DNA of 64,000 nt from Cyanothece sp. BG0011 (GTDB lineage Bacteria > Cyanobacteriota > Cyanobacteriia > Cyanobacteriales > Microcystaceae), in assembly GCF_003013815.1 (NCBI RefSeq), contig NZ_PRLH01000092.1:1-64000 (forward strand), read 5' to 3'. Each line of letters begins with the position of its first letter. The stretch's first letter is position 1. The translations under genes were made by a program, and so were the position numbers. Under the pieces are notes generated by a model. That model saw only the letters and a program-made list of their open reading frames with translations, had not been told where the DNA came from and searched no databases. Below are positions 1 through 64,000 of this stretch, in pieces.

Positions 1-583
1 TAATTGATCACGAATAACACGAATAATGCGGTTAGCTTCTGTTGCCTCACAAGTATCTCCGGTGCCGATAGCCCAGATCGGTTCATAGGCAATCACTAAT
101 TTGCTTTGGTCTACATCGACTAGCCCTTTTTGCAATTGATTAATAATAACGCTTTCAGCTTCTCCTGCGTCCCGTTGTTCTTTGGTTTCTCCCACACAGA
201 GAATAGGCGTGAGGCCATGACGTTGGGCTGCAATCACCCGTAAATTAGCGGTTTCGTCCGTTTCTCCGAAGTATTGACGACGTTCGCTATGGCCGATGAC
301 CACATAATCGACACTTAATTCCGTTAACATTGGTCCAGAAATTTCACCGGTATAAGCCCCTTTATCTTCCCAGTGGAGATTCTGGGCCCCTAAACGTACT
401 TTTCCCCCATGTAAGCTTTTGGATAGGATGCTAAGGGCTGTAAAGGGGACACACAGAATAATCTCTCTGGCTTCGTCTGTCTCTTCTACTTTTGATTTTA
501 ATACTGTTAAAAACTCTAAGGCTTCGGCCTGAGTTTTGTGCATTTTTCCAGTTACCTGCAATGATAATTTTTCCGACAGCCAT
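1..583 (-). CDS. tpiA: Triosephosphate isomerase, 3' end outside window, apparent frameshift near N-terminus
   Basis: Glycolysis and Calvin-cycle enzyme that interconverts glyceraldehyde-3-phosphate and dihydroxyacetone phosphate. From the ATG at 583 the reading is [13 protein letters not shown], the family N-terminus with the substrate-binding Asn and Lys. The family continuation [11 protein letters not shown] is one frame away, beginning at the ATG at 543. The catalytic His region (VIGHSERR) and catalytic Glu ([11 protein letters not shown]) are both intact in that second frame, which stays open to the window edge. The break is at a run of five A (547-543 on the coding strand) where four would restore the frame. 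The catalytic Lys lies upstream of the break, so starting at 543 would give a dead enzyme. tpiA is normally needed, so a sequencing error is more likely than a pseudogene. Confidence 0.9.
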
Positions 584-793
584 TTTCAATAATCTACATC
601 AACAATGATTTTGCAAACTTCTAGTTTAGTCTGAATGGGGTATTTCTGAATAGTGTTAGGAGGAATTAATACTGCCAAGACAAGGCCAAGACAAGTTAAG
701 ATATGTATGATAAGAAAGGTGGTTTCCTGAGCGTGGCAACATAGGCTATCCATGAAACCAGACTGCTTAATACCCTGTTGGGAGGGAATAATT

Positions 794-1624
794 TTGGACG
801 AACTGCGATCAGCCTTAGAAATGGCTACAGAAGAGGAATTACGTCAGTTAACTCAAGTTCTCTTTTGCCGTAAATTTAATCCTCTTGATTATTTACAAAC
901 TCCCGATCCCATTGAAATTGAAAGTCAGGATTGGGATCAATGGTTAGACAAAATTGAGGCGAGATTTCGTTTTTTGGCCTCCGACGGGTTGACGGTGCTA
1001 AAACGTAAAACGAAAAGGTTTAGTTATCGTCAAACTTTAATTCGTGTTTGTCACTATCTGAAAATCCCTTATTCTAATGAAATGTCCACGATAGATATTG
1101 AAGCGGATATTTTCTTGAATTTATTGGGGAAAGCTTGGAAAAATTTACCCCCGGCTCAACAGAATCGTTTAATGACACAAATACAAGCATCTTTGGCTAA
1201 ATCGAATATTCCTGATGCCCTACCGGTGCAACTGCAACATAATCCCATGAACCTGGTGTTAAAGGGTAGCAGTGTGGTTGCGGTTAATTCTATTGTGAAA
1301 CCTTTACTGCTCAAACATATTGCTCAACAGTTTGCTCTGCATTTTGCCCGTTATCAAGTGGCTCAGCAAGGGATGATTCGCGGTGGGGCTGCGGTGGCTA
1401 ACCAATTGGCAGTTAATACCGCCCGACGGGGAATGGCCCTGACAGCAGCCCGTTACGGCGCGGTGAGAGGGGTTTTATCGTTTGTTGGCCCGGTGTTGTG
1501 GGGTTGGTTTTTGGCCGATCTGGGTTGGCGGGCGATCGCCACTAACTATGGTCGTATTATTCCTGTTATTTTTGCCCTAGCTCAAATTCGCCTCACTCGC
1601 ACAGAAACTTGGGAACTTGCTTAA
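794..1624 (+). CDS. YaaW (UPF0174/COG4735)-like protein
   Basis: Function unknown. The protein resembles E. coli YaaW, notably in the block STIDIEADIFLNLLGKAWKN, which matches the YaaW segment around its conserved Trp-Lys. The C-terminal half is Ala/Gly-rich and hydrophobic (about residues 190-270), so it may associate with membrane. An in-frame ATG lies at 752, but I prefer the TTG at 794: a strong GGGAGGG ribosome site (780-786) sits seven bases upstream, and the product then starts (M)DELRSALEMATEEEL. Length from the TTG is 276 aa. It is co-directional with the O-antigen-ligase-like gene 55 bp downstream. Confidence 0.65.
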   Translation: MDELRSALEMATEEELRQLTQVLFCRKFNPLDYLQTPDPIEIESQDWDQWLDKIEARFRFLASDGLTVLKRKTKRFSYRQTLIRVCHYLKIPYSNEMSTIDIEADIFLNLLGKAWKNLPPAQQNRLMTQIQASLAKSNIPDALPVQLQHNPMNLVLKGSSVVAVNSIVKPLLLKHIAQQFALHFARYQVAQQGMIRGGAAVANQLAVNTARRGMALTAARYGAVRGVLSFVGPVLWGWFLADLGWRAIATNYGRIIPVIFALAQIRLTRTETWELA

Positions 1625-1679
1625 TGGCTAATCCATAATTAATAATGAATCCTTAATCGTTAAGATAAGTTTCTTTTCT

Positions 1680-3011
1680 ATGAATCAATTAAATAAGAAT
1701 AAAGCACATTGGTTAGGAAATACCCTAAAGTTTGGGGTATTCCTTTTACCGTTTTCGGCTGATTTTGGAGCCACTGCTCTTGGGGTTGTTTTATTGGGGT
1801 TATGGCAACAAAAATTTAAACAAATTATCAGCAACCCTATCAATTGGGGTTGGGGACTTTTATTTCTTTGGTTAATCTTAACTTCCCTGGTTGCGGTTTA
1901 TCCTCTCTACAGTTGGGAAGGGTTAGGAAACTTTTTACCATCTTTTTTAATGATAGCATCGTTCCCCTTTTTTTTCAATCGTTTTAGGCGATTATATCAA
2001 CTGGCTTGGTGGTTAGTTTTAACTTCTATTCCTGTGTGTTTTTTGGGGTTTATGCAGTTGTTTGCCGGTTGGGAAACCCCCTTATTTTTACATCGTATTG
2101 GTATTAAAATGATTGCTTATGGTCATCCCGATAGCAGGATGTCTTCTTTATTAATGTATGCGAATACGTTAGCCTTTTTTTTGGTGGTAGCCTTTACCTT
2201 ATCCATTGGTTTATGGATTTTACATTATCGTCGTGATTCTATTATTAAACAGGATCGGATTAATGGGCAATTATTAATTCTAACTGTCGCTATTTTTTTC
2301 AATGGGATAGGCTTAATTTTAACTAATTCTAGGAGCGCTTGGGGACTGGCTGTCTTAGGTTTAATGGCGTTTGCTGTTTATTTACGTTGGTATTGGATTA
2401 TTATTAGTGTTTTATTGGTTATCTTTCTTGTGGTTTGGGCCGCTTGGATTCCGGTTTATCAAGATATAATGCGTCAAATTGTTCCTAGTTATTTTTGGGC
2501 AAGATTAACCGATGAGTTGTATGATGATCGTTATGTTACGGCCTTACGAACCACTCAATGGGGTGTGGCTTGGGAAATGATGTTACAGCGTCCTTTGTGG
2601 GGTTGGGGATTGCGGAATTTTACCCCTATTTATCAAGAAAAAATGAATGTTTGGATGGGACACCCTCATAATTTATTTTTGATGTTATTGGCAGAAATTG
2701 GTATCATTGGTACTTTATTATTTAGTAGCTTAGTGGGAACGATTTTAGGTAAAGCCGTTACCTTAATGACTCGAATCAATCAGGAGTTTAAGGGATTAGA
2801 AAAAGATAAAAACAAAAACAATTTTTCTGAAAATGAAGCCAATTTTTTACTGTTATTTAGTTATTTAGTTGCCTTTAGTTTGTGCATTATTTTTAATCTC
2901 TTAGATGTTAGTATTTTTGATTTAAGAGTGAATTTAATCGGTTGGTTATTATTATCAGCCATTGCTGGTATTACATACAGTTATAAGGAAACTTTAAATT
3001 TTCGTCCATAG
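1680..3011 (+). CDS. O-antigen ligase / Wzy_C family membrane protein
   Basis: A 443-aa polytopic membrane protein of about ten to twelve hydrophobic segments. A long extracytoplasmic loop follows roughly residue 258. The motif MGHPHNLFLMLLAEIGIIG (about residues 325-343) is the His-containing signature of the O-antigen ligase/polymerase (Wzy_C) family, which includes cyanobacterial IctB-like proteins. The likely role is glycan ligation or polymerisation at the periplasmic face; the substrate cannot be told. IctB was considered, but nothing in the sequence singles it out. Confidence 0.75.
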   Translation: MNQLNKNKAHWLGNTLKFGVFLLPFSADFGATALGVVLLGLWQQKFKQIISNPINWGWGLLFLWLILTSLVAVYPLYSWEGLGNFLPSFLMIASFPFFFNRFRRLYQLAWWLVLTSIPVCFLGFMQLFAGWETPLFLHRIGIKMIAYGHPDSRMSSLLMYANTLAFFLVVAFTLSIGLWILHYRRDSIIKQDRINGQLLILTVAIFFNGIGLILTNSRSAWGLAVLGLMAFAVYLRWYWIIISVLLVIFLVVWAAWIPVYQDIMRQIVPSYFWARLTDELYDDRYVTALRTTQWGVAWEMMLQRPLWGWGLRNFTPIYQEKMNVWMGHPHNLFLMLLAEIGIIGTLLFSSLVGTILGKAVTLMTRINQEFKGLEKDKNKNNFSENEANFLLLFSYLVAFSLCIIFNLLDVSIFDLRVNLIGWLLLSAIAGITYSYKETLNFRP

Positions 3012-3041
3012 TCTTATTAATATAAAAAATAATCAAGTTCC

Positions 3042-3163
3042 CTACCCCCCTGCCCCCTACCACCCTGCCCCCCTCTACCCCCCCTGCCCCCCTTTAAAAG
3101 GGGGGTGTGGGGGGTGTGGGGGGTAGGGGGGATATAGCTAGTTTTAGCGAAGGCGCAAGATGT
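3042..3163. repeat. C-rich/G-rich inverted repeat with four G-runs (G-quadruplex-capable)
   Basis: Between two convergent genes, C-runs at about 3042-3092 face G-runs at 3098-3131 around a TTTAAAA centre, giving a long inverted repeat. The G side has four runs of six G separated by two to three bases, enough for an intramolecular G-quadruplex. The flank at 3145-3163 (GCGCAAGATGTGAGTCT area) recurs, in the other orientation, around 61838-61862 beside a similar C/G block, so this is a dispersed repeat family. It could also work as a bidirectional transcription barrier. Confidence 0.75.
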
Positions 3164-3168
3164 GAGTC

Positions 3169-4518
3169 TTACCTATCCGCTTTAATAGACTCATTGAAAT
3201 TAACTTGAATGAGTTTAGGAATAGGGTGAATAGATTGAAATTCATTGGGTAAATCACTCCATTGCCAAGCTTCATTAAATTCTACTTGTTCGTTTCCACA
3301 ATCACCTGTGGTTAACAATTTATTAGTCCAAATACTACCAGTAAATTGAGCAGATTCTGAATTGGGATTGTTGGTTTTAATTCCTAATTCATAATGAGGG
3401 GCAACAATAAAAGCGGATAAATTATCAAATTGTAAACACATTTTAGCTTCTTCATAAGCAACAATAATAAAATTTTCAGGGGAACAAGCATTAGACGACT
3501 CACATTTATGGACAATCTCCGATATATTAATATCTCCAACAACATATAAAATAATGATAGATTCACCTTGAAAATCGGAATTAACGATTAATGAATCGAT
3601 TTCTTCTAGATGATTAATGAAATATTCATAGACATTTTTTTCTCCGTCCTTTTTTGTGGGTTTATCTTCTAATCGTGGTAATTTTAAAGAAATTTTATCT
3701 TCTTGTTCTTGGGTTTCTTCCTCTTCTGCAATTGATGGAAAATAGTGATTTTCTGGTAATCTCTCTTTAATCCCTTCTAAATCAGGTAATTCAGGGATTT
3801 TAACTGCTGTATATTTAGCCTGATGTCCCTCAACTTCCATTAAATTAACTTTTTCCACAGGAAAACTACAGTCATTTGCCCAAAGGTTTCCATTTACTTT
3901 AGCGTTGCCAATACCACTGCTTTGTTTGTTTCCAGTTAACCATAAGACAGGAACAGGTTTTGACAAATAATTATCATTAAAATTAATATCTATCTCATAT
4001 TGTGCCTGATTTTCCTGTGCATTTTCTGTTTCAATGGTCGCTAAAACACGATTTCTATCGACTTGTTGAAAATCCACTAGAGAAAATTTTCCCATGGGTA
4101 CATCAATGATATTATGTTCAGCTAAGTCTAAAATTCTCTGTTTTTTCTGTTTCCAATCTCCTTCTTTTTGACACAAACGTAAATTATGATTAAACTCACG
4201 GGATTTTTCCGACAAATTAGGAGAGTTTAAGTATTTTTCCCAATCATCTAAATTATATTCAAGTAATTGATTATGTTCAATTAATAAGGCTTGAAGATTA
4301 ACTTTTGCTGTTTCGGCTACACTTAAATTTTGCTGACTAATGGTAATCGATGTTTCAATATTATTACTTAGATTGTTGCTTCGTGCAAGTAAAGCGGCTG
4401 TGGCAACAGTCCCAACGGTTCCCAATACCATGACCATAAATAGGGCAAAACCTGTATTAGAATTGTGTTTCTTGGCGTTGAAACAGAAGCGTAATAATGT
4501 TAAATATTTAAAAATCAT
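3169..4518 (-). CDS. PilX-like, type IV pilin-associated hypothetical protein
   Basis: A 449-aa protein with one hydrophobic segment near the N-terminus (about residues 22-46: TGFALFMVMVLGTVGTVATA), followed by a polar, Gln/Asn-rich helix. This layout is that of minor pilin or PilX-type assembly proteins, where a short basic leader (here CFNAKKHNSNTG) precedes a GF-like cleavage context. The remainder is acidic and unrecognised, with several Cys (near residues 116, 217, 339, 345). It would sit in the inner membrane or a pilus-like fibre. No pilus genes are adjacent, so the call rests on the N-terminus only. Confidence 0.45.
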   Translation of the reverse strand: MIFKYLTLLRFCFNAKKHNSNTGFALFMVMVLGTVGTVATAALLARSNNLSNNIETSITISQQNLSVAETAKVNLQALLIEHNQLLEYNLDDWEKYLNSPNLSEKSREFNHNLRLCQKEGDWKQKKQRILDLAEHNIIDVPMGKFSLVDFQQVDRNRVLATIETENAQENQAQYEIDINFNDNYLSKPVPVLWLTGNKQSSGIGNAKVNGNLWANDCSFPVEKVNLMEVEGHQAKYTAVKIPELPDLEGIKERLPENHYFPSIAEEEETQEQEDKISLKLPRLEDKPTKKDGEKNVYEYFINHLEEIDSLIVNSDFQGESIIILYVVGDINISEIVHKCESSNACSPENFIIVAYEEAKMCLQFDNLSAFIVAPHYELGIKTNNPNSESAQFTGSIWTNKLLTTGDCGNEQVEFNEAWQWSDLPNEFQSIHPIPKLIQVNFNESIKADR

Positions 4519-4616
4519 AGTTATTAAGACTTATCAAAAATGTTGAGATACTTGGGTTAGGGTTAAATATTTAACCAGAGAAAGACGAATAGCTGACACA
4601 ACATTCTTTTTAAAAT

Positions 4617-4820
4617 GCTGGTTTACCTGTTGATTTTACCGATGAATATCAACAGCGAATTGAAACTATGGGGTCTACACTTTTAACATACCCTTTTGAA
4701 CATCAAAGTTATCACTTACTCATGGGTAAAAATCCCGAAATATCAAAATATGAATTCTTAAAAATCAGTATTTCACCTGGCAGGAAAATTACGTTAAATT
4801 TTAAACCTAGTGCTATTTAA
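4617..4820 (+). pseudogene. C-terminal remnant of an unknown gene
   Basis: An open frame without a start codon in the expected place runs to a TAA at 4818-4820. It reads AGLPVDFTDEYQQRIETMG, then a soluble-looking sequence of 67 residues in all. Codon use looks coding, but no upstream portion exists in the preceding DNA, so I read it as the tail of a deleted gene. It overlaps the 3' end of the DUF512 gene by four bases. It could also be chance. Confidence 0.3.
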
Positions 4821-6146
4821 TAACAATTTTTGAGCAAATCAGAAATACTATCTACAATAATAATAGAAGTATTTAAGGTTTTAGATACTTCTTCAACCCT
4901 CATATCATCTAAAAAGACGGTATCATGTTGTTTTAACATAAGAGAAGGTAATAAAATGCCATCCCCTAGGTCTCTATCTTTTAATTTGGAGATAATATCT
5001 TGTCCGGTTAATAACCCTGTTACTGTAATTTCTTGTCCCCAATAGTCACTATTTAAAGCGGCTAATTTTATGGTTAAATTGTCCACTTCATTTAACTGTT
5101 TAACTAAGGGTTGAAAAGCGTTTTCTACAGCATTACCCACGACCCAAGTTAGGGTTTTTGGCTGGTCTATTGTTTCAGGTAATAATTGTTTAGCAGTGTC
5201 CTGAAATTCTCTAATAAATCGACGAATTGAGCCTACCCCATTGCCAATTTGGGGATAATCTTCATAATGGGATTCTGGGGGTAATTCTTCTTGTGCAATT
5301 AAAAACCATTCATCAGCTAACCAAGCAAAATGACTGTTAAACTTTTGGTAAAATTCTTGTTGTAACCCTTTAACCTGTTTAATCACTTCTTTAGCCTTTT
5401 CTTGACTCACAGGAATTAATTCATCTTTGGTAGGACGAAATTTAGTTAACCCCACAGGAACCACAGCTGCTGATAGAATGGTAGGGATTTCTCCTAGATG
5501 AAACTCTGATAAATCTTTTAATGTTCGTTCTAAATGAACACCGTCATTAATTCCAGGACAAACCACCACTTGAGCATGAATTTGTAGCCGTCTTTCTTGA
5601 AACCATTTAAACTGTTCTTTAATTAACCCTGCCCGTTCATTTTTTTAAGAGTCTAATTCTAATATCGGGTTCCGTTGCGTGTACGGAAACAAATAAAGGA
5701 GATAAGCGCATGGCTTCAATGCGTTGCCATTCTTTTTGGGTTAAATTGGTTAAAGTTAAATAACTGCCATAGAGAAAACTTAAGCGATAATCATCATCCT
5801 TCAAATATAAAGTATCTCGTTTTCCGGGGGGTTGTTGGTCAATAAAACAAAACGGACAACGATTATTACATTGAATGAGACCATCAAATAAAGCGGTTTC
5901 AAACTCTAACCCTAAATTATCATCATAGTCTTTTTCAATTTCAACTTGATGAATCTTCCCGTGACTATCTAATACCTCTAACGCTAAAAATTCATCCGCA
6001 CACAAAAAATTATAATCAATTAAATCACGGGGTTGAGTTCCATTAATAGAAACGATGGCATCTCCGACTTCAAAGCCAACCTCTTCGGCAATAGAACCCG
6101 GCAAAACATTTGTAATTTTAGCAGGACGAACGGAAGATAAAGTCAT
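4817..6146 (-). CDS. DUF512 / TIGR03279-type radical SAM protein, split by an apparent frameshift
   Basis: Cyanobacterial radical SAM protein of unknown substrate. The N-terminal part (6146-5637) has a PDZ-like domain (about residues 8-60, PGSIAEEVGFEVGDAIVSIN) and then CNNRCPFC, a CX3CX2C cluster motif for a 4Fe-4S centre. It ends early at RLLKK-stop. The frame that follows (5638 downward) continues NERAGLIKEQFKWFQERRLQ and then VVCPGINDGVHLERTL, and holds the C-terminal DUF512 domain (250 aa from Met 5569). The junction is a run of seven A at 5646-5640 on the coding strand; six would join the halves into one protein of about 440 aa, the usual family size. Sequencing error, true mutation or slippage at the A-run are all possible. 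Confidence 0.8.
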
Positions 6147-6506
6147 AGATAGAATTTAGAATGTAGAATTTAGAATGTAGAATTATCAATTAGTGGCAGA
6201 TAAAGCAAATTATAATAATTTTCAAAAAATTTAAGGTTTTTACAATAGTATCTCTAGAAAAATCTTGTTAGATTTAGGAGTGAATGATGATCGTTGGGAT
6301 GGTTATGTGTCCTCACAATTAAACTTTCTATAACGATCATATCTTAACGGGTCTTGTCTCAGGCAAGAATCAGGTCAGAGAAACAACGCAACAGGGTATT
6401 ACAAAAAGTTTGGCTATTTGATGGATAGTTATATAACTCCTGACTCTGTGACTCGGTGACTCCTGATTCCTGACCAATACCCGAAATATTGATGAATGCT
6501 TAGAAA
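6147..6506. other. Intergenic region between the DUF512 gene and ndhD
   Basis: Divergent control region of 360 bp. It begins with tandem AATTTAG/AATGTAG heptamers (6149-6185). A tiny frame at 6284-6322 (12 codons, MMIVGMVMCPHN) is preceded by TAGGAGTGA but is too short to call. Near 6428-6478 there is a low-complexity stretch with repeated GACTC/CTGA words. I could not place a promoter for ndhD. Confidence 0.5.
6149..6185. repeat. Short tandem heptamer repeats (AATGTAG/AATTTAG)
   Basis: About five head-to-tail copies of a 7-base unit just upstream of the DUF512 start codon. The same heptamer family occurs at 14287-14320 (other orientation) and 17749-17781. It fits the short tandemly repeated repetitive sequences known from cyanobacteria. 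Confidence 0.8.
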
Positions 6507-8093
6507 ATGTCAATGAACCTTGCTAATTTTCCTTGGTTAACCACCATTATTCTCTTTCCCATTGTGGCAGCCTTGTTAATACCCATCATTCCCGATAAAG
6601 ATGGTAAAACCGTGCGCTGGTACGCTTTAACAGTGGGTTTAATCGATTTTGCTATTATTGTATACGCTTTTTATACAGGGTATGACCTCAGCAATCCCAA
6701 CCTACAGCTAGTGGAAAGCTATGCTTGGGTTCCGGAACTAGACCTAAAATGGTCTGTGGGGGCTGATGGCTTGGCCATGCCTCTGATTTTATTAACCGGC
6801 TTTATCACCACTTTGGCCACCATGGCCGCTTGGCCTGTTACCTTTAAGCCCAAACTCTTTTATTTTCTCATGTTAGCCATGTACGGGGGACAAATTGCCG
6901 TCTTTGCGGTACAGGATATGTTATTGTTCTTCCTGGTGTGGGAATTGGAATTAGTCCCGGTTTATCTGATTTTGTCAATTTGGGGCGGAAAACGGAGACT
7001 TTACGCAGCCACTAAGTTTATCCTCTACACGGCGGGGGGTTCTTTGTTTATCCTGGTAGGGGCTTTAACCATGGCCTTTTTTGGGGATACTGTCACCTTT
7101 GATATGAGTACCATTGCCGCCAAAGATATTCCTCTCAATCTACAATTATTCTTGTATGCGGGTTTCCTCATCGCCTACGGAGTAAAATTGCCCATCTTTC
7201 CCCTGCATACTTGGCTACCGGATGCCCACGGGGAAGCCACCGCACCGGCCCATATGTTACTGGCAGGTATTCTCTTAAAAATGGGAGGTTATGCCCTCTT
7301 GCGGATGAATGCCGGGATGTTACCAGATGCCCACGCCTATTTTGCCCCGGTATTAGTTATTTTAGGGGTGGTAAATATTATCTATGCGGCGTTAACCTCC
7401 TTTGCCCAACGAAACTTAAAACGAAAAATCGCCTATTCTTCTATCTCTCACATGGGGTTTGTGTTGATAGGTATCGCTTCGTTTACCGATATTGGACTCA
7501 GTGGGGCCATGTTACAGATGATTTCCCACGGTTTAATTGGGGCGAGTCTCTTCTTTATGGTAGGGGCAACCTATGACCGTACTCATACCCTGATGTTAGA
7601 CGAAATGGGCGGTATTGGGAAGAAAATGAAGAAGGTGTTTGCCATGTGGACCACTTGTTCAATGGCTTCTTTAGCATTGCCAGGAATGAGTGGGTTTGTA
7701 GCAGAATTAATGGTATTTGTGGGCTTTGCCACCAGTGACGCTTATAACTCTACTTTCAAAGTTATCATCGTCTTTTTAGCTGCGGTGGGTGTCATTTTAA
7801 CCCCCATTTATTTACTGTCCATGTTACGTGAAATGTTATACGGACCTGAGAATAAAGAGTTAGTTTCCCATACCAAACTTATTGACGCAGAACCCAGGGA
7901 AGTGTTTATTATTGGGTGTTTATTAATCCCCATTATTGGCATTGGTTTGTATCCGAAAATCGTTACGCAGATTTATGATTCAACCACTACTCAATTAACC
8001 ACTTTGTTACGTCAATCTGTGCCTAGTTTAGTCGAAGAAATGGAAGTGGCTTCTCGCTATGATATGGCAGTGAAAGCCCCGATGATTAAATAG
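6507..8093 (+). CDS. ndhD: NAD(P)H-quinone oxidoreductase chain 4 (NdhD1-type)
   Basis: Antiporter-like membrane subunit of the cyanobacterial NDH-1 complex, used in respiration and cyclic electron flow in thylakoid or plasma membrane. The 528-aa sequence has about fourteen transmembrane segments. It keeps the conserved Glu in [11 protein letters not shown], the central Lys in [10 protein letters not shown] and [20 protein letters not shown], and [14 protein letters not shown]. Length and N-terminus ([16 protein letters not shown]) match the NdhD1/D2 type rather than the CO2-uptake NdhD3/D4 type, though this is by eye. Met3 (6513) is an equally good start. A strong terminator follows at 8118-8146. 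Confidence 0.95.
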
Positions 8094-8117
8094 GGATTTA
8101 GCTTTTAAACGATGATT

Positions 8118-8146
8118 AAAAAGCCTACTTTATAGTGGGCTTTTTT
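8118..8146 (+). terminator. Rho-independent terminator of ndhD
   Basis: Stem GCCTAC (8123-8128) pairs with GTGGGC (8135-8140) with one G-T pair, extended by A-T pairs, around a TTTATA loop and followed by six T. It lies 25 bp after the ndhD stop. Confidence 0.85.
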
Positions 8147-8297
8147 CCTTCTCTCTTGGGGATTTTCTGCCAGCAACAGTAATCATAATTTTCACCACTC
8201 CTCTCGGTTGAGATAAACTATTTTTATTATGAATTGTTTTTAATAAAGGATCTTCTTCTACAAAAGTGTTTTGAATTATAATATGTGATCTTTATAA

Positions 8298-8972
8298 TTA
8301 AAATTTATACTGAAACTCTTGTATTGCCCACTCAAACCGATGTTCTATAAGTTTTCGAGTTTGATCGGTATAGTAGCTCTGATAATCTCTATGTTTGCTC
8401 TGATTGCGATGAGACAACTTTGAATCATTAAAATCTAAAACTTTACAGATATGTTGCCAATCTACTTCTAAATTTTCAAATCTCCCGACAAATTTCACAA
8501 TAATCTGACCCTGTTCATCAGCTATCCAGTCAACTAGATTTCCCCATCGATCATTAATCATATTTTGTCCGTAAACTGAATTAATGAAAGCTGAAAAACT
8601 ACCTAAGAGGCGAATTTCTTCTGCTTGTTTACGAACTCTTTCCTTCCTTGAAGCAGGGGCTATCTGTAACCACCAAAAGTAGCTTGATACCATCAAATCC
8701 CAAGGATTTCTAACAAAAGCAAAGGAAAAAATATCTTCCCAAACTCGTTCTCCCATAACTACCTTAAAATCATTAGCTTTTGCATGGAGTGCAGGAAGAT
8801 CAATGCCTTTGGATTTACGGATAATATTTAGTAATGAATATTTAGGATAGGGTCTAACTGTTGTATATCGATTACGATGTAAAGCTCTCATGAGACTAGT
8901 ACCTGCTGTCTTAGGAATATGAATCATGACTAAGCTTGGTTTGCACTCATTAATTTTAGAGTAAAGAGACAT
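8298..8972 (-). CDS. Sulfotransferase family protein
   Basis: A 224-aa protein with the 5'-phosphosulfate-binding loop near the N-terminus, MIHIPKTAGTSLMRALHR (about residues 17-34), and the 3'-phosphate-binding region FAFVRNPWDLMVSSYFWW (about residues 104-121). Both are hallmarks of PAPS-dependent sulfotransferases of the Sulfotransfer_2 type, which transfer sulfate to glycans or other acceptors. The acceptor cannot be told from sequence. It lies just beyond the tnpB end of the IS607-like element and may be accessory. Confidence 0.8.
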   Translation of the reverse strand: MSLYSKINECKPSLVMIHIPKTAGTSLMRALHRNRYTTVRPYPKYSLLNIIRKSKGIDLPALHAKANDFKVVMGERVWEDIFSFAFVRNPWDLMVSSYFWWLQIAPASRKERVRKQAEEIRLLGSFSAFINSVYGQNMINDRWGNLVDWIADEQGQIIVKFVGRFENLEVDWQHICKVLDFNDSKLSHRNQSKHRDYQSYYTDQTRKLIEHRFEWAIQEFQYKF

Positions 8973-9098
8973 ACCTTAACAATATTTTAACAAAAGAAGA
9001 TTTCATTATATTCTAGTATTCAAAGCGCATTTTAACAACTCCACACTGCTTCATGAAACCTAGACAAACCTGGACAGGCTTGTTGTTCAATTCCTGCT

Positions 9099-10280
9099 TC
9101 AACCAAGGGAGACGGCTCCTTCTTGTCCACAGGCGTTCACCGATAAGCCATCGGCATTCTTGATCCAACCTTCGATATTTTTTGAGGCGTTGAGATCCCT
9201 GTCCATAACTTGGCCACAATTTTGACAATAATAAACTCTTTCAAATAAGGGCATATCTTGTATATTTCCGCAGACTGAACAAGTTTTTGAACTGGGGAAC
9301 CACCTATCTACTATGGTTAACAAAAAGCCAAAACATTCTTGTTTATAACTCAACAATTCTCGAAAACGATACAATCCTAAATTAGATAAGGCATCGGATA
9401 ATTTGTGGTTAGCCATCATCCCTTTTATGTTTAAATCTTCTATGAGAATATGTTGATAAGTTTTGGCCAATAATGTGGTGGTTTTTTGCAGAAAATCTTC
9501 TCGAATGTTGGTTATTCTTTTATGCTTTTTTCTTAGTTTCTGGTAATATTTAACCGCATTTTTAGATGCAGAGATTCCAGAACGACGGTTGCTGTGTACC
9601 TTATTTCTGTTTCTCCATTGTATCTTTCCTAGCTTGGTTTTCGCTTTTTTGATGGAAGATGGAGCCTCCAAGGTGTTTCCGTCACTAAGAGTGGCAAAAG
9701 TTTTTATTCCTAAGTCAATTCCTACTTTTTTATGGCAGTGTTTCATCTCAGGTCTTTTACAAGCTGAAACGGCAAAACTTATATACCATTTCCCTGCAGA
9801 CCTCGATATAGTAAAGGTTTGAGAAACACAGTTATAAGGGATAGCCTCTTTTAATCTGAATGTTCCCAAAGTAGGAATTTTTATCTTTTTTCCCTCCTTG
9901 ACTAATACCTTACCGTTAGAACTATCTACTGTAAAACTACAGTGATCTTTCTTCTTTTTAAAACGAGGTAAGTCTGCTTTTATTTTAGGCTCTCTCCAAC
10001 GGGAAAATGCTTTTTTCAAGTCCCTAAAAGCATTCTGATAAATGCGAGATGAATATTTATTTGTCCATAAATATTCTGTTTGCTTTTTAGTAATGTTTGT
10101 AAAGACTTTCTTGATAGCATCTAACCGTTTTGAGTCACTGCCAGAAATTTCGGGAATATCCCAGGTGGATTTGAGTAAAGATAAGCCATGATTGTATACA
10201 AAGCGAGAAAAGCCAGCACAGCCAGCAAAAAAGCTCTTTTCTTTGTTATTCAGCTTTAATTCTCTCTTAATTGCGTACAT
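9099..10280 (-). CDS. tnpB: TnpB, RNA-guided nuclease of an IS607-type element (C-terminal tail possibly frameshifted)
   Basis: Transposon-encoded RuvC-like nuclease. From Met 10280 the protein starts MYAIKRELKLNNKEKSFFAG, the usual TnpB start; the frame is open to 10355, but the extra 25 residues come from a palindrome (10306-10335). RuvC motifs are intact: Asp in KVGIDLGIKTFA, Glu in HILIEDLNIKGM, the zinc ribbon CSVCGN...CQNCG, and Asp in MDRDLNASKNI. The frame stops after ACGQEGAVSLG. One base fewer in a CCC run (9109-9107) would give the common tail VEAGIEQQACPGLSRF and a stop at 9032. The catalytic parts do not depend on this. An omega-type guide RNA would be expected over the 3' end and flank (about 8990-9150), but I cannot define it. 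Confidence 0.9.
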   Translation of the reverse strand: MYAIKRELKLNNKEKSFFAGCAGFSRFVYNHGLSLLKSTWDIPEISGSDSKRLDAIKKVFTNITKKQTEYLWTNKYSSRIYQNAFRDLKKAFSRWREPKIKADLPRFKKKKDHCSFTVDSSNGKVLVKEGKKIKIPTLGTFRLKEAIPYNCVSQTFTISRSAGKWYISFAVSACKRPEMKHCHKKVGIDLGIKTFATLSDGNTLEAPSSIKKAKTKLGKIQWRNRNKVHSNRRSGISASKNAVKYYQKLRKKHKRITNIREDFLQKTTTLLAKTYQHILIEDLNIKGMMANHKLSDALSNLGLYRFRELLSYKQECFGFLLTIVDRWFPSSKTCSVCGNIQDMPLFERVYYCQNCGQVMDRDLNASKNIEGWIKNADGLSVNACGQEGAVSLG

Positions 10281-10305
10281 GATTAGCTCTTTGACTCCCC
10301 TCAGA

Positions 10306-10335
10306 GCTAACACCGAGCGAAGTCGAGGTGTTAGC
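10306..10335. repeat. REP-like palindrome at the tnpA-tnpB junction
   Basis: GCTAACACC (10306-10314) pairs exactly with GGTGTTAGC (10327-10335) across a loop holding GAGCGAAGTCGA. The core CGAGCGAAGTCGAGG is a type of palindrome often scattered in cyanobacterial genomes (from memory). It contains the tnpA stop codon and lies upstream of the preferred tnpB start, so it may affect coupling of the two genes. Confidence 0.7.
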
Positions 10336-10972
10336 ATTGAATCTCTTGTTGACATTCTAAGGAATTGTCTAGGTTTTTGTCAAGGTTCTCTTTGAGCTTT
10401 TTCTTATAATTCCTTGTTCCATAGAGACGACAACTAAAGCAATGAATGATGGCCATCATGTCCTCAACCAGTTCTTGTTGTGGAGATAATAAATCATTAT
10501 TAGCCACAATTATCTTTGTACCATTTATGGTTGCTATTTGTTCTACTAAATCAAAGGCAAATCGACATAATCTATCTTTATGTGCCACGTAAATAGATTC
10601 AACTTGTCCTGTCATAACTTGTGACAACAGTGTTAAAAATTTTTTCCGTTTAAAATTTAATCCCCCACCTATTTCTTTTATGACTTTATCTATGGTTATC
10701 CCCTTAGCTGTACAAAATTGTTTCATTGCCTCTACTTGGTTGGATAGTTCGGGTTTTTGAGCATTTGAGGACACCCGACAATAAATTACATTAATACGAG
10801 GGGTTTTTATTATTCCTTTAATCTGATTAACGTGTTCATCTGTGTAGTATCTATGACCACCTACAGTTCTTAATGGCTTCAGTTTTCCAGAGGAGTCCCA
10901 TCGATGTAATGTTTTGACACTAACTCCTGCTAAATCGGCAAATTCACTTGGTCTATAGTGCATCCTAGACAT
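10331..10972 (-). CDS. tnpA: IS607-family serine recombinase (TnpA)
   Basis: Transposase of the IS607 type. From Met 10972 (MSRMHYRPSEF; Met 10963 is also possible) it has a MerR-like helix-turn-helix, EFADLAGVSVKTLHRWDSSG and GGHRYY, followed by the serine-recombinase catalytic domain beginning INVIYCRVSSNAQKPELSNQ, with the active-site Ser in CRVSS and the Arg in HKDRLCRFAF. Length is 213 aa, usual for the family. The frame is open further upstream to a GTG at 11098, but that part translates group II intron RNA structure and is not counted. It ends inside a palindrome, just before tnpB. Confidence 0.88.
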   Translation of the reverse strand: MSRMHYRPSEFADLAGVSVKTLHRWDSSGKLKPLRTVGGHRYYTDEHVNQIKGIIKTPRINVIYCRVSSNAQKPELSNQVEAMKQFCTAKGITIDKVIKEIGGGLNFKRKKFLTLLSQVMTGQVESIYVAHKDRLCRFAFDLVEQIATINGTKIIVANNDLLSPQQELVEDMMAIIHCFSCRLYGTRNYKKKLKENLDKNLDNSLECQQEIQC

Positions 10973-11027
10973 TCTGTATAGGTATGTCGAGTATTGTACA
11001 GGTTTTTGTCTTCTAGAAAAAGCTCCT

Positions 11028-11104
11028 GTAGGGTGGAGGTAGATGTTACCATCGTACCCCTCCCATCCAAAACCGTGCTTGCGATTTTCATCGCACACGG
11101 CTAC
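11028..11104 (-). other. Group II intron 3' remnant (domains V and VI)
   Basis: On the minus strand, AGCCGTGTGCGATGAAAATC (from 11102) starts a 34-base hairpin with the catalytic AGC triad, a GAAA loop and the distal strand GCAAGCACGGTT. This is the domain V signature. A second G-rich/C-rich hairpin (GGGAGGGG against CCTCCACCC, 11063-11031) ends in TAC at 11030-11028, as domain VI and an AY 3' end would. No reverse transcriptase frame or domains I-IV are seen upstream (11105-11389), so it is a truncated copy. The IS607-type element begins at or just after its 3' end. Confidence 0.75.
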
Positions 11105-11389
11105 TCAATATATTTATCCTTGTCGGTGGAAGATCATACCTTTTGATTTGATGTTATTAGAATGTTATTTTCCCAGTACCAAACGAATTTGTTTAATTCT
11201 TGGTTTATGAGTTTGAATCTCTATGTGGATTGATGTTTTCTAAGGTATTTCATCTCTAAGGTACTTTTTTAATCGTGGCGATGTCCGTGAAGAAGTTGAA
11301 GGTTTTTATATTTGTCATAATGGTTTCTAATTTCAAAAAAAAGAAAATAGGTTATTTTACTGACGGATTGTCGCCTAAAAATTGATAAT

Positions 11390-12019
11390 CTAACACAGGG
11401 CTTGTAAAGCCAACTGAACCCGCGCACAAACCCCTAATTCTTGCTCAATTTCTAACTGCTTTTCTAATCGTTCAACAATCGAATTAACGAAACCTTCTTC
11501 ATCCAGAGAAACCGCTAAATTTTGCAGTCCCACCACCGCCGCATAACGCACCACCCATTCAGGGTCATCTAATACCTTAAATAACGTCTCAATCGCCTGT
11601 TTTTGCCCCTCAGAAGCCTCTGAACTCGATAATTTGGACCATCCGATATAACCTAGTCCTTTCGCAGCCGAACGGCGCACACTCATAGAAAAATCCGTTA
11701 ACGCTGCCTCTTGGAGATGGTCTAACGCTGACGGATGACCAATACCGGCCAATGCGCGAGTTGCCCAGGCCCGGGCCCCATAATTATAGCCATCAATCTG
11801 TTGTAGGAGATAAGGCACACTGAGATCACCCAGATTAATCAACCCCTCCACTGCCGCCACGGCAGCCCCCGGATTATTGTAGCCCAACGCCTCAATTAAG
11901 GGTGGGATCGCCTTTTCATGTCCACTAGAAGCCAAAGACCGAACCGCCATGAGTAACCCCACCGCAGAATCGGCCGTTTCGACTTCTTTAATTAAATCGT
12001 GAATGTCTTGATCTTCCAT
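11390..12019 (-). CDS. cpcF: Phycocyanobilin lyase subunit, CpcF type (HEAT-like repeats)
   Basis: A 209-aa all-helical HEAT/PBS-lyase repeat protein. Repeats include AIPPLIEALGYNNPGAAVAA, VPYLLQQIDGYNYGARAWAT and the conserved SVRRSAAKGLGYIG. CpcF works with CpcE to attach phycocyanobilin to the alpha subunit of phycocyanin (Cys84) in the cytoplasm. The length (CpcF is about 205-215 aa) and the RAWATRALAGIGHPSALDHL segment fit CpcF. CpcE is not in the window, so a related E/F-type lyase is possible. Its ATG overlaps the toxin stop by one base (TAATG), so it is translationally coupled to the pair upstream. Confidence 0.72.
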   Translation of the reverse strand: MEDQDIHDLIKEVETADSAVGLLMAVRSLASSGHEKAIPPLIEALGYNNPGAAVAAVEGLINLGDLSVPYLLQQIDGYNYGARAWATRALAGIGHPSALDHLQEAALTDFSMSVRRSAAKGLGYIGWSKLSSSEASEGQKQAIETLFKVLDDPEWVVRYAAVVGLQNLAVSLDEEGFVNSIVERLEKQLEIEQELGVCARVQLALQALC

Positions 12020-12312
12020 TATTCATTGAGACCTAATAAGCGTTTCGTGTGGACCACCGCCACTACTATCACCGTATCACCATTCACTTGATAGATCACA
12101 CGGTAAGTATAAGCCGGTTGATCGCGAAAGGTGGTATTATCCCCTTCGGTAATCAACTCTCCGGTTAACGGATTATCCTCCAACTGATTAGTAGCATCCA
12201 AAATCTGGCGTACCACCGCAGCAGCATAAGAAGGAGAATCACGGGCGATATAGGTCGCAATGGAATCAACATCTTCTACAGCTTTAGAAGACCAAATCAC
12301 TCGATAAGCCAT
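12019..12312 (-). CDS. RelE/ParE-type toxin
   Basis: A 97-aa ParE/RelE-fold protein: MAYRVIWSSKAVEDVDSIAT at the start, a central NPLTGE turn, and the C-terminal YRVIYQVNGDTVIVVAVVHT strand pair ending in KRLL. Members poison gyrase (ParE) or cleave mRNA on the ribosome (RelE); which applies here is unclear. It overlaps the antitoxin gene by 16 bases and cpcF by one base. Confidence 0.85.
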   Translation of the reverse strand: MAYRVIWSSKAVEDVDSIATYIARDSPSYAAAVVRQILDATNQLEDNPLTGELITEGDNTTFRDQPAYTYRVIYQVNGDTVIVVAVVHTKRLLGLNE

Positions 12313-12485
12313 TTACTTAGTAGTCCCTCGACTTCCTCTTGTTGTAATATGGGTTCGCGTTCAGCGACCTGCAATCCTTGACGGATTTTTTCGAGAACAT
12401 ACAAATGATACTGGATATCTTCAATTGAACAATCATCTGGTAATTGATTCAAGATGGATTGGATTTTTTCCTTAATGCTATTCAT
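12297..12485 (-). CDS. Antitoxin paired with the ParE/RelE-like toxin
   Basis: A 62-aa acidic protein, MNSIKEKIQSILNQLPDDCS then SIEDIQYHLYVLEKIRQGLQ, a sequence type common in cyanobacterial antitoxins beside ParE-like toxins. It has the usual order (antitoxin first) and a 16-base overlap with the toxin. The promoter should lie between 12486 and about 12560; such antitoxins usually repress their own operon. Confidence 0.75.
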   Translation of the reverse strand: MNSIKEKIQSILNQLPDDCSIEDIQYHLYVLEKIRQGLQVAEREPILQQEEVEGLLSKWLIE

Positions 12486-12703
12486 AGGTGATGATTATCG
12501 TAATCTTTAATCTAACGTTAGGGATACTATGAGATTATATAGAAAATCTTTTTTTTTATCTTAGCCACAGTTCTCCGTAGGTTCCCTCACCAGATTTACG
12601 GTAAACTTTGTAACCGCTCTGGTAAAGGGACGGGAATTATGGATACAATATCTTAGATTACAGAACATCTTAGGCAATTTCTTAAAGTTTCTTAACAAAA
12701 CGA

Positions 12704-13588
12704 ATGCAAATTAGAAGACGACCCCCTAATCCTGCTGTAGAAGTCGATATCTTACGCTACCAAGTTCCTGATCCCAATGGACAGGCCCAACATATCCTAG
12801 AAGAAATCGTTTGGCACAAAGAAAAAGAAGTCGAACGAATGCGCGATCGCCTTTCTTTGTTAGACTTACGAAAACAAGAGAGAAACGCCCCACCAGCGAA
12901 AGATTTTTTAGGGGCGATTACCCAAGGAAAAACCCAACCGGCCTTAATTGCAGAAGTGAAAAAAGCCTCTCCGTCTAAGGGGGTGATTCGAGAAGACTTT
13001 GATCCGGTGGCCATTGCCCAAGCTTATGTTAAGGGTGGGGCCAGTTGTCTTTCCGTATTAACCGATAGTAAATTTTTCCAAGGTAGTTTTGATAATTTAG
13101 CCTTAGTGCGTCAAGCTGTCGATATTCCCCTATTGTGCAAAGAATTTATTATTTATCCCTATCAAATCTACTTAGCAAGGGTTAAAGGGGCCGATGCTGT
13201 TTTGTTAATTGCTGCCATTCTCAAAGATTCAGACTTACAATATTTCATCAAAATTATTCGCGCTTTAGGGATGACTCCTTTAGTTGAAGTTCATTCCTTA
13301 GAAGAAATGGATCGCGTGTTAGCTATTGAAGGGGTTTCTTTAATTGGCATTAATAACCGCAATTTAGAAACCTTTGAGGTTAGTTTAGAAACCACTCAAC
13401 AATTATTAAAAGCTCGTCAAAATCAGATAAAAGACTTGGGAATTCATGTTGTTAGTGAATCAGGGATTCATACCCCCGAAGATTTACAAACCGTGAGAAA
13501 TGCAGGGGCAAATGCTGTGTTAATAGGAGAATCTTTAGTTAAACAAACCGATCCTCAACAAGCTATTTCTCAGTTATTTAGCTTTTAG
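12704..13588 (+). CDS. trpC: Indole-3-glycerol-phosphate synthase (stand-alone copy)
   Basis: Closes the indole ring of tryptophan from CdRP. It is a 294-aa TIM barrel with the cyanobacterial N-terminal extension [10 protein letters not shown]. Conserved motifs include [15 protein letters not shown] (catalytic Lys), [15 protein letters not shown] (Lys-Glu), [19 protein letters not shown] and [11 protein letters not shown]. It stands alone between the toxin pair and a DUF5340 gene, as usual for the housekeeping copy. A second trpC lies in the sunscreen locus at 51569-52450. Confidence 0.95.
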
Positions 13589-13696
13589 TGATAGTCCATT
13601 AGATTAATAAATTCTCTGAAAACCCAAGAACATCACTCCGTTTAATCTTGCCAGGGACGGAACAATTGATCAGCTTTAGTCATCATCTTTCTGTAG

Positions 13697-13729
13697 GTCT
13701 TAAACCCTGTCCTTAAGGACGGGGTTTAA
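13697..13729. repeat. Perfect-arm palindrome, IS200/IS605-end-like
   Basis: AAACCCTGTCC faces GGACGGGGTTT around CCTTAAGG, 11-base arms with one mismatch. It is followed by A, not T, on the plus strand, so it is not an ordinary terminator for trpC. Similar hairpins bound IS200/IS605 elements in cyanobacteria (from memory). Confidence 0.6.
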
Positions 13730-13836
13730 AAAAATAAAGCTAGAAAAAAATTTTGGCTTTGTTTAGCCTTTGATGGTTTATGGTAGAAGTAAGCCACGAA
13801 CTTAGTTTGTTAATTATTCTCTTACCAATAATTCTG

Positions 13837-14130
13837 ATGAAATCTCTTCCTCTTCCCTCCCTCGTTCATTACGAATTACTACTACAATTGCTAGAGCGTA
13901 AAACTCTAGCGATGAGTTATGAAGAACCTAATTTGGAAAAACAAGTACAGCAACTTATTATTACCCTGCGTAAAGCCAGAGCGCAACAAAAACAACTCGA
14001 AGCCATTTGTCAACAAACCCATGTCCCTGTTGAGTATCATTGGTCTCTTAATAGTGTCGATGCATCAACCAATTCCAGTAACGACTCCTCAACCGACTCT
14101 GCCGTTAACTCTAACATCAACTCACAATGA
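13837..14130 (+). CDS. DUF5340-like small cyanobacterial protein
   Basis: Function unknown. The core LPLPSLVHYELLLQLLERKT, followed by EPNLEKQVQQLIITLRKARAQQKQLE, matches my memory of the cyanobacterial DUF5340 family: a short helical, possibly coiled-coil protein. I chose Met 13837 (MKSLPLPS) over the upstream ATG at 13780, because the extra 19 residues are not family-like. Product is 97 aa with a Ser/Asn-rich tail (about residues 75-97). Confidence 0.6.
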   Translation: MKSLPLPSLVHYELLLQLLERKTLAMSYEEPNLEKQVQQLIITLRKARAQQKQLEAICQQTHVPVEYHWSLNSVDASTNSSNDSSTDSAVNSNINSQ

Positions 14131-14539
14131 CTACCACAGAATCTTATGACCGAAAAAAAGGGTTCTACGCCTCCTATTTCAAGGGGATGAAAGCGGTCGA
14201 GGGATGGCGAGGTTTCCTCGCCATATCCAATCAACCAAGAGAAGAAGAGTTTTCCTTGTTTCAAGCCTCCAACTTGAGGTGGAGGTAATTCTAAATTCTA
14301 CATTCTAAATTCTACATTCTGATTGACTTGGGATAAAGTAACTGTTTAGCATTCAAATTATCCCAATGAGATTCTTCAATCAGTTATTAGTCGCTCCTAA
14401 TCTATAATTAATGATTGATCGGTCATAGTTTCACGATTCAAAGAGTAGCTTGTCAACCTAATTAAATAATTATTAATTATTAATTGATCAATCGAGTTGT
14501 GGATTTTATAATTTAGATAAATATTAAGGCCAGGGGACA
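14131..14539. other. Intergenic region with hairpins and heptamer repeats
   Basis: A perfect 9-base stem with a 3-base loop, ATGGCGAGG-TTT-CCTCGCCAT, lies at 14204-14224. A second inverted repeat, CCTCC-GGAGG, lies at 14266-14285. Heptamer repeats run from 14287 to 14320. The 14181-14290 part has the look of an IS200/IS605 right end or guide RNA, but there is no transposase. I see no gene in 14321-14539. Confidence 0.5.
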
Positions 14540-17500
14540 ATGAGCAATTATCCTTACGAAGAGAGAGAAAAAGATAAACTAATTCAAGACTTGCAAGCAG
14601 AAATTATCCGCTTAAAAGCCGATCAAAAAGTGGCTTTAACCATGCAAGAAACCTTACGAGAAAATGAAGAAAGATGGCAATTAGTGGTACAGGGAACTAA
14701 TGAAGGAATTTGGGACTGGAATTTAAAAACCGATGAAATGTTTTTCTCCCCTCGTTGGAAAGAAATGTTAGGGTATGGGGATCAAGAATTACCCAATCAT
14801 ATTGATACCTGGAAACAATTACTTCATCCCCAAGATAGAGAAAGAATAATGAAAATTTTAGGGGATCACTTTGCTAAAAAAACCGATCATTATAGTGCAG
14901 AATTTCGTTTAAAATGTCAAGATGGCAACTATAAATGGATTCTTTCTAGGGGAAAAGCTTTGTGGGATGCAACAGGAAACCCAGTGAGAATGGCCGGCTC
15001 TCATACCGATATTAGCGATCGCAAAGATGAACAAATTCTCTTAACGTCCTTAATAGATTGTATCCCGGATCTGGTTTTTTGTAAAGACTCCAAAGGAGTC
15101 TATAAAATGTGTAATAATGCCTTTGAAACCTTTGCCGGACGAGATAGAAAAGATATCATTGGTAAAAGCGACTTTGAACTATTTCCCCCCGAAGAAGCCC
15201 TAGGATTTCGAGAACAAGATCGCTTTATGATGCTGCAAAAACAGTCCCATCGTAACGAGGAATGGGTCACCTATCCCAATGGGAAACGTCGCCTAGTTGA
15301 TACCTTAAAAACCCCCTTTTGTTGTCCTGAAGGTAAACTCATGGGAACCATTGGCATTAGTCGAGATATTACTGATCGCAAACAAAAAGAAGAAGCGGTC
15401 AAAAAACAAGCAGAAAGAGATGCATTACTCAGTAATATTGCTCGACAATTAATTGACCAAGACTTAACAACGGCCGTTAATTTTGTCTTAGAATTCCTCG
15501 GAAAATTCACCCAATGCGATCGCAGTTATATTATCCGTTATTTTCCCGAAGAAAAAGTCTGGAGTATGCTGCATGAATGGTGTAGTGAATATATTCCATC
15601 AACCATTCAAGATTCTCAAAATATTCCCTTAGAAGTCTTTCCTTGGTTTTCCCAACAACTCATAGAAGGAAAATCAATTTGTATTAATCGTTTAGAAGAT
15701 TTTCCCCCAGAAGCCACCGCAGAAAAAGAAGCCTATCAAAACAGTTTAAGTCCTAATTTATTGGTGGTTCCCATGATGACTAGGGGGCAAACCGTTGGCT
15801 ATTTAGGCATCGATACCAACTTCTATAAAAAATGGACAAAAGAAGACGTTAACCTCTTAAAATTAGTGGGAGAATTAATGGCGATCGCCGAAGCCAGAGC
15901 TATTGCTGAAGAAGCCCAAAAAGAATCCCAGGCGAGGTTTGCAGGGATTTTAGACAATGCCAATGAAGCCATTATTTCCATTGATGAACAAGAAAAAATA
16001 ACCCTCTTTAACCATGCAGCAGAACAAATATTTGGCTATCTTTCTGAAGAAGTTTTAGGTCGCCCCTTTAATCTTTTAATTCCCTCAAGGTTTACCGACG
16101 ATCATCATCAACATATTAAAACCTTTCAAAACACCCCAGAAACAGCCAGACAAATGGGAGGTCGTCGTCCTGTTTTTGGACAACGAAAAGATGGCACAGA
16201 ATTTTTAGCAGAAGTATCAATTTCTAAAATAAAGTTACGGGGAAAAACAATTTTTACGGCAATTATTAGGGATATTACCGAACGTAAACAAGCAGAAGAA
16301 GCCCTGAAACAAGCCAAAGAACAAGCTGATGCAGCCAACCGTGCTAAAAGTGAATTTTTAGCCAGTATGAGCCATGAACTCCGAACCCCTTTAAACGCGA
16401 TTTTAGGCTTTACTCAAGTGATGCAACGGGATCATAATTTAAAAGAAGAACATAAACAAAATTTAGACATTATTGGCCGTAGTGGGGAACATTTATTAGA
16501 GTTAATCAACGACATCTTAGAGATGACCAAAATTGAAGCAGGTAGAACCACCTTTAACACCACTCAATTTGATCTCTATCGCCTCCTCGATAACTTAGAA
16601 TCGATGCTGCATTTGAAAGCAGAAGAAAAACACTTACAACTGCTCTTTGAAAAAAATTCAGACCTGCCCCAATATATAGAAACCGATGAAGGAAAACTGC
16701 GACAAGTTTTGATTAACCTCTTAGGAAATGCCATTAAATTTACCCAAGAAGGGGGAGTAATTTTACGGATTAAAACCAACACAACCACTAACGAAAATAA
16801 CCCTATCCTATTAACCTTTGAAATCGAAGACACAGGACCAGGTATTGCCGCCGAAGAAGTTAATCAACTGTTTGAAGCCTTCGGACAAACAGAAACCGGT
16901 CGTAACTCCAACGAAGGGACAGGATTAGGGTTGCCCATTAGTCGTAAATTTGTCCAATTAATGGGAGGAGACATCAGCGTTAGTAGTATCTTGGGCCAAG
17001 GTAGTTTATTCACTTTTACCATTAAGGCAACGGTGGTTGCCGGTCATACCATTCCCATCAATAAACCCCCGCGTCGAGTCATTGGGTTAGTTGCCGGTCA
17101 ACCTCAACATCGAATTTTAGCCGTGGATGACCGTCTAGAAAGTCGTATTTTACTGGTTAAGTTATTATCTTCGATGGGGTTTAATGTTCGTCAAGCCAGC
17201 AACGGCCAAGAAGCATTAGACATCTGGGAACGTTGGCAACCCCACTTAATTTGGATGGATATGAGAATGCCCATTATTGATGGTTATAAAGCCACCCAAC
17301 ACATTAAAGGAACCCCCCAAGGACAAGAAACGGTTATTATTGCCTTAACAGCCAGTGCCTTTGAAGAAGAGCGAAATTTAGTCCTATCAGCAGGGTGTGA
17401 TGATTTTATGCGAAAACCTTTCCGAGAAGATGTGTTATGGGAGAAAATTGCTCAACATCTCGGTGTTGAATATATTTATGAAGACATCGATCAAGAAAAT

Positions 17501-17749
17501 GGTTCCTGTCTACACGGTACAGTGATCACCCCAGAAACAACCTCTCAATTACAACGACTTCTACAAACAATGCCCCCCCAATGGATTAAACAACTTCATC
17601 AAGCCGCCTTAGAATGTAGTGACGATGGCATACTCGCATTAGTCAATCACATTCCCCCTGATAGTCAACCCCTAGCCATCGCCCTTCAAGAATGGTCCGA
17701 AAACTTCCTTTTTGATTCTGTCCTCGAATTAACGCAAAGTATTATATAA
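14540..17749 (+). CDS. Hybrid sensor histidine kinase (PAS-PAS-GAF-PAS-HisKA-HATPase-REC)
   Basis: A 1069-aa cytoplasmic-type sensor with no transmembrane segment seen. Order: short coiled coil (1-40), PAS (about 42-165), PAS (170-285), GAF (295-455), PAS (465-590), HisKA with SMSHELRTPLNAIL, an HATPase with NLLGNAIKF, DTGPGI and GTGLGLP, and a receiver near 865-985 (ILAVDD, phospho-Asp in IWMDMRMPI). The C-terminal tail is about 85 aa. The GAF lacks a Cys-His pair, so it is not a bilin-binding type. A second sensor (17824-18957) follows 74 bp later and is probably its partner in a phosphorelay. The signal is unknown. Confidence 0.92.
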   Translation: MSNYPYEEREKDKLIQDLQAEIIRLKADQKVALTMQETLRENEERWQLVVQGTNEGIWDWNLKTDEMFFSPRWKEMLGYGDQELPNHIDTWKQLLHPQDRERIMKILGDHFAKKTDHYSAEFRLKCQDGNYKWILSRGKALWDATGNPVRMAGSHTDISDRKDEQILLTSLIDCIPDLVFCKDSKGVYKMCNNAFETFAGRDRKDIIGKSDFELFPPEEALGFREQDRFMMLQKQSHRNEEWVTYPNGKRRLVDTLKTPFCCPEGKLMGTIGISRDITDRKQKEEAVKKQAERDALLSNIARQLIDQDLTTAVNFVLEFLGKFTQCDRSYIIRYFPEEKVWSMLHEWCSEYIPSTIQDSQNIPLEVFPWFSQQLIEGKSICINRLEDFPPEATAEKEAYQNSLSPNLLVVPMMTRGQTVGYLGIDTNFYKKWTKEDVNLLKLVGELMAIAEARAIAEEAQKESQARFAGILDNANEAIISIDEQEKITLFNHAAEQIFGYLSEEVLGRPFNLLIPSRFTDDHHQHIKTFQNTPETARQMGGRRPVFGQRKDGTEFLAEVSISKIKLRGKTIFTAIIRDITERKQAEEALKQAKEQADAANRAKSEFLASMSHELRTPLNAILGFTQVMQRDHNLKEEHKQNLDIIGRSGEHLLELINDILEMTKIEAGRTTFNTTQFDLYRLLDNLESMLHLKAEEKHLQLLFEKNSDLPQYIETDEGKLRQVLINLLGNAIKFTQEGGVILRIKTNTTTNENNPILLTFEIEDTGPGIAAEEVNQLFEAFGQTETGRNSNEGTGLGLPISRKFVQLMGGDISVSSILGQGSLFTFTIKATVVAGHTIPINKPPRRVIGLVAGQPQHRILAVDDRLESRILLVKLLSSMGFNVRQASNGQEALDIWERWQPHLIWMDMRMPIIDGYKATQHIKGTPQGQETVIIALTASAFEEERNLVLSAGCDDFMRKPFREDVLWEKIAQHLGVEYIYEDIDQENGSCLHGTVITPETTSQLQRLLQTMPPQWIKQLHQAALECSDDGILALVNHIPPDSQPLAIALQEWSENFLFDSVLELTQSII

Positions 17750-17781
17750 ATGTAGAATGTAGAATGTAGAATGTAGAATTT
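17749..17781. repeat. Heptamer tandem repeats (AATGTAG)n
   Basis: Four copies of AATGTAG plus a partial copy, beginning right at the stop of the hybrid kinase gene and filling half the gap to the next kinase. Same family as at 6149-6185 and 14287-14320. Confidence 0.85.
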
Positions 17782-17823
17782 AATTGTTGCCTAATTCTTA
17801 ATTTTTAATTCTTAATTCTCTCT

Positions 17824-18957
17824 ATGACCTCCGATTCTAGTAATATCTTAGTTGTTGATGATACCCCAGATAACTTGCGCTTACTCTCAGCCATGTTATC
17901 CGAACAAGGTTATAAAGTTCGTAAAGCCCTTAATGGAAAAACCGCTTTAAAGACCATTCATCAAGTTCCTGCAGATTTAATTTTATTAGACATTAATATG
18001 CCCTCTATGAATGGGTATGAAGTGTGTCAACAATTAAAAGATGATCCGACAACTCAAGATATTCCCATTATTTTTATTAGTGCCTTAGACGATGTTTTAG
18101 ATAAAGTAAAAGCCTTTGAATTAGGAGGGGTTGATTATATTACCAAACCCTTTCAAGCCGAAGAAGTTATTGCTAGAATCGAAAATCAATTAACCATACA
18201 ACGGCAAAAAAAACAACTGCAACAAGAAATTAAAGAAAGAGAAAAAACAGAACAAACCTTAAGAATTTATCTTCACGCCGTTTCCCATGATCTACGAAAT
18301 CCAGTTTTAGGGTTTTCTATGATTTTGAAAAACTTTTTAAAGCAGAAAAAAGAGACAATAGAAATTTCGAGAAAAGTGTTAGAGCAAATGTCAAAAAGTT
18401 GCGATCGCCAACTAAATTTAATTAATTCTTTGGTAGAAACCCAACAATTTGAAATGGGAGGAATTCGCCTCAATCTTAAACCCTTAAACTTAGTCAAATT
18501 AACTCAACAATTAGCCACAGAATGGCAGCCGATGTTAACAGAAAAACAAGCCACCATTACTCTTGAGATTCCCCAAGATTTACCCCTGGTTCAAGGAGAT
18601 AGCGATCGCCTCTGGCGGGTTCTCGAAAATCTGATGGCCAATGCCTTAAAACATAATGATCCGGGTATCCAATTAACCCTAAAAGCAGATATAATAAAAC
18701 CAGAAAAAAATAACTTCAAACCCCATAAGATTCGCTGTAGTTTAGAAGATAATGGGGTGGGGATCAACTCTGAACTAGCAGCAACCTTATTTGAAAGATA
18801 TCAAAGAGGGAACCAAGCTAAACAGACTTTAGGGTTAGGATTAGGGTTATATCTTTGCCGAAAAATTATTGAAGCTCATGGCGGAGAAATTGGGGTAATG
18901 ACAGAACCCGGTCAGGGGGCAAAATTTTGGTTTAGCTTACCCATATCAGAGTCGTAA
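17824..18957 (+). CDS. Receiver-histidine kinase (REC-HisKA-HATPase)
   Basis: A 377-aa protein: receiver at residues 7-125 (ILVVDDTPDN, phospho-Asp in ILLDINMPSMNGYE, Lys in ITKPF), coiled linker, HisKA with AVSHDLRNPVLGF, and HATPase with LENLMANALKH, EDNGVGI and LGLGLGLY. This response-regulator/kinase fusion is common in cyanobacteria and often takes phosphate from a hybrid kinase next door. No DNA-binding output is present in either protein. Confidence 0.92.
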   Translation: MTSDSSNILVVDDTPDNLRLLSAMLSEQGYKVRKALNGKTALKTIHQVPADLILLDINMPSMNGYEVCQQLKDDPTTQDIPIIFISALDDVLDKVKAFELGGVDYITKPFQAEEVIARIENQLTIQRQKKQLQQEIKEREKTEQTLRIYLHAVSHDLRNPVLGFSMILKNFLKQKKETIEISRKVLEQMSKSCDRQLNLINSLVETQQFEMGGIRLNLKPLNLVKLTQQLATEWQPMLTEKQATITLEIPQDLPLVQGDSDRLWRVLENLMANALKHNDPGIQLTLKADIIKPEKNNFKPHKIRCSLEDNGVGINSELAATLFERYQRGNQAKQTLGLGLGLYLCRKIIEAHGGEIGVMTEPGQGAKFWFSLPISES

Positions 18958-19235
18958 ACCAACAACACTTTAATCTGATCAGCAAAATCAAATCTCACCA
19001 TGTCAGAGAATCATGACATATTGATCCCCAAAAGGTTATCAATCCGTAAATTCCTGATAAATTGGTCAAACGACCCCTTGACCGTTGAGACTTAAGTTTT
19101 GTTACATAAGACTTAAGCCCGCAGTCCGACGAAATTAATCCTCAAAGCCATCGAGTCCGTAATTATCCCTAGGGATAGGACTGATGACCTCATGCCAGGA
19201 GCAATTAACCGTAAAAACTATCGGAGAGTGATCTC

Positions 19236-20438
19236 ATGGCACCAGAAAGCCGCCCCCCACTAGAAGAGATGACCTTACGGCAGCTACGAAAAGTAGCCAG
19301 CGAATATAACATCTCCCGTTATAGCAGAATGCGTAAAGCGCAACTCTTAATTGCCATTAAGCAAGCCATACAACTAGATGCCCCCCAACTCATCGAAACT
19401 GAACCGAAAGCAAAGAGTGAGTCTAGCATTCAAGAAGCTCAAAAAGTAGAAGCCTCCAAGTTCCAGGTGGGACAAGAACACACCATCACCCAAGACGCAA
19501 CGGAGATTCAAGAGGAACTCAGGAACATTTCTGGGAATAACCCAACTAATCGCATCGTTCTGTTACCCCGTGATCCCCAGTGGGCTTATGCCTACTGGAC
19601 AGTTTCCCAAGCATCCAAAGACGCGTTAAAAGCCCAAGGAGGAGAACAACTGGCCCTACGGGTTTATGATGTCAGTGATATTGACCTCAACTATCAGAGT
19701 CCCCATAGCGTCCAAGAATATCTCTGCGATGATCTGACCCAAGAATGGTATCTTCCCATTCCCTTAAGCGATCGCGACTACGTTGTCGATATTGGTTATC
19801 GGAGTGCCGATGGACGTTGGTTAGTGTTAGCCCGTTCGGCCACCATGCACGTTCCGGCCCTTTATCCCTCTGACTGGATAGAAGATATTTTTGCCACCGT
19901 GAACTGGGACGACCCCATAGAAGACAATGTCATTGAACCCCTACTTCCCCCCAACCCAGTACAAACCAGATTTGCTGTGAGCGAACAAGTGGCAGAAGCC
20001 GCCAGGGTAGCCGGATCAGCCTTCGCTGCTTGGCAACAGATGGGCGGTTCCCCAGGGGGTTCGGTATCCTTCCCCTCTGGCCTAGGAATGTGGACCGTGC
20101 CAACGGTATCCGGTTTAACCCTGTCCGGCATTGGGATGGCCTCTGAAGCGTTAGTTCGTTCTCAGAAATTCTGGTTAGTGGCCGATGCTGAATTAATTGT
20201 CTATGGTGCCACAGAACCCGATGCCACCGTCTTAGTAGGGGGTCATCCCGTTAAACTGAATCCAGATGGAACCTTTCGCTTTCAAATGTCATTCCAGGAT
20301 GGGATCATCGATTATCCCATCGTAGCCATTGCAGCCGATGGACAACAAACCCGTTCGATTCACATGAAATTTGAACGAGAAACCCCCTCTCGTCATACCA
20401 ATAGTAAAGAAGAGGCAACGTTAGAACTGTTCGGATAA
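19236..20438 (+). CDS. Rho_N plus DUF4912 protein
   Basis: Function unknown. The N-terminus (about residues 11-50, MTLRQLRKVASEYNISRYSR) is a Rho N-terminal/SAP-like helical domain that in other proteins binds nucleic acid. Residues about 105-215 (IVLLPRDPQWAYAYWTVSQA and LALRVYDVSDID) are the DUF4912 domain. The last third holds a Gly/Ala/Ser-rich stretch and ends with another DUF4912-like beta part (residues 310-375). A strong ribosome site, GGAGAG, precedes the ATG. The 278 bp upstream contain two ACTTAAG words, possibly a control element. The 3' end overlaps the convergent DUF218 gene by 18 bases. Confidence 0.8.
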   Translation: MAPESRPPLEEMTLRQLRKVASEYNISRYSRMRKAQLLIAIKQAIQLDAPQLIETEPKAKSESSIQEAQKVEASKFQVGQEHTITQDATEIQEELRNISGNNPTNRIVLLPRDPQWAYAYWTVSQASKDALKAQGGEQLALRVYDVSDIDLNYQSPHSVQEYLCDDLTQEWYLPIPLSDRDYVVDIGYRSADGRWLVLARSATMHVPALYPSDWIEDIFATVNWDDPIEDNVIEPLLPPNPVQTRFAVSEQVAEAARVAGSAFAAWQQMGGSPGGSVSFPSGLGMWTVPTVSGLTLSGIGMASEALVRSQKFWLVADAELIVYGATEPDATVLVGGHPVKLNPDGTFRFQMSFQDGIIDYPIVAIAADGQQTRSIHMKFERETPSRHTNSKEEATLELFG

Positions 20439-21188
20439 CCCCGAATGGGCAACTCCGTCCCCAACGGTGCGCCTAGGGTTCTGCGAACCTACCCTAGAAA
20501 GGCCTCCTTGATACTCACAGTTAAATCCCTTTTCATACCATTCAGTTAGGTTGACCGCTTCTAAGGGAGTGACCTCGAAACAAGGAGGTTGTATGATTTG
20601 ACTCACCCCAGCCCACATTAAACTACGGGTCACATCTAAAAAGGTTTTTAAATCAGATTCATGATTCCCCGGAACGCCCTTTTCTTTGGGGGTATCGACT
20701 TCAACGGCAATTCCTTTGGCACCCAGATGAATGTAAGATAACCATTTTGCTCTGGGGAGATGACTTTGTGAGGTGATCACTTTAACCTTATGAACTCCAT
20801 GCTTTTGGAGAAGAGGAACAGAAAAGAAAAAATTATCAAAGGTTGAGTAAGCACATTGTTCAATCCAAACTTTATCCATTCGGGCTTGTTCTCTTTGGAA
20901 AATTAGCTTAATACAAGGGGGTTTCGAGCCTTGGGAAACAATGAGAGGAACCTCTTGATATTCGTATTGAGAGGCAATTTGGGCTGCATAAATTTCCCGT
21001 CGAATGCTTCCCCCTAAAACTAAAATGCCATCCACCGAATGATTAGTGTTTATGGGTAATCTTATAAACACATTAAATACTAAGCTGCTTAAAATAAAAC
21101 CGATTAACAGTATAAAAAATAACTTAAATCGCTTTTTCCATTTTTTTTTCTTTAAACGGCCGGTTAAATCAAGTTTGGACTTGCTCAC
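20421..21188 (-). CDS. DUF218 (YdcF/ElyC/SanA-like) membrane protein
   Basis: A 255-aa protein with a basic N-terminus and a single membrane segment (about residues 22-44), followed by a DUF218 domain: GILVLGGSIRREIYAAQIAS, PLIVSQGSKPPCIK, and KVKVITSQSHLPRAKWL. The family acts in envelope processes (ElyC, SanA), but the chemistry is not settled. Its start lies 23 bp after the alr stop, so the two are probably co-transcribed, which would fit a cell-wall role. Confidence 0.8.
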   Translation of the reverse strand: MSKSKLDLTGRLKKKKWKKRFKLFFILLIGFILSSLVFNVFIRLPINTNHSVDGILVLGGSIRREIYAAQIASQYEYQEVPLIVSQGSKPPCIKLIFQREQARMDKVWIEQCAYSTFDNFFFSVPLLQKHGVHKVKVITSQSHLPRAKWLSYIHLGAKGIAVEVDTPKEKGVPGNHESDLKTFLDVTRSLMWAGVSQIIQPPCFEVTPLEAVNLTEWYEKGFNCEYQGGLSRVGSQNPRRTVGDGVAHSGLSEQF

Positions 21189-21211
21189 AATTTTAGTCTT
21201 TATCCTTAAGA

Positions 21212-22438
21212 TTAGGGAAGAGTTTCACTCATGACTCCTTGATCAACTTTGTCATGATATTTAATCCTTGGTAGTCGATGTTTAAATCCACAGAGAATTT
21301 CCCAGGAGATGGTTCCTAACATTCTAGCCCAATGATCGGCGGTAATTTCTTGGTCTCCATCCTTACCCATTAAGGTCACCACGTCTCCTACTTTGACCTG
21401 ACGAAGATGACTTACATCTAACATTAATTGATCCATGGTAATCGCACCAATTTGACGAACCCATTGACCTTGAATTAACACTTGGAGACGATTGGATAAA
21501 TTACGGGGAACTCCATCAGCATAACCAATGCCCACTACCGCGATTTTCATCGGGCGATCGCTCACAAATTGATAACCGTAACTCACCCCTGTATTCGCCG
21601 GTATAGACTTAATTTGGGTAATTTTCGCTTTTACTTGCAAAACTGGCTTTAAAGGCACAATAGAGCGCAAGTGAGGAGCCGGATAAAGACCATATAACCC
21701 TAGTCCCACCCTAACTAAATCGTAGTGTAATTGGGGAGCAATGAGGGTGGCCGCAGAATTGGCAAAATGAAGACGAGGGGGTGCAATACCTTGCGCTTTG
21801 AGGTTAGCGATCGCCGTTTTAAACCGCTTATGCTGGAGATACATCTGACTGGGATCGGGATCATCGGCCGTCGCTAAATGGGAATAGACGCTACAGAGGT
21901 TTAAATAGGGTAATTGTCTGACTCGGGTGACAAATTCCGTTCCTTGGTGCCAGGGTATGCCTAAACGGGACATTCCGGTATCGAGTTTGAGGTGAACCGG
22001 TAAGGGTGTTTCTAACTGGGATAGGGTCTCAGAGACCATGATGGCCTGTTCAGGATAACATAGGGTCGGTTCTAGGTTCCAATGGGCCACGGCCGTGATT
22101 TCTTCGGGGGTGTTAATGGCCCCTAAAATCAGTATGGGGGCGGTGATGCCGGCTTCACGTAATTCGATCCCTTCCCCTAGGGTAGCCACAGCTAAAGCGG
22201 TTGCACCGGCTTTTAGGGCCGTTTGAGCCACGGCGATCGCCCCATGACCATAAGCATCTGCTTTGACAACGGCCATTAAAGCGGTTTTAGGGGACAATAA
22301 TTGTTTAATTTGACCGACATTATGGCTTAATGCCGATAAATCGATTTCTACCCAGGCCCGTTGGCGAATAATTTCCGACAGATGATAATTGTAGCGATTT
22401 TTAGCAACAACCCCTGCCATTGAATCTTGACTTAACAC
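21212..22438 (-). CDS. alr: Alanine racemase
   Basis: PLP enzyme that makes D-alanine for peptidoglycan. The 408-aa protein has the PLP-lysine motif MAVVKADAYGHGA (about residues 55-67), the AWVEIDLSALSHNV start of the barrel, FANSAATL, the conserved Tyr of GVSYGYQFVS, and DQLMLDV. The first 25 residues exceed the usual family length; Met7 or a later start is possible. It is followed by the DUF218 gene. Confidence 0.93.
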   Translation of the reverse strand: MLSQDSMAGVVAKNRYNYHLSEIIRQRAWVEIDLSALSHNVGQIKQLLSPKTALMAVVKADAYGHGAIAVAQTALKAGATALAVATLGEGIELREAGITAPILILGAINTPEEITAVAHWNLEPTLCYPEQAIMVSETLSQLETPLPVHLKLDTGMSRLGIPWHQGTEFVTRVRQLPYLNLCSVYSHLATADDPDPSQMYLQHKRFKTAIANLKAQGIAPPRLHFANSAATLIAPQLHYDLVRVGLGLYGLYPAPHLRSIVPLKPVLQVKAKITQIKSIPANTGVSYGYQFVSDRPMKIAVVGIGYADGVPRNLSNRLQVLIQGQWVRQIGAITMDQLMLDVSHLRQVKVGDVVTLMGKDGDQEITADHWARMLGTISWEILCGFKHRLPRIKYHDKVDQGVMSETLP

Positions 22439-22538
22439 CTTGTTTCACTCCTACTCACTCATCCATTACTATAAGGAATTGACAGTTATCCTAGCAGACG
22501 TAGAAACAGATGTAGATGATTCAAAAGAAAGAAACCGA

Positions 22539-23738
22539 TCATTTGGGTTCGACTTCGGTCACGCGCCAACTCAATTTTAAGTTAAACCAGAAATTCCACA
22601 GGGTAACTAAGGCGATCGCTAAAAAGTTAGCAATATATTGGTTAAGATTAAACACATTATAGAAAATGTTTAAAAACAACACATTCAGAATTAATCCAGC
22701 TAAACAAATAAGATTAAACTTAATTAACCGTTTTAACCGTTGGCGTTTTCCCGGTTGTCGTCGCGAAATATCCCCAAAGGTCCACAAATCATTCCAGAGA
22801 AAATTATTAATAATGGCTAATTCGGCTGCAATAATTTTACTTCGGGTTAACGGCCATCCTAAGGTATTGACATCACTGAGTAAATATAAAACACCCATGT
22901 CCACAACCACCCCACTTAATCCCACCAGACAAAACTGGATAAATCGGGCTGAAATAGACAATCTCAACCGTAATAAATGCTGAATATATTCAATATATTG
23001 TTTCCAAGTAACCTTACTTTCCCCTGCTTGTCGTTCTCTGAATACATAACCTGCTTCAGCAATCCAGCGAATACGTCCCCTGGCGGCCACTTCAATCAAA
23101 ATTTTATAGCCCACAGGACTTAATGAGCGACCAACAATGGCACTGCGACGTACCATAAAATAGCCACTCATGGGATCAGACAGACGACTGATGACTTCCG
23201 GGAGAATCAATAAACCCAACATTTGCGCCCCACGGGAAAGAAACCGTCTAATGATACTCCACTCACTCACGCCACCCCCTTCAACGTGGCGACTAGCTAA
23301 GGCTAAATCTGCCCCTTTTTCCATTTCCTCTAACAGTTGTGTGAGTACCTCCGGAGGGTGTTGTAAGTCCGCATCAATCACCCCTAAAATATCCCCTCTT
23401 GCTACCTGCCACCCTCGAATGACGGCCGTTGAAAGTCCTTTTTCTTCGATACGACGCATGACACGCAGTTGAGGATAGTCAGAAGTCAACTCTAAGGCTA
23501 ATTTCCAAGTATGATCGGGGCTATTATCATCGACAACAATTAATTCATACTCTCCAGGAATAGTTTGATCGAGAATCTTGCTTAAAATTTCAACAATACT
23601 TTGAATGTTGCCTGCTTCTTTATAAGTGGGTAAGACTAAGGATAATTTTAGGGGAAAGTCAAGGGAGAAGTCTGATGTGATGGGACGTTCAAACACTTGA
23701 AATACGCCAGAAGGGACGGGAACGAGGGATTGATTCAT
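22539..23738 (-). CDS. GT2 glycosyltransferase fused to GtrA-like membrane domain (polyprenyl-phosphate mannose/glucose synthase type)
   Basis: Residues about 30-255 form a GT-A fold of the dolichol-phosphate mannosyltransferase type: LSLVLPTYKEAGNIQSIVEI, IVVDDNSPDHTW, GDILGVIDADLQHPPEVL (DXD) and DPMSGYFMVRRS. Residues about 265-395 form a four-helix GtrA domain (FIQFCLVGLSGVVVDMGVLY). It probably moves a sugar from a nucleotide donor to a polyprenyl phosphate carrier and flips or holds it at the membrane. The fusion of the two parts is common in cyanobacteria. Confidence 0.9.
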   Translation of the reverse strand: MNQSLVPVPSGVFQVFERPITSDFSLDFPLKLSLVLPTYKEAGNIQSIVEILSKILDQTIPGEYELIVVDDNSPDHTWKLALELTSDYPQLRVMRRIEEKGLSTAVIRGWQVARGDILGVIDADLQHPPEVLTQLLEEMEKGADLALASRHVEGGGVSEWSIIRRFLSRGAQMLGLLILPEVISRLSDPMSGYFMVRRSAIVGRSLSPVGYKILIEVAARGRIRWIAEAGYVFRERQAGESKVTWKQYIEYIQHLLRLRLSISARFIQFCLVGLSGVVVDMGVLYLLSDVNTLGWPLTRSKIIAAELAIINNFLWNDLWTFGDISRRQPGKRQRLKRLIKFNLICLAGLILNVLFLNIFYNVFNLNQYIANFLAIALVTLWNFWFNLKLSWRVTEVEPK

Positions 23739-23885
23739 CGTAAATTAATCAAATAGGTTGGTTAAATATTGAGTGTTATAGAGAATTTCAACTGATCCTG
23801 AAAATACCACAAAAGTCATTTTCTAGCTTCGTGCTGGCTTCATTTTTGCTAATATGTCTTTACCCTACATTGATGTTTTGATCCG

Positions 23886-25049
23886 ATGAATCATATTATC
23901 ACGACTCTTTCTTTAGGATTAGGATTGGCGTTTTATCCGGTACAGATGATCATTGCCCAAGAAATGCCATTACGCCAGGTTAACCCGACAGAAATTAATA
24001 CCATTTGGTCAGAAGATGAACAAATTTGGGGAACGCCAGAAAATCCAGGGGATAAATGGTCTTTAATTCGGGCGATTAGCTATAGTTTACGCTATCTAGA
24101 TACGCCCAAAGCCGCCGAAGTTTATAATAATTATCCCATTCAGGGTGTGACTCGCGATCGCGTTCGTCGTTCTTTGATTCGTTTTCAGGAATTATTGAAA
24201 ACAGCGAAAACCCCAGACGCATTACAAGCAGCGATAGAAAAAGAGTTTACTTTATATCAATCGGTGGGTCACGATAATCAAGGGACGGTACATTTTACGG
24301 GGTATTTTGAACCGGTTTATACCGCTAGTCGTCAACGAACCTCTGAGTATCGTTATCCGTTATATTTTGAGCCGAAAGACTTTGCAAATTGGAAAAAACC
24401 CCACCCCACACGATTACAATTAGAGGGAAAAGATGGGTTAGGAAATAATAGTATTATTCGGGGTAATGAGTTAATTTGGATGCGCGATCGCTTGGAGGCT
24501 TATTTAGTTCATGTTCAAGGGTCTGCTAGGCTAAAATTAACCAATGGGGAAACCATTACAGTGGGTTATGATAGCAGTACGGATTATCCTTATATCAGTA
24601 TTGGAAAAGAAGTGGTTAATGATGGTATTTTTGCTTTAAATGAGTTAACGTTACCCCGTTTAATGGAATATTTAAACGCAAATCCTGAACAACTTAGTAA
24701 CTATTTACCCCGTAATAATCGCTTTATTTTCTTCCGCGAAACCAACGGCGCACCCCCCCAAGGAAATTTAAGTGTTCCTGTTACTGCTGAACGCTCCATT
24801 GCTACGGATAAATCCCTTATGCCTCCTGGTGCATTAGCATTAATTAAAACCCCGATTCCTTATATAACTAATACAGGAGAAATAGAAACAAAATTAGTCA
24901 GTCGTTATGTGTTAGATCAAGACACCGGTAGTGCTATTAAAGGACCCGGAAGAGTCGATATTTTTATGGGAACGGGTAAAGAAGCAGGTGATCGAGCCGG
25001 TTTAATTAGTAATGAGGGACAACTTTATTATTTACTATTAAAGAATTAA
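23886..25049 (+). CDS. mltA: Murein transglycosylase A
   Basis: Lytic transglycosylase that cleaves peptidoglycan glycan strands. The 387-aa protein has a signal-like N-terminus (residues 1-24, ending in IAQEM; no lipobox), the MltA domain (GTVHFTGYFEPVYTASRQRT, AYLVHVQGSARLKL), and a C-terminal 3D domain with catalytic Asp (TGSAIKGPGRVDIFMGTGKE). It would act in the periplasm. Confidence 0.9.
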   Translation: MNHIITTLSLGLGLAFYPVQMIIAQEMPLRQVNPTEINTIWSEDEQIWGTPENPGDKWSLIRAISYSLRYLDTPKAAEVYNNYPIQGVTRDRVRRSLIRFQELLKTAKTPDALQAAIEKEFTLYQSVGHDNQGTVHFTGYFEPVYTASRQRTSEYRYPLYFEPKDFANWKKPHPTRLQLEGKDGLGNNSIIRGNELIWMRDRLEAYLVHVQGSARLKLTNGETITVGYDSSTDYPYISIGKEVVNDGIFALNELTLPRLMEYLNANPEQLSNYLPRNNRFIFFRETNGAPPQGNLSVPVTAERSIATDKSLMPPGALALIKTPIPYITNTGEIETKLVSRYVLDQDTGSAIKGPGRVDIFMGTGKEAGDRAGLISNEGQLYYLLLKN

Positions 25050-25114
25050 TAGGTTAGGCGATCACTTTATTGTTTATTTTGCTAAGATGTAAATAATACT
25101 ATAAATTATTTTTA

Positions 25115-27127
25115 ATGATTACCTATCCTATTTTTAATCTACAAGCACCATTTAAACCAACAGGGGATCAACCTCAAGCGATTAAACAATTAACCAAATC
25201 TCTACAAGCAAAAAACCGTTTTCAAACCCTATTAGGAGCAACCGGAACCGGTAAAACCTTTTCTATGGCCGTGGTGATTGAAAACATAGGAAAACCTACC
25301 TTAGTTTTAGCACATAATAAAACATTGGCAGCGCAATTATGCAACGAATTAAGACAATTTTTTCCTAATAATGCTGTCGAGTATTTTATTAGTTATTATG
25401 ATTATTATCAACCAGAAGCTTATATCCCTGTCAGTGATACTTACATCGAAAAAAGTGCCTCGATTAACGATGAAATTGATATGTTAAGGCACTCAGCCAC
25501 CCGATCATTATTTGAGCGAAAAGATGTCATTGTGGTTGCTTCTATTAGTTGTATTTATGGGTTAGGAATGCCGGCGGAATATTTAAAGGCTTCGGTTCCT
25601 TTGGAAGTAGGAAAAGAAGTGGATCAAAGACAACTATTAAGAGACTTAGTTACGGTTCAATATTCTCGTAATGATCTCGACTTACAACGGGGAAGATTTC
25701 GAGTTAAAGGAGATGTTTTAGAAATTGTTCCCGCTTATGAAGATAGAGTGGTTAGAGTTGAATTTTTTGGGGACGAAATTGATGCTATTCGTTATTTAGA
25801 TCCCGTCACAGGAGAGATTTTAAATAGTCTTAAAAATATTAATATTTATCCGGCACGACATTTTGTTACCCCAGAGGAACAATTAGAAGCAGCTTGTGAA
25901 GCCATAGAAATAGAGTTAAAAGAGCAAATTTTAAACTTAGAAAAAGCAGGTAAACTATTAGAAGCCCAACGGATTGATCAACGCACTCGTTATGATTTAG
26001 AACTCTTAAGAGAGGTGGGTTATTGTAACGGGGTAGAAAATTATTCCCGTCATTTAGCAGGAAGAAAACCCGGATCACCTCCAGAATGTTTAGTGGATTA
26101 TTTTCCTAAAGATTGGTTATTAATTGTGGATGAATCCCATGTAACTGTCCCCCAAATTAGAGGAATGTATAATGGGGATCAAGCTAGAAAAAAAGTGTTA
26201 ATTGATCATGGTTTTCGTTTACCCAGTGCGGCGGATAATCGTCCTTTAAAATCTGAAGAATTTTGGGATAAAGTCAATCAATGTATTTTTGTTTCTGCGA
26301 CTCCTGGAAACTGGGAAATTGAACAATCAGGAGATAGAATTATTGAACAAATTATCCGTCCAACAGGCGTATTAGATCCCGAAATTTTTGTCCGTCCAAC
26401 TGAAGGACAAGTGGATGATTTATTAGGAGAAATTAAACAAAGGGTTAAGCGTAAAGAACGGGTTTTAATTACGACTTTAACCAAAAGAATGGCAGAAGAT
26501 TTAAGCGAATATTTTCAAGAAAGAGACGTTAAAGTACAATATTTACATTCTGAAATTAAATCCATTGAACGCATTGAAATTTTACACGCATTAAGAAATG
26601 GGGACTTTGACGTATTAATTGGGGTTAACCTATTAAGGGAAGGGTTAGACTTGCCAGAAGTGTCTTTAGTAGCTATTTTAGACGCTGATAAAGAAGGCTT
26701 TTTAAGGGCAGAAAAATCCTTAATTCAAACCATTGGCAGGGCTGCCCGTCATGTCAATGGCCAAGCGATTTTATACGCCGATAATTTAACCGATAGTATG
26801 ATTAAAGCCATTGAAGAAACAGACAGAAGAAGAAACATTCAAATAGCTTATAATAAGCGTCATAATATTACCCCTCAACCTATTATTAAAGGTTCGAGTA
26901 ATGCTATTTTATCCTTCTTAGATATTTCCCGTCGTTTAAATGCCCAACAGTTAGAAGAAGTTTATACCCAAGCCGATGATTTACCCTTAGATAAAGTTCC
27001 TGAATTAATTCAACAATTAGAACAACAAATGCAAGAAGCTGCCAAGAATTTAGAGTTTGAAGAAGCAGCTAAATATAGAGACAAAATCAAACATCTTCGG
27101 GATAAAATATTAGGACATAAGTCATAA
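25115..27127 (+). CDS. uvrB: UvrABC excision nuclease subunit B
   Basis: DNA helicase-like damage-loading subunit of nucleotide excision repair. The 670-aa protein shows Walker [13 protein letters not shown], the beta-hairpin [20 protein letters not shown], motif II VDESH, motifs V/VI ([29 protein letters not shown]), and the C-terminal UVR domain ([20 protein letters not shown]) that contacts UvrC. Length is typical. Confidence 0.97.
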
Positions 27128-27140
27128 AAGAACAGTTGAT

Positions 27141-28970
27141 TTATCCTGCTTTATACTCTTCTAATAGCTTCGGTAATTCATCATAGCCATCTACACCAAT
27201 TAGTTTAATAAAATTAGGTCGATTTTGTTCGAGTAAAGTTTTAAATTCTTTGTCAGTTATTTTACCTTTGATTACAGTTAATAATCCTGCTGCTTGCCGA
27301 TATTCACTAGAGTCAATTTGGTGTAATAGATACATTCCTAAACATCCAGAATAAACCGCTTGAAGTAAATTTTCTAACGTATAATAGGCTTCTGCTAAGT
27401 ATGTAAAGTTTAACCCTTGCAAATAAGTATTACCAGAATTTAATGCCATTTTAATGCCTTTTTCTAAAGCAGTAATAGCAGCCGAGGGTTGAGACAAAAT
27501 AACATAAGCAATGCCCAAACTATTATAAGCTAATGCCTGACTTTGATAGTCTTCTAATCTTTCTGCTAAAGTCGCACCTTGTTCTAAATAATTAATAGCA
27601 GATTCATAGATTTCCGTATTCATTTGTTCAAGTTCTTTTGCTCGAAATACCTCGCTATAACCCACATTAATTAATCCATTGGCTTCTCCTAATTTATCAC
27701 CCACTTGACGAGAAAACATTAACGCCCTTTGACTATAATTAATGGCTTGATCATAGTCTTTTTCAGCAATACAAATGCGACTGAGGTGATTAAAATTAGC
27801 AATTTCACAGGCTTTATCGGAAGATTCTTGAGCAATTTCTAAGGCTTCTAAATGAAATTGTTTGGCTTGTTTATAATTTCCCAGTGTTAATTGAGAATAA
27901 GCCAGCAATGTCAAAATTCTTGCTTTTTCTTGGGTTCGTTCTACTTCTTTTAAAGGATCATCAAAATAAGTTAATGTATATTGTAAATTCTCACCCGAAA
28001 ATGAAGCAAAAATACCGCCATATAAAGGGAAATCCTTTCGCTTAGTTAACTGACGTAATGATTGTAACATCATTAAAAAATAACCTTCTCTTAAATTGCT
28101 ATTTTTCCCAGTAAATCCTTGAGAAAGTTGAGCAAAAATCATGGAAAATATTAATAAGGTACTATAGGATAATCTTTGACCAAACTTAGCATTATAAGGT
28201 TGTTCATCAAACCATTTAACTAACCCCCTTTCTAGGAAGTGTAACAGTAAAATTAATTCAACCCATGCCCTTAATTCTACCTGATAACTTTTATCCGATA
28301 ATTCCCTAATAGATTCATTATTAGCTAAGGTTTTAAACAACATTTGTGCTAGAGGTAAACTGGTTTTTTTCTCCCACCAGGGCCAAGGTCCTTGTTTTTC
28401 TGAACCGAACCCTAAGGTACTTTGACTTTGTTCATAAATCCACGTAATTAACTCAGGTTCTAACCGAGAAAATTCTCGTAATCCGTCCCTGATACCATTA
28501 GCTAATTCTAAGGTTTCGACAGCATCATTCGAGTCTTTTAAAGATTCCGAGAGTTTTTGTAATTGTTCTCGATTCAAACTATTATGATTGCTTTGGTCTA
28601 GAAAAGGTAAAAAAGAAGATAATAAATGTTGCGAATCAGCCCTTTTAATTTGTTCGATGGCTAAACTAATTACTTGTTCTTTTTGATTTTCTTTTTGCCA
28701 GCGTTCCCATTCACCCTGAATTGTTTGTAATGCCCTTAAAATACGAGTTGCTTTTAATTTTTTCTCTAATTGTGCGGTGGTTTTTTGAATATTTTCATCA
28801 AGAATACGCTCAAAAATTTCTCCTGTTCCTAGTTCAATCTCTTTTAATAACATCCGATAAACTTGTTCTTTTGATCTAATTTTTCCTTTTAGAGTAATAT
28901 CCACAATAGAATCAATAAGTTGTTGATAACGGTTCGCTAAAGAATTAGATTCAGACATAATCAAAGTCAA
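27141..28970 (-). CDS. TPR-repeat protein
   Basis: A 609-aa protein of unknown role. The first 150 residues are helical, charged and coiled-coil-like. The second half has at least five tetratricopeptide repeats, such as ARILTLLAYSQLTLGNYKQA, IANFNHLSRICIAEKDYDQA and ALAYNSLGIAYVILSQPSAA. No signal peptide or membrane segment. TPRs mediate protein contacts; nothing shows the partner. It is convergent with uvrB, ending 13 bp from it. Confidence 0.8.
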   Translation of the reverse strand: MTLIMSESNSLANRYQQLIDSIVDITLKGKIRSKEQVYRMLLKEIELGTGEIFERILDENIQKTTAQLEKKLKATRILRALQTIQGEWERWQKENQKEQVISLAIEQIKRADSQHLLSSFLPFLDQSNHNSLNREQLQKLSESLKDSNDAVETLELANGIRDGLREFSRLEPELITWIYEQSQSTLGFGSEKQGPWPWWEKKTSLPLAQMLFKTLANNESIRELSDKSYQVELRAWVELILLLHFLERGLVKWFDEQPYNAKFGQRLSYSTLLIFSMIFAQLSQGFTGKNSNLREGYFLMMLQSLRQLTKRKDFPLYGGIFASFSGENLQYTLTYFDDPLKEVERTQEKARILTLLAYSQLTLGNYKQAKQFHLEALEIAQESSDKACEIANFNHLSRICIAEKDYDQAINYSQRALMFSRQVGDKLGEANGLINVGYSEVFRAKELEQMNTEIYESAINYLEQGATLAERLEDYQSQALAYNSLGIAYVILSQPSAAITALEKGIKMALNSGNTYLQGLNFTYLAEAYYTLENLLQAVYSGCLGMYLLHQIDSSEYRQAAGLLTVIKGKITDKEFKTLLEQNRPNFIKLIGVDGYDELPKLLEEYKAG

Positions 28971-29217
28971 TAAAAAAGAACTAATGGGCAGTCAATGGTC
29001 GGAAATTTCTATTATTATCCTTCATTTTCATTGTAACTGATTGTAAATATTAAGAAAATAGAAATAAATGAACAACGAAGGAAGGGCATTAGGGTAAAGT
29101 GGATTTCGGAGTGATAGCCGAGGGGTAATTATCCCTTGATAACCGACTTTAACCTAGCATTTTAGCTAGATTATGCCACTCAATTAATGATTGATTAGCT
29201 TTATATTTTTTAAGAAT

Positions 29218-30909
29218 ATGGGGAAAATGATCAAAAAAGTCAATATTAAATTCTTGTCTTCCCTACTGCCCATCGGAGTTGTAACCAGTAGTGTTGCCGT
29301 AATCTTGCCGGCGAGGGCAACCACCATCGTCAGTGACTGGGTGGATCTTACTTTAATGGCGGTTGAAAATACCCCCATTACGGGAGATCCCATTACTGGA
29401 CCCACTTCAGCCTCACGGGCCTATGGCCTTGTCGGTACTGCCATGTACGACGCATGGGCAGCCTATGAACCCACGCCCATTAGTACGCTGTTAGGGGATA
29501 GTCTGCAACGACCTGATCAAGAAAATACTGACAACAATAAGATAGAAGCGATTAGTTATGCTTCTTACCGAGTCCTATCAGAGTTATTTCCCAATCAAGA
29601 GGGTCTGTTTCGCAACCAAATGGTTAATTTAGGCTTTAATCCCGATAATAACACCACTGACAGCAGCACAGCAGCCGGAATCGGTAACATCATGGCAGAA
29701 ACCCTGATGCAGTCCCGTCGTCTGGATGGTTCTAACCAACTCAATAATTATGCTGATACAACCGGTTATCAGCCCGTTAATGTCACCTTACCGGGTCAAG
29801 AACCATTAGTTATGGATATTACCCGTTGGACAGCAGAACATATTCTCATTGATGATCTTAACGCCCCCATTCAAAGCCCTTTGACCCCTCAATGGGGAGA
29901 GGTGACTCCCTTTGCCCTTACCTCTGGTGGTCAATTTCGTGCGCCCACCCCTTTTTCATTCTTACTGGACCCCTTAGCCACAGCAGACTTGCAAGCTGAA
30001 ACCATTACCCGTCGTGACGGTACGGTTGTTCCCATTAGTAAGGATCTCATTGGCATCGATATTAACCCCGATTTCATCAGTGAATCTGAAGCGATCATCA
30101 GTTTCAGTGCTAACCTAACGGACGAAGAAAAAATGATCGCCGAATATTGGGAAGACCCCAGTGGAACGGCTTTTCCGCCGGGTCATTGGTTAGAAATTGG
30201 TCAATTTGTATCCCAACGAGATGGTTATGGTTTAGATGAAGAGGTAAAGTTGTTTTTTGCCCTGGGTAATTCTGTCATGGATGCAGGCATTGCCGTGTGG
30301 GATAGTAAATATTATTATGACTATGCTCGTCCTGTCCGTGTGATTCGTGAGTTAGGACGGTTATGCTTGATCGGAACCGAAGACGTTCCCGGTAGTGGAG
30401 ACTGTTATATAGATGCGTGGGGAGGACCCCAACAGGGAACCCAACGGATTTTAGCCACAGACTTTATCACTTATCAAAATCCAGAAGACAACCCTTCCCC
30501 TCCCTTTCCTGAATATACTTCCGGACACAGTGGTTTTAGTGCAGCCGCAGCAGAAATCTTAAAGTTATTGACTGGCAGTGATTTTTATGGGGATTCAATT
30601 ACTTTTCCGGTGGGGTCTTCTCGTTTTGAACCTGGGTTCACTCCTAGTGATCCCGTCACCCTCTCCTGGACGACTTTTACTGAGGCAGCCAACGAAGCAG
30701 GAATTTCTCGATGTTATGGTGGTATCCACTTTATTTGTGGGGACTTAGAGGGCCGCAGGATAGGCCGTCAAGTGGGAACCGAAGTCTGGCAACGGAGTCA
30801 GTTTTTTATCAATGGTGGTCCACAGGTTGATGAACCGAGATCCATGGCCTTCTTTTTCTTACTAGGGGGATGGTTTTTGGTTCGTCCGTTTCTCACCAGA
30901 AATCAGTAA
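29218..30909 (+). CDS. Secreted vanadium-haloperoxidase/PAP2-like protein with PEP-CTERM-like tail
   Basis: An exported protein of about 563 aa. Starts at 29218 (MGKMIKK) or 29227 give a classical signal peptide ending near ARATT; an ATG at 29191 is less likely. The C-terminal half has the metal/oxyanion-binding pattern of the vanadium-dependent haloperoxidase/PAP2 fold: KYYYDYARPVRVIREL, the SGH motif in PFPEYTSGHSGFSA, and a later YGGIHFICGDLEGRRIGRQV. The last 25 residues (DEPRSMAFFFLLGGWFLVRP then a basic end) look like an exosortase (PEP-CTERM) signal. It may oxidise halide or hydrolyse phosphate; which one cannot be told. Confidence 0.75.
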   Translation: MGKMIKKVNIKFLSSLLPIGVVTSSVAVILPARATTIVSDWVDLTLMAVENTPITGDPITGPTSASRAYGLVGTAMYDAWAAYEPTPISTLLGDSLQRPDQENTDNNKIEAISYASYRVLSELFPNQEGLFRNQMVNLGFNPDNNTTDSSTAAGIGNIMAETLMQSRRLDGSNQLNNYADTTGYQPVNVTLPGQEPLVMDITRWTAEHILIDDLNAPIQSPLTPQWGEVTPFALTSGGQFRAPTPFSFLLDPLATADLQAETITRRDGTVVPISKDLIGIDINPDFISESEAIISFSANLTDEEKMIAEYWEDPSGTAFPPGHWLEIGQFVSQRDGYGLDEEVKLFFALGNSVMDAGIAVWDSKYYYDYARPVRVIRELGRLCLIGTEDVPGSGDCYIDAWGGPQQGTQRILATDFITYQNPEDNPSPPFPEYTSGHSGFSAAAAEILKLLTGSDFYGDSITFPVGSSRFEPGFTPSDPVTLSWTTFTEAANEAGISRCYGGIHFICGDLEGRRIGRQVGTEVWQRSQFFINGGPQVDEPRSMAFFFLLGGWFLVRPFLTRNQ

Positions 30910-30993
30910 CATTTATCAACATTCTGACCGACTTATCTGAACTGCTAAGCTATAAAAGAATAATAGTCTTCGGGAAACAGTGGGCAATCTATC

Positions 30994-32976
30994 ATGGGAC
31001 TCAAAAATAACTCTCGCTTTCTACGTCTTCCCCCTCTCGGTAGTTTAATCTTAATGGGAGTTGGGATTATCTTTTTTATCTATCTCATCTACTACTACAC
31101 CAATCGGTCTGATAACGAAGTTCCCATCGAACCCTATAGCGAATTTTTAGAAAAAGTTGAAAACGATAAAGTGGCCAGAGTCAAAATCGGTAACAGCCTA
31201 ATTCTCTATCAACTTAAGTCCCTATCCCTGCTGTCTCCTTCTGAAGACTTATTACCCCTACCAGAAACCCCCTTAGACAACACTAATAATTCTAATAATC
31301 CCCTTCATGGGCCAACCGCTTCAACCCCCTCTCAAACCGAACCTTCGGGGAGTACAGGCAAAGTTTTAGCTACCATTCCCATTGATGATCCTAATTTACC
31401 TACCCTACTCCGAGAAAAAGGGATCATTTTTGAAGCCGCCCCACCCCCTCAAAATAGTTGGGTGAGTACCCTGATGGCTTGGGTAATTCCTCCCATTATC
31501 TTAGTCTTAGCCATGCAGTTTTTACTGTATCGTAACGAAGATCGGGGATCGTTGGCCTTTAGTAAAAGTAAAGCTAAAGTCTATGTTGAAGGCGAAGCCG
31601 CCAGAATTACTTTTGCCGATGTGGCCGGGGCCGAAGAAGCGAAAACCGAATTAGTGGAAATTGTCGAATTTCTCAAAAATCCCGATCGCTTTAGTCGTAT
31701 TGGGGCCCGAATACCCAAAGGGGTGTTATTAGTGGGGCCGCCAGGAACCGGAAAAACCCTATTAGCCAAAGCCGTCGCAGGAGAAGCGGGTGTGACCTTT
31801 TTTAGTATCTCTGCCTCGGAATTTGTGGAATTATTCGTGGGAACCGGGGCCGCTAGGGTGAGAGATTTATTTGAACAGGCCAAAAAACAAGCCCCTTGTA
31901 TCATTTTTATCGATGAATTGGACGCTATCGGCAAATCTCGTAGTGGGGGTAATGGCCTTAGTGGCAGTAACGATGAACGGGAACAAACCTTAAATCAACT
32001 GTTAACGGAGATGGATGGCTTTGCTGTGGGGGATGCCACCGTGATCGTTTTAGCAGCCACCAACCGCCCAGAAACGCTAGATCAGGCATTATTAAGACCA
32101 GGCCGTTTTGACCGTCAAGTTTTGGTTGATCGCCCGGATCTTGCAGGAAGATTAGCCATTTTAGAAATTTATGCCCAACGGGTAGAAATTGATCCCGATG
32201 TTAACCTCAAAGATATTGCTACCCATACCCCAGGGTTTGCCGGCGCTGACTTAGCGAACTTAGTTAACGAAGCGGCCCTCTTAGCAGCGAGAAATCAACG
32301 GGAATATGTGACCCAAGGGGACTTTAAAGAAGCCATTGAACGGGTTGTGGCCGGTTTAGAGAAGAAAAGCCGGGTGTTAGGAGACGTGGAAAAGAAAATT
32401 GTTGCTTATCACGAAGTTGGTCACGCTTTAGTGGGGGCTGTGATGCCGGGAGGGGGTAAAGTCTCGAAAATTTCTATTGTCCCCAGGGGTTTATCGGCCT
32501 TGGGTTATACTTTAAAAATGCCCACCGAAGACCGTTTTTTGATGAGTGATACGGAATTTCGTCAACAAATTGCCATGTTATTAGGGGGACGGGCTGCAGA
32601 AGAGATTATCTTTGGTAGTGTGACCAATGGGGCCTCGGATGATTTACAACGGGCCACGGATATTGCTGAACGAATGGTAACCACCTACGGTATGAGTAAG
32701 GTATTAGGACCGTTAGCTTACGAAAAACGACAACAGGCTAATTTTTTGGGAAATAGTGGCGTTAACCCTCGTCGTCTGGTGAGTGAGGAAACCGCAAAAG
32801 CCATTGATGAAGAGGTTAAGCAAATTGTTGATTCTGGTCATCAACAAGCTTTATCGATTCTCAATCATAACCGGGATCTCTTGCAGCAAATTGCTCAGCA
32901 ATTATTGGCTATTGAAGTGATAGAAGGGGAAGAACTTCATCAACTTCTTAATCAAGTTGAAGATCCTGGTAACTAA
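30994..32976 (+). CDS. ftsH: ATP-dependent zinc metalloprotease FtsH
   Basis: Membrane-anchored AAA protease that removes damaged membrane proteins, including photosystem II D1 in cyanobacteria. The 660-aa protein has two membrane segments (about 17-37 and 150-170), with a Pro/Ser/Asn-rich periplasmic loop between them that is longer than in many homologues (about residues 75-125). It has Walker A GPPGTGKT, Walker [12 protein letters not shown], the second region of homology with RPGRFDR, and the zinc site HEVGH. Cyanobacteria have several FtsH; I cannot assign which. Confidence 0.95.
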
Positions 32977-33045
32977 GGAATAGTGTAAGTTGTTTGATGT
33001 TGTTATTCATTAGAACAACTTTCAAGATGAAAATTGGTGTCTTAA

Positions 33046-33627
33046 TTAAATAAGATCCAAATTAATTTCGTCATAAATTTCCCTAAGTTTAACTTCACAG
33101 TTAAATGAGATTAAACTAAAGCTATCATTTTGAGAATGATAAGTTGTAATCAACCATTGTTGATCAGTTTGTTTTGTGTAATGTTTAACGTGATATTGAT
33201 ATTGATCGACTAAAATATATTCTTGAAAAGTGGCTAATGAACAATAATAATCAAATTTATCTCCTTGGTCATAATTTTTTGTGCTTTTAGATAAAACTTC
33301 AATAATTAAGCTAGGATTAGTAATTGTATCTTGTCTATTTTCCACTAAAATAGGTTGACCTTTTATGACCATTATATCAGGGTAAGTATAAACTTGATAA
33401 CTAGGAATCCATAAACGTAAATCTGTCATATAAACTTTAGCATTTTGACCCCGAAGTTTTGTTTTTAAAGTAGTTGCTAAATTAAGGCAGATTTCATTAT
33501 GATTCGGTGTACCTCCGGTCATTTCAATGATTTCTCCATCAATATATTCATGTTTGAGTAATGAAGTTTCTTCTTGGCTTAAATATTCTTCGGATGTGTA
33601 ATAATTTTGTTTAAGGGAAGATGTCAT
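33046..33627 (-). CDS. Uma2 family endonuclease-like protein (PD-(D/E)XK fold)
   Basis: A 193-aa Uma2/DUF820 protein, a type abundant in cyanobacteria. Conserved parts: EEYLSQEETSLLKHEYIDGE, YPDIMVI, PSLIIEVLSKSTKNYDQGDK (the EVLS-K active-site pair) and FDYYCSLATFQEYILVDQ. Nuclease activity is inferred from fold; cellular role unknown. Confidence 0.85.
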   Translation of the reverse strand: MTSSLKQNYYTSEEYLSQEETSLLKHEYIDGEIIEMTGGTPNHNEICLNLATTLKTKLRGQNAKVYMTDLRLWIPSYQVYTYPDIMVIKGQPILVENRQDTITNPSLIIEVLSKSTKNYDQGDKFDYYCSLATFQEYILVDQYQYHVKHYTKQTDQQWLITTYHSQNDSFSLISFNCEVKLREIYDEINLDLI

Positions 33628-33680
33628 TTGTGATTATGCTGCGATCGTCTATTGACAGAGGATAACAAAAAATGGGCATA

Positions 33681-33882
33681 AATGGGCATAATATTATTAT
33701 GTCCCTACAACCCATAAATTTGACGATTTGTATGGGTTTAACACTGTGTTTTACCCAATACCGTTAAATCTATTTAATATTAAACCCATCGTTAATAATC
33801 GTTTTGGTGGGTTACGATGGATTACAAATTAATCGGTTAGTTTCATAATTTATCCTCATCTAACCAACCCTACAAACTGCGG
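33681..33882. repeat. About 200-bp intergenic repeat, copy 1
   Basis: Begins GGGCATAATATTATTATGTC, contains TTTAACACTGTGTTTTACCC, a palindromic TTTAATATTAAACCC, GTTTTGGTGGGTTACGATGG and ends TTAGTTTCATAA...CCAACCCTACAAAC. Copy 2 is at 34568-34773 in the same orientation, on the other side of the PIN toxin-antitoxin pair. A shortened copy is at 34993-35068. Confidence 0.9.
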
Positions 33883-33894
33883 ACGACATGATAG

Positions 33895-34308
33895 TTATTC
33901 GCAAAAAAGCTTGAGAAAATCGGTAGCGCGATAAATGGGAATACCTTCATAGGCAATCATATCTAACAAATCACTGTCTCCGGCGATGATGCAATCTGCT
34001 TTTCCAGCAACAGCGAGGGAGAGAAACTTATCGTCTTTGGGATCACGGCAAGCGATAACAGACTCTTTAACTATAACTGATTCTGAAATGGCAATATACC
34101 ACTCAATATAATCGATCGCATTTTCTTGTGGGATATATTTGCGAAATTTGTCTCTGTTTAATACGGTGAATAGTTCGGCAATGGTATCGTCAGAAATTAA
34201 GGTAATACCCTGTTTTGCTACATAATCAAACAGTCGCTCAAAATTTTCGTTGGGACGTATGGCGAAACTGACGAGAATATTGGTATCAACAACGACTCGT
34301 ATCATCAA
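33895..34308 (-). CDS. PIN-domain toxin (COG1569 type)
   Basis: A 137-aa PIN-fold ribonuclease-like protein. Acidic active-site residues are in VVVDTNILVSFAI (first Asp), the middle Glu region TIAELFTVLNRDKF, and CRDPKDDKFLSLAVAGKADC followed by IIAGDSDLLDM. Such toxins usually cleave RNA. Its ATG overlaps the antitoxin stop by four bases (ATGA), so the pair is coupled. Confidence 0.87.
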   Translation of the reverse strand: MMIRVVVDTNILVSFAIRPNENFERLFDYVAKQGITLISDDTIAELFTVLNRDKFRKYIPQENAIDYIEWYIAISESVIVKESVIACRDPKDDKFLSLAVAGKADCIIAGDSDLLDMIAYEGIPIYRATDFLKLFCE

Positions 34309-34511
34309 TCATTTTTTAGGCTGGCCATGAGGTTGTCATGTTCTGCTTCTGTCATACCCAAGCATGCAGCTTTGCGCTGTAATTTTCTGGCAATAATAGA
34401 CAAGCTAGGACGACCTACCACCAGACGAACCATTTCATCATCAGGGATAAGAGCGAGTGCTTCTCTAATTTCTTTGGCTGTACCTTGGATTAGTTTTGCT
34501 TCTGTCGTCAT
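34305..34511 (-). CDS. Antitoxin paired with the PIN toxin
   Basis: A 68-aa protein directly upstream of and overlapping the PIN gene. It reads MTTEAKLIQGTAKEIREALA then a VRLVVGRPSLSIIARKLQRK segment. The first part resembles antitoxins of COG1569 PIN pairs; identification rests on length and position. Probably neutralises the toxin and represses the operon. Confidence 0.7.
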   Translation of the reverse strand: MTTEAKLIQGTAKEIREALALIPDDEMVRLVVGRPSLSIIARKLQRKAACLGMTEAEHDNLMASLKND

Positions 34512-35060
34512 GATTTTTTATAATCTTACGTCCAATCTTATTATAATTCAGCCACTAGGTGTAAGGATGGGCATAATATGATTATGCCCCTACAAGATAT
34601 AAATTTGATGTCCCGTAGGGGTTTAACACTGTGTTTTACCCACAAACATTAAACACAACACCATCAAATCTATTTAATATTAAACCCATCATTAATAATG
34701 GTTTTGGTGGGTTACGATGGATTAATTTTTAATCCGTTAGTTTCATAAGTTATCCCCATCTAACCCACCCGACAATGTATAATCTAATCTGGTCTTTTAA
34801 CGAAACTATTAGATAAGTTTTGAGATTTTTTAATAAATTTTTCGTCAAATGTATAAAATTCCGAACAGTGATCATTTTGGGAATGGTTATTTGACCTTGA
34901 CTAGATAACTGTGTGGTTTCCATAGAAAATATTAACAGGTTATATTTTTTTAGTCTATCACAGATGCGTAAAAATAGACATAAATAATAATAATGAGCAT
35001 AATATTATTATGCCCCTACTTAATCAGTTAGTTTCATACCTCATCACCATTTAACTCACC
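34512..35060. other. Repeat-filled intergenic region
   Basis: Holds copy 2 (34568-34773) and the short copy (34993-35068) of the roughly 200-bp repeat. Between them (34774-34992) the DNA is very AT-rich with no convincing frame. Any promoter for the antitoxin-PIN pair should lie within 34512-34570. Confidence 0.6.
34568..34773. repeat. About 200-bp intergenic repeat, copy 2
   Basis: Direct repeat of 33681-33882, differing at scattered positions and with a small insert near 34650 (AAACACAACACCATC). Shares TTTAACACTGTGTTTTACCC and GTTTTGGTGGGTTACGATGG exactly. Confidence 0.9.
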
Positions 35061-35068
35061 CTACAAAC
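34993..35068. repeat. About 200-bp intergenic repeat, internally deleted copy 3
   Basis: Keeps only the two ends of the repeat: GAGCATAATATTATTATGCC followed at once by CTACTTAATCAGTTAGTTTC and the final ACTCACCCTACAAAC. Confidence 0.75.
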
Positions 35069-36485
35069 TACTTAAGGAAACCTCATTTTGAAGATTAGCG
35101 TATTTTGTTTCTTGTGTTAGAATTTCTTTGAAAGTTACAATCTTTCTTAGTTGACTACATATTTTTTTGATATCATTTAAGCTTATAGGACAATCATCGC
35201 TTGATAACGGTGATATTATTACTTTTTTGCGCTCACCTTTAATAATTTGACTTGCTAGTATTATATGTTTACCTTTATTAAGTTTATCTATAGCAACTAA
35301 ATGATTACCATAATATTTAAAATCCCATTGTGTTTTATAACCAATAATATCATTTAGCTTTTCAGTCAAAAAAGGACTGGATAAATATTCTCTGAAAGTC
35401 TGTTTTACTTTTGTATGAGTGCTATTAAAGAGACTACTATATTGTCTTTTGGTGTTCAAATTTTTTTGTTCTCGTATTTTGTTAGTGTTTTTTAATGTTG
35501 GTTTTCCTGAACCTTGTAAATGATCTAAACATACATCTATTGTTTCAGTTCTATTAATCCAGTAACCATCATTTTTTTTCTTGAGTATCAAACGACCAAT
35601 AATAAATGCTAAAGTTTTTGTTCTTTTTTTGTTATAAATTGTTATTGATATAGATCCTGATTTTTCGATTTTTATTATGCAACTTGTAACAAATTGTAGA
35701 CATTCATTTGGATTCTTTATATCTGTCAGATAAAAATTTTTTAAAATATCTATACTGGCTAAATTTAATGAACAATTTAAGGTATACCCTCTGTTGATTT
35801 TATGATTAGTTATTATATCGTTTGTTTTAGGGATATTATAAAACCAATTGATAGATGATAAAAATTCTATAAAGTAATCAACTAAATATGTTTCTACGTT
35901 TTCCTCATTCAAACTATATTTTTCTATGAGGTAACAAATAATCTGACTTAAAGAATCGAATCCTTGTCCAGAACACAAGTATTGAATGATCTCTCTTACT
36001 ATAAATTTTTTTTCATACACCCTAGTTTCATATTTAAGTTTACCTGAAATATCGAGAGATTTCTCTAGAATTTCATCCTGTTTCTGCTTAATAAAAATTA
36101 TTATTCGATTTAAAAAACTCTGATTTTTGAAAAATATAGATTTAATATAAATTTGACAAAAATTAGGATATTGACTAGATATTATTATTGAAAATAATTG
36201 TTTTAATCGTTCTAACTCTTGTCCCTGAGAATCATAATTATTATCTTCAATGATAGATTGATTATCACCATAATTCCTTAAAGGACATTTTGAGTTAAAT
36301 TTATTTATTTCAATTTCTTCTTCCCTATAGTGAGAAAAATGAGGCCGTCTTTGTATACCTTTTTTCAGAAAGACAGGTTCATTACATTTTGTGCATAAGA
36401 AAAATTTGTCTCTAGAATCTTCATGGGTAACTTGATCAGCAAAAAATATGTCACCCGCTAAAAACATTGATTTAGCTTTATCCAT
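35061..36485 (-). CDS. Hypothetical protein with CoiA-like N-terminal domain
   Basis: A 474-aa protein I do not recognise as a whole. Residues about 10-55 fit the N-terminus of competence protein CoiA and related nucleases: a two-Cys zinc knuckle LCTKCNEPVFLKKGIQRRPH followed by FSHYR. In CoiA this precedes a restriction-enzyme-like nuclease domain. Here the rest is Lys/Ile/Asn-rich with no PD-(D/E)XK motif that I can point to with confidence. The gene is markedly more AT-rich than its neighbours and lies between repeats and a gene-poor stretch, which suggests horizontal gain. The upstream 293 bp (36486-36778) are AT-rich with no gene. Confidence 0.5.
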   Translation of the reverse strand: MDKAKSMFLAGDIFFADQVTHEDSRDKFFLCTKCNEPVFLKKGIQRRPHFSHYREEEIEINKFNSKCPLRNYGDNQSIIEDNNYDSQGQELERLKQLFSIIISSQYPNFCQIYIKSIFFKNQSFLNRIIIFIKQKQDEILEKSLDISGKLKYETRVYEKKFIVREIIQYLCSGQGFDSLSQIICYLIEKYSLNEENVETYLVDYFIEFLSSINWFYNIPKTNDIITNHKINRGYTLNCSLNLASIDILKNFYLTDIKNPNECLQFVTSCIIKIEKSGSISITIYNKKRTKTLAFIIGRLILKKKNDGYWINRTETIDVCLDHLQGSGKPTLKNTNKIREQKNLNTKRQYSSLFNSTHTKVKQTFREYLSSPFLTEKLNDIIGYKTQWDFKYYGNHLVAIDKLNKGKHIILASQIIKGERKKVIISPLSSDDCPISLNDIKKICSQLRKIVTFKEILTQETKYANLQNEVSLSSL

Positions 36486-36778
36486 AACAACCCAATAATC
36501 ACAATCATTTGTTTTAATGTACCCAAATTGAGCTAATAAATTACAATAAGAGAGTTTTAGTGTCGCTTCTCAAATCAACTCGATACAATCATTAATGAAT
36601 AGGGGTTGACAAATTCTGCCCCGAAGCCGTAAAATATTAAAAGTAAGCTTCATAATCAAAATCTGTGCAATTTCAAAATTTGAGAAAATATTTCCATTAT
36701 GATACATATTTCATTATTTAGAATAAAACAAAGACAGCCCGTTTGTCAAGGGAAAAAATAATTTTTTTGTACTAATCA

Positions 36779-39037
36779 TTAAACAGCGTAAACCAAGACG
36801 GGGACTCGTTTATAAGCAGGGGTTTGCGATCGCTTATCTAGATGTGCTTTCATCAAGATATTAGCTTCAGGATAGAACATTAAAGCTGCACCTTGTTTAA
36901 TTTCACCGCAAATAATCTCAATATTGTGCAATTTTCCCCCATCTCCTTGTACTGTTACCCGTTGATGCTCATTTAACCCTGCTTTTTCCACATCATCGGG
37001 GTGCATTAAAATACAATGACGGTGAGGCATACCGCGATAAGGATCATCGTTGCGATAGACTATAGTATTATGTTGACGATAACTGCGTCCGGTAATTAAA
37101 GCAACCACCACCCCAGAAAAGGAACCAGAAACGCCAAACTCTGAAGGTTGGGGTAAAGTAATGGTAGGTAAAGGAGTCTCTTGCATCATCGCTTTACCGG
37201 ACGCTGTGGGAAACTTTGGTTCTGTAAAAATGCGACCTGAAATGGTAAATTCTTCTTTTGTTTCGTCTATATGTGCAATCTTTTCGTAACCGGGAATGGT
37301 TTCAGAAATAAGTTTTCTCACATAACGAGTGTCTTGTAACTTGCGCCAGTTTACGGGATCATCACCTAAGAGACGATGGGCTAATTCTGTGATAAAGTCG
37401 ATTTCAGAGACAAGATCAGCATTTTGTAGGTGAGTTTTCCCCTCATCATTCAACCTCACAAAATTATTCCCTGACTCAACTGTCGTTTTATGGGGGTTTT
37501 CAAACCTTGCATATACGGGGAGAATGAGAGTATTTTCTGCTGCGAGGCCGTGAAAATGGCCTAAGTTGGGTTTGGTAGATAGATAGATAACCGTTTCAAT
37601 GTTTCCTAAAGCGCGTTTTGCTTGGGTTAAGTCAGGGTTAGCTGCATAAAGATTTCCTCCCAAACATAACAAAGCATCTACCTTGTTGTCATCTGCTGCA
37701 TCGATCAGCGATCGCGCGTCATAACCTGGGGTACGATTAAGCGATCGCCCTAATAACCTTTCTAATGCGTCTTGGATCTCTTTTTTGAGGATGTTACTAA
37801 CTCCCATCGATCCGAAACCCTGTACATTAGAATGGCCACGAATAGGCATTAACCCTGCACCTAATTTTCCCACATTTGCGGTCATTAATGCTGTGTTTGC
37901 AATACTAAAAATTGTTTCCACACCATGTAACTGTTGCGTCACACCCATGGCCCAAGCAAACACCACACCTTTTGCTTTACTAATGAGAGTTGCAGCAGTT
38001 TCGATATCTTGTTTTGAAATACCACAAGTATCTGTAATAGTCTCCCAAGAAGTTGCTTGAGACTGTTGTAGAATAGTCTGCCAATTTTCCGTATAATTTT
38101 CTAAGAAATCTTGTTGTATTAACCCTCTTTCGATTAAAGATTTTTGTATCCCCACAAAGATAGCGAGATCGCTACCCGGATGAGGTTTTAAGAATAAGGA
38201 TGCAATATCTGTTCCTGGGATCAGAGACTTGAGAGGAAATGCAGGAGACGCGAACTTTTTTAACCCCACTTCTTCGACGGGGTTGATAACAATAACAGTT
38301 CCCCCGCGATCGCGTATTTTAATTAATTCATTCATCAAACGAGGGTGGTTTGCTGGTGCATTAGAACCCACCAAAACCACGCAGTCAGACGCTTTTAAGC
38401 TTTCCAAACTGACGAGAGATGTCCCTGTACCAAACACGGTTTTTAACCCTACTGCTGAGGCACGATGGCACAAATCAGAACAATCTGCTAAGTTATTAGA
38501 GCCGAGCGATCGCATCATCAATTGTAGAAGATAAGCTGCTTCATTGGATGAACGTCCGGAACTATAGGAAGCAATGCGATCAGAGGGTTTCTTCAATGCT
38601 GTTTCAACGAGGTTATAAACTTCGTCCCAACTAAGACGTTGATAGTGTGTTTCACCCTTGCGTAGAATAACAGGGAAGGTTAAACGGCCCAGTCTATCTG
38701 CTTCTTGTGAGGTTAATTTTTGTAAGTCTGTAATAGAATATTGTGTAAAGAAATGGGGTTGTATTCCTGGTTGTAACTCGGAGGATATTGCTTCAACACT
38801 TTTAACACACCGTTGTAGAGTTTCTCCGACTTCATTGGTAAACCCACCTTTTTGGCCACCGGTTCCCCACGCGCAAGATAAACAAGCACTTTTGTGAAAT
38901 AGGGTTTTCCAGATGTCTATCCCATCAGCAGAAAGGGTATAATTTGCCCAGTCTTCTATTAAGGGTAAACCACCCCCCATGTTTTTGCCAGGGTGTGGGG
39001 TTAAGGGGTTGTTGTCGGGTTGGTTGGTGTTGTCCAT
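36779..39037 (-). CDS. FdhF/YdeP family molybdopterin oxidoreductase
   Basis: A 752-aa member of the DMSO reductase superfamily, FdhF/YdeP branch. Evidence: an N-terminal CLSCAWGTGGQKGGFTNEVG cysteine pair (a reduced iron-sulfur motif, as in YdeP); molybdopterin-binding blocks SYSSGRSSNEAAYLLQLMMR, LVGSNAPANHPRLMNEL and GRSYRQHNTIVYRNDDPYRG; and a C-terminal dinucleotide-binding domain with GMPHRHCILMHPDDVEKAGL. It is called formate dehydrogenase alpha-like in many genomes, but the substrate of this branch is not known. No accessory subunits are adjacent. Confidence 0.85.
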   Translation of the reverse strand: MDNTNQPDNNPLTPHPGKNMGGGLPLIEDWANYTLSADGIDIWKTLFHKSACLSCAWGTGGQKGGFTNEVGETLQRCVKSVEAISSELQPGIQPHFFTQYSITDLQKLTSQEADRLGRLTFPVILRKGETHYQRLSWDEVYNLVETALKKPSDRIASYSSGRSSNEAAYLLQLMMRSLGSNNLADCSDLCHRASAVGLKTVFGTGTSLVSLESLKASDCVVLVGSNAPANHPRLMNELIKIRDRGGTVIVINPVEEVGLKKFASPAFPLKSLIPGTDIASLFLKPHPGSDLAIFVGIQKSLIERGLIQQDFLENYTENWQTILQQSQATSWETITDTCGISKQDIETAATLISKAKGVVFAWAMGVTQQLHGVETIFSIANTALMTANVGKLGAGLMPIRGHSNVQGFGSMGVSNILKKEIQDALERLLGRSLNRTPGYDARSLIDAADDNKVDALLCLGGNLYAANPDLTQAKRALGNIETVIYLSTKPNLGHFHGLAAENTLILPVYARFENPHKTTVESGNNFVRLNDEGKTHLQNADLVSEIDFITELAHRLLGDDPVNWRKLQDTRYVRKLISETIPGYEKIAHIDETKEEFTISGRIFTEPKFPTASGKAMMQETPLPTITLPQPSEFGVSGSFSGVVVALITGRSYRQHNTIVYRNDDPYRGMPHRHCILMHPDDVEKAGLNEHQRVTVQGDGGKLHNIEIICGEIKQGAALMFYPEANILMKAHLDKRSQTPAYKRVPVLVYAV

Positions 39038-39067
39038 ATTAATTAGTTAACTATCAAAACATCAAAA

Positions 39068-39364
39068 TTAATCTTCTGTTAACAAAGAATTTAGATCCCG
39101 ATAAGCACTAAGAACTCTAATAATTTCTATATCATTATCAATAATACGATAAAAAATAATATAGTTGTCCAAGGGAACACCACGCAAAGAGGGTTGAAAC
39201 TCTGAATAACTTCGTCCCATTTTAGGAAACTGTTTTAAATTGTTGCATTTTTTCTCAAATTCTAAGACAAAACGTTCTCCTGCATCAACGCTAACTTGAG
39301 CAAAATAGTCAAAAATATCATCTAAGTCTCGACTTGCTTGTGGAGAAATAAGACAAATAGTCAT
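39068..39364 (-). CDS. ParE-type toxin
   Basis: A 98-aa ParE/RelE-fold protein: ICLISPQASRDLDDIFDYFA at the start, LKQFPKMGRSY in the middle, and PSLRGVPLDNYIIFYRIIDN with IEIIRVLSAYRDL at the end. The antitoxin gene is 8 bp upstream. Probably poisons gyrase, by family. Confidence 0.87.
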   Translation of the reverse strand: MTICLISPQASRDLDDIFDYFAQVSVDAGERFVLEFEKKCNNLKQFPKMGRSYSEFQPSLRGVPLDNYIIFYRIIDNDIEIIRVLSAYRDLNSLLTED

Positions 39365-39372
39365 GACTTTTT

Positions 39373-39630
39373 CTAGCGTAAGTTATTGATTTTATTTTTT
39401 AAGCGATTAATTACTATTTCGCTGTCTATTCCTTCTCCTCTGTCTAATTGTTCGATTCCAATATTCAATTTTTCTTGAGTTTCTTTGACCCATTGTTGAT
39501 AGTGTTTATCTTTTTGTTCTAGTAATAATAATGCTTCGGTAATGATTTCATCAATGTTGTTATATTCTCCACTGTTGAGTTTTTCTTGAATAAATGTTTC
39601 TTGCTCTTGTTTAAGGGTAATGTTAATCAT
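39373..39630 (-). CDS. ParD-type antitoxin
   Basis: An 85-aa protein with a ribbon-helix-helix start, INITLKQEQETFIQEKLNSG and YNNIDEIITEALLLLEQKDK, then an acidic toxin-binding tail. This is the normal ParD layout, ahead of the ParE gene. Confidence 0.85.
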   Translation of the reverse strand: MINITLKQEQETFIQEKLNSGEYNNIDEIITEALLLLEQKDKHYQQWVKETQEKLNIGIEQLDRGEGIDSEIVINRLKNKINNLR

Positions 39631-39705
39631 GTTTAAATTTAATATGGGTTAAGTTCTTTATTTATTATAGACTGTTTGGTGTTGGGGTAAGGGTGACATA
39701 GATTA

Positions 39706-39726
39706 GGGTTTAATACTATTAAACCC
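39706..39726. repeat. Palindrome GGGTTTAATAnTATTAAACCC, copy 1
   Basis: Ten-base arms around one base, followed by CCTACGATAA. A second copy (40392-40414) lies on the other side of the secreted-protein gene; the core also occurs within the 200-bp repeats (near 33775 and 34675). Confidence 0.75.
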
Positions 39727-39889
39727 CTACGATAAATTAATGGACAGTTATATATGTGCGATCGCTCACTAATTCCTAGTTTAACTCAAGGAATAATATA
39801 GGCTCGTCAATTCTACAGTTGCTGTCAATATATTGTGTGTTATACTGTTGGCAATTTTACCCCAAAGTATTTAATAACAAATAATTACC

Positions 39890-40372
39890 ATGAAAAAGAT
39901 TTTAACTCTCGCTTTAATTAGTTGTTTTACTTTTCCTATATTCAATTTTAAATCTGTTAATGCTCAATCGAGTTGTCAAGCAACTATTAATTCAGTAGTG
40001 AGTGATATTAAATCTAAAGGAGTAAGAACTGTTTTAACAGAAGAAAGAAAAGTACCTGAATATTACACAGAAAACCCAACTAATAAAAATACAGAGTTCT
40101 GGTTAACAATGGGTCCCTATAATTCTCCTAATAGCGATAGACGAACTAGGGGTATCATTGCAAATATAATGAATTCAAAAGTTTTGATGAAAACCTATTC
40201 AGACAAAATAGTTGCTAGTTGCAGTAAATATGGTGTAGTATCTATTGGAGCAGAAGGAACAGATTGGGTAGAACAATACGCTCTTCAGCCTAATGGTAAA
40301 ACTACATTAAGAACTTGTGTTAGTCCTGGTCCTGGTGTGCAATTAACTTGGAATCAAGTGGGTTGTTTATAA
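39890..40372 (+). CDS. Small secreted protein of unknown function
   Basis: A 160-aa protein with a clear signal peptide (residues 1-25, KKILTLALISCFTFPIFNF then SVNAQ). The mature part begins SSCQATINSVVSDIKSKGVR and has four Cys (about residues 28, 119, 142, 159), so up to two disulfides. It ends VSPGPGVQLTWNQVGCL. I do not recognise a family. It is flanked by two copies of a palindrome. Confidence 0.6.
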   Translation: MKKILTLALISCFTFPIFNFKSVNAQSSCQATINSVVSDIKSKGVRTVLTEERKVPEYYTENPTNKNTEFWLTMGPYNSPNSDRRTRGIIANIMNSKVLMKTYSDKIVASCSKYGVVSIGAEGTDWVEQYALQPNGKTTLRTCVSPGPGVQLTWNQVGCL

Positions 40373-40391
40373 AATATTGACTAGATTAGAT

Positions 40392-40414
40392 GGGGTTTAA
40401 TAATATTAAACCCC
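40392..40414. repeat. Palindrome GGGGTTTAATAATATTAAACCCC, copy 2 region
   Basis: Eleven-base arms; same element as 39706-39726, including the downstream CTACGAT. It lies 20 bp after the secreted-protein stop and could also act as a weak hairpin terminator. Confidence 0.7.
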
Positions 40415-40467
40415 TACGATGATGTATAATAGAGAAGTATCAAAATGAGAATAGTGTAGCTAAAAAT

Positions 40468-40872
40468 ATGGATAGTAAAAAAGAATATATTGAACTTTTA
40501 AAACAGTTTCCTCCTCGTCCAATAAAATCAGAGGAAGATTTAGAAGCAACTCAAGCAATGGTTAATTACTTATTAGATAAACCTAAATTGACAGAAGAGG
40601 AGTCTGACTATTTAGATGTGTTAGGAATGCTTATCTATGACTATGAAAAAGACTTAGATATAGTTCCTGATATTTATGGAGTTGAGTTATTAAAGGTTTT
40701 GTTAGAAGAACGAAACTTGAAACAAAAAGATTTAGTTTCTATTTTCAAAACAGAATCTATTGTTTCTGATATTCTCAATGAGAAAAGACAATTAACTACT
40801 AGACATATTCAAGAGTTAGCTAAATTTTTTAATCTTTCTCCTGCTGTCTTTTTTCCTCGTTCATCGGTTTAA
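40468..40872 (+). CDS. HigA-like HTH antitoxin / XRE regulator
   Basis: A 134-aa protein of the HigA type: an N-terminal PPRPIKSEEDLEATQAMVNY segment typical of HigA antitoxins, then an XRE helix-turn-helix (LLEERNLKQKDLVSIFKTES, ending in LNEKRQLTTRHIQELAKFFN and SPAVFFP). A HigB toxin is expected just upstream, but the gap from the secreted-protein gene (40373-40467) is too short for one, so it seems an orphan. Confidence 0.75.
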   Translation: MDSKKEYIELLKQFPPRPIKSEEDLEATQAMVNYLLDKPKLTEEESDYLDVLGMLIYDYEKDLDIVPDIYGVELLKVLLEERNLKQKDLVSIFKTESIVSDILNEKRQLTTRHIQELAKFFNLSPAVFFPRSSV

Positions 40873-41024
40873 TTATTTAGCTTCAAGTTTTCTAAACCTT
40901 TGTTCAATATCAAGATGTTCTGATTCATTAGTTATAGTTTACAATACGTCTCTCGTTTCTTAGAGTACCTTCTAACCTCTTTTTGATGCGGACATTTATC
41001 CTGTTCACGATAACATAACGCCTG

Positions 41025-43615
41025 TTATTCGACACCAGGACCACGCCGAAGAAACACCATAAGTTGACTTCCTTTACCGACTGTACTCAAGACTCTGATA
41101 AAACCACCATGATTCCTGATAATACTAAGTACGGTAAAAAGACCTAATCCTGTTCCTCCTTTTACTTGTTTTGTTGTAAAAAAGGGATCAAAAATACGCT
41201 CCCTAATCTCAGGTTTAATCCCCATTCCTGTATCCGTAAAATTTATTAATAAATAATGATTTTCATTGCTTTCTAATTGATCACTTATTTCAGTCGAATC
41301 TAGGACAATATTTCGGCTATTATGGTCACTTTTCCCTCTTCTAAGATAGCATCACAAGCATTAACCATTAAATTCATAAATACTTGGTGTAATTGAGTTT
41401 TATTTCCTAGAACTGTCCAAAGTTTTTCACTTTTAAGTTTCAGTTCAATTTCAACCGATTTTGGGGATGTTCTTTGTGCCACCTGTACGACTTCTTCAAG
41501 TAAAGATTCAACCTGAATAATCATACGGTCTTGGTCTTCTTCGCCACAAGCAAAAGATACAATTTGTTTCGTTAAATCAATGCCTCTTTGACTATAATCT
41601 TCAATAATTTTCAAACGTTTTTGAATCGGTTGCTCATAGAAAGCAGACTGCTTTTTTAATAAGCTAGCAGTGAATAAAATTGGTTGGAGAATGTTATTTA
41701 AGTCATGGGCAATGCCACTCGCTAATGTTCCAATACTTTCTAATCGTTGCATCCGATAAAATTGAATGTCTAAATACTTTTTGTTGGTAATATCGGTATT
41801 GACAATTAAAATTGATTCTGGCTGTTGTGTTTCATTTAAAACAACTGTCCAGCGACTTTCTACGGTAATCGTTCGTTTATCTTTGGTGATTTGTTCTAGC
41901 TCCCCGTACCAAACTCCTTTTTTTATCGCTGTATTTAATCGCGTTTCTAATTTAGAAAAACTGTCATAACTAAAGAAGTCAAAGATTTTTTTACCAAGGA
42001 TTTCTTCTTTATCCCAACCATATAATCTCTCTGCCCCTTGACTCCAAAATAAAACTCGATGCTCTAAATCTTGTACTAAAATAGCATCGGTAGAAATGTC
42101 GATTAAGGCGGCTTGTTCGCGGATTTTTTGTTGAGCCTTTTTACTATCGCTAATATCCCGAATCAACCACAGTAACTCAATGGGTTGCTGACTCGAATTA
42201 CAAATATTTGTTATCGATAATATGGCTGGAAAAGTATGTTGATTATTGCGTTTTAGATAAACTTCCCAATCCTTAACTAATTCAGATTGAGTTAATTTTG
42301 TCTGTAAGGTTTGGCTATAGGGTATCGTGATAAAATCGATTAGTGATTGACCCACTAATTGCTGTGGCATAACATCGAGTAAAGCAATGGCAGCTTGATT
42401 GGCTTCTTGAATATTTCCTGCTTTATCAGTGACAAAATACCCATCGGGGGCTTGGGAAAATAAGTTTTGATATCGTTGACGTTCCGATTCAGCCACTTGT
42501 TGCGCTACTATTAAAGCTTGATTTTGCTGACGCAGTTCTTCTTGCATAATTCGCAAGTCTTGATTAGCCTTGGCAAGTTCGGCAGTTCTTTGCTTGACTC
42601 GCTTTTCTAATAAGTCGCTGGCTTGTTGTTGCTTTTCGTAAAGATTAGATTGAGCGATCGCAATGCCTAATTGTATGGCTAACTGTTGCAATAAATCAAT
42701 TTCTTCTGGTTGCCATTGTCGCGGTGATTGACAGTGATGAGCAATTAATAATCCCCATAAATTTTTTCGTTGTAAAATCGGAACGACTAAATTGGCTCTC
42801 ACCTCAAAGCTTGCTAGTAAGTCTATATGGCACGGTTCAAGTCCTGCGTTGTAAATATTTCCTACTGCCATGACTCGGCCTTGTTCGTAACGTTGAACGT
42901 AACTCACGCCATCTTGTGGTTTATCAAAACAGGGATCGTGAATATTAGTATCTAAAATCGCTGTCCATTGAGAATCGACTGACTCAGTTTCGATCACCCC
43001 ACTGCCATCAGGTTGAAAACGAAAAATGAGTACCCGATCTGTTTTGAGAAACTGCCGAACTTCTGCGACAGTCGTATTCAGAATTTCATCAAGATGCAAA
43101 GATTCTCGAATACGCTCAAGCATATCAACAATCAATCGCTGTCGCAATAGTTGATGTTGTAGACTGTTTTGAGTTTGTTGATGTTTAGTGGTTGCTTGTC
43201 TGAGTTGAGAATTCAAATAATCCTGTTTTATGGCATACTTTACGGCAAGTTGTAAATTATCTGCTTTAATTTGATGGGTTAATAGGTAATCGGCAATGAC
43301 TGGTTTTAGGGATGCAATTGCTTCTTCTTCGTCTTTTTGAGAAATTAAAAGAATGATGGGTAAAAAATCACTTTGACGAAGCTTTTTTAACTGATTTATC
43401 AATTCTGATTCTTCCATCTCCTTTCGGCAATAGGTCAGAAGGATTACACTGGGAAATTGTTCATAACAAAGAGCTATAGCTTTTTGTGATGAGTCAGCTT
43501 CTATAATCTGATAGTTATTGTTTGACTGTTGCTGAAGATAACGAGAATAAGTTTCTCGTTTTTTGTGACATTTATCTATTAGTAAAATTTTTAATGAATT
43601 GTCTATAATGTTCAT
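41025..43615 (-). CDS. Cyanobacteriochrome-like sensor histidine kinase (pseudo-REC, DXCF GAF, PAS, PAS, kinase), split by apparent frameshift
   Basis: Starts MNIIDNSLKILLIDKCHKKR. Residues 8-125 are receiver-like but have Thr (VILLTYC) where the phospho-Asp should be. The GAF domain (about 165-330) has DPCF (Cys229) and PCHIDLLASF (Cys262-His263), the two cysteine motifs of DXCF cyanobacteriochromes, which covalently bind a bilin and sense short-wavelength light. Two PAS domains follow (about 375-490, 497-612), then the H-box GIAHDLNNIL (His636) and the N-box FMNLMVNACDAI. The frame ends at 41300 after EILS; the G-boxes (DTGMGI, FFTTK, GTGLGL) continue in another frame to 41025. One more A at about 41311-41314 would restore AENIVLD and join them. 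It is divergent from the AraC-type regulator and next to the sunscreen genes. Confidence 0.85.
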
Positions 43616-44196
43616 GTTTGAGTCAATTTAGAGCTTTATTTTTTTTATGAATAGAGCAGTTTTAAAATCATTTTATTTTTTTACTAAAAAGAAAAACCTC
43701 TATTTTTTAGATAAGATTAATATAGGCAAAACAATATAATTTCTAAGTTTCATAGATTAGTTAATTAGACTATCTATTTTCCTCTTTATATTTTAAATAT
43801 CATAGCACTAATTATATTATTGAAACCTTATTTTATCCTTAACCTATTATCAAGCTAATATCCTTTATTATAGATAAAGCAACCTAATTAAGTCGTTATG
43901 TCTGAGACAGCAAAAAAGATTATTTTAAAGCTAAATTAAAATATTAGAAGAATTATGATCCTATTATTCTTAAAATCAAAATTTAATTCTTTTTTTTCTA
44001 GCTATGTCTATATTTTGCCCGATTTCTGGTATAATAGATGAATGTGATATCATACAAAAAATGACGACCAAATATGTCAGTATATCAAGGTCAATCAAAC
44101 ATCAAAAAACCAAAGATTAATCCTTTTTGCAAAATATCTACCTTTGGATAGATACAACTTAATAAAAATAGATATTCAATTTCTTGATAGGATTAG
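43616..44196. other. Divergent control region between sensor kinase and response regulator
   Basis: 581 bp of AT-rich DNA without a convincing frame. It should hold promoters for both genes. The best candidate is the extended -10 at 44026-44035 for the regulator. Further AT-rich direct words could be regulator sites, but none stands out. Confidence 0.5.
44026..44035 (+). promoter_or_regulatory. Candidate extended -10 promoter of the response regulator
   Basis: CTGGTATAAT: a perfect TATAAT with the TG extended element. Seventeen bases upstream is TCTATA, a poor -35. A transcript from here would have a leader of about 155 bases. Confidence 0.45.
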
Positions 44197-45000
44197 ATGA
44201 GTTCTATGGCAAAAATTGTACTGGTAGAAGACGACGCTGATAGTCGCAATCTCTATAAAGATTTCCTAGAAACAGAAGGATTTCAAATATTTGGCGCAGA
44301 AGATGGATTAACGGGACTAGAACTTGCCCGTCAATATAAACCAGATTTAGTCCTTTGCGACATCATTTTGCCAAAAATCGACGGTTATGAAGTTTTATCT
44401 CGGCTAAGACACGATCCTCTCACCGCAGCGATTTCTTTTATTTTTTTGACAGCCAAAAATACCAAAAAAGAATTACGTTACGGCATGAACCTAGGCGCTG
44501 ACGACTACCTTCCTAAACCATTTACCGCAGATGATTTATTAGAAGCGATCGCAGCCAGATTACAAAGACAAGCCTATCTTAAACGATGTTATCAAGTCGA
44601 ATATGTCTCAGACGACTCGTCTCAAGAGACGAAAGAAGTGTCTCAAGAGACAGCACAGTTCTTATTTCCGCCTATCTCTGAAGAATTTCGTGAAGTTTTC
44701 GAGTTTATCGAAGCGAATTATGCCAGGGAAATTACCTTATCCGATGTTGCTCAAGCGGTGGGTTATTCTCCTGCATATTTAACCAACCGAGTGAAACAAG
44801 AAACAGGTAATACTGTCAATCGCTGGATCATTGAGCGGAAAATAACGGGGGCCTGTTCGTTATTAGAAACGACAGATTGGTCAATCGAGAAAATTGCCAC
44901 AGTTATGGGTTATAGTAGCTTAAGTTACTTTTTCCGTCAATTTCGTCAATATCGAGCCATGACCCCCAATGATTGGCGAAAAAAAAATTTAGCCAGTTGA
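44197..45000 (+). CDS. AraC-type response regulator
   Basis: A 267-aa transcription factor. Residues 5-125 are a receiver (IVLVEDDADS, phospho-Asp55 in LVLCDIILPKIDGYE, FLTAK, PKPF). Residues about 165-265 are an AraC/XylS double helix-turn-helix: IEANYAREITLSDVAQAVGY, SPAYLTNRVKQETG, and the second helix pair with VMGYSSLSYFFRQFRQY. Met4 (44206) is an alternative start. It is divergently paired with the cyanobacteriochrome-like kinase. In Nostoc punctiforme a two-component pair next to the scytonemin genes is known to control them, so this pair is the likely regulator here; the link is inference. Confidence 0.9.
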   Translation: MSSMAKIVLVEDDADSRNLYKDFLETEGFQIFGAEDGLTGLELARQYKPDLVLCDIILPKIDGYEVLSRLRHDPLTAAISFIFLTAKNTKKELRYGMNLGADDYLPKPFTADDLLEAIAARLQRQAYLKRCYQVEYVSDDSSQETKEVSQETAQFLFPPISEEFREVFEFIEANYAREITLSDVAQAVGYSPAYLTNRVKQETGNTVNRWIIERKITGACSLLETTDWSIEKIATVMGYSSLSYFFRQFRQYRAMTPNDWRKKNLAS

Positions 45001-45048
45001 ATCTAGTAGCTAAATTTGATACTTTTCTGATTTTAATTAATGCTAATT

Positions 45049-45435
45049 TCAATCAAGTTTGTAACGATTTTTGGTTAAAGCTTGTTTAATATTGTTGAGA
45101 TCAATTTCTTGCTCGCCAATATTGTCTTCATTTACGACTAACTCATTATCAGGATTAATGACACCAATGTAACCTTCTTTAAGAACAAAATCTTGAAGTT
45201 TACGGGGTAAATGTAAATCTAAAAAAGTAAGGGGAATTAGCTCATGAAATTGACCACTTTCAATAAAAGCGTAGGCCACAATATCCTCTACATAATAAAC
45301 ATCATTAATGTAATAAACAGCTTTCCATCCTGCTCCAGCATAAACAAAATTATTTAATTTTTTAGATTCTAAAGAATGATCAATAAAGTTAGACTGATAA
45401 GGTTCGATCATCGCCGTTGTTTCTACTAATTCCAT
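45049..45435 (-). CDS. Hypothetical protein
   Basis: A 128-aa acidic protein without signal peptide or membrane segment. Features: NFVYAGAGWKAVYYINDVYY and FHELIPLTFLDLHLPRKLQD. I do not recognise it. It is convergent with the response regulator, with a 48-bp gap, and a leader of 449 bp separates it from tyrA. Confidence 0.55.
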   Translation of the reverse strand: MELVETTAMIEPYQSNFIDHSLESKKLNNFVYAGAGWKAVYYINDVYYVEDIVAYAFIESGQFHELIPLTFLDLHLPRKLQDFVLKEGYIGVINPDNELVVNEDNIGEQEIDLNNIKQALTKNRYKLD

Positions 45436-45884
45436 AAAAGAATTTTCCTCAATAAAAGTTTTTAAGCAAAAACTTGAGAATTAATCTGAAAAAAGTTGGT
45501 TGCATTATTGATGAATTTAATTCATATTTTGCATTAATATTAGTCAAACAAAAATAAATTTTTAAATCAAAAACAGACCAACAATGCACAAAACCAAATA
45601 AATAAGGTTAAGGTTTAAAAAATTAAATAAGAAATACCATATATTAACGTATCATAATTATTATAAAATTTTTCTAAAATTGTTACCAATAGTAACATTA
45701 ACCAACTTACATAAATGTAACGAGTTAAAACACCCGTGTATTTGACTATTAAATCGATGCTCAAAAATCATATAAAAATCCTAGGGTGTGAAATATCTGA
45801 CGAATTATATCATACCCACTAAGACTTTCTAAAAAAAAGATGGTTAAAATTAAGATTAATTTACAAAACAAAGTTCATTGAGGC
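45436..45884. other. Gene-free AT-rich stretch downstream of tyrA
   Basis: 449 bp, very AT-rich. No frame, repeat or clear hairpin terminator for the tyrA operon was found. It must contain the promoter of the hypothetical gene ending at 45049. Confidence 0.4.
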
Positions 45885-46979
45885 TCATTGGTGCAACAAA
45901 GTCTTAATTTTCTGCTTTATTTGTTTAGTTTTATCCTTTGCCGCCAAAAACGCAGTGAGACTGTTAATCAGATGATTGGTTTCACTCATAGCTGGAGTTG
46001 TCTGAGATTGATAAAAATGTCGAGTGGACGTAAACGTCTGTTGTAGAGAATATTTGTCTTTTTTCTGCACTAATTCAGCTAGACGAGCGTAAACTTTAGC
46101 TAAACGACCGATTAAATCAGAATTTTCCTGATTTGACAACATGATCTCTAGATAGAGAGAACCATCTTGAGCAAATAAACGACTGACCATATCCAGTTGA
46201 ACACGAAACAGAGGACTGGTAACCCCCAAAGTTTTCTGTAAATCAACCCCTTCTTCAGCTAAAAACACCCCTAGACCAAAAACCGAAAAATGGCGAATTG
46301 CTTGAACCACTCCCATTAAGCGATCGTGTTCTTCAGGAGAACAATAAACCAAATTTCCTCCCTGATTTTCAATCAAATCAAGAAACCATTGACAAGCTTG
46401 AAGATGACGACCAGGACAGACAACCACATTTTGAGATAAAAAAGAAGTGACCCCAGGGCCAAACATCGGATGTAACCCCACCACTGGCCCCTGATGATAC
46501 TCCAGCATTGTCGAAACCACTGAAACCTTAAGGCTACTAATATCCACTAAAACAGCCGAAGGATTAAGAAACGGAGCCGCTTTGTCGATAACAGTGGTGA
46601 TAATATTAATTGGCACACATAATAAGACAAGATCTGCCCTATCTAAAAGCTCAGGGGCATCATCCCAGTTACTTTGCTCAATAATATCAACCCGATGTCC
46701 TGCATCAAATAGCTGACAAGCAAAAAATTGCCCCATTTTTCCTCGCCCTCCGATGAGGGTAACTCGTTTAGAATCTGTTGAATTAAGAGAATTATTAATT
46801 GCCTGGTTAGCAGCTTGACAGTTAAGCGTTAAATTTTGCCAAACAAATTCGGGAACATCATTTTGATGTAGTAGTTGATTGATGCCAGAAGCAGCTTCAG
46901 GATGACCTTTAGATAATTTTGAAGCTGCAATTTTTTGACCAAGCAGTTCGATTAATTGGCGATCGAGAGATGAAAGCAT
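45885..46979 (-). CDS. tyrA: Prephenate dehydrogenase, E. coli T-protein type
   Basis: Converts prephenate to 4-hydroxyphenylpyruvate, here the likely direct precursor for scytonemin. The 364-aa protein aligns by eye along its length with E. coli TyrA. It has a short N-terminal chorismate-mutase-like helix (DRQLIELLGQKIAASKLSKG), a nucleotide-binding VTLIGGRGKMGQFFACQLFD, LVLLCVPINIITTVIDKAAP, GLHPMFGPGVTSF and VVQAIRHFSVFGLGVFLAEE. The mutase part lacks the first helix residues of the E. coli enzyme, so mutase activity is doubtful. It differs from the short arogenate dehydrogenase usual in cyanobacteria. It is last in the minus-strand precursor run, 241 bp after the DAHP synthase gene. Confidence 0.9.
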   Translation of the reverse strand: MLSSLDRQLIELLGQKIAASKLSKGHPEAASGINQLLHQNDVPEFVWQNLTLNCQAANQAINNSLNSTDSKRVTLIGGRGKMGQFFACQLFDAGHRVDIIEQSNWDDAPELLDRADLVLLCVPINIITTVIDKAAPFLNPSAVLVDISSLKVSVVSTMLEYHQGPVVGLHPMFGPGVTSFLSQNVVVCPGRHLQACQWFLDLIENQGGNLVYCSPEEHDRLMGVVQAIRHFSVFGLGVFLAEEGVDLQKTLGVTSPLFRVQLDMVSRLFAQDGSLYLEIMLSNQENSDLIGRLAKVYARLAELVQKKDKYSLQQTFTSTRHFYQSQTTPAMSETNHLINSLTAFLAAKDKTKQIKQKIKTLLHQ

Positions 46980-47220
46980 AGTCTTAAAAGTGAGAGGTTA
47001 GAATTCAGAAGTTAGTAGGAGACTTGAGGACTAGGAAACGGGAAAAGTGGGTCATACTACTCGGTTAAGCCCAGAGCAGTATTGAGAGAGTTGGAGAATG
47101 AGATAAAGAGTCTTTTAAGTGCTATTCCATCTTGCTTCTATCGCTTTGTATCGCAGATACATTATATTTCAATGGTTCTCCCTTTGCCTCCCCTGCTCCC
47201 TCTGCCCCTTTTTTGAGCTA

Positions 47221-48282
47221 TCAAGCGAGGATAGCCAGAGTCGGCTGTACCCGATCAACAACTTGACACATTCCCTCAAGTTCGTGAGAAAGACGATCAA
47301 ATTGTTCTAATGTTAAAGATTGGGGACCATCGGATAAAGCCTGAGCCGGGTTAGGATGAACTTCAATCATCAAAGAATCTGCCCCCACTGCGATCGCCGC
47401 TTTAGCCATAACAGGGACAAAAGAGGATTTGCCAGTCCCGTGACTAGGGTCAACCATAATCGGCAGATGAGTCAAAGAGCGTAAAACTGGAACGGCCGAT
47501 AAATCTAACGTATTGCGAGTATATTGACGATCAAAGGTTCTAATGCCTCTTTCACAGAGAATAACATTGGGATTTCCCGACACCAGGATATATTCTGCGG
47601 CCATTAACCAATCATTGATTGTCGCCGAAATACCCCGTTTCAGTAACACGGGTTTATTTTGCGCCCCGACTTTTTTCAGGAGGGAGAAATTTTGCATATT
47701 ACGGGCGCCCACTTGAAGAATATCGGCCACATCAGCCACCCGCTCAACATCGGTACTATCCATCACTTCGGTAATAATGCCCAGTCCAGTGGCTTCTCGC
47801 GCTGCCCAGAGCATTCCTAAAGCACTTTCTCCATGGCCTTGAAAAGAGTAAGGAGAGGTACGGGGTTTATAGGCACCACCCCTTAAAAACTTAGCCCCTG
47901 CTGCTTTAACCCGTTTTGCCGTTTCGACAATCATCTCTTCGCTTTCTACCGAACAAGGGCCTGCAATCAAGACAACAGGGTGAGCTTCACCGAACTTGAC
48001 ATCACCATTAGGAGTAGAGACAATGACTTCGCTTTCTTGTCCATAACGATATTCACGACTCGCCCGTTTAAAAGGTTTTTCTACCCGTAAAACTTGTTCT
48101 ATCCAAGGACTAACTTCTTGAATGAGTAACGGGTCAAGACTGCTAGTCTCTCCAATCATACCGATAATTACTTGATGTCTACCGACCACTTTTTCGGCTT
48201 TGACGGGTAAAGTTGTGGTAATTTCTTGGATAGTGCGGTTAATTTCGATTTCTGGGGTTCCTTTTTTGAGAATAATGATCAT
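47221..48282 (-). CDS. 3-deoxy-7-phosphoheptulonate (DAHP) synthase, class I-beta
   Basis: First step of the shikimate pathway (erythrose-4-phosphate plus PEP). The 353-aa protein has an N-terminal ferredoxin-like regulatory domain (residues 1-70, [20 protein letters not shown]), then the KDSA/AroF barrel: [48 protein letters not shown] and [16 protein letters not shown]. This is the Thermotoga/Bacillus type. It is a dedicated extra copy, as found in scytonemin clusters (aroG in Nostoc). 17 bp separate it from trpD. Confidence 0.93.
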
Positions 48283-48299
48283 GGGAGTAATACCTCTAA

Positions 48300-49403
48300 T
48301 TAGTTGTAACGATTTTTAGAAAGAGATTGAGAAAACTGGGATAAGTGCGCTACTTTTTGCCAAGCTTCTCCACTTTTTAAGACAGTTTGAGCTACTTCGA
48401 CCCCTTGGGCTAAGGTTTCGAGTAAATCAGCTTTTTGGGGTAGTGCTTTAGCCACAAACAAAGCCAAAGCCGTATTTAAAGCCACGACATCTTGTTGCGC
48501 TTGGGTTCCCTTGCCTTGTAGTACCCGTTTTAAAATTTCGGCATTTTCGGCAACATTGCCCCCTTTGAGGGCTAAAGTTGGGGCAGGGTCAAGATTTAAC
48601 TGTTTAACATCGAGGGTTAAAAAATCAATTTGGTCTCCTTGAATAATGGCCAAATCATTAAGATCCCCTAATCCTGCCTCATCTAGCCTTTCTCTGCCAT
48701 AAACCACAATCCCCCAATCTGTGCTAAGGTGACGCAGGGCATCAGCAAAGATTTCGACTAAGCTAGGGTCACTCACCCCGATCACTTGTCCTGTGGGTTG
48801 TAGCGGATTAACTAACGGGCCTAAAAGATTGAAAATGGTGCGAATTTTAAGGGTTTTGCGGAAAGAAGCCACGGATTTTAAGGCCGGATGCCATCCAGGG
48901 GCAAAAAGAAAAGTAATTCCAATTTTTTCTACGGCTTCTTGGGAGAGGTCAGGGTCAGCATTAAGGTTAATGCCTAAAGCTTCCACCACATCGGCAGAAC
49001 CCGCTTTACTCGAAGCCGAACGGTTGCCATGTTTGGCCACCTTTACCCCTGCTGCGGCGGCCACAAAAGCCACTGCCGTAGAAATATTAAAGGTAGAGGC
49101 ACCATCGCCTCCCGTACCGCAAGTATCAATTAAGGGGACATCGAGAGCGTGTCGACTCACAGGACATAAAGATTGAGCATCAAGCACCTGTACCATTCCG
49201 ATTAATTCTTCAGCAGACACCCCTTTAGCATTAATAGCCGTTAAAATAGCTCCTGAGAGAACAGGCGGAATGTCATCGGTGAGCCAACCCTGCATTAAAT
49301 CAGTAGCTTGAGGGACGGAGAGGGATTGACCAGCGAGGAGTTGCTGTAAGAATTCTGGCCAATGTGGGGATAAAGAGGGGTTTCTCGTAATTGTTTGCAT
49401 CAT
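48300..49403 (-). CDS. trpD: Anthranilate phosphoribosyltransferase
   Basis: Adds phosphoribose to anthranilate in tryptophan synthesis. The 367-aa protein shows the PRPP-binding [40 protein letters not shown], and the [20 protein letters not shown] and [10 protein letters not shown] blocks. It lies between trpB (21 bp) and the DAHP synthase gene, so it is part of one operon. Confidence 0.95.
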
Positions 49404-49424
49404 GACAACAGATTTTTACAATAT

Positions 49425-50657
49425 TTACAGTTGATTCATTTGTTTGGCGACGGTTTGAACGTCCTTATCACCCCGTCCAGAACAGTTAATGACAATACGG
49501 GGACACCCTTCGAGTTGAGGACAGAGGGTTTCGAGATAGGCGAAAGCATGGGCAGTTTCCAGGGCAGGAATAATGCCTTCTAAACGAGAGATTTGCTCAA
49601 AAGCCTTTAACGCTTGCTCATCAGTGACACTGTAATATTCAGCCCGTTGAGTGTCTTTTAAATAACTATGCTCAGGACCCACCCCAGGATAATCTAATCC
49701 TGCGCTGATAGAATGGGCTTCAATAACCTGGCCTTCTTCATCTTGGAGGAGATAACTCATCGCACCGTGAAGCACTCCAACCTGTCCCCGGGTTAAGGTG
49801 GCTGCGTGTTTGGGAGAATTAACCCCTTCCCCGGCCGCTTCAACACCGATTAATCTGACAGTGGGTTCATCGAGAAACTCATGAAACAGTCCGATGGCAT
49901 TAGAACCGCCTCCCACACAAGCTAAGAGAATATCCGGCAGTCCTCCCCATTTTTCCTGGGCCTGACGACGGGTTTCTTGACCAATGATGGCGTGAAAATC
50001 GCGGACTAACATGGGATAGGGATGAGGCCCCGCCACCGAGCCTAAAATATAGTGAGTGGTTTCTACATTCGTGACCCAATCTCTGATCGCTTCAGAAGTG
50101 GCATCTTTGAGGGTTCCTGTTCCGGCGGTGACAGGTTGAACTGTTGCCCCTAATAGTTTCATACGAAACACATTTAAGGACTGTCGTTCCATGTCATGAA
50201 TGCCCATGTAGATGATGCACTCTAAACCAAACCGAGCGCAAGCCGTTGCCGTTGCCACCCCGTGTTGTCCGGCACCTGTTTCTGCAATAATGCGCTGTTT
50301 GCCCATGCGCTTGGCTAAAATGACTTGACCGAGGGCATTGTTAATTTTGTGGGCTCCGGTATGGTTTAAATCTTCCCGTTTTAGATAAATTTGGGGACCG
50401 GTGCCATCAGGACGACGATAATGTTCACTCAAGCGTTCAGCAAAATAGAGGGGGCTAGGACGACCGACATAATCAGTTAATAGGTTGATCAGTTCCGCCC
50501 TGAAAGATAAATCATCTCGATATTGATGATAGGCAGTTTCTAGTTCTTTGAGGGCGGGCATCAAGGTTTCAGGGACATATTTACCGCCAAACTGACCAAA
50601 TCTTCCTAACTTATCGGGATTTTGACTTGAAATTGTAGGCTTTTGAATGCTTACCAT
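49425..50657 (-). CDS. trpB: Tryptophan synthase beta chain
   Basis: PLP enzyme joining indole and serine. The 410-aa protein has [18 protein letters not shown], the PLP lysine in [20 protein letters not shown], the [20 protein letters not shown] loop, and the phosphate loop [12 protein letters not shown]. It is the TrpB1 type that partners TrpA. A housekeeping trpB probably exists elsewhere in the genome. Confidence 0.96.
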
Positions 50658-50729
50658 GATATTTTTATGATTAAAAATTGAGCAAGTTGAGACAAGAAAT
50701 AGGGAACAAGGGAGCAGTGAGTCATCCCG

Positions 50730-51548
50730 TTACCCTAAACTGCCGGCAGGAACCTGACAAAGGGCAGATTTTAGACTTTGAGCCAGTTTTTCGACTGCTT
50801 GCAGTCCTTGAGTCGGAGAACTGTTGTTTAAACGTTTGACAAATGCGCTGCCGACAATGACCGCATCTGCGCCCCATTCTTGAACTTGACGGGCTTGTTC
50901 AGGGGTAGAAATGCCAAATCCCACCCCAATGGGTTTATCCGTAATTTGTCGTATTTGCGGTAGTAAGGTTTGGACTCTGGTTTCCATGGCAGAACGAACT
51001 CCTGTCACCCCCGTTACACTGACAAAGTAGATAAAGCCTTGAGACTGAGTGGCGATCGCCTTAATGCGTTCAGGGGAACTGGTGGGGGCAATTAACAAAG
51101 TGAGATCAATGCCATGCTCAGCAGCCGTATTGATGACTTCGGAGGATTCTTCTAGGGGTAAATCAGGAATAATCAGACCTTTGACCCCTGCACGGGCAAT
51201 TTGTGCCATAAATGTCTCAATACCGCGATAAAAAATAGGATTATAATAGGTAAAGAGGATAATAGGAGCTTGTAAGCGAGGGCTGAGAGTTTGCACTAGA
51301 TCAAGCACTGGTTCTAAGCGAGTGCCTCTTTGCAGGGCGCGGGTAGCAGCCGCTTGAATTACTGGCCCATCAGCTAAGGGGTCGGCATAGGGAACCCCCA
51401 GTTCGATAAAATTGGCTCCGTTACGATCTAAGATTTGTAAGGCTTTTGCGGTGGTTTCTAAATCAGGATCTCCTGCTGTAATAAAGGGAATTAAGGCACA
51501 TTGTTTGTCTTGTCTTAGGGTTTGGAAATGGCGAGAAATAGTAGTCAT
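50730..51548 (-). CDS. trpA: Tryptophan synthase alpha chain
   Basis: Releases indole from indole-3-glycerol phosphate and channels it to TrpB. The 272-aa protein has the catalytic Glu/Asp pair in [20 protein letters not shown], then [14 protein letters not shown]-like sequence, [11 protein letters not shown], and the phosphate loop [13 protein letters not shown] plus [12 protein letters not shown]. Located between trpC and trpB on the same strand. Confidence 0.95.
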
Positions 51549-51568
51549 GTTACTTAAAATACAGAAAG

Positions 51569-52450
51569 TTAACTGATGGCTGATGCCAGGGGTTGATAAA
51601 GGTTGATAACTGCTTTTTCCCAGTCAGATTGTTTAATGAGAGATTCTCCGACTAATACGCCGTTAGCCCCTGCTTTGGCGACTCTTTCTAAATCAGTATG
51701 AGTATGAATGCCTGATTCACTGATAACAGTAATGTCCAACTTTTCTAACTGTTCACGTCTTTGGTTGATTAACTGTTCAGTGGTTTCGAGATCAACGGTA
51801 AAATTTTCTAAATTGCGATTATTAATGCCGAGTAAATGCACCCCAGATAAACCGAGGACTCGGTCAAGTTCTTTGAGGGTATGCACTTCAACTAAGGCAT
51901 CCATGTCTAAAGAATGGGTTAAGTTGAGCAACATCTGTAGGTCTTGATCCGACAAAATAGCAGCGATGAGTAAGACCGCATTGGCCCCTCTCGCACAGGC
52001 TAAATAAATTTGATAAGGATCGATAACAAATTCCTTACAGAGTAGTGGCAGAGAGCTAACGGCGCAAATTTGCAGTAAATAATCGAAACTTCCGCCAAAA
52101 AATTGATTATCCGTTAAAACTGATAGACAAGTCGCCCCTCCCCGTTGATAAGCCAAAGCAATTTCAACAGGATTAAAATTAGGGCAAATAATGCCACGAC
52201 TCGGAGATGCTTTTTTGACCTCTGCAATAAGACTCGGTTGATTGACATTTTTTTCAATTGCCCGACGAAAACTCCCTTGTTTAAAAAGGGGTTTAATCTG
52301 TTTTTGCAGGTCACTTAAAGGGACTTGCAGTCGCATTTGAGCCACTTCTTGTTCTTTGTACCAGACGATCGCTTCTAAAATATGACGGGGTTGAGCGTCA
52401 GGGGGAGCGATCGCATAATTAGGGGTTTCTAAACGACGACGAATTTGCAT
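51569..52450 (-). CDS. trpC: Indole-3-glycerol-phosphate synthase, sunscreen-locus copy
   Basis: Second trpC of the window. From Met 52450 it begins [20 protein letters not shown], matching the start of the stand-alone copy ([10 protein letters not shown]). The frame is open to 52519, but the extra residues are unlike the family. 293 aa, with [50 protein letters not shown] and [13 protein letters not shown]. In N. punctiforme scytonemin genes such extra trp copies supply tryptophan for the pigment. Confidence 0.95.
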
Positions 52451-52493
52451 GATGATGAAAAATAAATAAAAAGGGACAAAAACCAAGAAATTA

Positions 52494-54719
52494 CTACTTT
52501 CTAACTTCCGTTTTTTCACTTTTTGGGTGTAATACTTCAGGTTTAGCCGATTTGGTGTAAGTTTCGATTACATTTTTGATAATTCCCAGTCCAACGCCTC
52601 CCCCTAGGGTCATAATAGATTCGGGGTGAAACTGAACTGCTGCGATCGGTAGGGTTTGATGCTCAATAGCCATGATGACTTGATCCTCTGAAAAAGCAGT
52701 GACCTTAAATTCATCAGGCAACTTCTCAGGAAGGGCATATAAAGAGTGATAGCGACCCACTGTAAAGGAAGTCGGCAGATTTTTAAACAAGGCTGAAGAA
52801 CTCGCAGTCACTGAAACTAAAGAGGTTTTACCATGTTGAGGATAGGATAAAGTGCCTAACTCTCCTTTGAAGGCTTCAACAATTCCTTGTAATCCTAAAC
52901 AAACCCCAAAAATAGGTAATTTTCTTTCAATACAAGCATCAACCATTGTAGGAACCTCAAATTCTCCCGGACTTCCGGGGCCAGGAGACAACACCACGAG
53001 ATCCGGTGACATTTTATCTAACATCGCCAGAGCAAAATCATGGCGTACGGTGGTTACGATAGTTCCTGCCTGACGCAGATAGTTGGCTAACGTATGAACA
53101 AAAGAATCTTCATAGTCAATTAACAAAACCCGTTTGGCTGAAGAAGTGAGTTTGAGGTTAATGGACAGACCCTCGCCGTTTTCACAGTCTTCTAAAGGTT
53201 GAGGAGTTGCGCCTAAAGTTTGAAACAGGGCTGCCGCTTTAGTTAAAGTTTCTTGTTCTTCAGCTTCAGGAATAGAGTCATAGAGAAGGGTTGCCCCGAC
53301 TCTTACCTCGGCAATTGAATCTTTTTGGCGTATGGTGCGTAAAATTAACCCAGTGTTAAGATTCCCATTAAACGCTAAATAACCCACTGCTCCCCCGTAC
53401 CAACGGCGCGGACTGCGTTCATTTTGCTCAATAAACTGTATAGCCGAAGGTTTGGGTGCGCCGGTGACTGTAACTGCCCAAGTATGGCTTAAAAAGGCAT
53501 CTAAAGCGTCAAATTCGGGTCTAAGAATACCTTCAACATGATCCACCGTATGAATTAAATGACTGTACAATTCAACTTGACGACGGCCAATCACTTGCAC
53601 CGAACCCGGTTCACAAATACGGGATTTATCATTGCGGTCAACATCGGTACACATGGTTAACTCAGCTTCATCTTTATGAGAATTGAGTAACTCGCGAATT
53701 CGCAGCGCGTCATCAATGGCATCTTCTCCCCGACTAATAGTGCCACTAATAGGACAAGTTTCGACAGTTTGACCTTCTACGCGCACAAACATTTCAGGAG
53801 AAGCACCGACAAGATATTCACCCCCTAAATTAAAAATAAAGCCGTAGGGACTCGGATTGATTTGTTGTAGGGTTTGAAATAATTGGCTTGGGGCAGTTTC
53901 ACAGGTTTGGAAAAAGCTTTGAGAAGGAACTACTTCAAATAAGTCACCACGGACAAAATAATCTCGGGCCTTTTCTACTTGCTGAGCATATTCTCCTGGT
54001 TGGTGATCCGAAATTTGGGATAAAGGTAGCCGTTTGCCCCGATAATCAACCATTTCACCAATTCGAGGCAAGCCTTGAGTATCCCCAAAATAGGTACTAA
54101 ATTCATATTGACAACAGTAAGCCCGTTGTAGATAATAATCCACAATGACTAATTCATCGGGTAAATATAGCACTAAATCCCGTTGATCGGCTGCACGAGA
54201 TTGATGTTTTTTAATTGGCTCAAACTGAAAGACTAAATCGTAAGCAAATGCCCCATAAAGACCTAAATGTTTATCGTCTTGACTGTGAAATATTTGGCTA
54301 ATTTCTCTAATAATGGTAAAAACCGAGGGTTGCTTACTTCTGTGTTCTTCAGAGAAAAATTCTTGGCTTTTTTGAACCGAACCCGTAATTGCATCTTTAT
54401 CAATAATGACTTTCTCAAGCTGAGAATGGGTGCAAAGATGTCGAGCCATATAAGGCAAAAGCCTAATTCCTCGTTCATTATGAGCTTTTATGGTAAAGGT
54501 GCGATCCTGAGTGGATAATTCAAGGGGAGGATTAACGAATCCAATCGCCCATCGTTTGTAGCGTCCTGGATATTCATAACTACTACTGAGTAAGCCTCCC
54601 CGTTGAGAGTCTAGGCAAGATAGTATATTTTTGAGAGCAGTATCTTTATCCATTTCAATGATTGAACGAGATACTTGAATACCGCCTTGGGTTACATAAC
54701 AATAGCTGTCTGTCATCAT
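52494..54719 (-). CDS. trpE: Anthranilate synthase, fused TrpE-TrpG
   Basis: Makes anthranilate from chorismate and glutamine. The 741-aa fusion has the TrpE part (about 1-520), with CPISGTISRGEDAIDDALRI, DVDRNDKSRICEPGSVQVIG and TVTGAPKPSAIQFIE. The TrpG amidotransferase (about 535-725) has the Cys nucleophile in PIFGVCLGLQGIVEAF and the His-Glu of AVQFHPESIMT. The N-terminus has GGLLSSSYEYPGRYKRW, the region that binds feedback tryptophan in other TrpE proteins. It is first in the minus-strand run, and faces the divergent control region. Confidence 0.95.
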   Translation of the reverse strand: MMTDSYCYVTQGGIQVSRSIIEMDKDTALKNILSCLDSQRGGLLSSSYEYPGRYKRWAIGFVNPPLELSTQDRTFTIKAHNERGIRLLPYMARHLCTHSQLEKVIIDKDAITGSVQKSQEFFSEEHRSKQPSVFTIIREISQIFHSQDDKHLGLYGAFAYDLVFQFEPIKKHQSRAADQRDLVLYLPDELVIVDYYLQRAYCCQYEFSTYFGDTQGLPRIGEMVDYRGKRLPLSQISDHQPGEYAQQVEKARDYFVRGDLFEVVPSQSFFQTCETAPSQLFQTLQQINPSPYGFIFNLGGEYLVGASPEMFVRVEGQTVETCPISGTISRGEDAIDDALRIRELLNSHKDEAELTMCTDVDRNDKSRICEPGSVQVIGRRQVELYSHLIHTVDHVEGILRPEFDALDAFLSHTWAVTVTGAPKPSAIQFIEQNERSPRRWYGGAVGYLAFNGNLNTGLILRTIRQKDSIAEVRVGATLLYDSIPEAEEQETLTKAAALFQTLGATPQPLEDCENGEGLSINLKLTSSAKRVLLIDYEDSFVHTLANYLRQAGTIVTTVRHDFALAMLDKMSPDLVVLSPGPGSPGEFEVPTMVDACIERKLPIFGVCLGLQGIVEAFKGELGTLSYPQHGKTSLVSVTASSSALFKNLPTSFTVGRYHSLYALPEKLPDEFKVTAFSEDQVIMAIEHQTLPIAAVQFHPESIMTLGGGVGLGIIKNVIETYTKSAKPEVLHPKSEKTEVRK

Positions 54720-55372
54720 GAAATACTTTTAAAGATTACTTGTAATAGAGTTAATAGAGATAAAAACGGGTTTATCTACTCGATGTAATTAAACTTATCT
54801 CTGCTGTTTCGTTAGTACAGTTAACTTGTAGTTTAATCAGCATTATTTTTTTAGACAATGAACAAACTTTAGATAAAAGTATCTATTTTTTATTAGAACA
54901 TTAACTATAACTTTAGATAGAGATTGTCTTAATCTTGAGTAAGATAGAAAAAAATATTGTTAAAAATTTATACAGCCAAAGTCTTGTTATAACTGATTCT
55001 CAGCTATTCTTGCCATTCATTTTAGTTCGGCTAATTTCTGCCAATCTATAAATTTTGAATAAGTGTCAAAAGATAGTTCATTGTTTTTTGCTGTCTAAGT
55101 TAATTAATCTTTGACATAGTAAACAAGCACTTGACTTAAATCATTTTTTGATTTTCTGATCCCTATCCATGCCCAACCATTAGAGATGTAAATCTTTACC
55201 AAAATTAGCCTTGATTTTAAATTTTGAGGATTAATGAGTTGTGCAAACACATAAGTTTGGAAGATCAAAGATTGTTCATCAAATAGAGATGTTTATGGTT
55301 GAAATGATGAATTTTAATATCGATCAAATCTATGGTCGTGCATGGTGCTTTCACTAATGTTTTGGAGGTTTT
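54720..55372. promoter_or_regulatory. Divergent control region of the sunscreen locus
   Basis: 653 bp without a convincing gene, between trpE (-) and the first acidic repeat gene (+). It should hold promoters for both the precursor run and the scy run, and the AraC-type regulator's sites. A GGAGG ribosome site lies at about 55360-55365, just before the plus-strand ATG. The long leader on both sides leaves room for attenuation or a small RNA, but I found no clear tryptophan leader peptide. Confidence 0.6.
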
Positions 55373-57157
55373 ATGTCTGAAAGTGTAGAGAGTCAAAACC
55401 CATTTTCAGAGGTTGGCAACTCCCTCATTGATGACCTCACTAGGGTCAGTAACCTTCCTCCCTTTGCTGGAGGAGGCATTCCTTCCTTTATGGGAGATGA
55501 CGGTAGTGTAATTTCAAACCCAAATTTTACCCCCGAAGGTAATAACAATGACACCAACGGTAACGGTAACTGGTACTTTAGTGACAGTAATCAAACCAAC
55601 GGTAACGGTAATTGGTATTTTGGCAGTGGTAATACGACCACGGGTAATGGCAACTGGTATATAGGCAGTAATAACAATCTTACAGGTAATGGAAACCGTC
55701 CCAGTGGAAGCGGTAACAGTATTACAGGTAATGGAAATCGTCCCAATGGCGATAACAATACGATTACCGGTAATCGCGTTCTGACGACAGAAGACGGACA
55801 AATAATTTTTGGTAACGGCGATCGCTATTTTCTCACGGATGCGAATGGCAATGTCTCTTTAATCAGTGACGAATCTGCCAGTGATCCTAACTATGAAAAC
55901 GATCCTAACTATGAATTTGATTTAGAAAATGACAACACAGCAGCGGATAGTTCAGTTTCTATGAATATGACTTCTTTTTCTATGATGAACGGTAATCCTT
56001 TCGGTGGTAATCCTTTCGGTGGCGGTACTGGAGGCGGGAACCCTTTTGGTGGCGGTACTGGAGGCTTCGGCGGTGGTTCCGGCGGTGACGATAATGGTGA
56101 GGGTTCAGATAACTCTGAGATGCTAGAACAACTTCGCCGTAGTCCTTTTGGACGTTTATTTGAGATTCCTGGATTTGAAATCGACGATCCAAGCGATATC
56201 TTTGGTAACGCAGGCGGTACTGGAGGGGGTAATCCTTTCGGTGGTGGTACTGGAGGAGGTAATCCTTTCAGTGGTGGTACTGGAGGAGGTAATCCTTTCG
56301 GTGGCGGTACTGGAGGCGGTAACCCTTTCGGTGGTGTAGCTTCTTCTAGCAGTACCGTTACTTCCTCGGAGGAAAGCGAAGATTCAAGCGATAATCCTTT
56401 TGCAGGGGGTGAAAATCCCTTTGGAGATGATAATCCTTTTTCAGGTATCGGTAATCCTTTTGCAGGAGAAGAACTAGCCTTTGAAATTGATGGAGATGGC
56501 TACTTACTGAAAAATTCAGACAATCAATGGTATCTCAGCGACGATGACATGATCGATGAGAATGACCAATTATTGTTTAATGGCAATAACGTCTTCGGTG
56601 GTGGTAATCCTTTCGGAGAAGGTGAAAGTCCTTTTGGAGAGGGTGAAAATCCTTTCGGAGGGGGTGAAAATCCTTTTGGTAATCCCTTTGAAGGCGAAGA
56701 AGTTGCCATTTCCATCCCAGGAGACGGTTATTTGCTCAAAGATGCAGAAAACCAATGGTATCTTAGTGAAGATGACATGGTTGATGAAGCAGACGAACTT
56801 TTATACGGTGGCAGCAATCCCTTTACAGGGGGTGGCGATGGTGAAAATCCCTTTCCTGGCGGTAATTTTGGTAATCCTTTCGCCGGGGAAGAAGGAGAAG
56901 AATTAGCAATTTCTATACCAGGAGACGGCTATTTACTCAAAAATGCAGAAAATCAATGGTATCTCAGCGAAGACGACATGGTAACTGAGGATGACCAATT
57001 ACTTTTTGAGGGTGCCAATGTCTTTTCTGGTGGTAGTGGTTCTTTCGGAGACGGTGACAACCCCTTTGGGAGTGGCGAAAATCCTTTTGGTGGTGGCGAA
57101 AATCCCTTTGCAGGAGGCGAAAATCCTTTTGCGGGGGGTGAAAGTCCGTTTGGTTAA
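55373..57157 (+). CDS. Novel acidic tandem-repeat protein (GNGNWYF / GNPFGG / GDGYLLK repeats), scy-linked
   Basis: A 594-aa protein I do not recognise. It has three repeat types. (1) Residues 61-130: five units of 14 aa, such as TNGNGNWYFSDSNQ and TNGNGNWYFGSGNT, changing to LTGNGNRPSGSGNS. (2) NPFGGG/GENPFGG linkers in several blocks (about nt 55988-56112, 56209-56338, 56600-56700, 57050-57157). (3) Three copies of a module of about 40 aa (nt 56471-56594, 56698-56816, 56899-57026): GDGYLLKNAENQWYLSEDDM then acidic DQLLF. It is very rich in Gly, Asn, Asp, Glu and aromatic residues, poor in Lys/Arg, and lacks Cys. No signal peptide; type I secretion or a cytosolic scaffold are both possible. 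It heads the scy run, 41 bp before the next gene. I infer a structural, sheath or scaffold role. Confidence 0.8.
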   Translation: MSESVESQNPFSEVGNSLIDDLTRVSNLPPFAGGGIPSFMGDDGSVISNPNFTPEGNNNDTNGNGNWYFSDSNQTNGNGNWYFGSGNTTTGNGNWYIGSNNNLTGNGNRPSGSGNSITGNGNRPNGDNNTITGNRVLTTEDGQIIFGNGDRYFLTDANGNVSLISDESASDPNYENDPNYEFDLENDNTAADSSVSMNMTSFSMMNGNPFGGNPFGGGTGGGNPFGGGTGGFGGGSGGDDNGEGSDNSEMLEQLRRSPFGRLFEIPGFEIDDPSDIFGNAGGTGGGNPFGGGTGGGNPFSGGTGGGNPFGGGTGGGNPFGGVASSSSTVTSSEESEDSSDNPFAGGENPFGDDNPFSGIGNPFAGEELAFEIDGDGYLLKNSDNQWYLSDDDMIDENDQLLFNGNNVFGGGNPFGEGESPFGEGENPFGGGENPFGNPFEGEEVAISIPGDGYLLKDAENQWYLSEDDMVDEADELLYGGSNPFTGGGDGENPFPGGNFGNPFAGEEGEELAISIPGDGYLLKNAENQWYLSEDDMVTEDDQLLFEGANVFSGGSGSFGDGDNPFGSGENPFGGGENPFAGGENPFAGGESPFG

Positions 57158-57198
57158 TGGGCTAAACACACTTTAGTAACTATCTGAGGCGATTAAAC

Positions 57199-57600
57199 AT
57201 GAACGAAGAAATGATGAACGGTGAATACACCTTTGATTTTGTCTTCAATTTCGATGAAGCAGATTATCCCACTGAAGATGATTATACCTATGATTTTGAA
57301 GATTCAATCACTGGGGAATATCCTACCGAGGATGATTACACCTATGATTTCGATGACCTCTTAAATGGAGGCAATGGAGATTATCCTACTGAAGATGACT
57401 TCACCTATGATTTCGAGGGATTAGTTATGGGTAATTATCCGACAGAGGATGATTATACTTATGATTTCGATTTTTCTGGTGGAATGGGTGACTCTCCTGA
57501 CAATGGAGGAAGTCCTTTTCCTGGAAATGGTGGGTCCTCTAATGGAGGCAGCATGATGGGCGGCAGCCTTCCTTTTGCTGTTGATGCTAGCGTCATGTAA
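57199..57600 (+). CDS. Novel acidic YPTEDDYTYDF-repeat protein, scy-linked
   Basis: A 133-aa protein I do not recognise. YPTEDDYTYDF occurs four times (residues 23-33, 41-51, 62-72 as FTYDF, 80-90) at 18-21 aa spacing, with a degenerate EYTFDFVFNF ahead. The C-terminal 40 residues are Gly/Ser/Pro-rich (DSPDNGGSPFPGNGG) and end in LPFAVDASVM. There is no Lys, Arg, His, Cys, Trp or Gln at all, so the predicted charge is extremely negative. No signal peptide. A GAGG ribosome site precedes the ATG. It lies between the larger repeat gene and scyA. A calcium-binding, matrix or pigment/enzyme-scaffold role is possible but not shown. Confidence 0.8.
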   Translation: MNEEMMNGEYTFDFVFNFDEADYPTEDDYTYDFEDSITGEYPTEDDYTYDFDDLLNGGNGDYPTEDDFTYDFEGLVMGNYPTEDDYTYDFDFSGGMGDSPDNGGSPFPGNGGSSNGGSMMGGSLPFAVDASVM

Positions 57601-57773
57601 CGCCCTAATCAAACAATCGGAGTGAGTGACTTGTCTTCATTTTGCCTACTAATTGCTTAATAAAACGAATTTTTGCAACCAGCTAAGCAAACCGCCATTT
57701 TTCTCAATCCTACGCTCTAGTCGTTAAGCTCCAGCTTTCTCTCACCCTAAGTAACTGACAAGTCTATAAGAAA

Positions 57774-59636
57774 ATGACACAAAACTACTCTCAACCAACT
57801 TCTCCTAAAGCAGTCTCTGCTAAAACTAACAGCAACAGGAATCATCACAGCGAGCAACTTATCGCAAAACGGATTGTATTTCAGCCTTCCTCTAAGGATG
57901 GCCAAAAAAAGGATGATGTTGTTTCACTAACGGTTGCTCAGGCCATTGTCAAAGTCCTAGAAGATATCGGTGTACGCCAAGCTTTTGGGGTTTCTGGTGG
58001 CGCAATGGCAACCTTGTGGGCTGCGCTTTCTAATAGTCCGTTAATTGATGTCATTCACTGTCGCCATGAAGGAGGAGCCGCCTTTGCTGCAACAGAAGCT
58101 TACTTTAGTAGTGGGCGTCCGGTGGTAGTTTTCACCACTGCTGGCCCTGGCATTACTAATGCCCTCACCGGACTGTTAGCAGCACGGGATGAAGGGGCTA
58201 AAGTGATTCATCTTTCTGCTTGTACCTCGGCCCCTCAACGGGGACGTTGGGCAATCCAAGAGACGAGTAGTTACACCTTACCTACGGGGGGAATTTTTAC
58301 CTCTGGTGCGCTGTTTCACTACGGGACAGTTGTGGAGTCTCCTAAAGAACTCCCTCAAATTGCTCGGAGACTAGGGTTAGGGTTAGCTCAACCTGGTGGT
58401 TTTGTCGCTCATATTAGCATTCCGACACGAATGCAATCAACACCGATTGAAACCCCTTTACCCCTGGTTAATAGTGCTGTTGCTTTGCCTGTTCCTAGCC
58501 AACATACCGTCACGAAAGTTGCCGAACACCTCTGTGAAGGGCCTTTCGCCATCTGGGTTGGCTTTGGGGCGCGTCATGCGGCGGATTCCATTCGTCAACT
58601 GGCTCAGAGAACAGGGGCAGCGGTGATGTGTTCCCCTCGGGGTAAAGGGATTTTTCCAGAAACTCATCCCCAGTTTATCGGGGTCACAGGATTAGGGGGT
58701 CATGACTCGGTGGCTACCTATATGCAGCAGCATCGTCCTTTACGAACCTTGGTTTTAGGGACTCGTTTGGGTGAGCCAACTTCTTTTTGGAATGAAAAGA
58801 TGATCCCTCCTCAAGGGTTTATTCATGTTGACGTTGACCCGAAAGTGCCTGGGGTGGCTTATCCTTTTGCCCCAACCCTTCCTATTGTTGCTGATGCTGA
58901 TATTTTTGTGAAAGCATTGTTGGAGGTACTTCCCGAAACTTCAGGGCAAACTATTAATTATCCTAATCCTGAATCTATCGAAGTTGAAGGAGAGTCCGAC
59001 AATGGCGTTCGTCCTGAAATTTTGATGGAAATGGTTCAAAAGGTGGTGATTGATGGCAGTGATGCTGTGGTTTTGGCTGAGTCGGGTAACTCTTTTACCT
59101 GGTCTACCCATTTATTGCGCTTTAATGAGGCTAAGCGTTACCGTGTGAGTACCGGAGTGGGTTCGATGGGACACAATGTTACGGGTGTTATTGGTGCAGC
59201 CATGGGACGAAAAGGCAAGGCGGTTACTATTGTCGGTGATGGAGCGATGTTGATGAATAGTGAAGTCAGTACGGCGGTTAAATACCAAATTCCGGCGGTT
59301 TGGATTGTGCTAAATGATGCCCGTTATAATATGTGCTATCAAGGTATGTCAATGCTCGGTTTGACCGGGGCTGATGCCATGTTTCCTCAAACGAATTTTA
59401 GGGCGATCGCTAATGGCATGGGTGCAAAGGGTATTACTGTCGAAACAGAGTCTCAACTTGAAGAGGCACTTAAAGGTGCAATGGCCTTGGATGAACCGGT
59501 TGTCATTGATGTCTATATTGATGCGACGCGACTGGCTCCTTCTAAAGGACGAAATAAGGGGTTAGGAGCGCAAGGGGTCAAATTTCGCCGTCAAGAGCCG
59601 AAAAAAGGATCTCAAGTTTCTTTTCCTTTAGTTTAG
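57774..59636 (+). CDS. scyA: ScyA, thiamin-diphosphate enzyme of scytonemin synthesis
   Basis: Acetolactate-synthase-like ThDP enzyme. In N. punctiforme ScyA couples indole-3-pyruvate with p-hydroxyphenylpyruvate to give the beta-ketoacid precursor of scytonemin. This 620-aa protein has the ThDP-activating Glu in IHCRHEGGAAFAATEAYF (about residue 100), AGPGITNALTGLLAARDEG, and the ThDP/Mg motif IVGDGAMLMNSEVSTAVKYQ ending IVLNDARYN. Residues 1-55 form a polar extension. It is followed by scyB and scyC, the order that defines the locus; without them, a plain acetolactate synthase would be an alternative. Confidence 0.92.
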   Translation: MTQNYSQPTSPKAVSAKTNSNRNHHSEQLIAKRIVFQPSSKDGQKKDDVVSLTVAQAIVKVLEDIGVRQAFGVSGGAMATLWAALSNSPLIDVIHCRHEGGAAFAATEAYFSSGRPVVVFTTAGPGITNALTGLLAARDEGAKVIHLSACTSAPQRGRWAIQETSSYTLPTGGIFTSGALFHYGTVVESPKELPQIARRLGLGLAQPGGFVAHISIPTRMQSTPIETPLPLVNSAVALPVPSQHTVTKVAEHLCEGPFAIWVGFGARHAADSIRQLAQRTGAAVMCSPRGKGIFPETHPQFIGVTGLGGHDSVATYMQQHRPLRTLVLGTRLGEPTSFWNEKMIPPQGFIHVDVDPKVPGVAYPFAPTLPIVADADIFVKALLEVLPETSGQTINYPNPESIEVEGESDNGVRPEILMEMVQKVVIDGSDAVVLAESGNSFTWSTHLLRFNEAKRYRVSTGVGSMGHNVTGVIGAAMGRKGKAVTIVGDGAMLMNSEVSTAVKYQIPAVWIVLNDARYNMCYQGMSMLGLTGADAMFPQTNFRAIANGMGAKGITVETESQLEEALKGAMALDEPVVIDVYIDATRLAPSKGRNKGLGAQGVKFRRQEPKKGSQVSFPLV

Positions 59637-59749
59637 TTCGAGACTGGAGGACTGGGAGAAAAAAAGCCATTAATTGACTTTTTCCATGGGTGCTTGTTTT
59701 ATCACCCTGTCACCCCAAAATATATTTTTTAACATTGAGGAAAGCAAGA

Positions 59750-60799
59750 GTGAAGCTTTTTGAAACAGTCACGCAAATGGGTCATGAGCAAGTGCTTTTT
59801 TGCCATGACAAAGATCACAATCTTAGGGCAATTATTGCCATTCATAATACAAATTTAGGGGCAGCCATGGGAGCAACCCGTTTGTTCCCTTATCAGAGCG
59901 ATACAGATGCTTTAAATGATGCTTTGCGCTTAAGTCGAGGCATGACTTATAAGGCGGCTTGTGCCAATCTTCCTGTGGGAGGAGGGAAAGCGGTTATTAT
60001 TGCCCATCCTCAAGATAAAACTAAGGATTTATTACGAGCTTATGGACGATTTGTTGATCGTTTAAATGGTCGTTTTATTACGGGTCAAGATGTTAATTTA
60101 TCCCCTGATGATGTCCGAGAAATTAATAAAGAAACGTCCTATGTTGTAGGAACCCAAGAAAGATCAGGGGGACCGGCTCCAATTACGGCTAGAGGGGTTT
60201 TATTAGGGATTAAAGCGGCGGTTTCTCACCGGTGGCAACAGGAAAATTTACAGGGTTTAAGGGTTGCTGTACAAGGGTTAGGCAATGTGGGCAAAAATCT
60301 TTGTCAACATTTACATGATCACGGTGCAAAACTTTTTGTCTGCGATCTTGATCCGAAGAAAACGGCTGAAATGAAACGTCTTTATGGGGCAACAATTGTC
60401 GAACTAGAAAAGATTTATGGTTTGGATGTGGATATTTTTTCTCCTTGTGCTATGGGGGGAATTTTAAATGAGTTTACTATTCCTCAGTTACAAGCTTCTA
60501 TTGTAGCTGGAGCAGCGAATAATCAGCTTAAAAATGAAGGGTTAGATAGTTGTTTATTACAGGAAAAAGAGATTCTTTATTGTCCCGATTATGTGATTAA
60601 TGGAGGAGGTTTGATTAATGTTTATAATGAGATGATTGGTTACGATGAGATCAAAGTTTTTCAACAATTGAATAATATTTATAACAGTTTGTTGGAAATT
60701 TTCAATATTGCTAAAACTGAAAAAATCACTTCTTTTGAAGCGGCTCAGAAATTAGCAGAAAAAAGAATCATGAATGTCAAAGTTAAACAAGTAGCGTAA
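59750..60799 (+). CDS. scyB: ScyB, leucine-dehydrogenase-like tryptophan dehydrogenase
   Basis: NAD-dependent amino-acid dehydrogenase family; in N. punctiforme it deaminates tryptophan to indole-3-pyruvate. The start is taken as GTG 59750 (MKLFETVTQMGHEQVLF), with GAGGAAAGC just upstream, giving 349 aa; an in-frame ATG at 59690 adds 20 unlike residues. Motifs: AIHNTNLGAAMGATRLFPYQ, the catalytic-Lys region SRGMTYKAACANLPVGGGKA, RFITGQDVNLSPDD, and the Rossmann loop VAVQGLGNVGKNLCQHL. Follows scyA by 113 bp; 5 bp before scyC. Confidence 0.93.
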   Translation: MKLFETVTQMGHEQVLFCHDKDHNLRAIIAIHNTNLGAAMGATRLFPYQSDTDALNDALRLSRGMTYKAACANLPVGGGKAVIIAHPQDKTKDLLRAYGRFVDRLNGRFITGQDVNLSPDDVREINKETSYVVGTQERSGGPAPITARGVLLGIKAAVSHRWQQENLQGLRVAVQGLGNVGKNLCQHLHDHGAKLFVCDLDPKKTAEMKRLYGATIVELEKIYGLDVDIFSPCAMGGILNEFTIPQLQASIVAGAANNQLKNEGLDSCLLQEKEILYCPDYVINGGGLINVYNEMIGYDEIKVFQQLNNIYNSLLEIFNIAKTEKITSFEAAQKLAEKRIMNVKVKQVA

Positions 60800-60804
60800 A
60801 AAAA

Positions 60805-61776
60805 ATGGAAGAAAATACTTTTGCAACTTCAGCTTACATTGCAAATTCACCCGAAATCGTTTTTAATTATCTCTGTAGCCTGGAAAATCTCAATGATTGG
60901 ACGCTTTACAGTCGCATGATTGAAAAAATTGATGATCAGACTTGGTTAGGTACAGCTTCAGGCTATCAAAATAATCTTTATTATCACGTTCGACCCATTG
61001 AAAATGCTTCTTTTCGGGGCATAGAATGGCATTGTGGGTTTGAATATCAAAAATATTTTCAAGTTTATCCTGTGTTACTATTTCCCCCTGAGTATATTGA
61101 ACCAGGTACGGAGGAAAAAGGGGTTTACTTCCATTGGTTGAGTTTTATTGACCCAAAACGACGGACACCGATGATTATGCAAGGTATTGAAACGGTGCAT
61201 ACATCTGAATGTCGCTCTCTTAAAGCTATTTTAGAACGTCAAGCAGGACAAACTCAAGCTATCTCAGGACGTTATCGTATTGAAACTGATACGATATATG
61301 TTAATGCACCGGTAGAATTAGGTTTTGAGTATCTCAAAGATTTACGTAATATGGACGACTGGGCGCATTTATTACGGGCTAAGGGTAAGATAAATCCTAC
61401 TCAGGGGACATTTTTGGATGAATATGACCAAATTGTCGAAGTTGAGTTCATTAGTCACGATTTAAACAATTATTATTTAATTGAACAAAATTTCTTTTAT
61501 CCTCAACAGAACTTTATGCAACGTTGTCCGACGCTCTTAGTTCCTTGTTTCTATGCGTTTGGTGATGATGATGCACAAGGGTTTATTCAACACCGTATTA
61601 CTTTCTGGCCGATAGGTCAATCTTTCTCTCATGGAAAGTTGCAAATTCAGGATTATGGTGCAGAAAGCATGAATATTAAGCGATTGTTGGAAGCAAAAGC
61701 AGGAAATACGGACAGTTTTGCTAAAGGAATGAGCTATCAGCTTGAATCTCCCTCTCCTTCTTTGGCTTCTGTTTAG
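60805..61776 (+). CDS. scyC: ScyC, scytonemin cyclase-type protein
   Basis: In N. punctiforme ScyC cyclises and decarboxylates the ScyA product to the tricyclic ketone. This 323-aa protein has two START/SRPBCC-like halves, seen as repeats: TSAYIANSPEIVFNYLCSLE with LNDWTLYSRM, and TIYVNAPVELGFEYLKDLRN with MDDWAHLLRA. No signal peptide. It starts 5 bp after scyB and is thus translationally close-linked. The call rests on gene order plus this two-domain form. Confidence 0.88.
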   Translation: MEENTFATSAYIANSPEIVFNYLCSLENLNDWTLYSRMIEKIDDQTWLGTASGYQNNLYYHVRPIENASFRGIEWHCGFEYQKYFQVYPVLLFPPEYIEPGTEEKGVYFHWLSFIDPKRRTPMIMQGIETVHTSECRSLKAILERQAGQTQAISGRYRIETDTIYVNAPVELGFEYLKDLRNMDDWAHLLRAKGKINPTQGTFLDEYDQIVEVEFISHDLNNYYLIEQNFFYPQQNFMQRCPTLLVPCFYAFGDDDAQGFIQHRITFWPIGQSFSHGKLQIQDYGAESMNIKRLLEAKAGNTDSFAKGMSYQLESPSPSLASV

Positions 61777-62123
61777 TGACTCCCTTCCTTTACCCCCCTC
61801 TTAAAGGGGGAATAACTCTCTAACTTATCAATATGTACAACTCATATCTTGCACCTTCGATAACACCCCCCACACCCCCCTTTATAAGGGGGGCAGGGGG
61901 GGTAGGCAAGAGGCAAGAGCGGTGAGACCCCGCGCCTTCGCATCTGCGCAAGGAAACGCTCACCAAGACAGGCAAGAGTGTTTTATTTTGACGCTAACTT
62001 ATTACAAATTGATTGCCTTCTCGGTAATTATTAAGTTTACTTGTTCTGGTGCAAGATGTCAGTTGTATTGATTGTTAATTAATGTTAGTTAAAACAGCAA
62101 AAAATTTAATTTTTAATTGTGAA
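61777..62123. other. Gap within the scy run, filled by repeats
   Basis: Contains a C/G hairpin (61793-61810) right after the scyC stop, a MITE-like element with 20-base inverted ends (61836-62067), and the start region of the DGINN gene. No coding frame apart from the start of the next gene. Confidence 0.6.
61836..62067. mobile_element. MITE-like element with terminal inverted repeats, inserted in the scy run
   Basis: TACAACTCATATCTTGCACC (61836-61855) and GGTGCAAGATGTCAGTTGTA (62048-62067) are inverted to each other with two mismatches. Inside are a C6/G6 palindrome (about 61866-61897) and a second inverted area with GGTGAG (61930) and CTCACC (61966). No transposase. The left end plus C/G block matches 3098-3163 in reverse orientation, so other copies exist. 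Confidence 0.65.
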
Positions 62124-63512
62124 ATGAAAAAAAGGATCAAAAGGTTATTTATTGTTTGTTTGACTTCTAGTTCAATAATATTAGCACCCGCTTCTCAAGT
62201 AACGGCACTTAATTTTACTTATTCTCAAACGTTTGATAGAAATGAGCAAGGACAACTTGAAATTAAATCAAATTTAGAGATTAATAATGCTAGAAATATT
62301 TATATTTTAGATGGGATTAACAACAGCGTTGAAATCTTTTCTCAAGTTGATGAGTTAAAGGCTTTTCAATCTAATTTTTTATCAACTAATGATAAAATAT
62401 TTAGTGATTCTGAAAATAATGTCTATCTCATTGACGGAATTAATAACAGTTTAATTGTTAATCCAATAGCCAATAATAATCAAGGGGTTAATGGTGGGGG
62501 AAATATCTACTATATTAATGGTTTTAATAATTATTTAGGGGAGATTAGTTTTAGTGAAAGTTCAGGGGGGGTTATTGAGACATTTAACTGGTCTAAAAAC
62601 TTAGTATCTGGACAATCTTCTCAGCCTTATTGGTCTAGCGAAATGGCAACAGAAGGAGCTAATAATATCTATGGAGTTGATGGGATTCATAATCGATTAC
62701 AAGGAATTTCTTTTTCTTCTAATGAAACAGGAAACTTTTATGTTGTCGATGGATTAAATAATTCTTTTAATGTTTTTAATTCTTATCAAGGATTGAATAG
62801 AGATGGACAATTAAATTGGAATAAAAATTTAGTCTCAGATGGCGAAGGTAATCTATCTTGGTTGAATGAAGTAACGTCTAATGCTACAAAATCTCTGTTT
62901 CAACTTGATGGTATTAATCAAACTGTTCAGCGTTCTCTACTTAACCAAAATTATGATTATCTCTATTCTTTAGATGGCATTAATAATCAACTACAAATTT
63001 TACCGCCTGAGCCTTCTCTTTTTTCTTTATTTAATATTTTAAATCAAAATAATGATAATCAATGGCAATGGTTTACTGATGAAGAAGTTCCTGCTTGGGA
63101 TGCAGGGAATGAATCAGAATTTGAAGTTGAGCCTTCTTTGATCTCTTTTTTCTCAAATTTTGCTAGTAATAATCAATCTATTTCTTTTCCTGAAAATTTA
63201 AGTTTAGAAGAATTAGAAACGATTTTCGGTAGTGCTTTCGGGGAAGAAAATTCTTTTAATTTACAATTTTTTGAGTTACTTACATTACTGTCTAATAATG
63301 AACAATTGAGTTTGACAGATTTTTTGAATAATGATTCGTTATCATCCTTTAATTTTAATGATATTTTTATCACTGAAGAAACTCAGAATTCTCCACCACA
63401 AACATTGGTGTCTGTGCCTGAACCATCCTTTAATTTTGGCTTAGGATTTTTCGGATTACTCAAACTAATTTATCTTTTTAAAAAATACCATGAACCCAAT
63501 CAAAAAACATAA
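62124..63512 (+). CDS. Secreted DGINN-repeat protein with PEP-CTERM anchor, scy/ebo-linked
   Basis: From Met 62124 (MKKRIKRLFIVCLTSSSIIL, then APASQVTA) it has a signal peptide; an ATG at 62082 adds 14 residues. The motif NIYxxDGINNxL occurs seven times (first NIYILDGINNSV, last YLYSLDGINNQL) between about nt 62295 and 62994. Copies 2-7 form three pairs with a period of about 76-82 aa, and (S/N)KNLVS occurs between pairs. An acidic Ser/Asn-rich region follows. The end, SVPEPSFNFGLGFFGLLKLI then KKYHEP, is a PEP-CTERM exosortase signal. About 462 aa. It fills the place where other clusters have NHL-repeat scyD/scyF, so a periplasmic propeller-like role is inferred. Confidence 0.75.
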   Translation: MKKRIKRLFIVCLTSSSIILAPASQVTALNFTYSQTFDRNEQGQLEIKSNLEINNARNIYILDGINNSVEIFSQVDELKAFQSNFLSTNDKIFSDSENNVYLIDGINNSLIVNPIANNNQGVNGGGNIYYINGFNNYLGEISFSESSGGVIETFNWSKNLVSGQSSQPYWSSEMATEGANNIYGVDGIHNRLQGISFSSNETGNFYVVDGLNNSFNVFNSYQGLNRDGQLNWNKNLVSDGEGNLSWLNEVTSNATKSLFQLDGINQTVQRSLLNQNYDYLYSLDGINNQLQILPPEPSLFSLFNILNQNNDNQWQWFTDEEVPAWDAGNESEFEVEPSLISFFSNFASNNQSISFPENLSLEELETIFGSAFGEENSFNLQFFELLTLLSNNEQLSLTDFLNNDSLSSFNFNDIFITEETQNSPPQTLVSVPEPSFNFGLGFFGLLKLIYLFKKYHEPNQKT

Positions 63513-63575
63513 AATACTTGGCTTTTAACACAAACAAAATCTTCTAAAACTTTTGAAAAATTTGAGAGAATAAAC

Positions 63576-64000
63576 ATGGACAAATCTACTGAAAATGTGA
63601 TAAATTTATTAGAGTATTGGTTATCACAACAACTAGAATTTGATAGCTGGCAATGGCTTAACCAAAAAAGACAACAAATTACTAAAGGTGTCTCTAAAAA
63701 AATCTTATTTTTGACCTTTAGTTCTGTGTCTCGTTATATTGGTAAAACAGATTTAAAATTATTACCCAACGATTGGCAAGCCATAGAAAAGGTTCGTTTT
63801 GGATGGTTTCCTGGACATTGGAGCCTTGATCAAACGGCTCGAACCCTGTTAATTTTATCTTTTGCTCATGAAAGTCCCCAAGACTATTTTTACACCCTTG
63901 AGCAAATCTTTAACACGGCTGATATGGAGGAATTAGTAGCTCTTTATCAAGCTTTACCCCTTGTTCCCTATCCTCAACAGTATCGTCTTCGTGCTGCAGA
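63576..64000 (+). CDS. eboA: EboA-like protein, 3' end outside window
   Basis: First 141 residues of a protein that begins MDKSTENVINLLEYWLSQQL. The sequence KKILFLTFSSVSRYIGKTDL followed by RFGWFPGHWSLDQTARTLLI matches my memory of the EboA family. The ebo genes are needed in N. punctiforme for moving the scytonemin monomer to the periplasm. Position right after the scy genes supports this. More ebo genes would be expected past 64000. Confidence 0.8.
   Translation, partial: MDKSTENVINLLEYWLSQQLEFDSWQWLNQKRQQITKGVSKKILFLTFSSVSRYIGKTDLKLLPNDWQAIEKVRFGWFPGHWSLDQTARTLLILSFAHESPQDYFYTLEQIFNTADMEELVALYQALPLVPYPQQYRLRAA

Follow-up and report, generated by a model that had tools for sequence, protein, structure and literature searches.

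Two repeat proteins poor in basic residues, here named R1 and AR, are encoded ahead of scyA, scyB and scyC in Cyanothece sp. BG0011, and the wider set of repeat proteins to which they belong, apparently undescribed, is seen in our sequence searches almost only in genomes with scytonemin genes. We propose that R1 and AR may be co-expressed, exported proteins of the scytonemin sheath that retain the pigment, and put the probability of this reading at roughly 0.45. Positions are those of the window, that is, the whole 64,000-nucleotide stretch analysed, in which the relevant features are the following.

55072..55125, plus strand: non-coding block upstream of R1, candidate promoter region of the R1-AR-scyABC run
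55373..57157, plus strand: R1, 594-aa modular repeat protein with 3 K, 8 R and no C or H
55541..55870, plus strand: predicted beta-solenoid of R1, residues ~57-166 (block pLDDT 60-82)
56114..56203, plus strand: SPFG...IPG...DIFG mini-domain of R1, residues 248-277
57199..57600, plus strand: AR, 133-aa acidic aromatic repeat protein without basic residues, ATG start
57265..57297, plus strand: AR repeat 1, YPTEDDYTYDF
57319..57351, plus strand: AR repeat 2, YPTEDDYTYDF
57382..57414, plus strand: AR repeat 3, YPTEDDFTYDF
57436..57468, plus strand: AR repeat 4, YPTEDDYTYDF
57774..59636, plus strand: scyA (TPP enzyme)
59690..60799, plus strand: scyB (Glu/Leu/Phe/Val dehydrogenase type)
60805..61776, plus strand: scyC

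The head of the scytonemin run

An earlier note on this DNA had placed AR between another repeat protein and scyA on the same strand, and this is indeed the arrangement: AR starts 41 nt after R1, with GAGG 9 bases before its ATG, and ends 173 nt before scyA. The same note had treated the upstream repeat protein as a neighbour only; its position stands, but R1 turns out to be the wider member of the same system. The block at 55072-55125 is partly conserved in six loci, ~280-300 bp before R1 (AGTTSATTG ... ATAAGCTGCATAC in relatives), and this block and the gene layout fit one transcript covering R1, AR and scyABC, which would make the genes co-transcribed. Promoter-like and terminator-like sites over 54700-57900 were not above chance, the sole terminator-like site lying inside AR. 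A promoter element shared with the regions upstream of scyA in heterocystous forms was considered and set aside as too weak, the short pattern matching 15 of 75 loci, 11 of these 15 without an upstream R1.

The plus strand continues after scyC with, by reading, a 476-aa protein with a PEP-like end, followed by ebo-type and DsbA-type genes, and further on in the run (locus L003) with a ScyD/E-family protein and ScyF; on the opposite strand, upstream of R1, a trp-type run can be read. The 476-aa protein (62082-63512), directly after scyC, carries by reading repeated YxxDGINN-type units and a VPEP-type end, and it may be related, again by reading, to a 399-aa protein similarly placed in another locus (L181, 11618-12817). 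Locus L003 belongs to the window's genome and has the scyE-type gene and scyF after ebo-type genes (9647-12231). A further ebo-type gene lies on another contig (C217:58086-59297), which also holds an exosortase match (C217:26211). Elsewhere in the window, on the minus strand, a TnpB-like ORF preceded by a serine-recombinase-like ORF resembles an IS607-type element (9099-11098), and two ORFs resemble halves of one PDZ-containing protein, apparently split (4817-6146), both by reading.

AR is a real gene

AR is a real gene under purifying selection. Its pN/pS ratio is 0.18-0.41 across 10 of 10 pairs, with synonymous sites saturated in several of them. Four near-identical 11-residue repeats at 18-21 aa spacing had been noticed in it, and they do start at residues 23, 41, 62 and 80 (spacings of 18, 21 and 18), with F replacing Y in the third (YPTEDDFTYDF); ahead of the four stands a fifth, weaker unit, GEYTFDFVFNF. 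Of 30 pairwise base differences among the four repeats, 25 affect codons that specify the same residue and 27 are third-position changes, and hence it is the protein repeat that is conserved. The reported absence of Lys, Arg, His, Cys, Trp and Gln from all 133 residues was confirmed by the composition (D23 G19 Y12 F12 E11 T10 N9 S9 M8 P8 V4 L4 A3 I1; net charge -34); with residue frequencies taken from six ordinary window proteins, a naive independent model gives such an absence a chance of p ~9e-14.

Low complexity, together with the lack of any Pfam or NCBIfam model matching AR above cut-off, might speak for a spurious ORF or drifting low-complexity sequence. This is hardly credible, being already contradicted by the purifying selection and by the conserved place of the gene across genera. 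AR is predicted to be disordered: its structure model has a mean pLDDT of 46.5 and no residue at or above 70, on a thin alignment of 5 sequences, and searches against PDB profiles gave chance-level matches (best E 0.089). Near-identical repeated units with spacers would also be expected if AR were a RiPP precursor, its YPTEDDYTYDF units serving as the cores of a ribosomally synthesised and modified peptide. We consider this very improbable, since ATP-grasp, radical-SAM and protease genes were not seen in the scy-ebo run (by reading, part of it library-searched), and since the repeats also occur inside larger R1-AR proteins in varying number and place.

R1 is a modular repeat protein

R1 combines a GNGNW solenoid, an SPFG helical mini-domain, NPFGG linkers and three GYLLK modules. 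The solenoid repeats (GNGNWYFG) are 14 aa long, with two predicted strands each, and the model also contains the mini-domain, as helix, and three small beta modules, of which the first is at block pLDDT 94-97; 330 of the 594 residues have pLDDT <50. Two pairs gave pN/pS values of 0.15 and 0.37. No Pfam or NCBIfam model matched R1 above cut-off, and the structure search returned nothing significant (Foldseek best E 0.7, VIA-align Z <=5.0).

Relatives of AR

A single-sequence search of 386 genomes of the phylum found AR itself and one match (E=0.007) that reads as unrelated, and a single-sequence scan of genome contigs gave 0 relatives. Relatives of AR were reached with ScyC as bait and then with profiles, the contig scan with ScyC covering the best 80 of 120 loci. 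Basic-poor repeat proteins of the R1/AR set lie upstream of scyA in 6 of these 80 named loci, namely those of Pleurocapsa CCALA 161, Hydrococcus Prado102, Chroococcus FPU101, Aphanothece hegewaldii, a MAG titled Gracilibacteria (whose locus content is cyanobacterial) and MAG QS_4_48_99; R1-type genes lie 3' of scyC in three further ScyC loci (L035, L046 and L049). The ScyC and ScyA of the locus titled Candidatus Gracilibacteria (L036) and of one titled Tatlockia (L047) are cyanobacteria-like, and both are probably misnamed or misbinned MAGs.

AR-type repeats are present in 4 of the 6 upstream loci. In L032 and L036 they have a gene of their own; in Aphanothece hegewaldii (L034) they are fused to R1, and in Chroococcus FPU101 (L033) to its later part, the beginning of R1 being encoded there in a different frame. 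The two frames of the Chroococcus gene (5437-7007; a 91-aa, then a 333-aa ORF) point to a frameshift in the assembly or in the gene.

The AR profile (A3) was made from these four AR-bearing relatives and the window's AR. Over 3,025 ORFs (the window and the 80 named scyC loci) its matches were confined to these five; in 388 genomes of the order it gave 5 strong matches (E 4e-39 or better), which come again from the window and the four named genomes, all of a single family. It had been suggested that AR is linked to scyA, and when homologues were sought in the 388 genomes, 5 of 5 strong matches adjoined scyA: each lies directly before it, 3.0-3.8 kb upstream of scyC and on the same strand, the five being the rows of the profile itself. 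Weak matches in three further genomes (G645, G644 and G634) were rejected, as they read as unrelated proteins, which we take to be a DUF4347/LVIVD-type repeat protein and a nuclease-type protein. Short low-basic ORFs 5' of scyA in L055, L069, L106 and L109 were likewise dropped, the AR and R1 profiles not matching them. Eight other genomes of the genus to which the window belongs lack AR; G390 among them carries scyC. In that genome the order is scyB-scyA-scyC (L030, contig C6), ScyA is 57% identical to the window's and neither R1 nor AR is matched; the sequences suggest that its scy cluster was possibly acquired separately. On these profile matches, AR is a lineage-specific, sometimes fused, partner of R1.

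R1 relatives track scyC

With the R1 profile (A4), matches at E<=1e-8 were called strong; no more than 5 candidates per genome were scored, so that misses are possible. Strong matches were found in at least 45 of the 388 genomes, 43 of these 45 having scyC, vs 9 of the other 343 (Fisher p ~1e-45, kinship between genomes ignored). Six of the 43 had supplied the profile, having been found via ScyC, and thus count by construction; without these donors the figures are 37 of 39 vs 9 of 343 (p ~2e-40, kinship again ignored), or 37/2/9/334 genomes with both, with R1 only, with scyC only and with neither. At E<=0.001 the same four numbers become 45/35/7/301. The 35 genomes with matches between E 1e-8 and 1e-3, 2 of them with scyC, were left out of the strong class, and several of the matches listed for them have internal stops. 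The two strong matches without scyC are in a 65%-complete genome (G561) and in one (G251) where the match reads as a remnant. Among the matches listed, R1 lies upstream of scyC in 12 genomes, downstream within 40 kb in 15 and far off or on another contig in 16; all 27 nearby cases have the two genes on the same strand. In one family (f5), 18 of 24 genomes with scyC have a strong R1 match. Strong R1 is missing from 9 of 52 genomes with scyC and AR from 47 of 52, and therefore neither can be needed for scytonemin in general.

In three loci (L046, L049 and L182) the SPFG mini-domain and the GNGNW repeats are encoded by two separate genes, between scyF-type and eboA-type genes, and each of the two proteins has a PEP-CTERM-type tail. 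The NCBIfam PEP_CTERM cut-off is exceeded only by the SPFG-type relatives, those of L049 and L182; the GNGNW relative of L049 scores 13.6 bits, below the Pfam PEP-CTERM cut-off of 20.7. The tail is absent from the R1 relative of L035. In four Nostoc-type loci (L175-L177 and L180) an unlinked R1 relative lies near a PheT-like ORF.

R1 and AR might alternatively be general sheath or stress proteins, for example calcium- or ice-binding ones, that ride in the scy operon and leave the pigment untouched, the operon being shared because both are needed in desiccating, sun-exposed colonies. A profile comparison does bring out a resemblance of the R1-type solenoid to the ice-binding beta-roll of a grass (3ult, E 1.4e-4), the L034 protein comes near LbR_Ice_bind (E 0.028, below cut-off), and the 34 carboxylates of AR could bind cations. 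Yet the likeness of the solenoid is weak, its structural matches staying at Z <=5.0, and R1 tracks scyC even in the 16 genomes where it is far off or on another contig, which a common ecology explains less well; we regard this alternative as distinctly unlikely.

A recurrent motif and the question of export

The pattern [YFW]x[YFW][DN]F, picked after the sequences had been viewed, is ~12 times denser in 34 R1-type proteins without AR-type repeats than in 331 other ORFs. The 34 proteins hold 16 copies vs 1.1 by shuffling, spread over 8 of them, with 6 of the 16 in one protein. Because the motif recurs in relatives of R1, AR reads as the local multiplication of a recurrent motif. NPNYDFS-like tails end 11 of 36 members of the R1/AR set. 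The tripeptide YDF occurs in none of 7 PEP-CTERM members vs 23 of 29 others, so that the two are never found together, in lineages that are not independent.

By eye, an N-terminal Sec signal is not discernible in AR, in R1 or in the PEP-CTERM-type relatives, and neither AR nor the window's R1 matches the PEP-CTERM models of Pfam or NCBIfam. The proteins end in SLPFAVDASVM (AR) and GGESPFG (R1). An extreme C-terminal motif of an acidic residue followed by hydrophobic ones has been described for AprA and TliA, and was unneeded for LipB in work cited in the part of that paper available to us (PMC2642768). Of the 29 non-PEP members, 15 have such an end, or 20 of 35 once six sister ORFs are added, against 31 of the 174 ORFs used as controls. 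It is present in the window's AR and in L034, absent from the window's R1 and from the AR-bearing proteins of L032, L033 and L036, and lacking in 14 of the 29. A first count, over 22 hand-picked members, had given 15 of 22, and a looser regular expression was made after the ends had been viewed. Because the full count (15 of 29) is weaker than the hand-picked one, confidence in the export model was lowered from 0.5 to 0.45. The resemblance to the AprA and TliA motif, absent as it is from some members, therefore favours Sec-independent export with moderate confidence only. In the window's own genome HlyD matches are all below cut-off, and two exosortase matches are above it.

The same features bear on a cytosolic scaffold, in which R1 and AR would form a condensate or membrane-tethered metabolon gathering ScyA, ScyB and ScyC (and the Ebo exporter). 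No signal peptide is apparent, the genes lie directly before scyA, AR is predicted to be disordered, the sticker-like motif is enriched, roughly every second non-PEP member has no type I-like end, and those PEP-CTERM-type relatives in which no N-terminal signal is apparent could be anchored by their tails. On the other hand, the other half of the non-PEP members do have a type I-like end, PEP-CTERM is described as an export sorting signal in the text seen of PMC12188702, AR is missing from 47 of 52 genomes with scyC, and in vitro activity has been reported for ScyA, ScyB and ScyC (PMC4870267, seen in part). We judge such a scaffold, in which the aromatic and acidic motifs would be stickers and the NPFGG stretches spacers, unlikely, if still a serious rival.

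A proposed scaffold for the pigment

The sheath reading put forward at the outset may be pictured as follows. R1 and AR, the first genes of the scytonemin run in the window's lineage, would yield basic-poor proteins in which no signal peptide is apparent; they would be expressed together with ScyABC and be exported, possibly by way of the type I-like C-terminal end in the window's AR and of PEP-CTERM in some relatives. R1 would be a modular scaffold, a beta-solenoid and small beta modules on disordered NPFGG linkers. AR would be a disordered polyanion with five copies of the Y-x-[YF]-D-F-type motif that is found singly or in a few copies in some R1 relatives, a multivalent flexible chain that could dock R1, the pigment or the polysaccharide within a sheath or envelope scaffold. 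The R1-AR scaffold would retain scytonemin where UV-A is absorbed. Co-transcription, export and the binding of pigment or matrix are what we infer for the two proteins, and a sheath scaffold retaining the pigment, which it would presumably bind, seems the most economical function to assign to exported proteins whose genes track scyC. According to the text seen of PMC12188702, scytonemin gathers with polysaccharide outside the cell and in Nostoc punctiforme depends on the exosortase CrtB; for the same text, how it crosses the outer membrane is undefined, and where the Scy PEP-CTERM proteins finally reside is unresolved.

A bolder version, which we offer tentatively and think doubtful, is that R1 and its relatives, with AR as a motif array amplified in one family, make up the structural partners that have so far been missing for scytonemin: an exported modular protein scaffold, common in genomes that have scytonemin genes, would collect the pigment outside the cell and fix it in the sheath polysaccharide.

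The earlier note knew no such protein in described scytonemin clusters, and the literature bears it out as far as the text seen of the scytonemin papers goes, outside figures and supplements. A broad literature search yielded nothing pertinent, and in the text seen neither PMC12188702, PMC4870267, PMC2726228, PMC7997468 and PMC6282210 nor PMC6529634, PMC9796282, PMC2642768 and PMC3034196 describe R1 or AR, and NCBIfam has models for ScyD/E and ScyF and none that matches AR or R1 above cut-off. The survey of 388 genomes of one order offers a protein set tracking scyC, with genes to delete and proteins to localise, and the R1/AR set provides candidates that heterologous scytonemin production could be missing.

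Comparison with known systems

Like the PEP-CTERM proteins ScyD, ScyE and ScyF of the scy locus, R1 and AR are encoded in the scytonemin run, and the R1 relatives of L049, L046 and L182, which lie between genes of scyF and eboA type, share PEP-CTERM-type tails with them. AR and the window's R1 differ from ScyD/E and ScyF in leaving the models NF033206 and NF035926 unmatched and in having no PEP-CTERM.

With leaderless proteins secreted by type I (ABC) systems, AR shares the lack of an apparent signal peptide, an acidic composition rich in Gly, Asp and Asn with no Cys, and an end in hydrophobic residues after an acidic one, as in the motif given in the portion seen of PMC2642768, whereas the window's R1 and 13 other members lack that end. 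No RTX (GGxGxD nonapeptide) model of Pfam matched AR or R1, and no transporter genes were recognised beside them by reading.

R1-type relatives are weakly alike to the grass ice-binding protein 3ult by profile, AR having no such part; the L034 protein scores 14.9 bits with LbR_Ice_bind (PF21300) vs a gathering threshold of 30, the window's R1 being unmatched. The bactofilin 6ria aligns with R1 at Z 5.0 and 3.0 A over 78 residues, with an identity of 4%. WspA of Nostoc sheaths is an extracellular protein with which scytonemin may interact according to the part seen of a review (PMC7997468), and its likeness to R1 and AR lies in the proposed role only.
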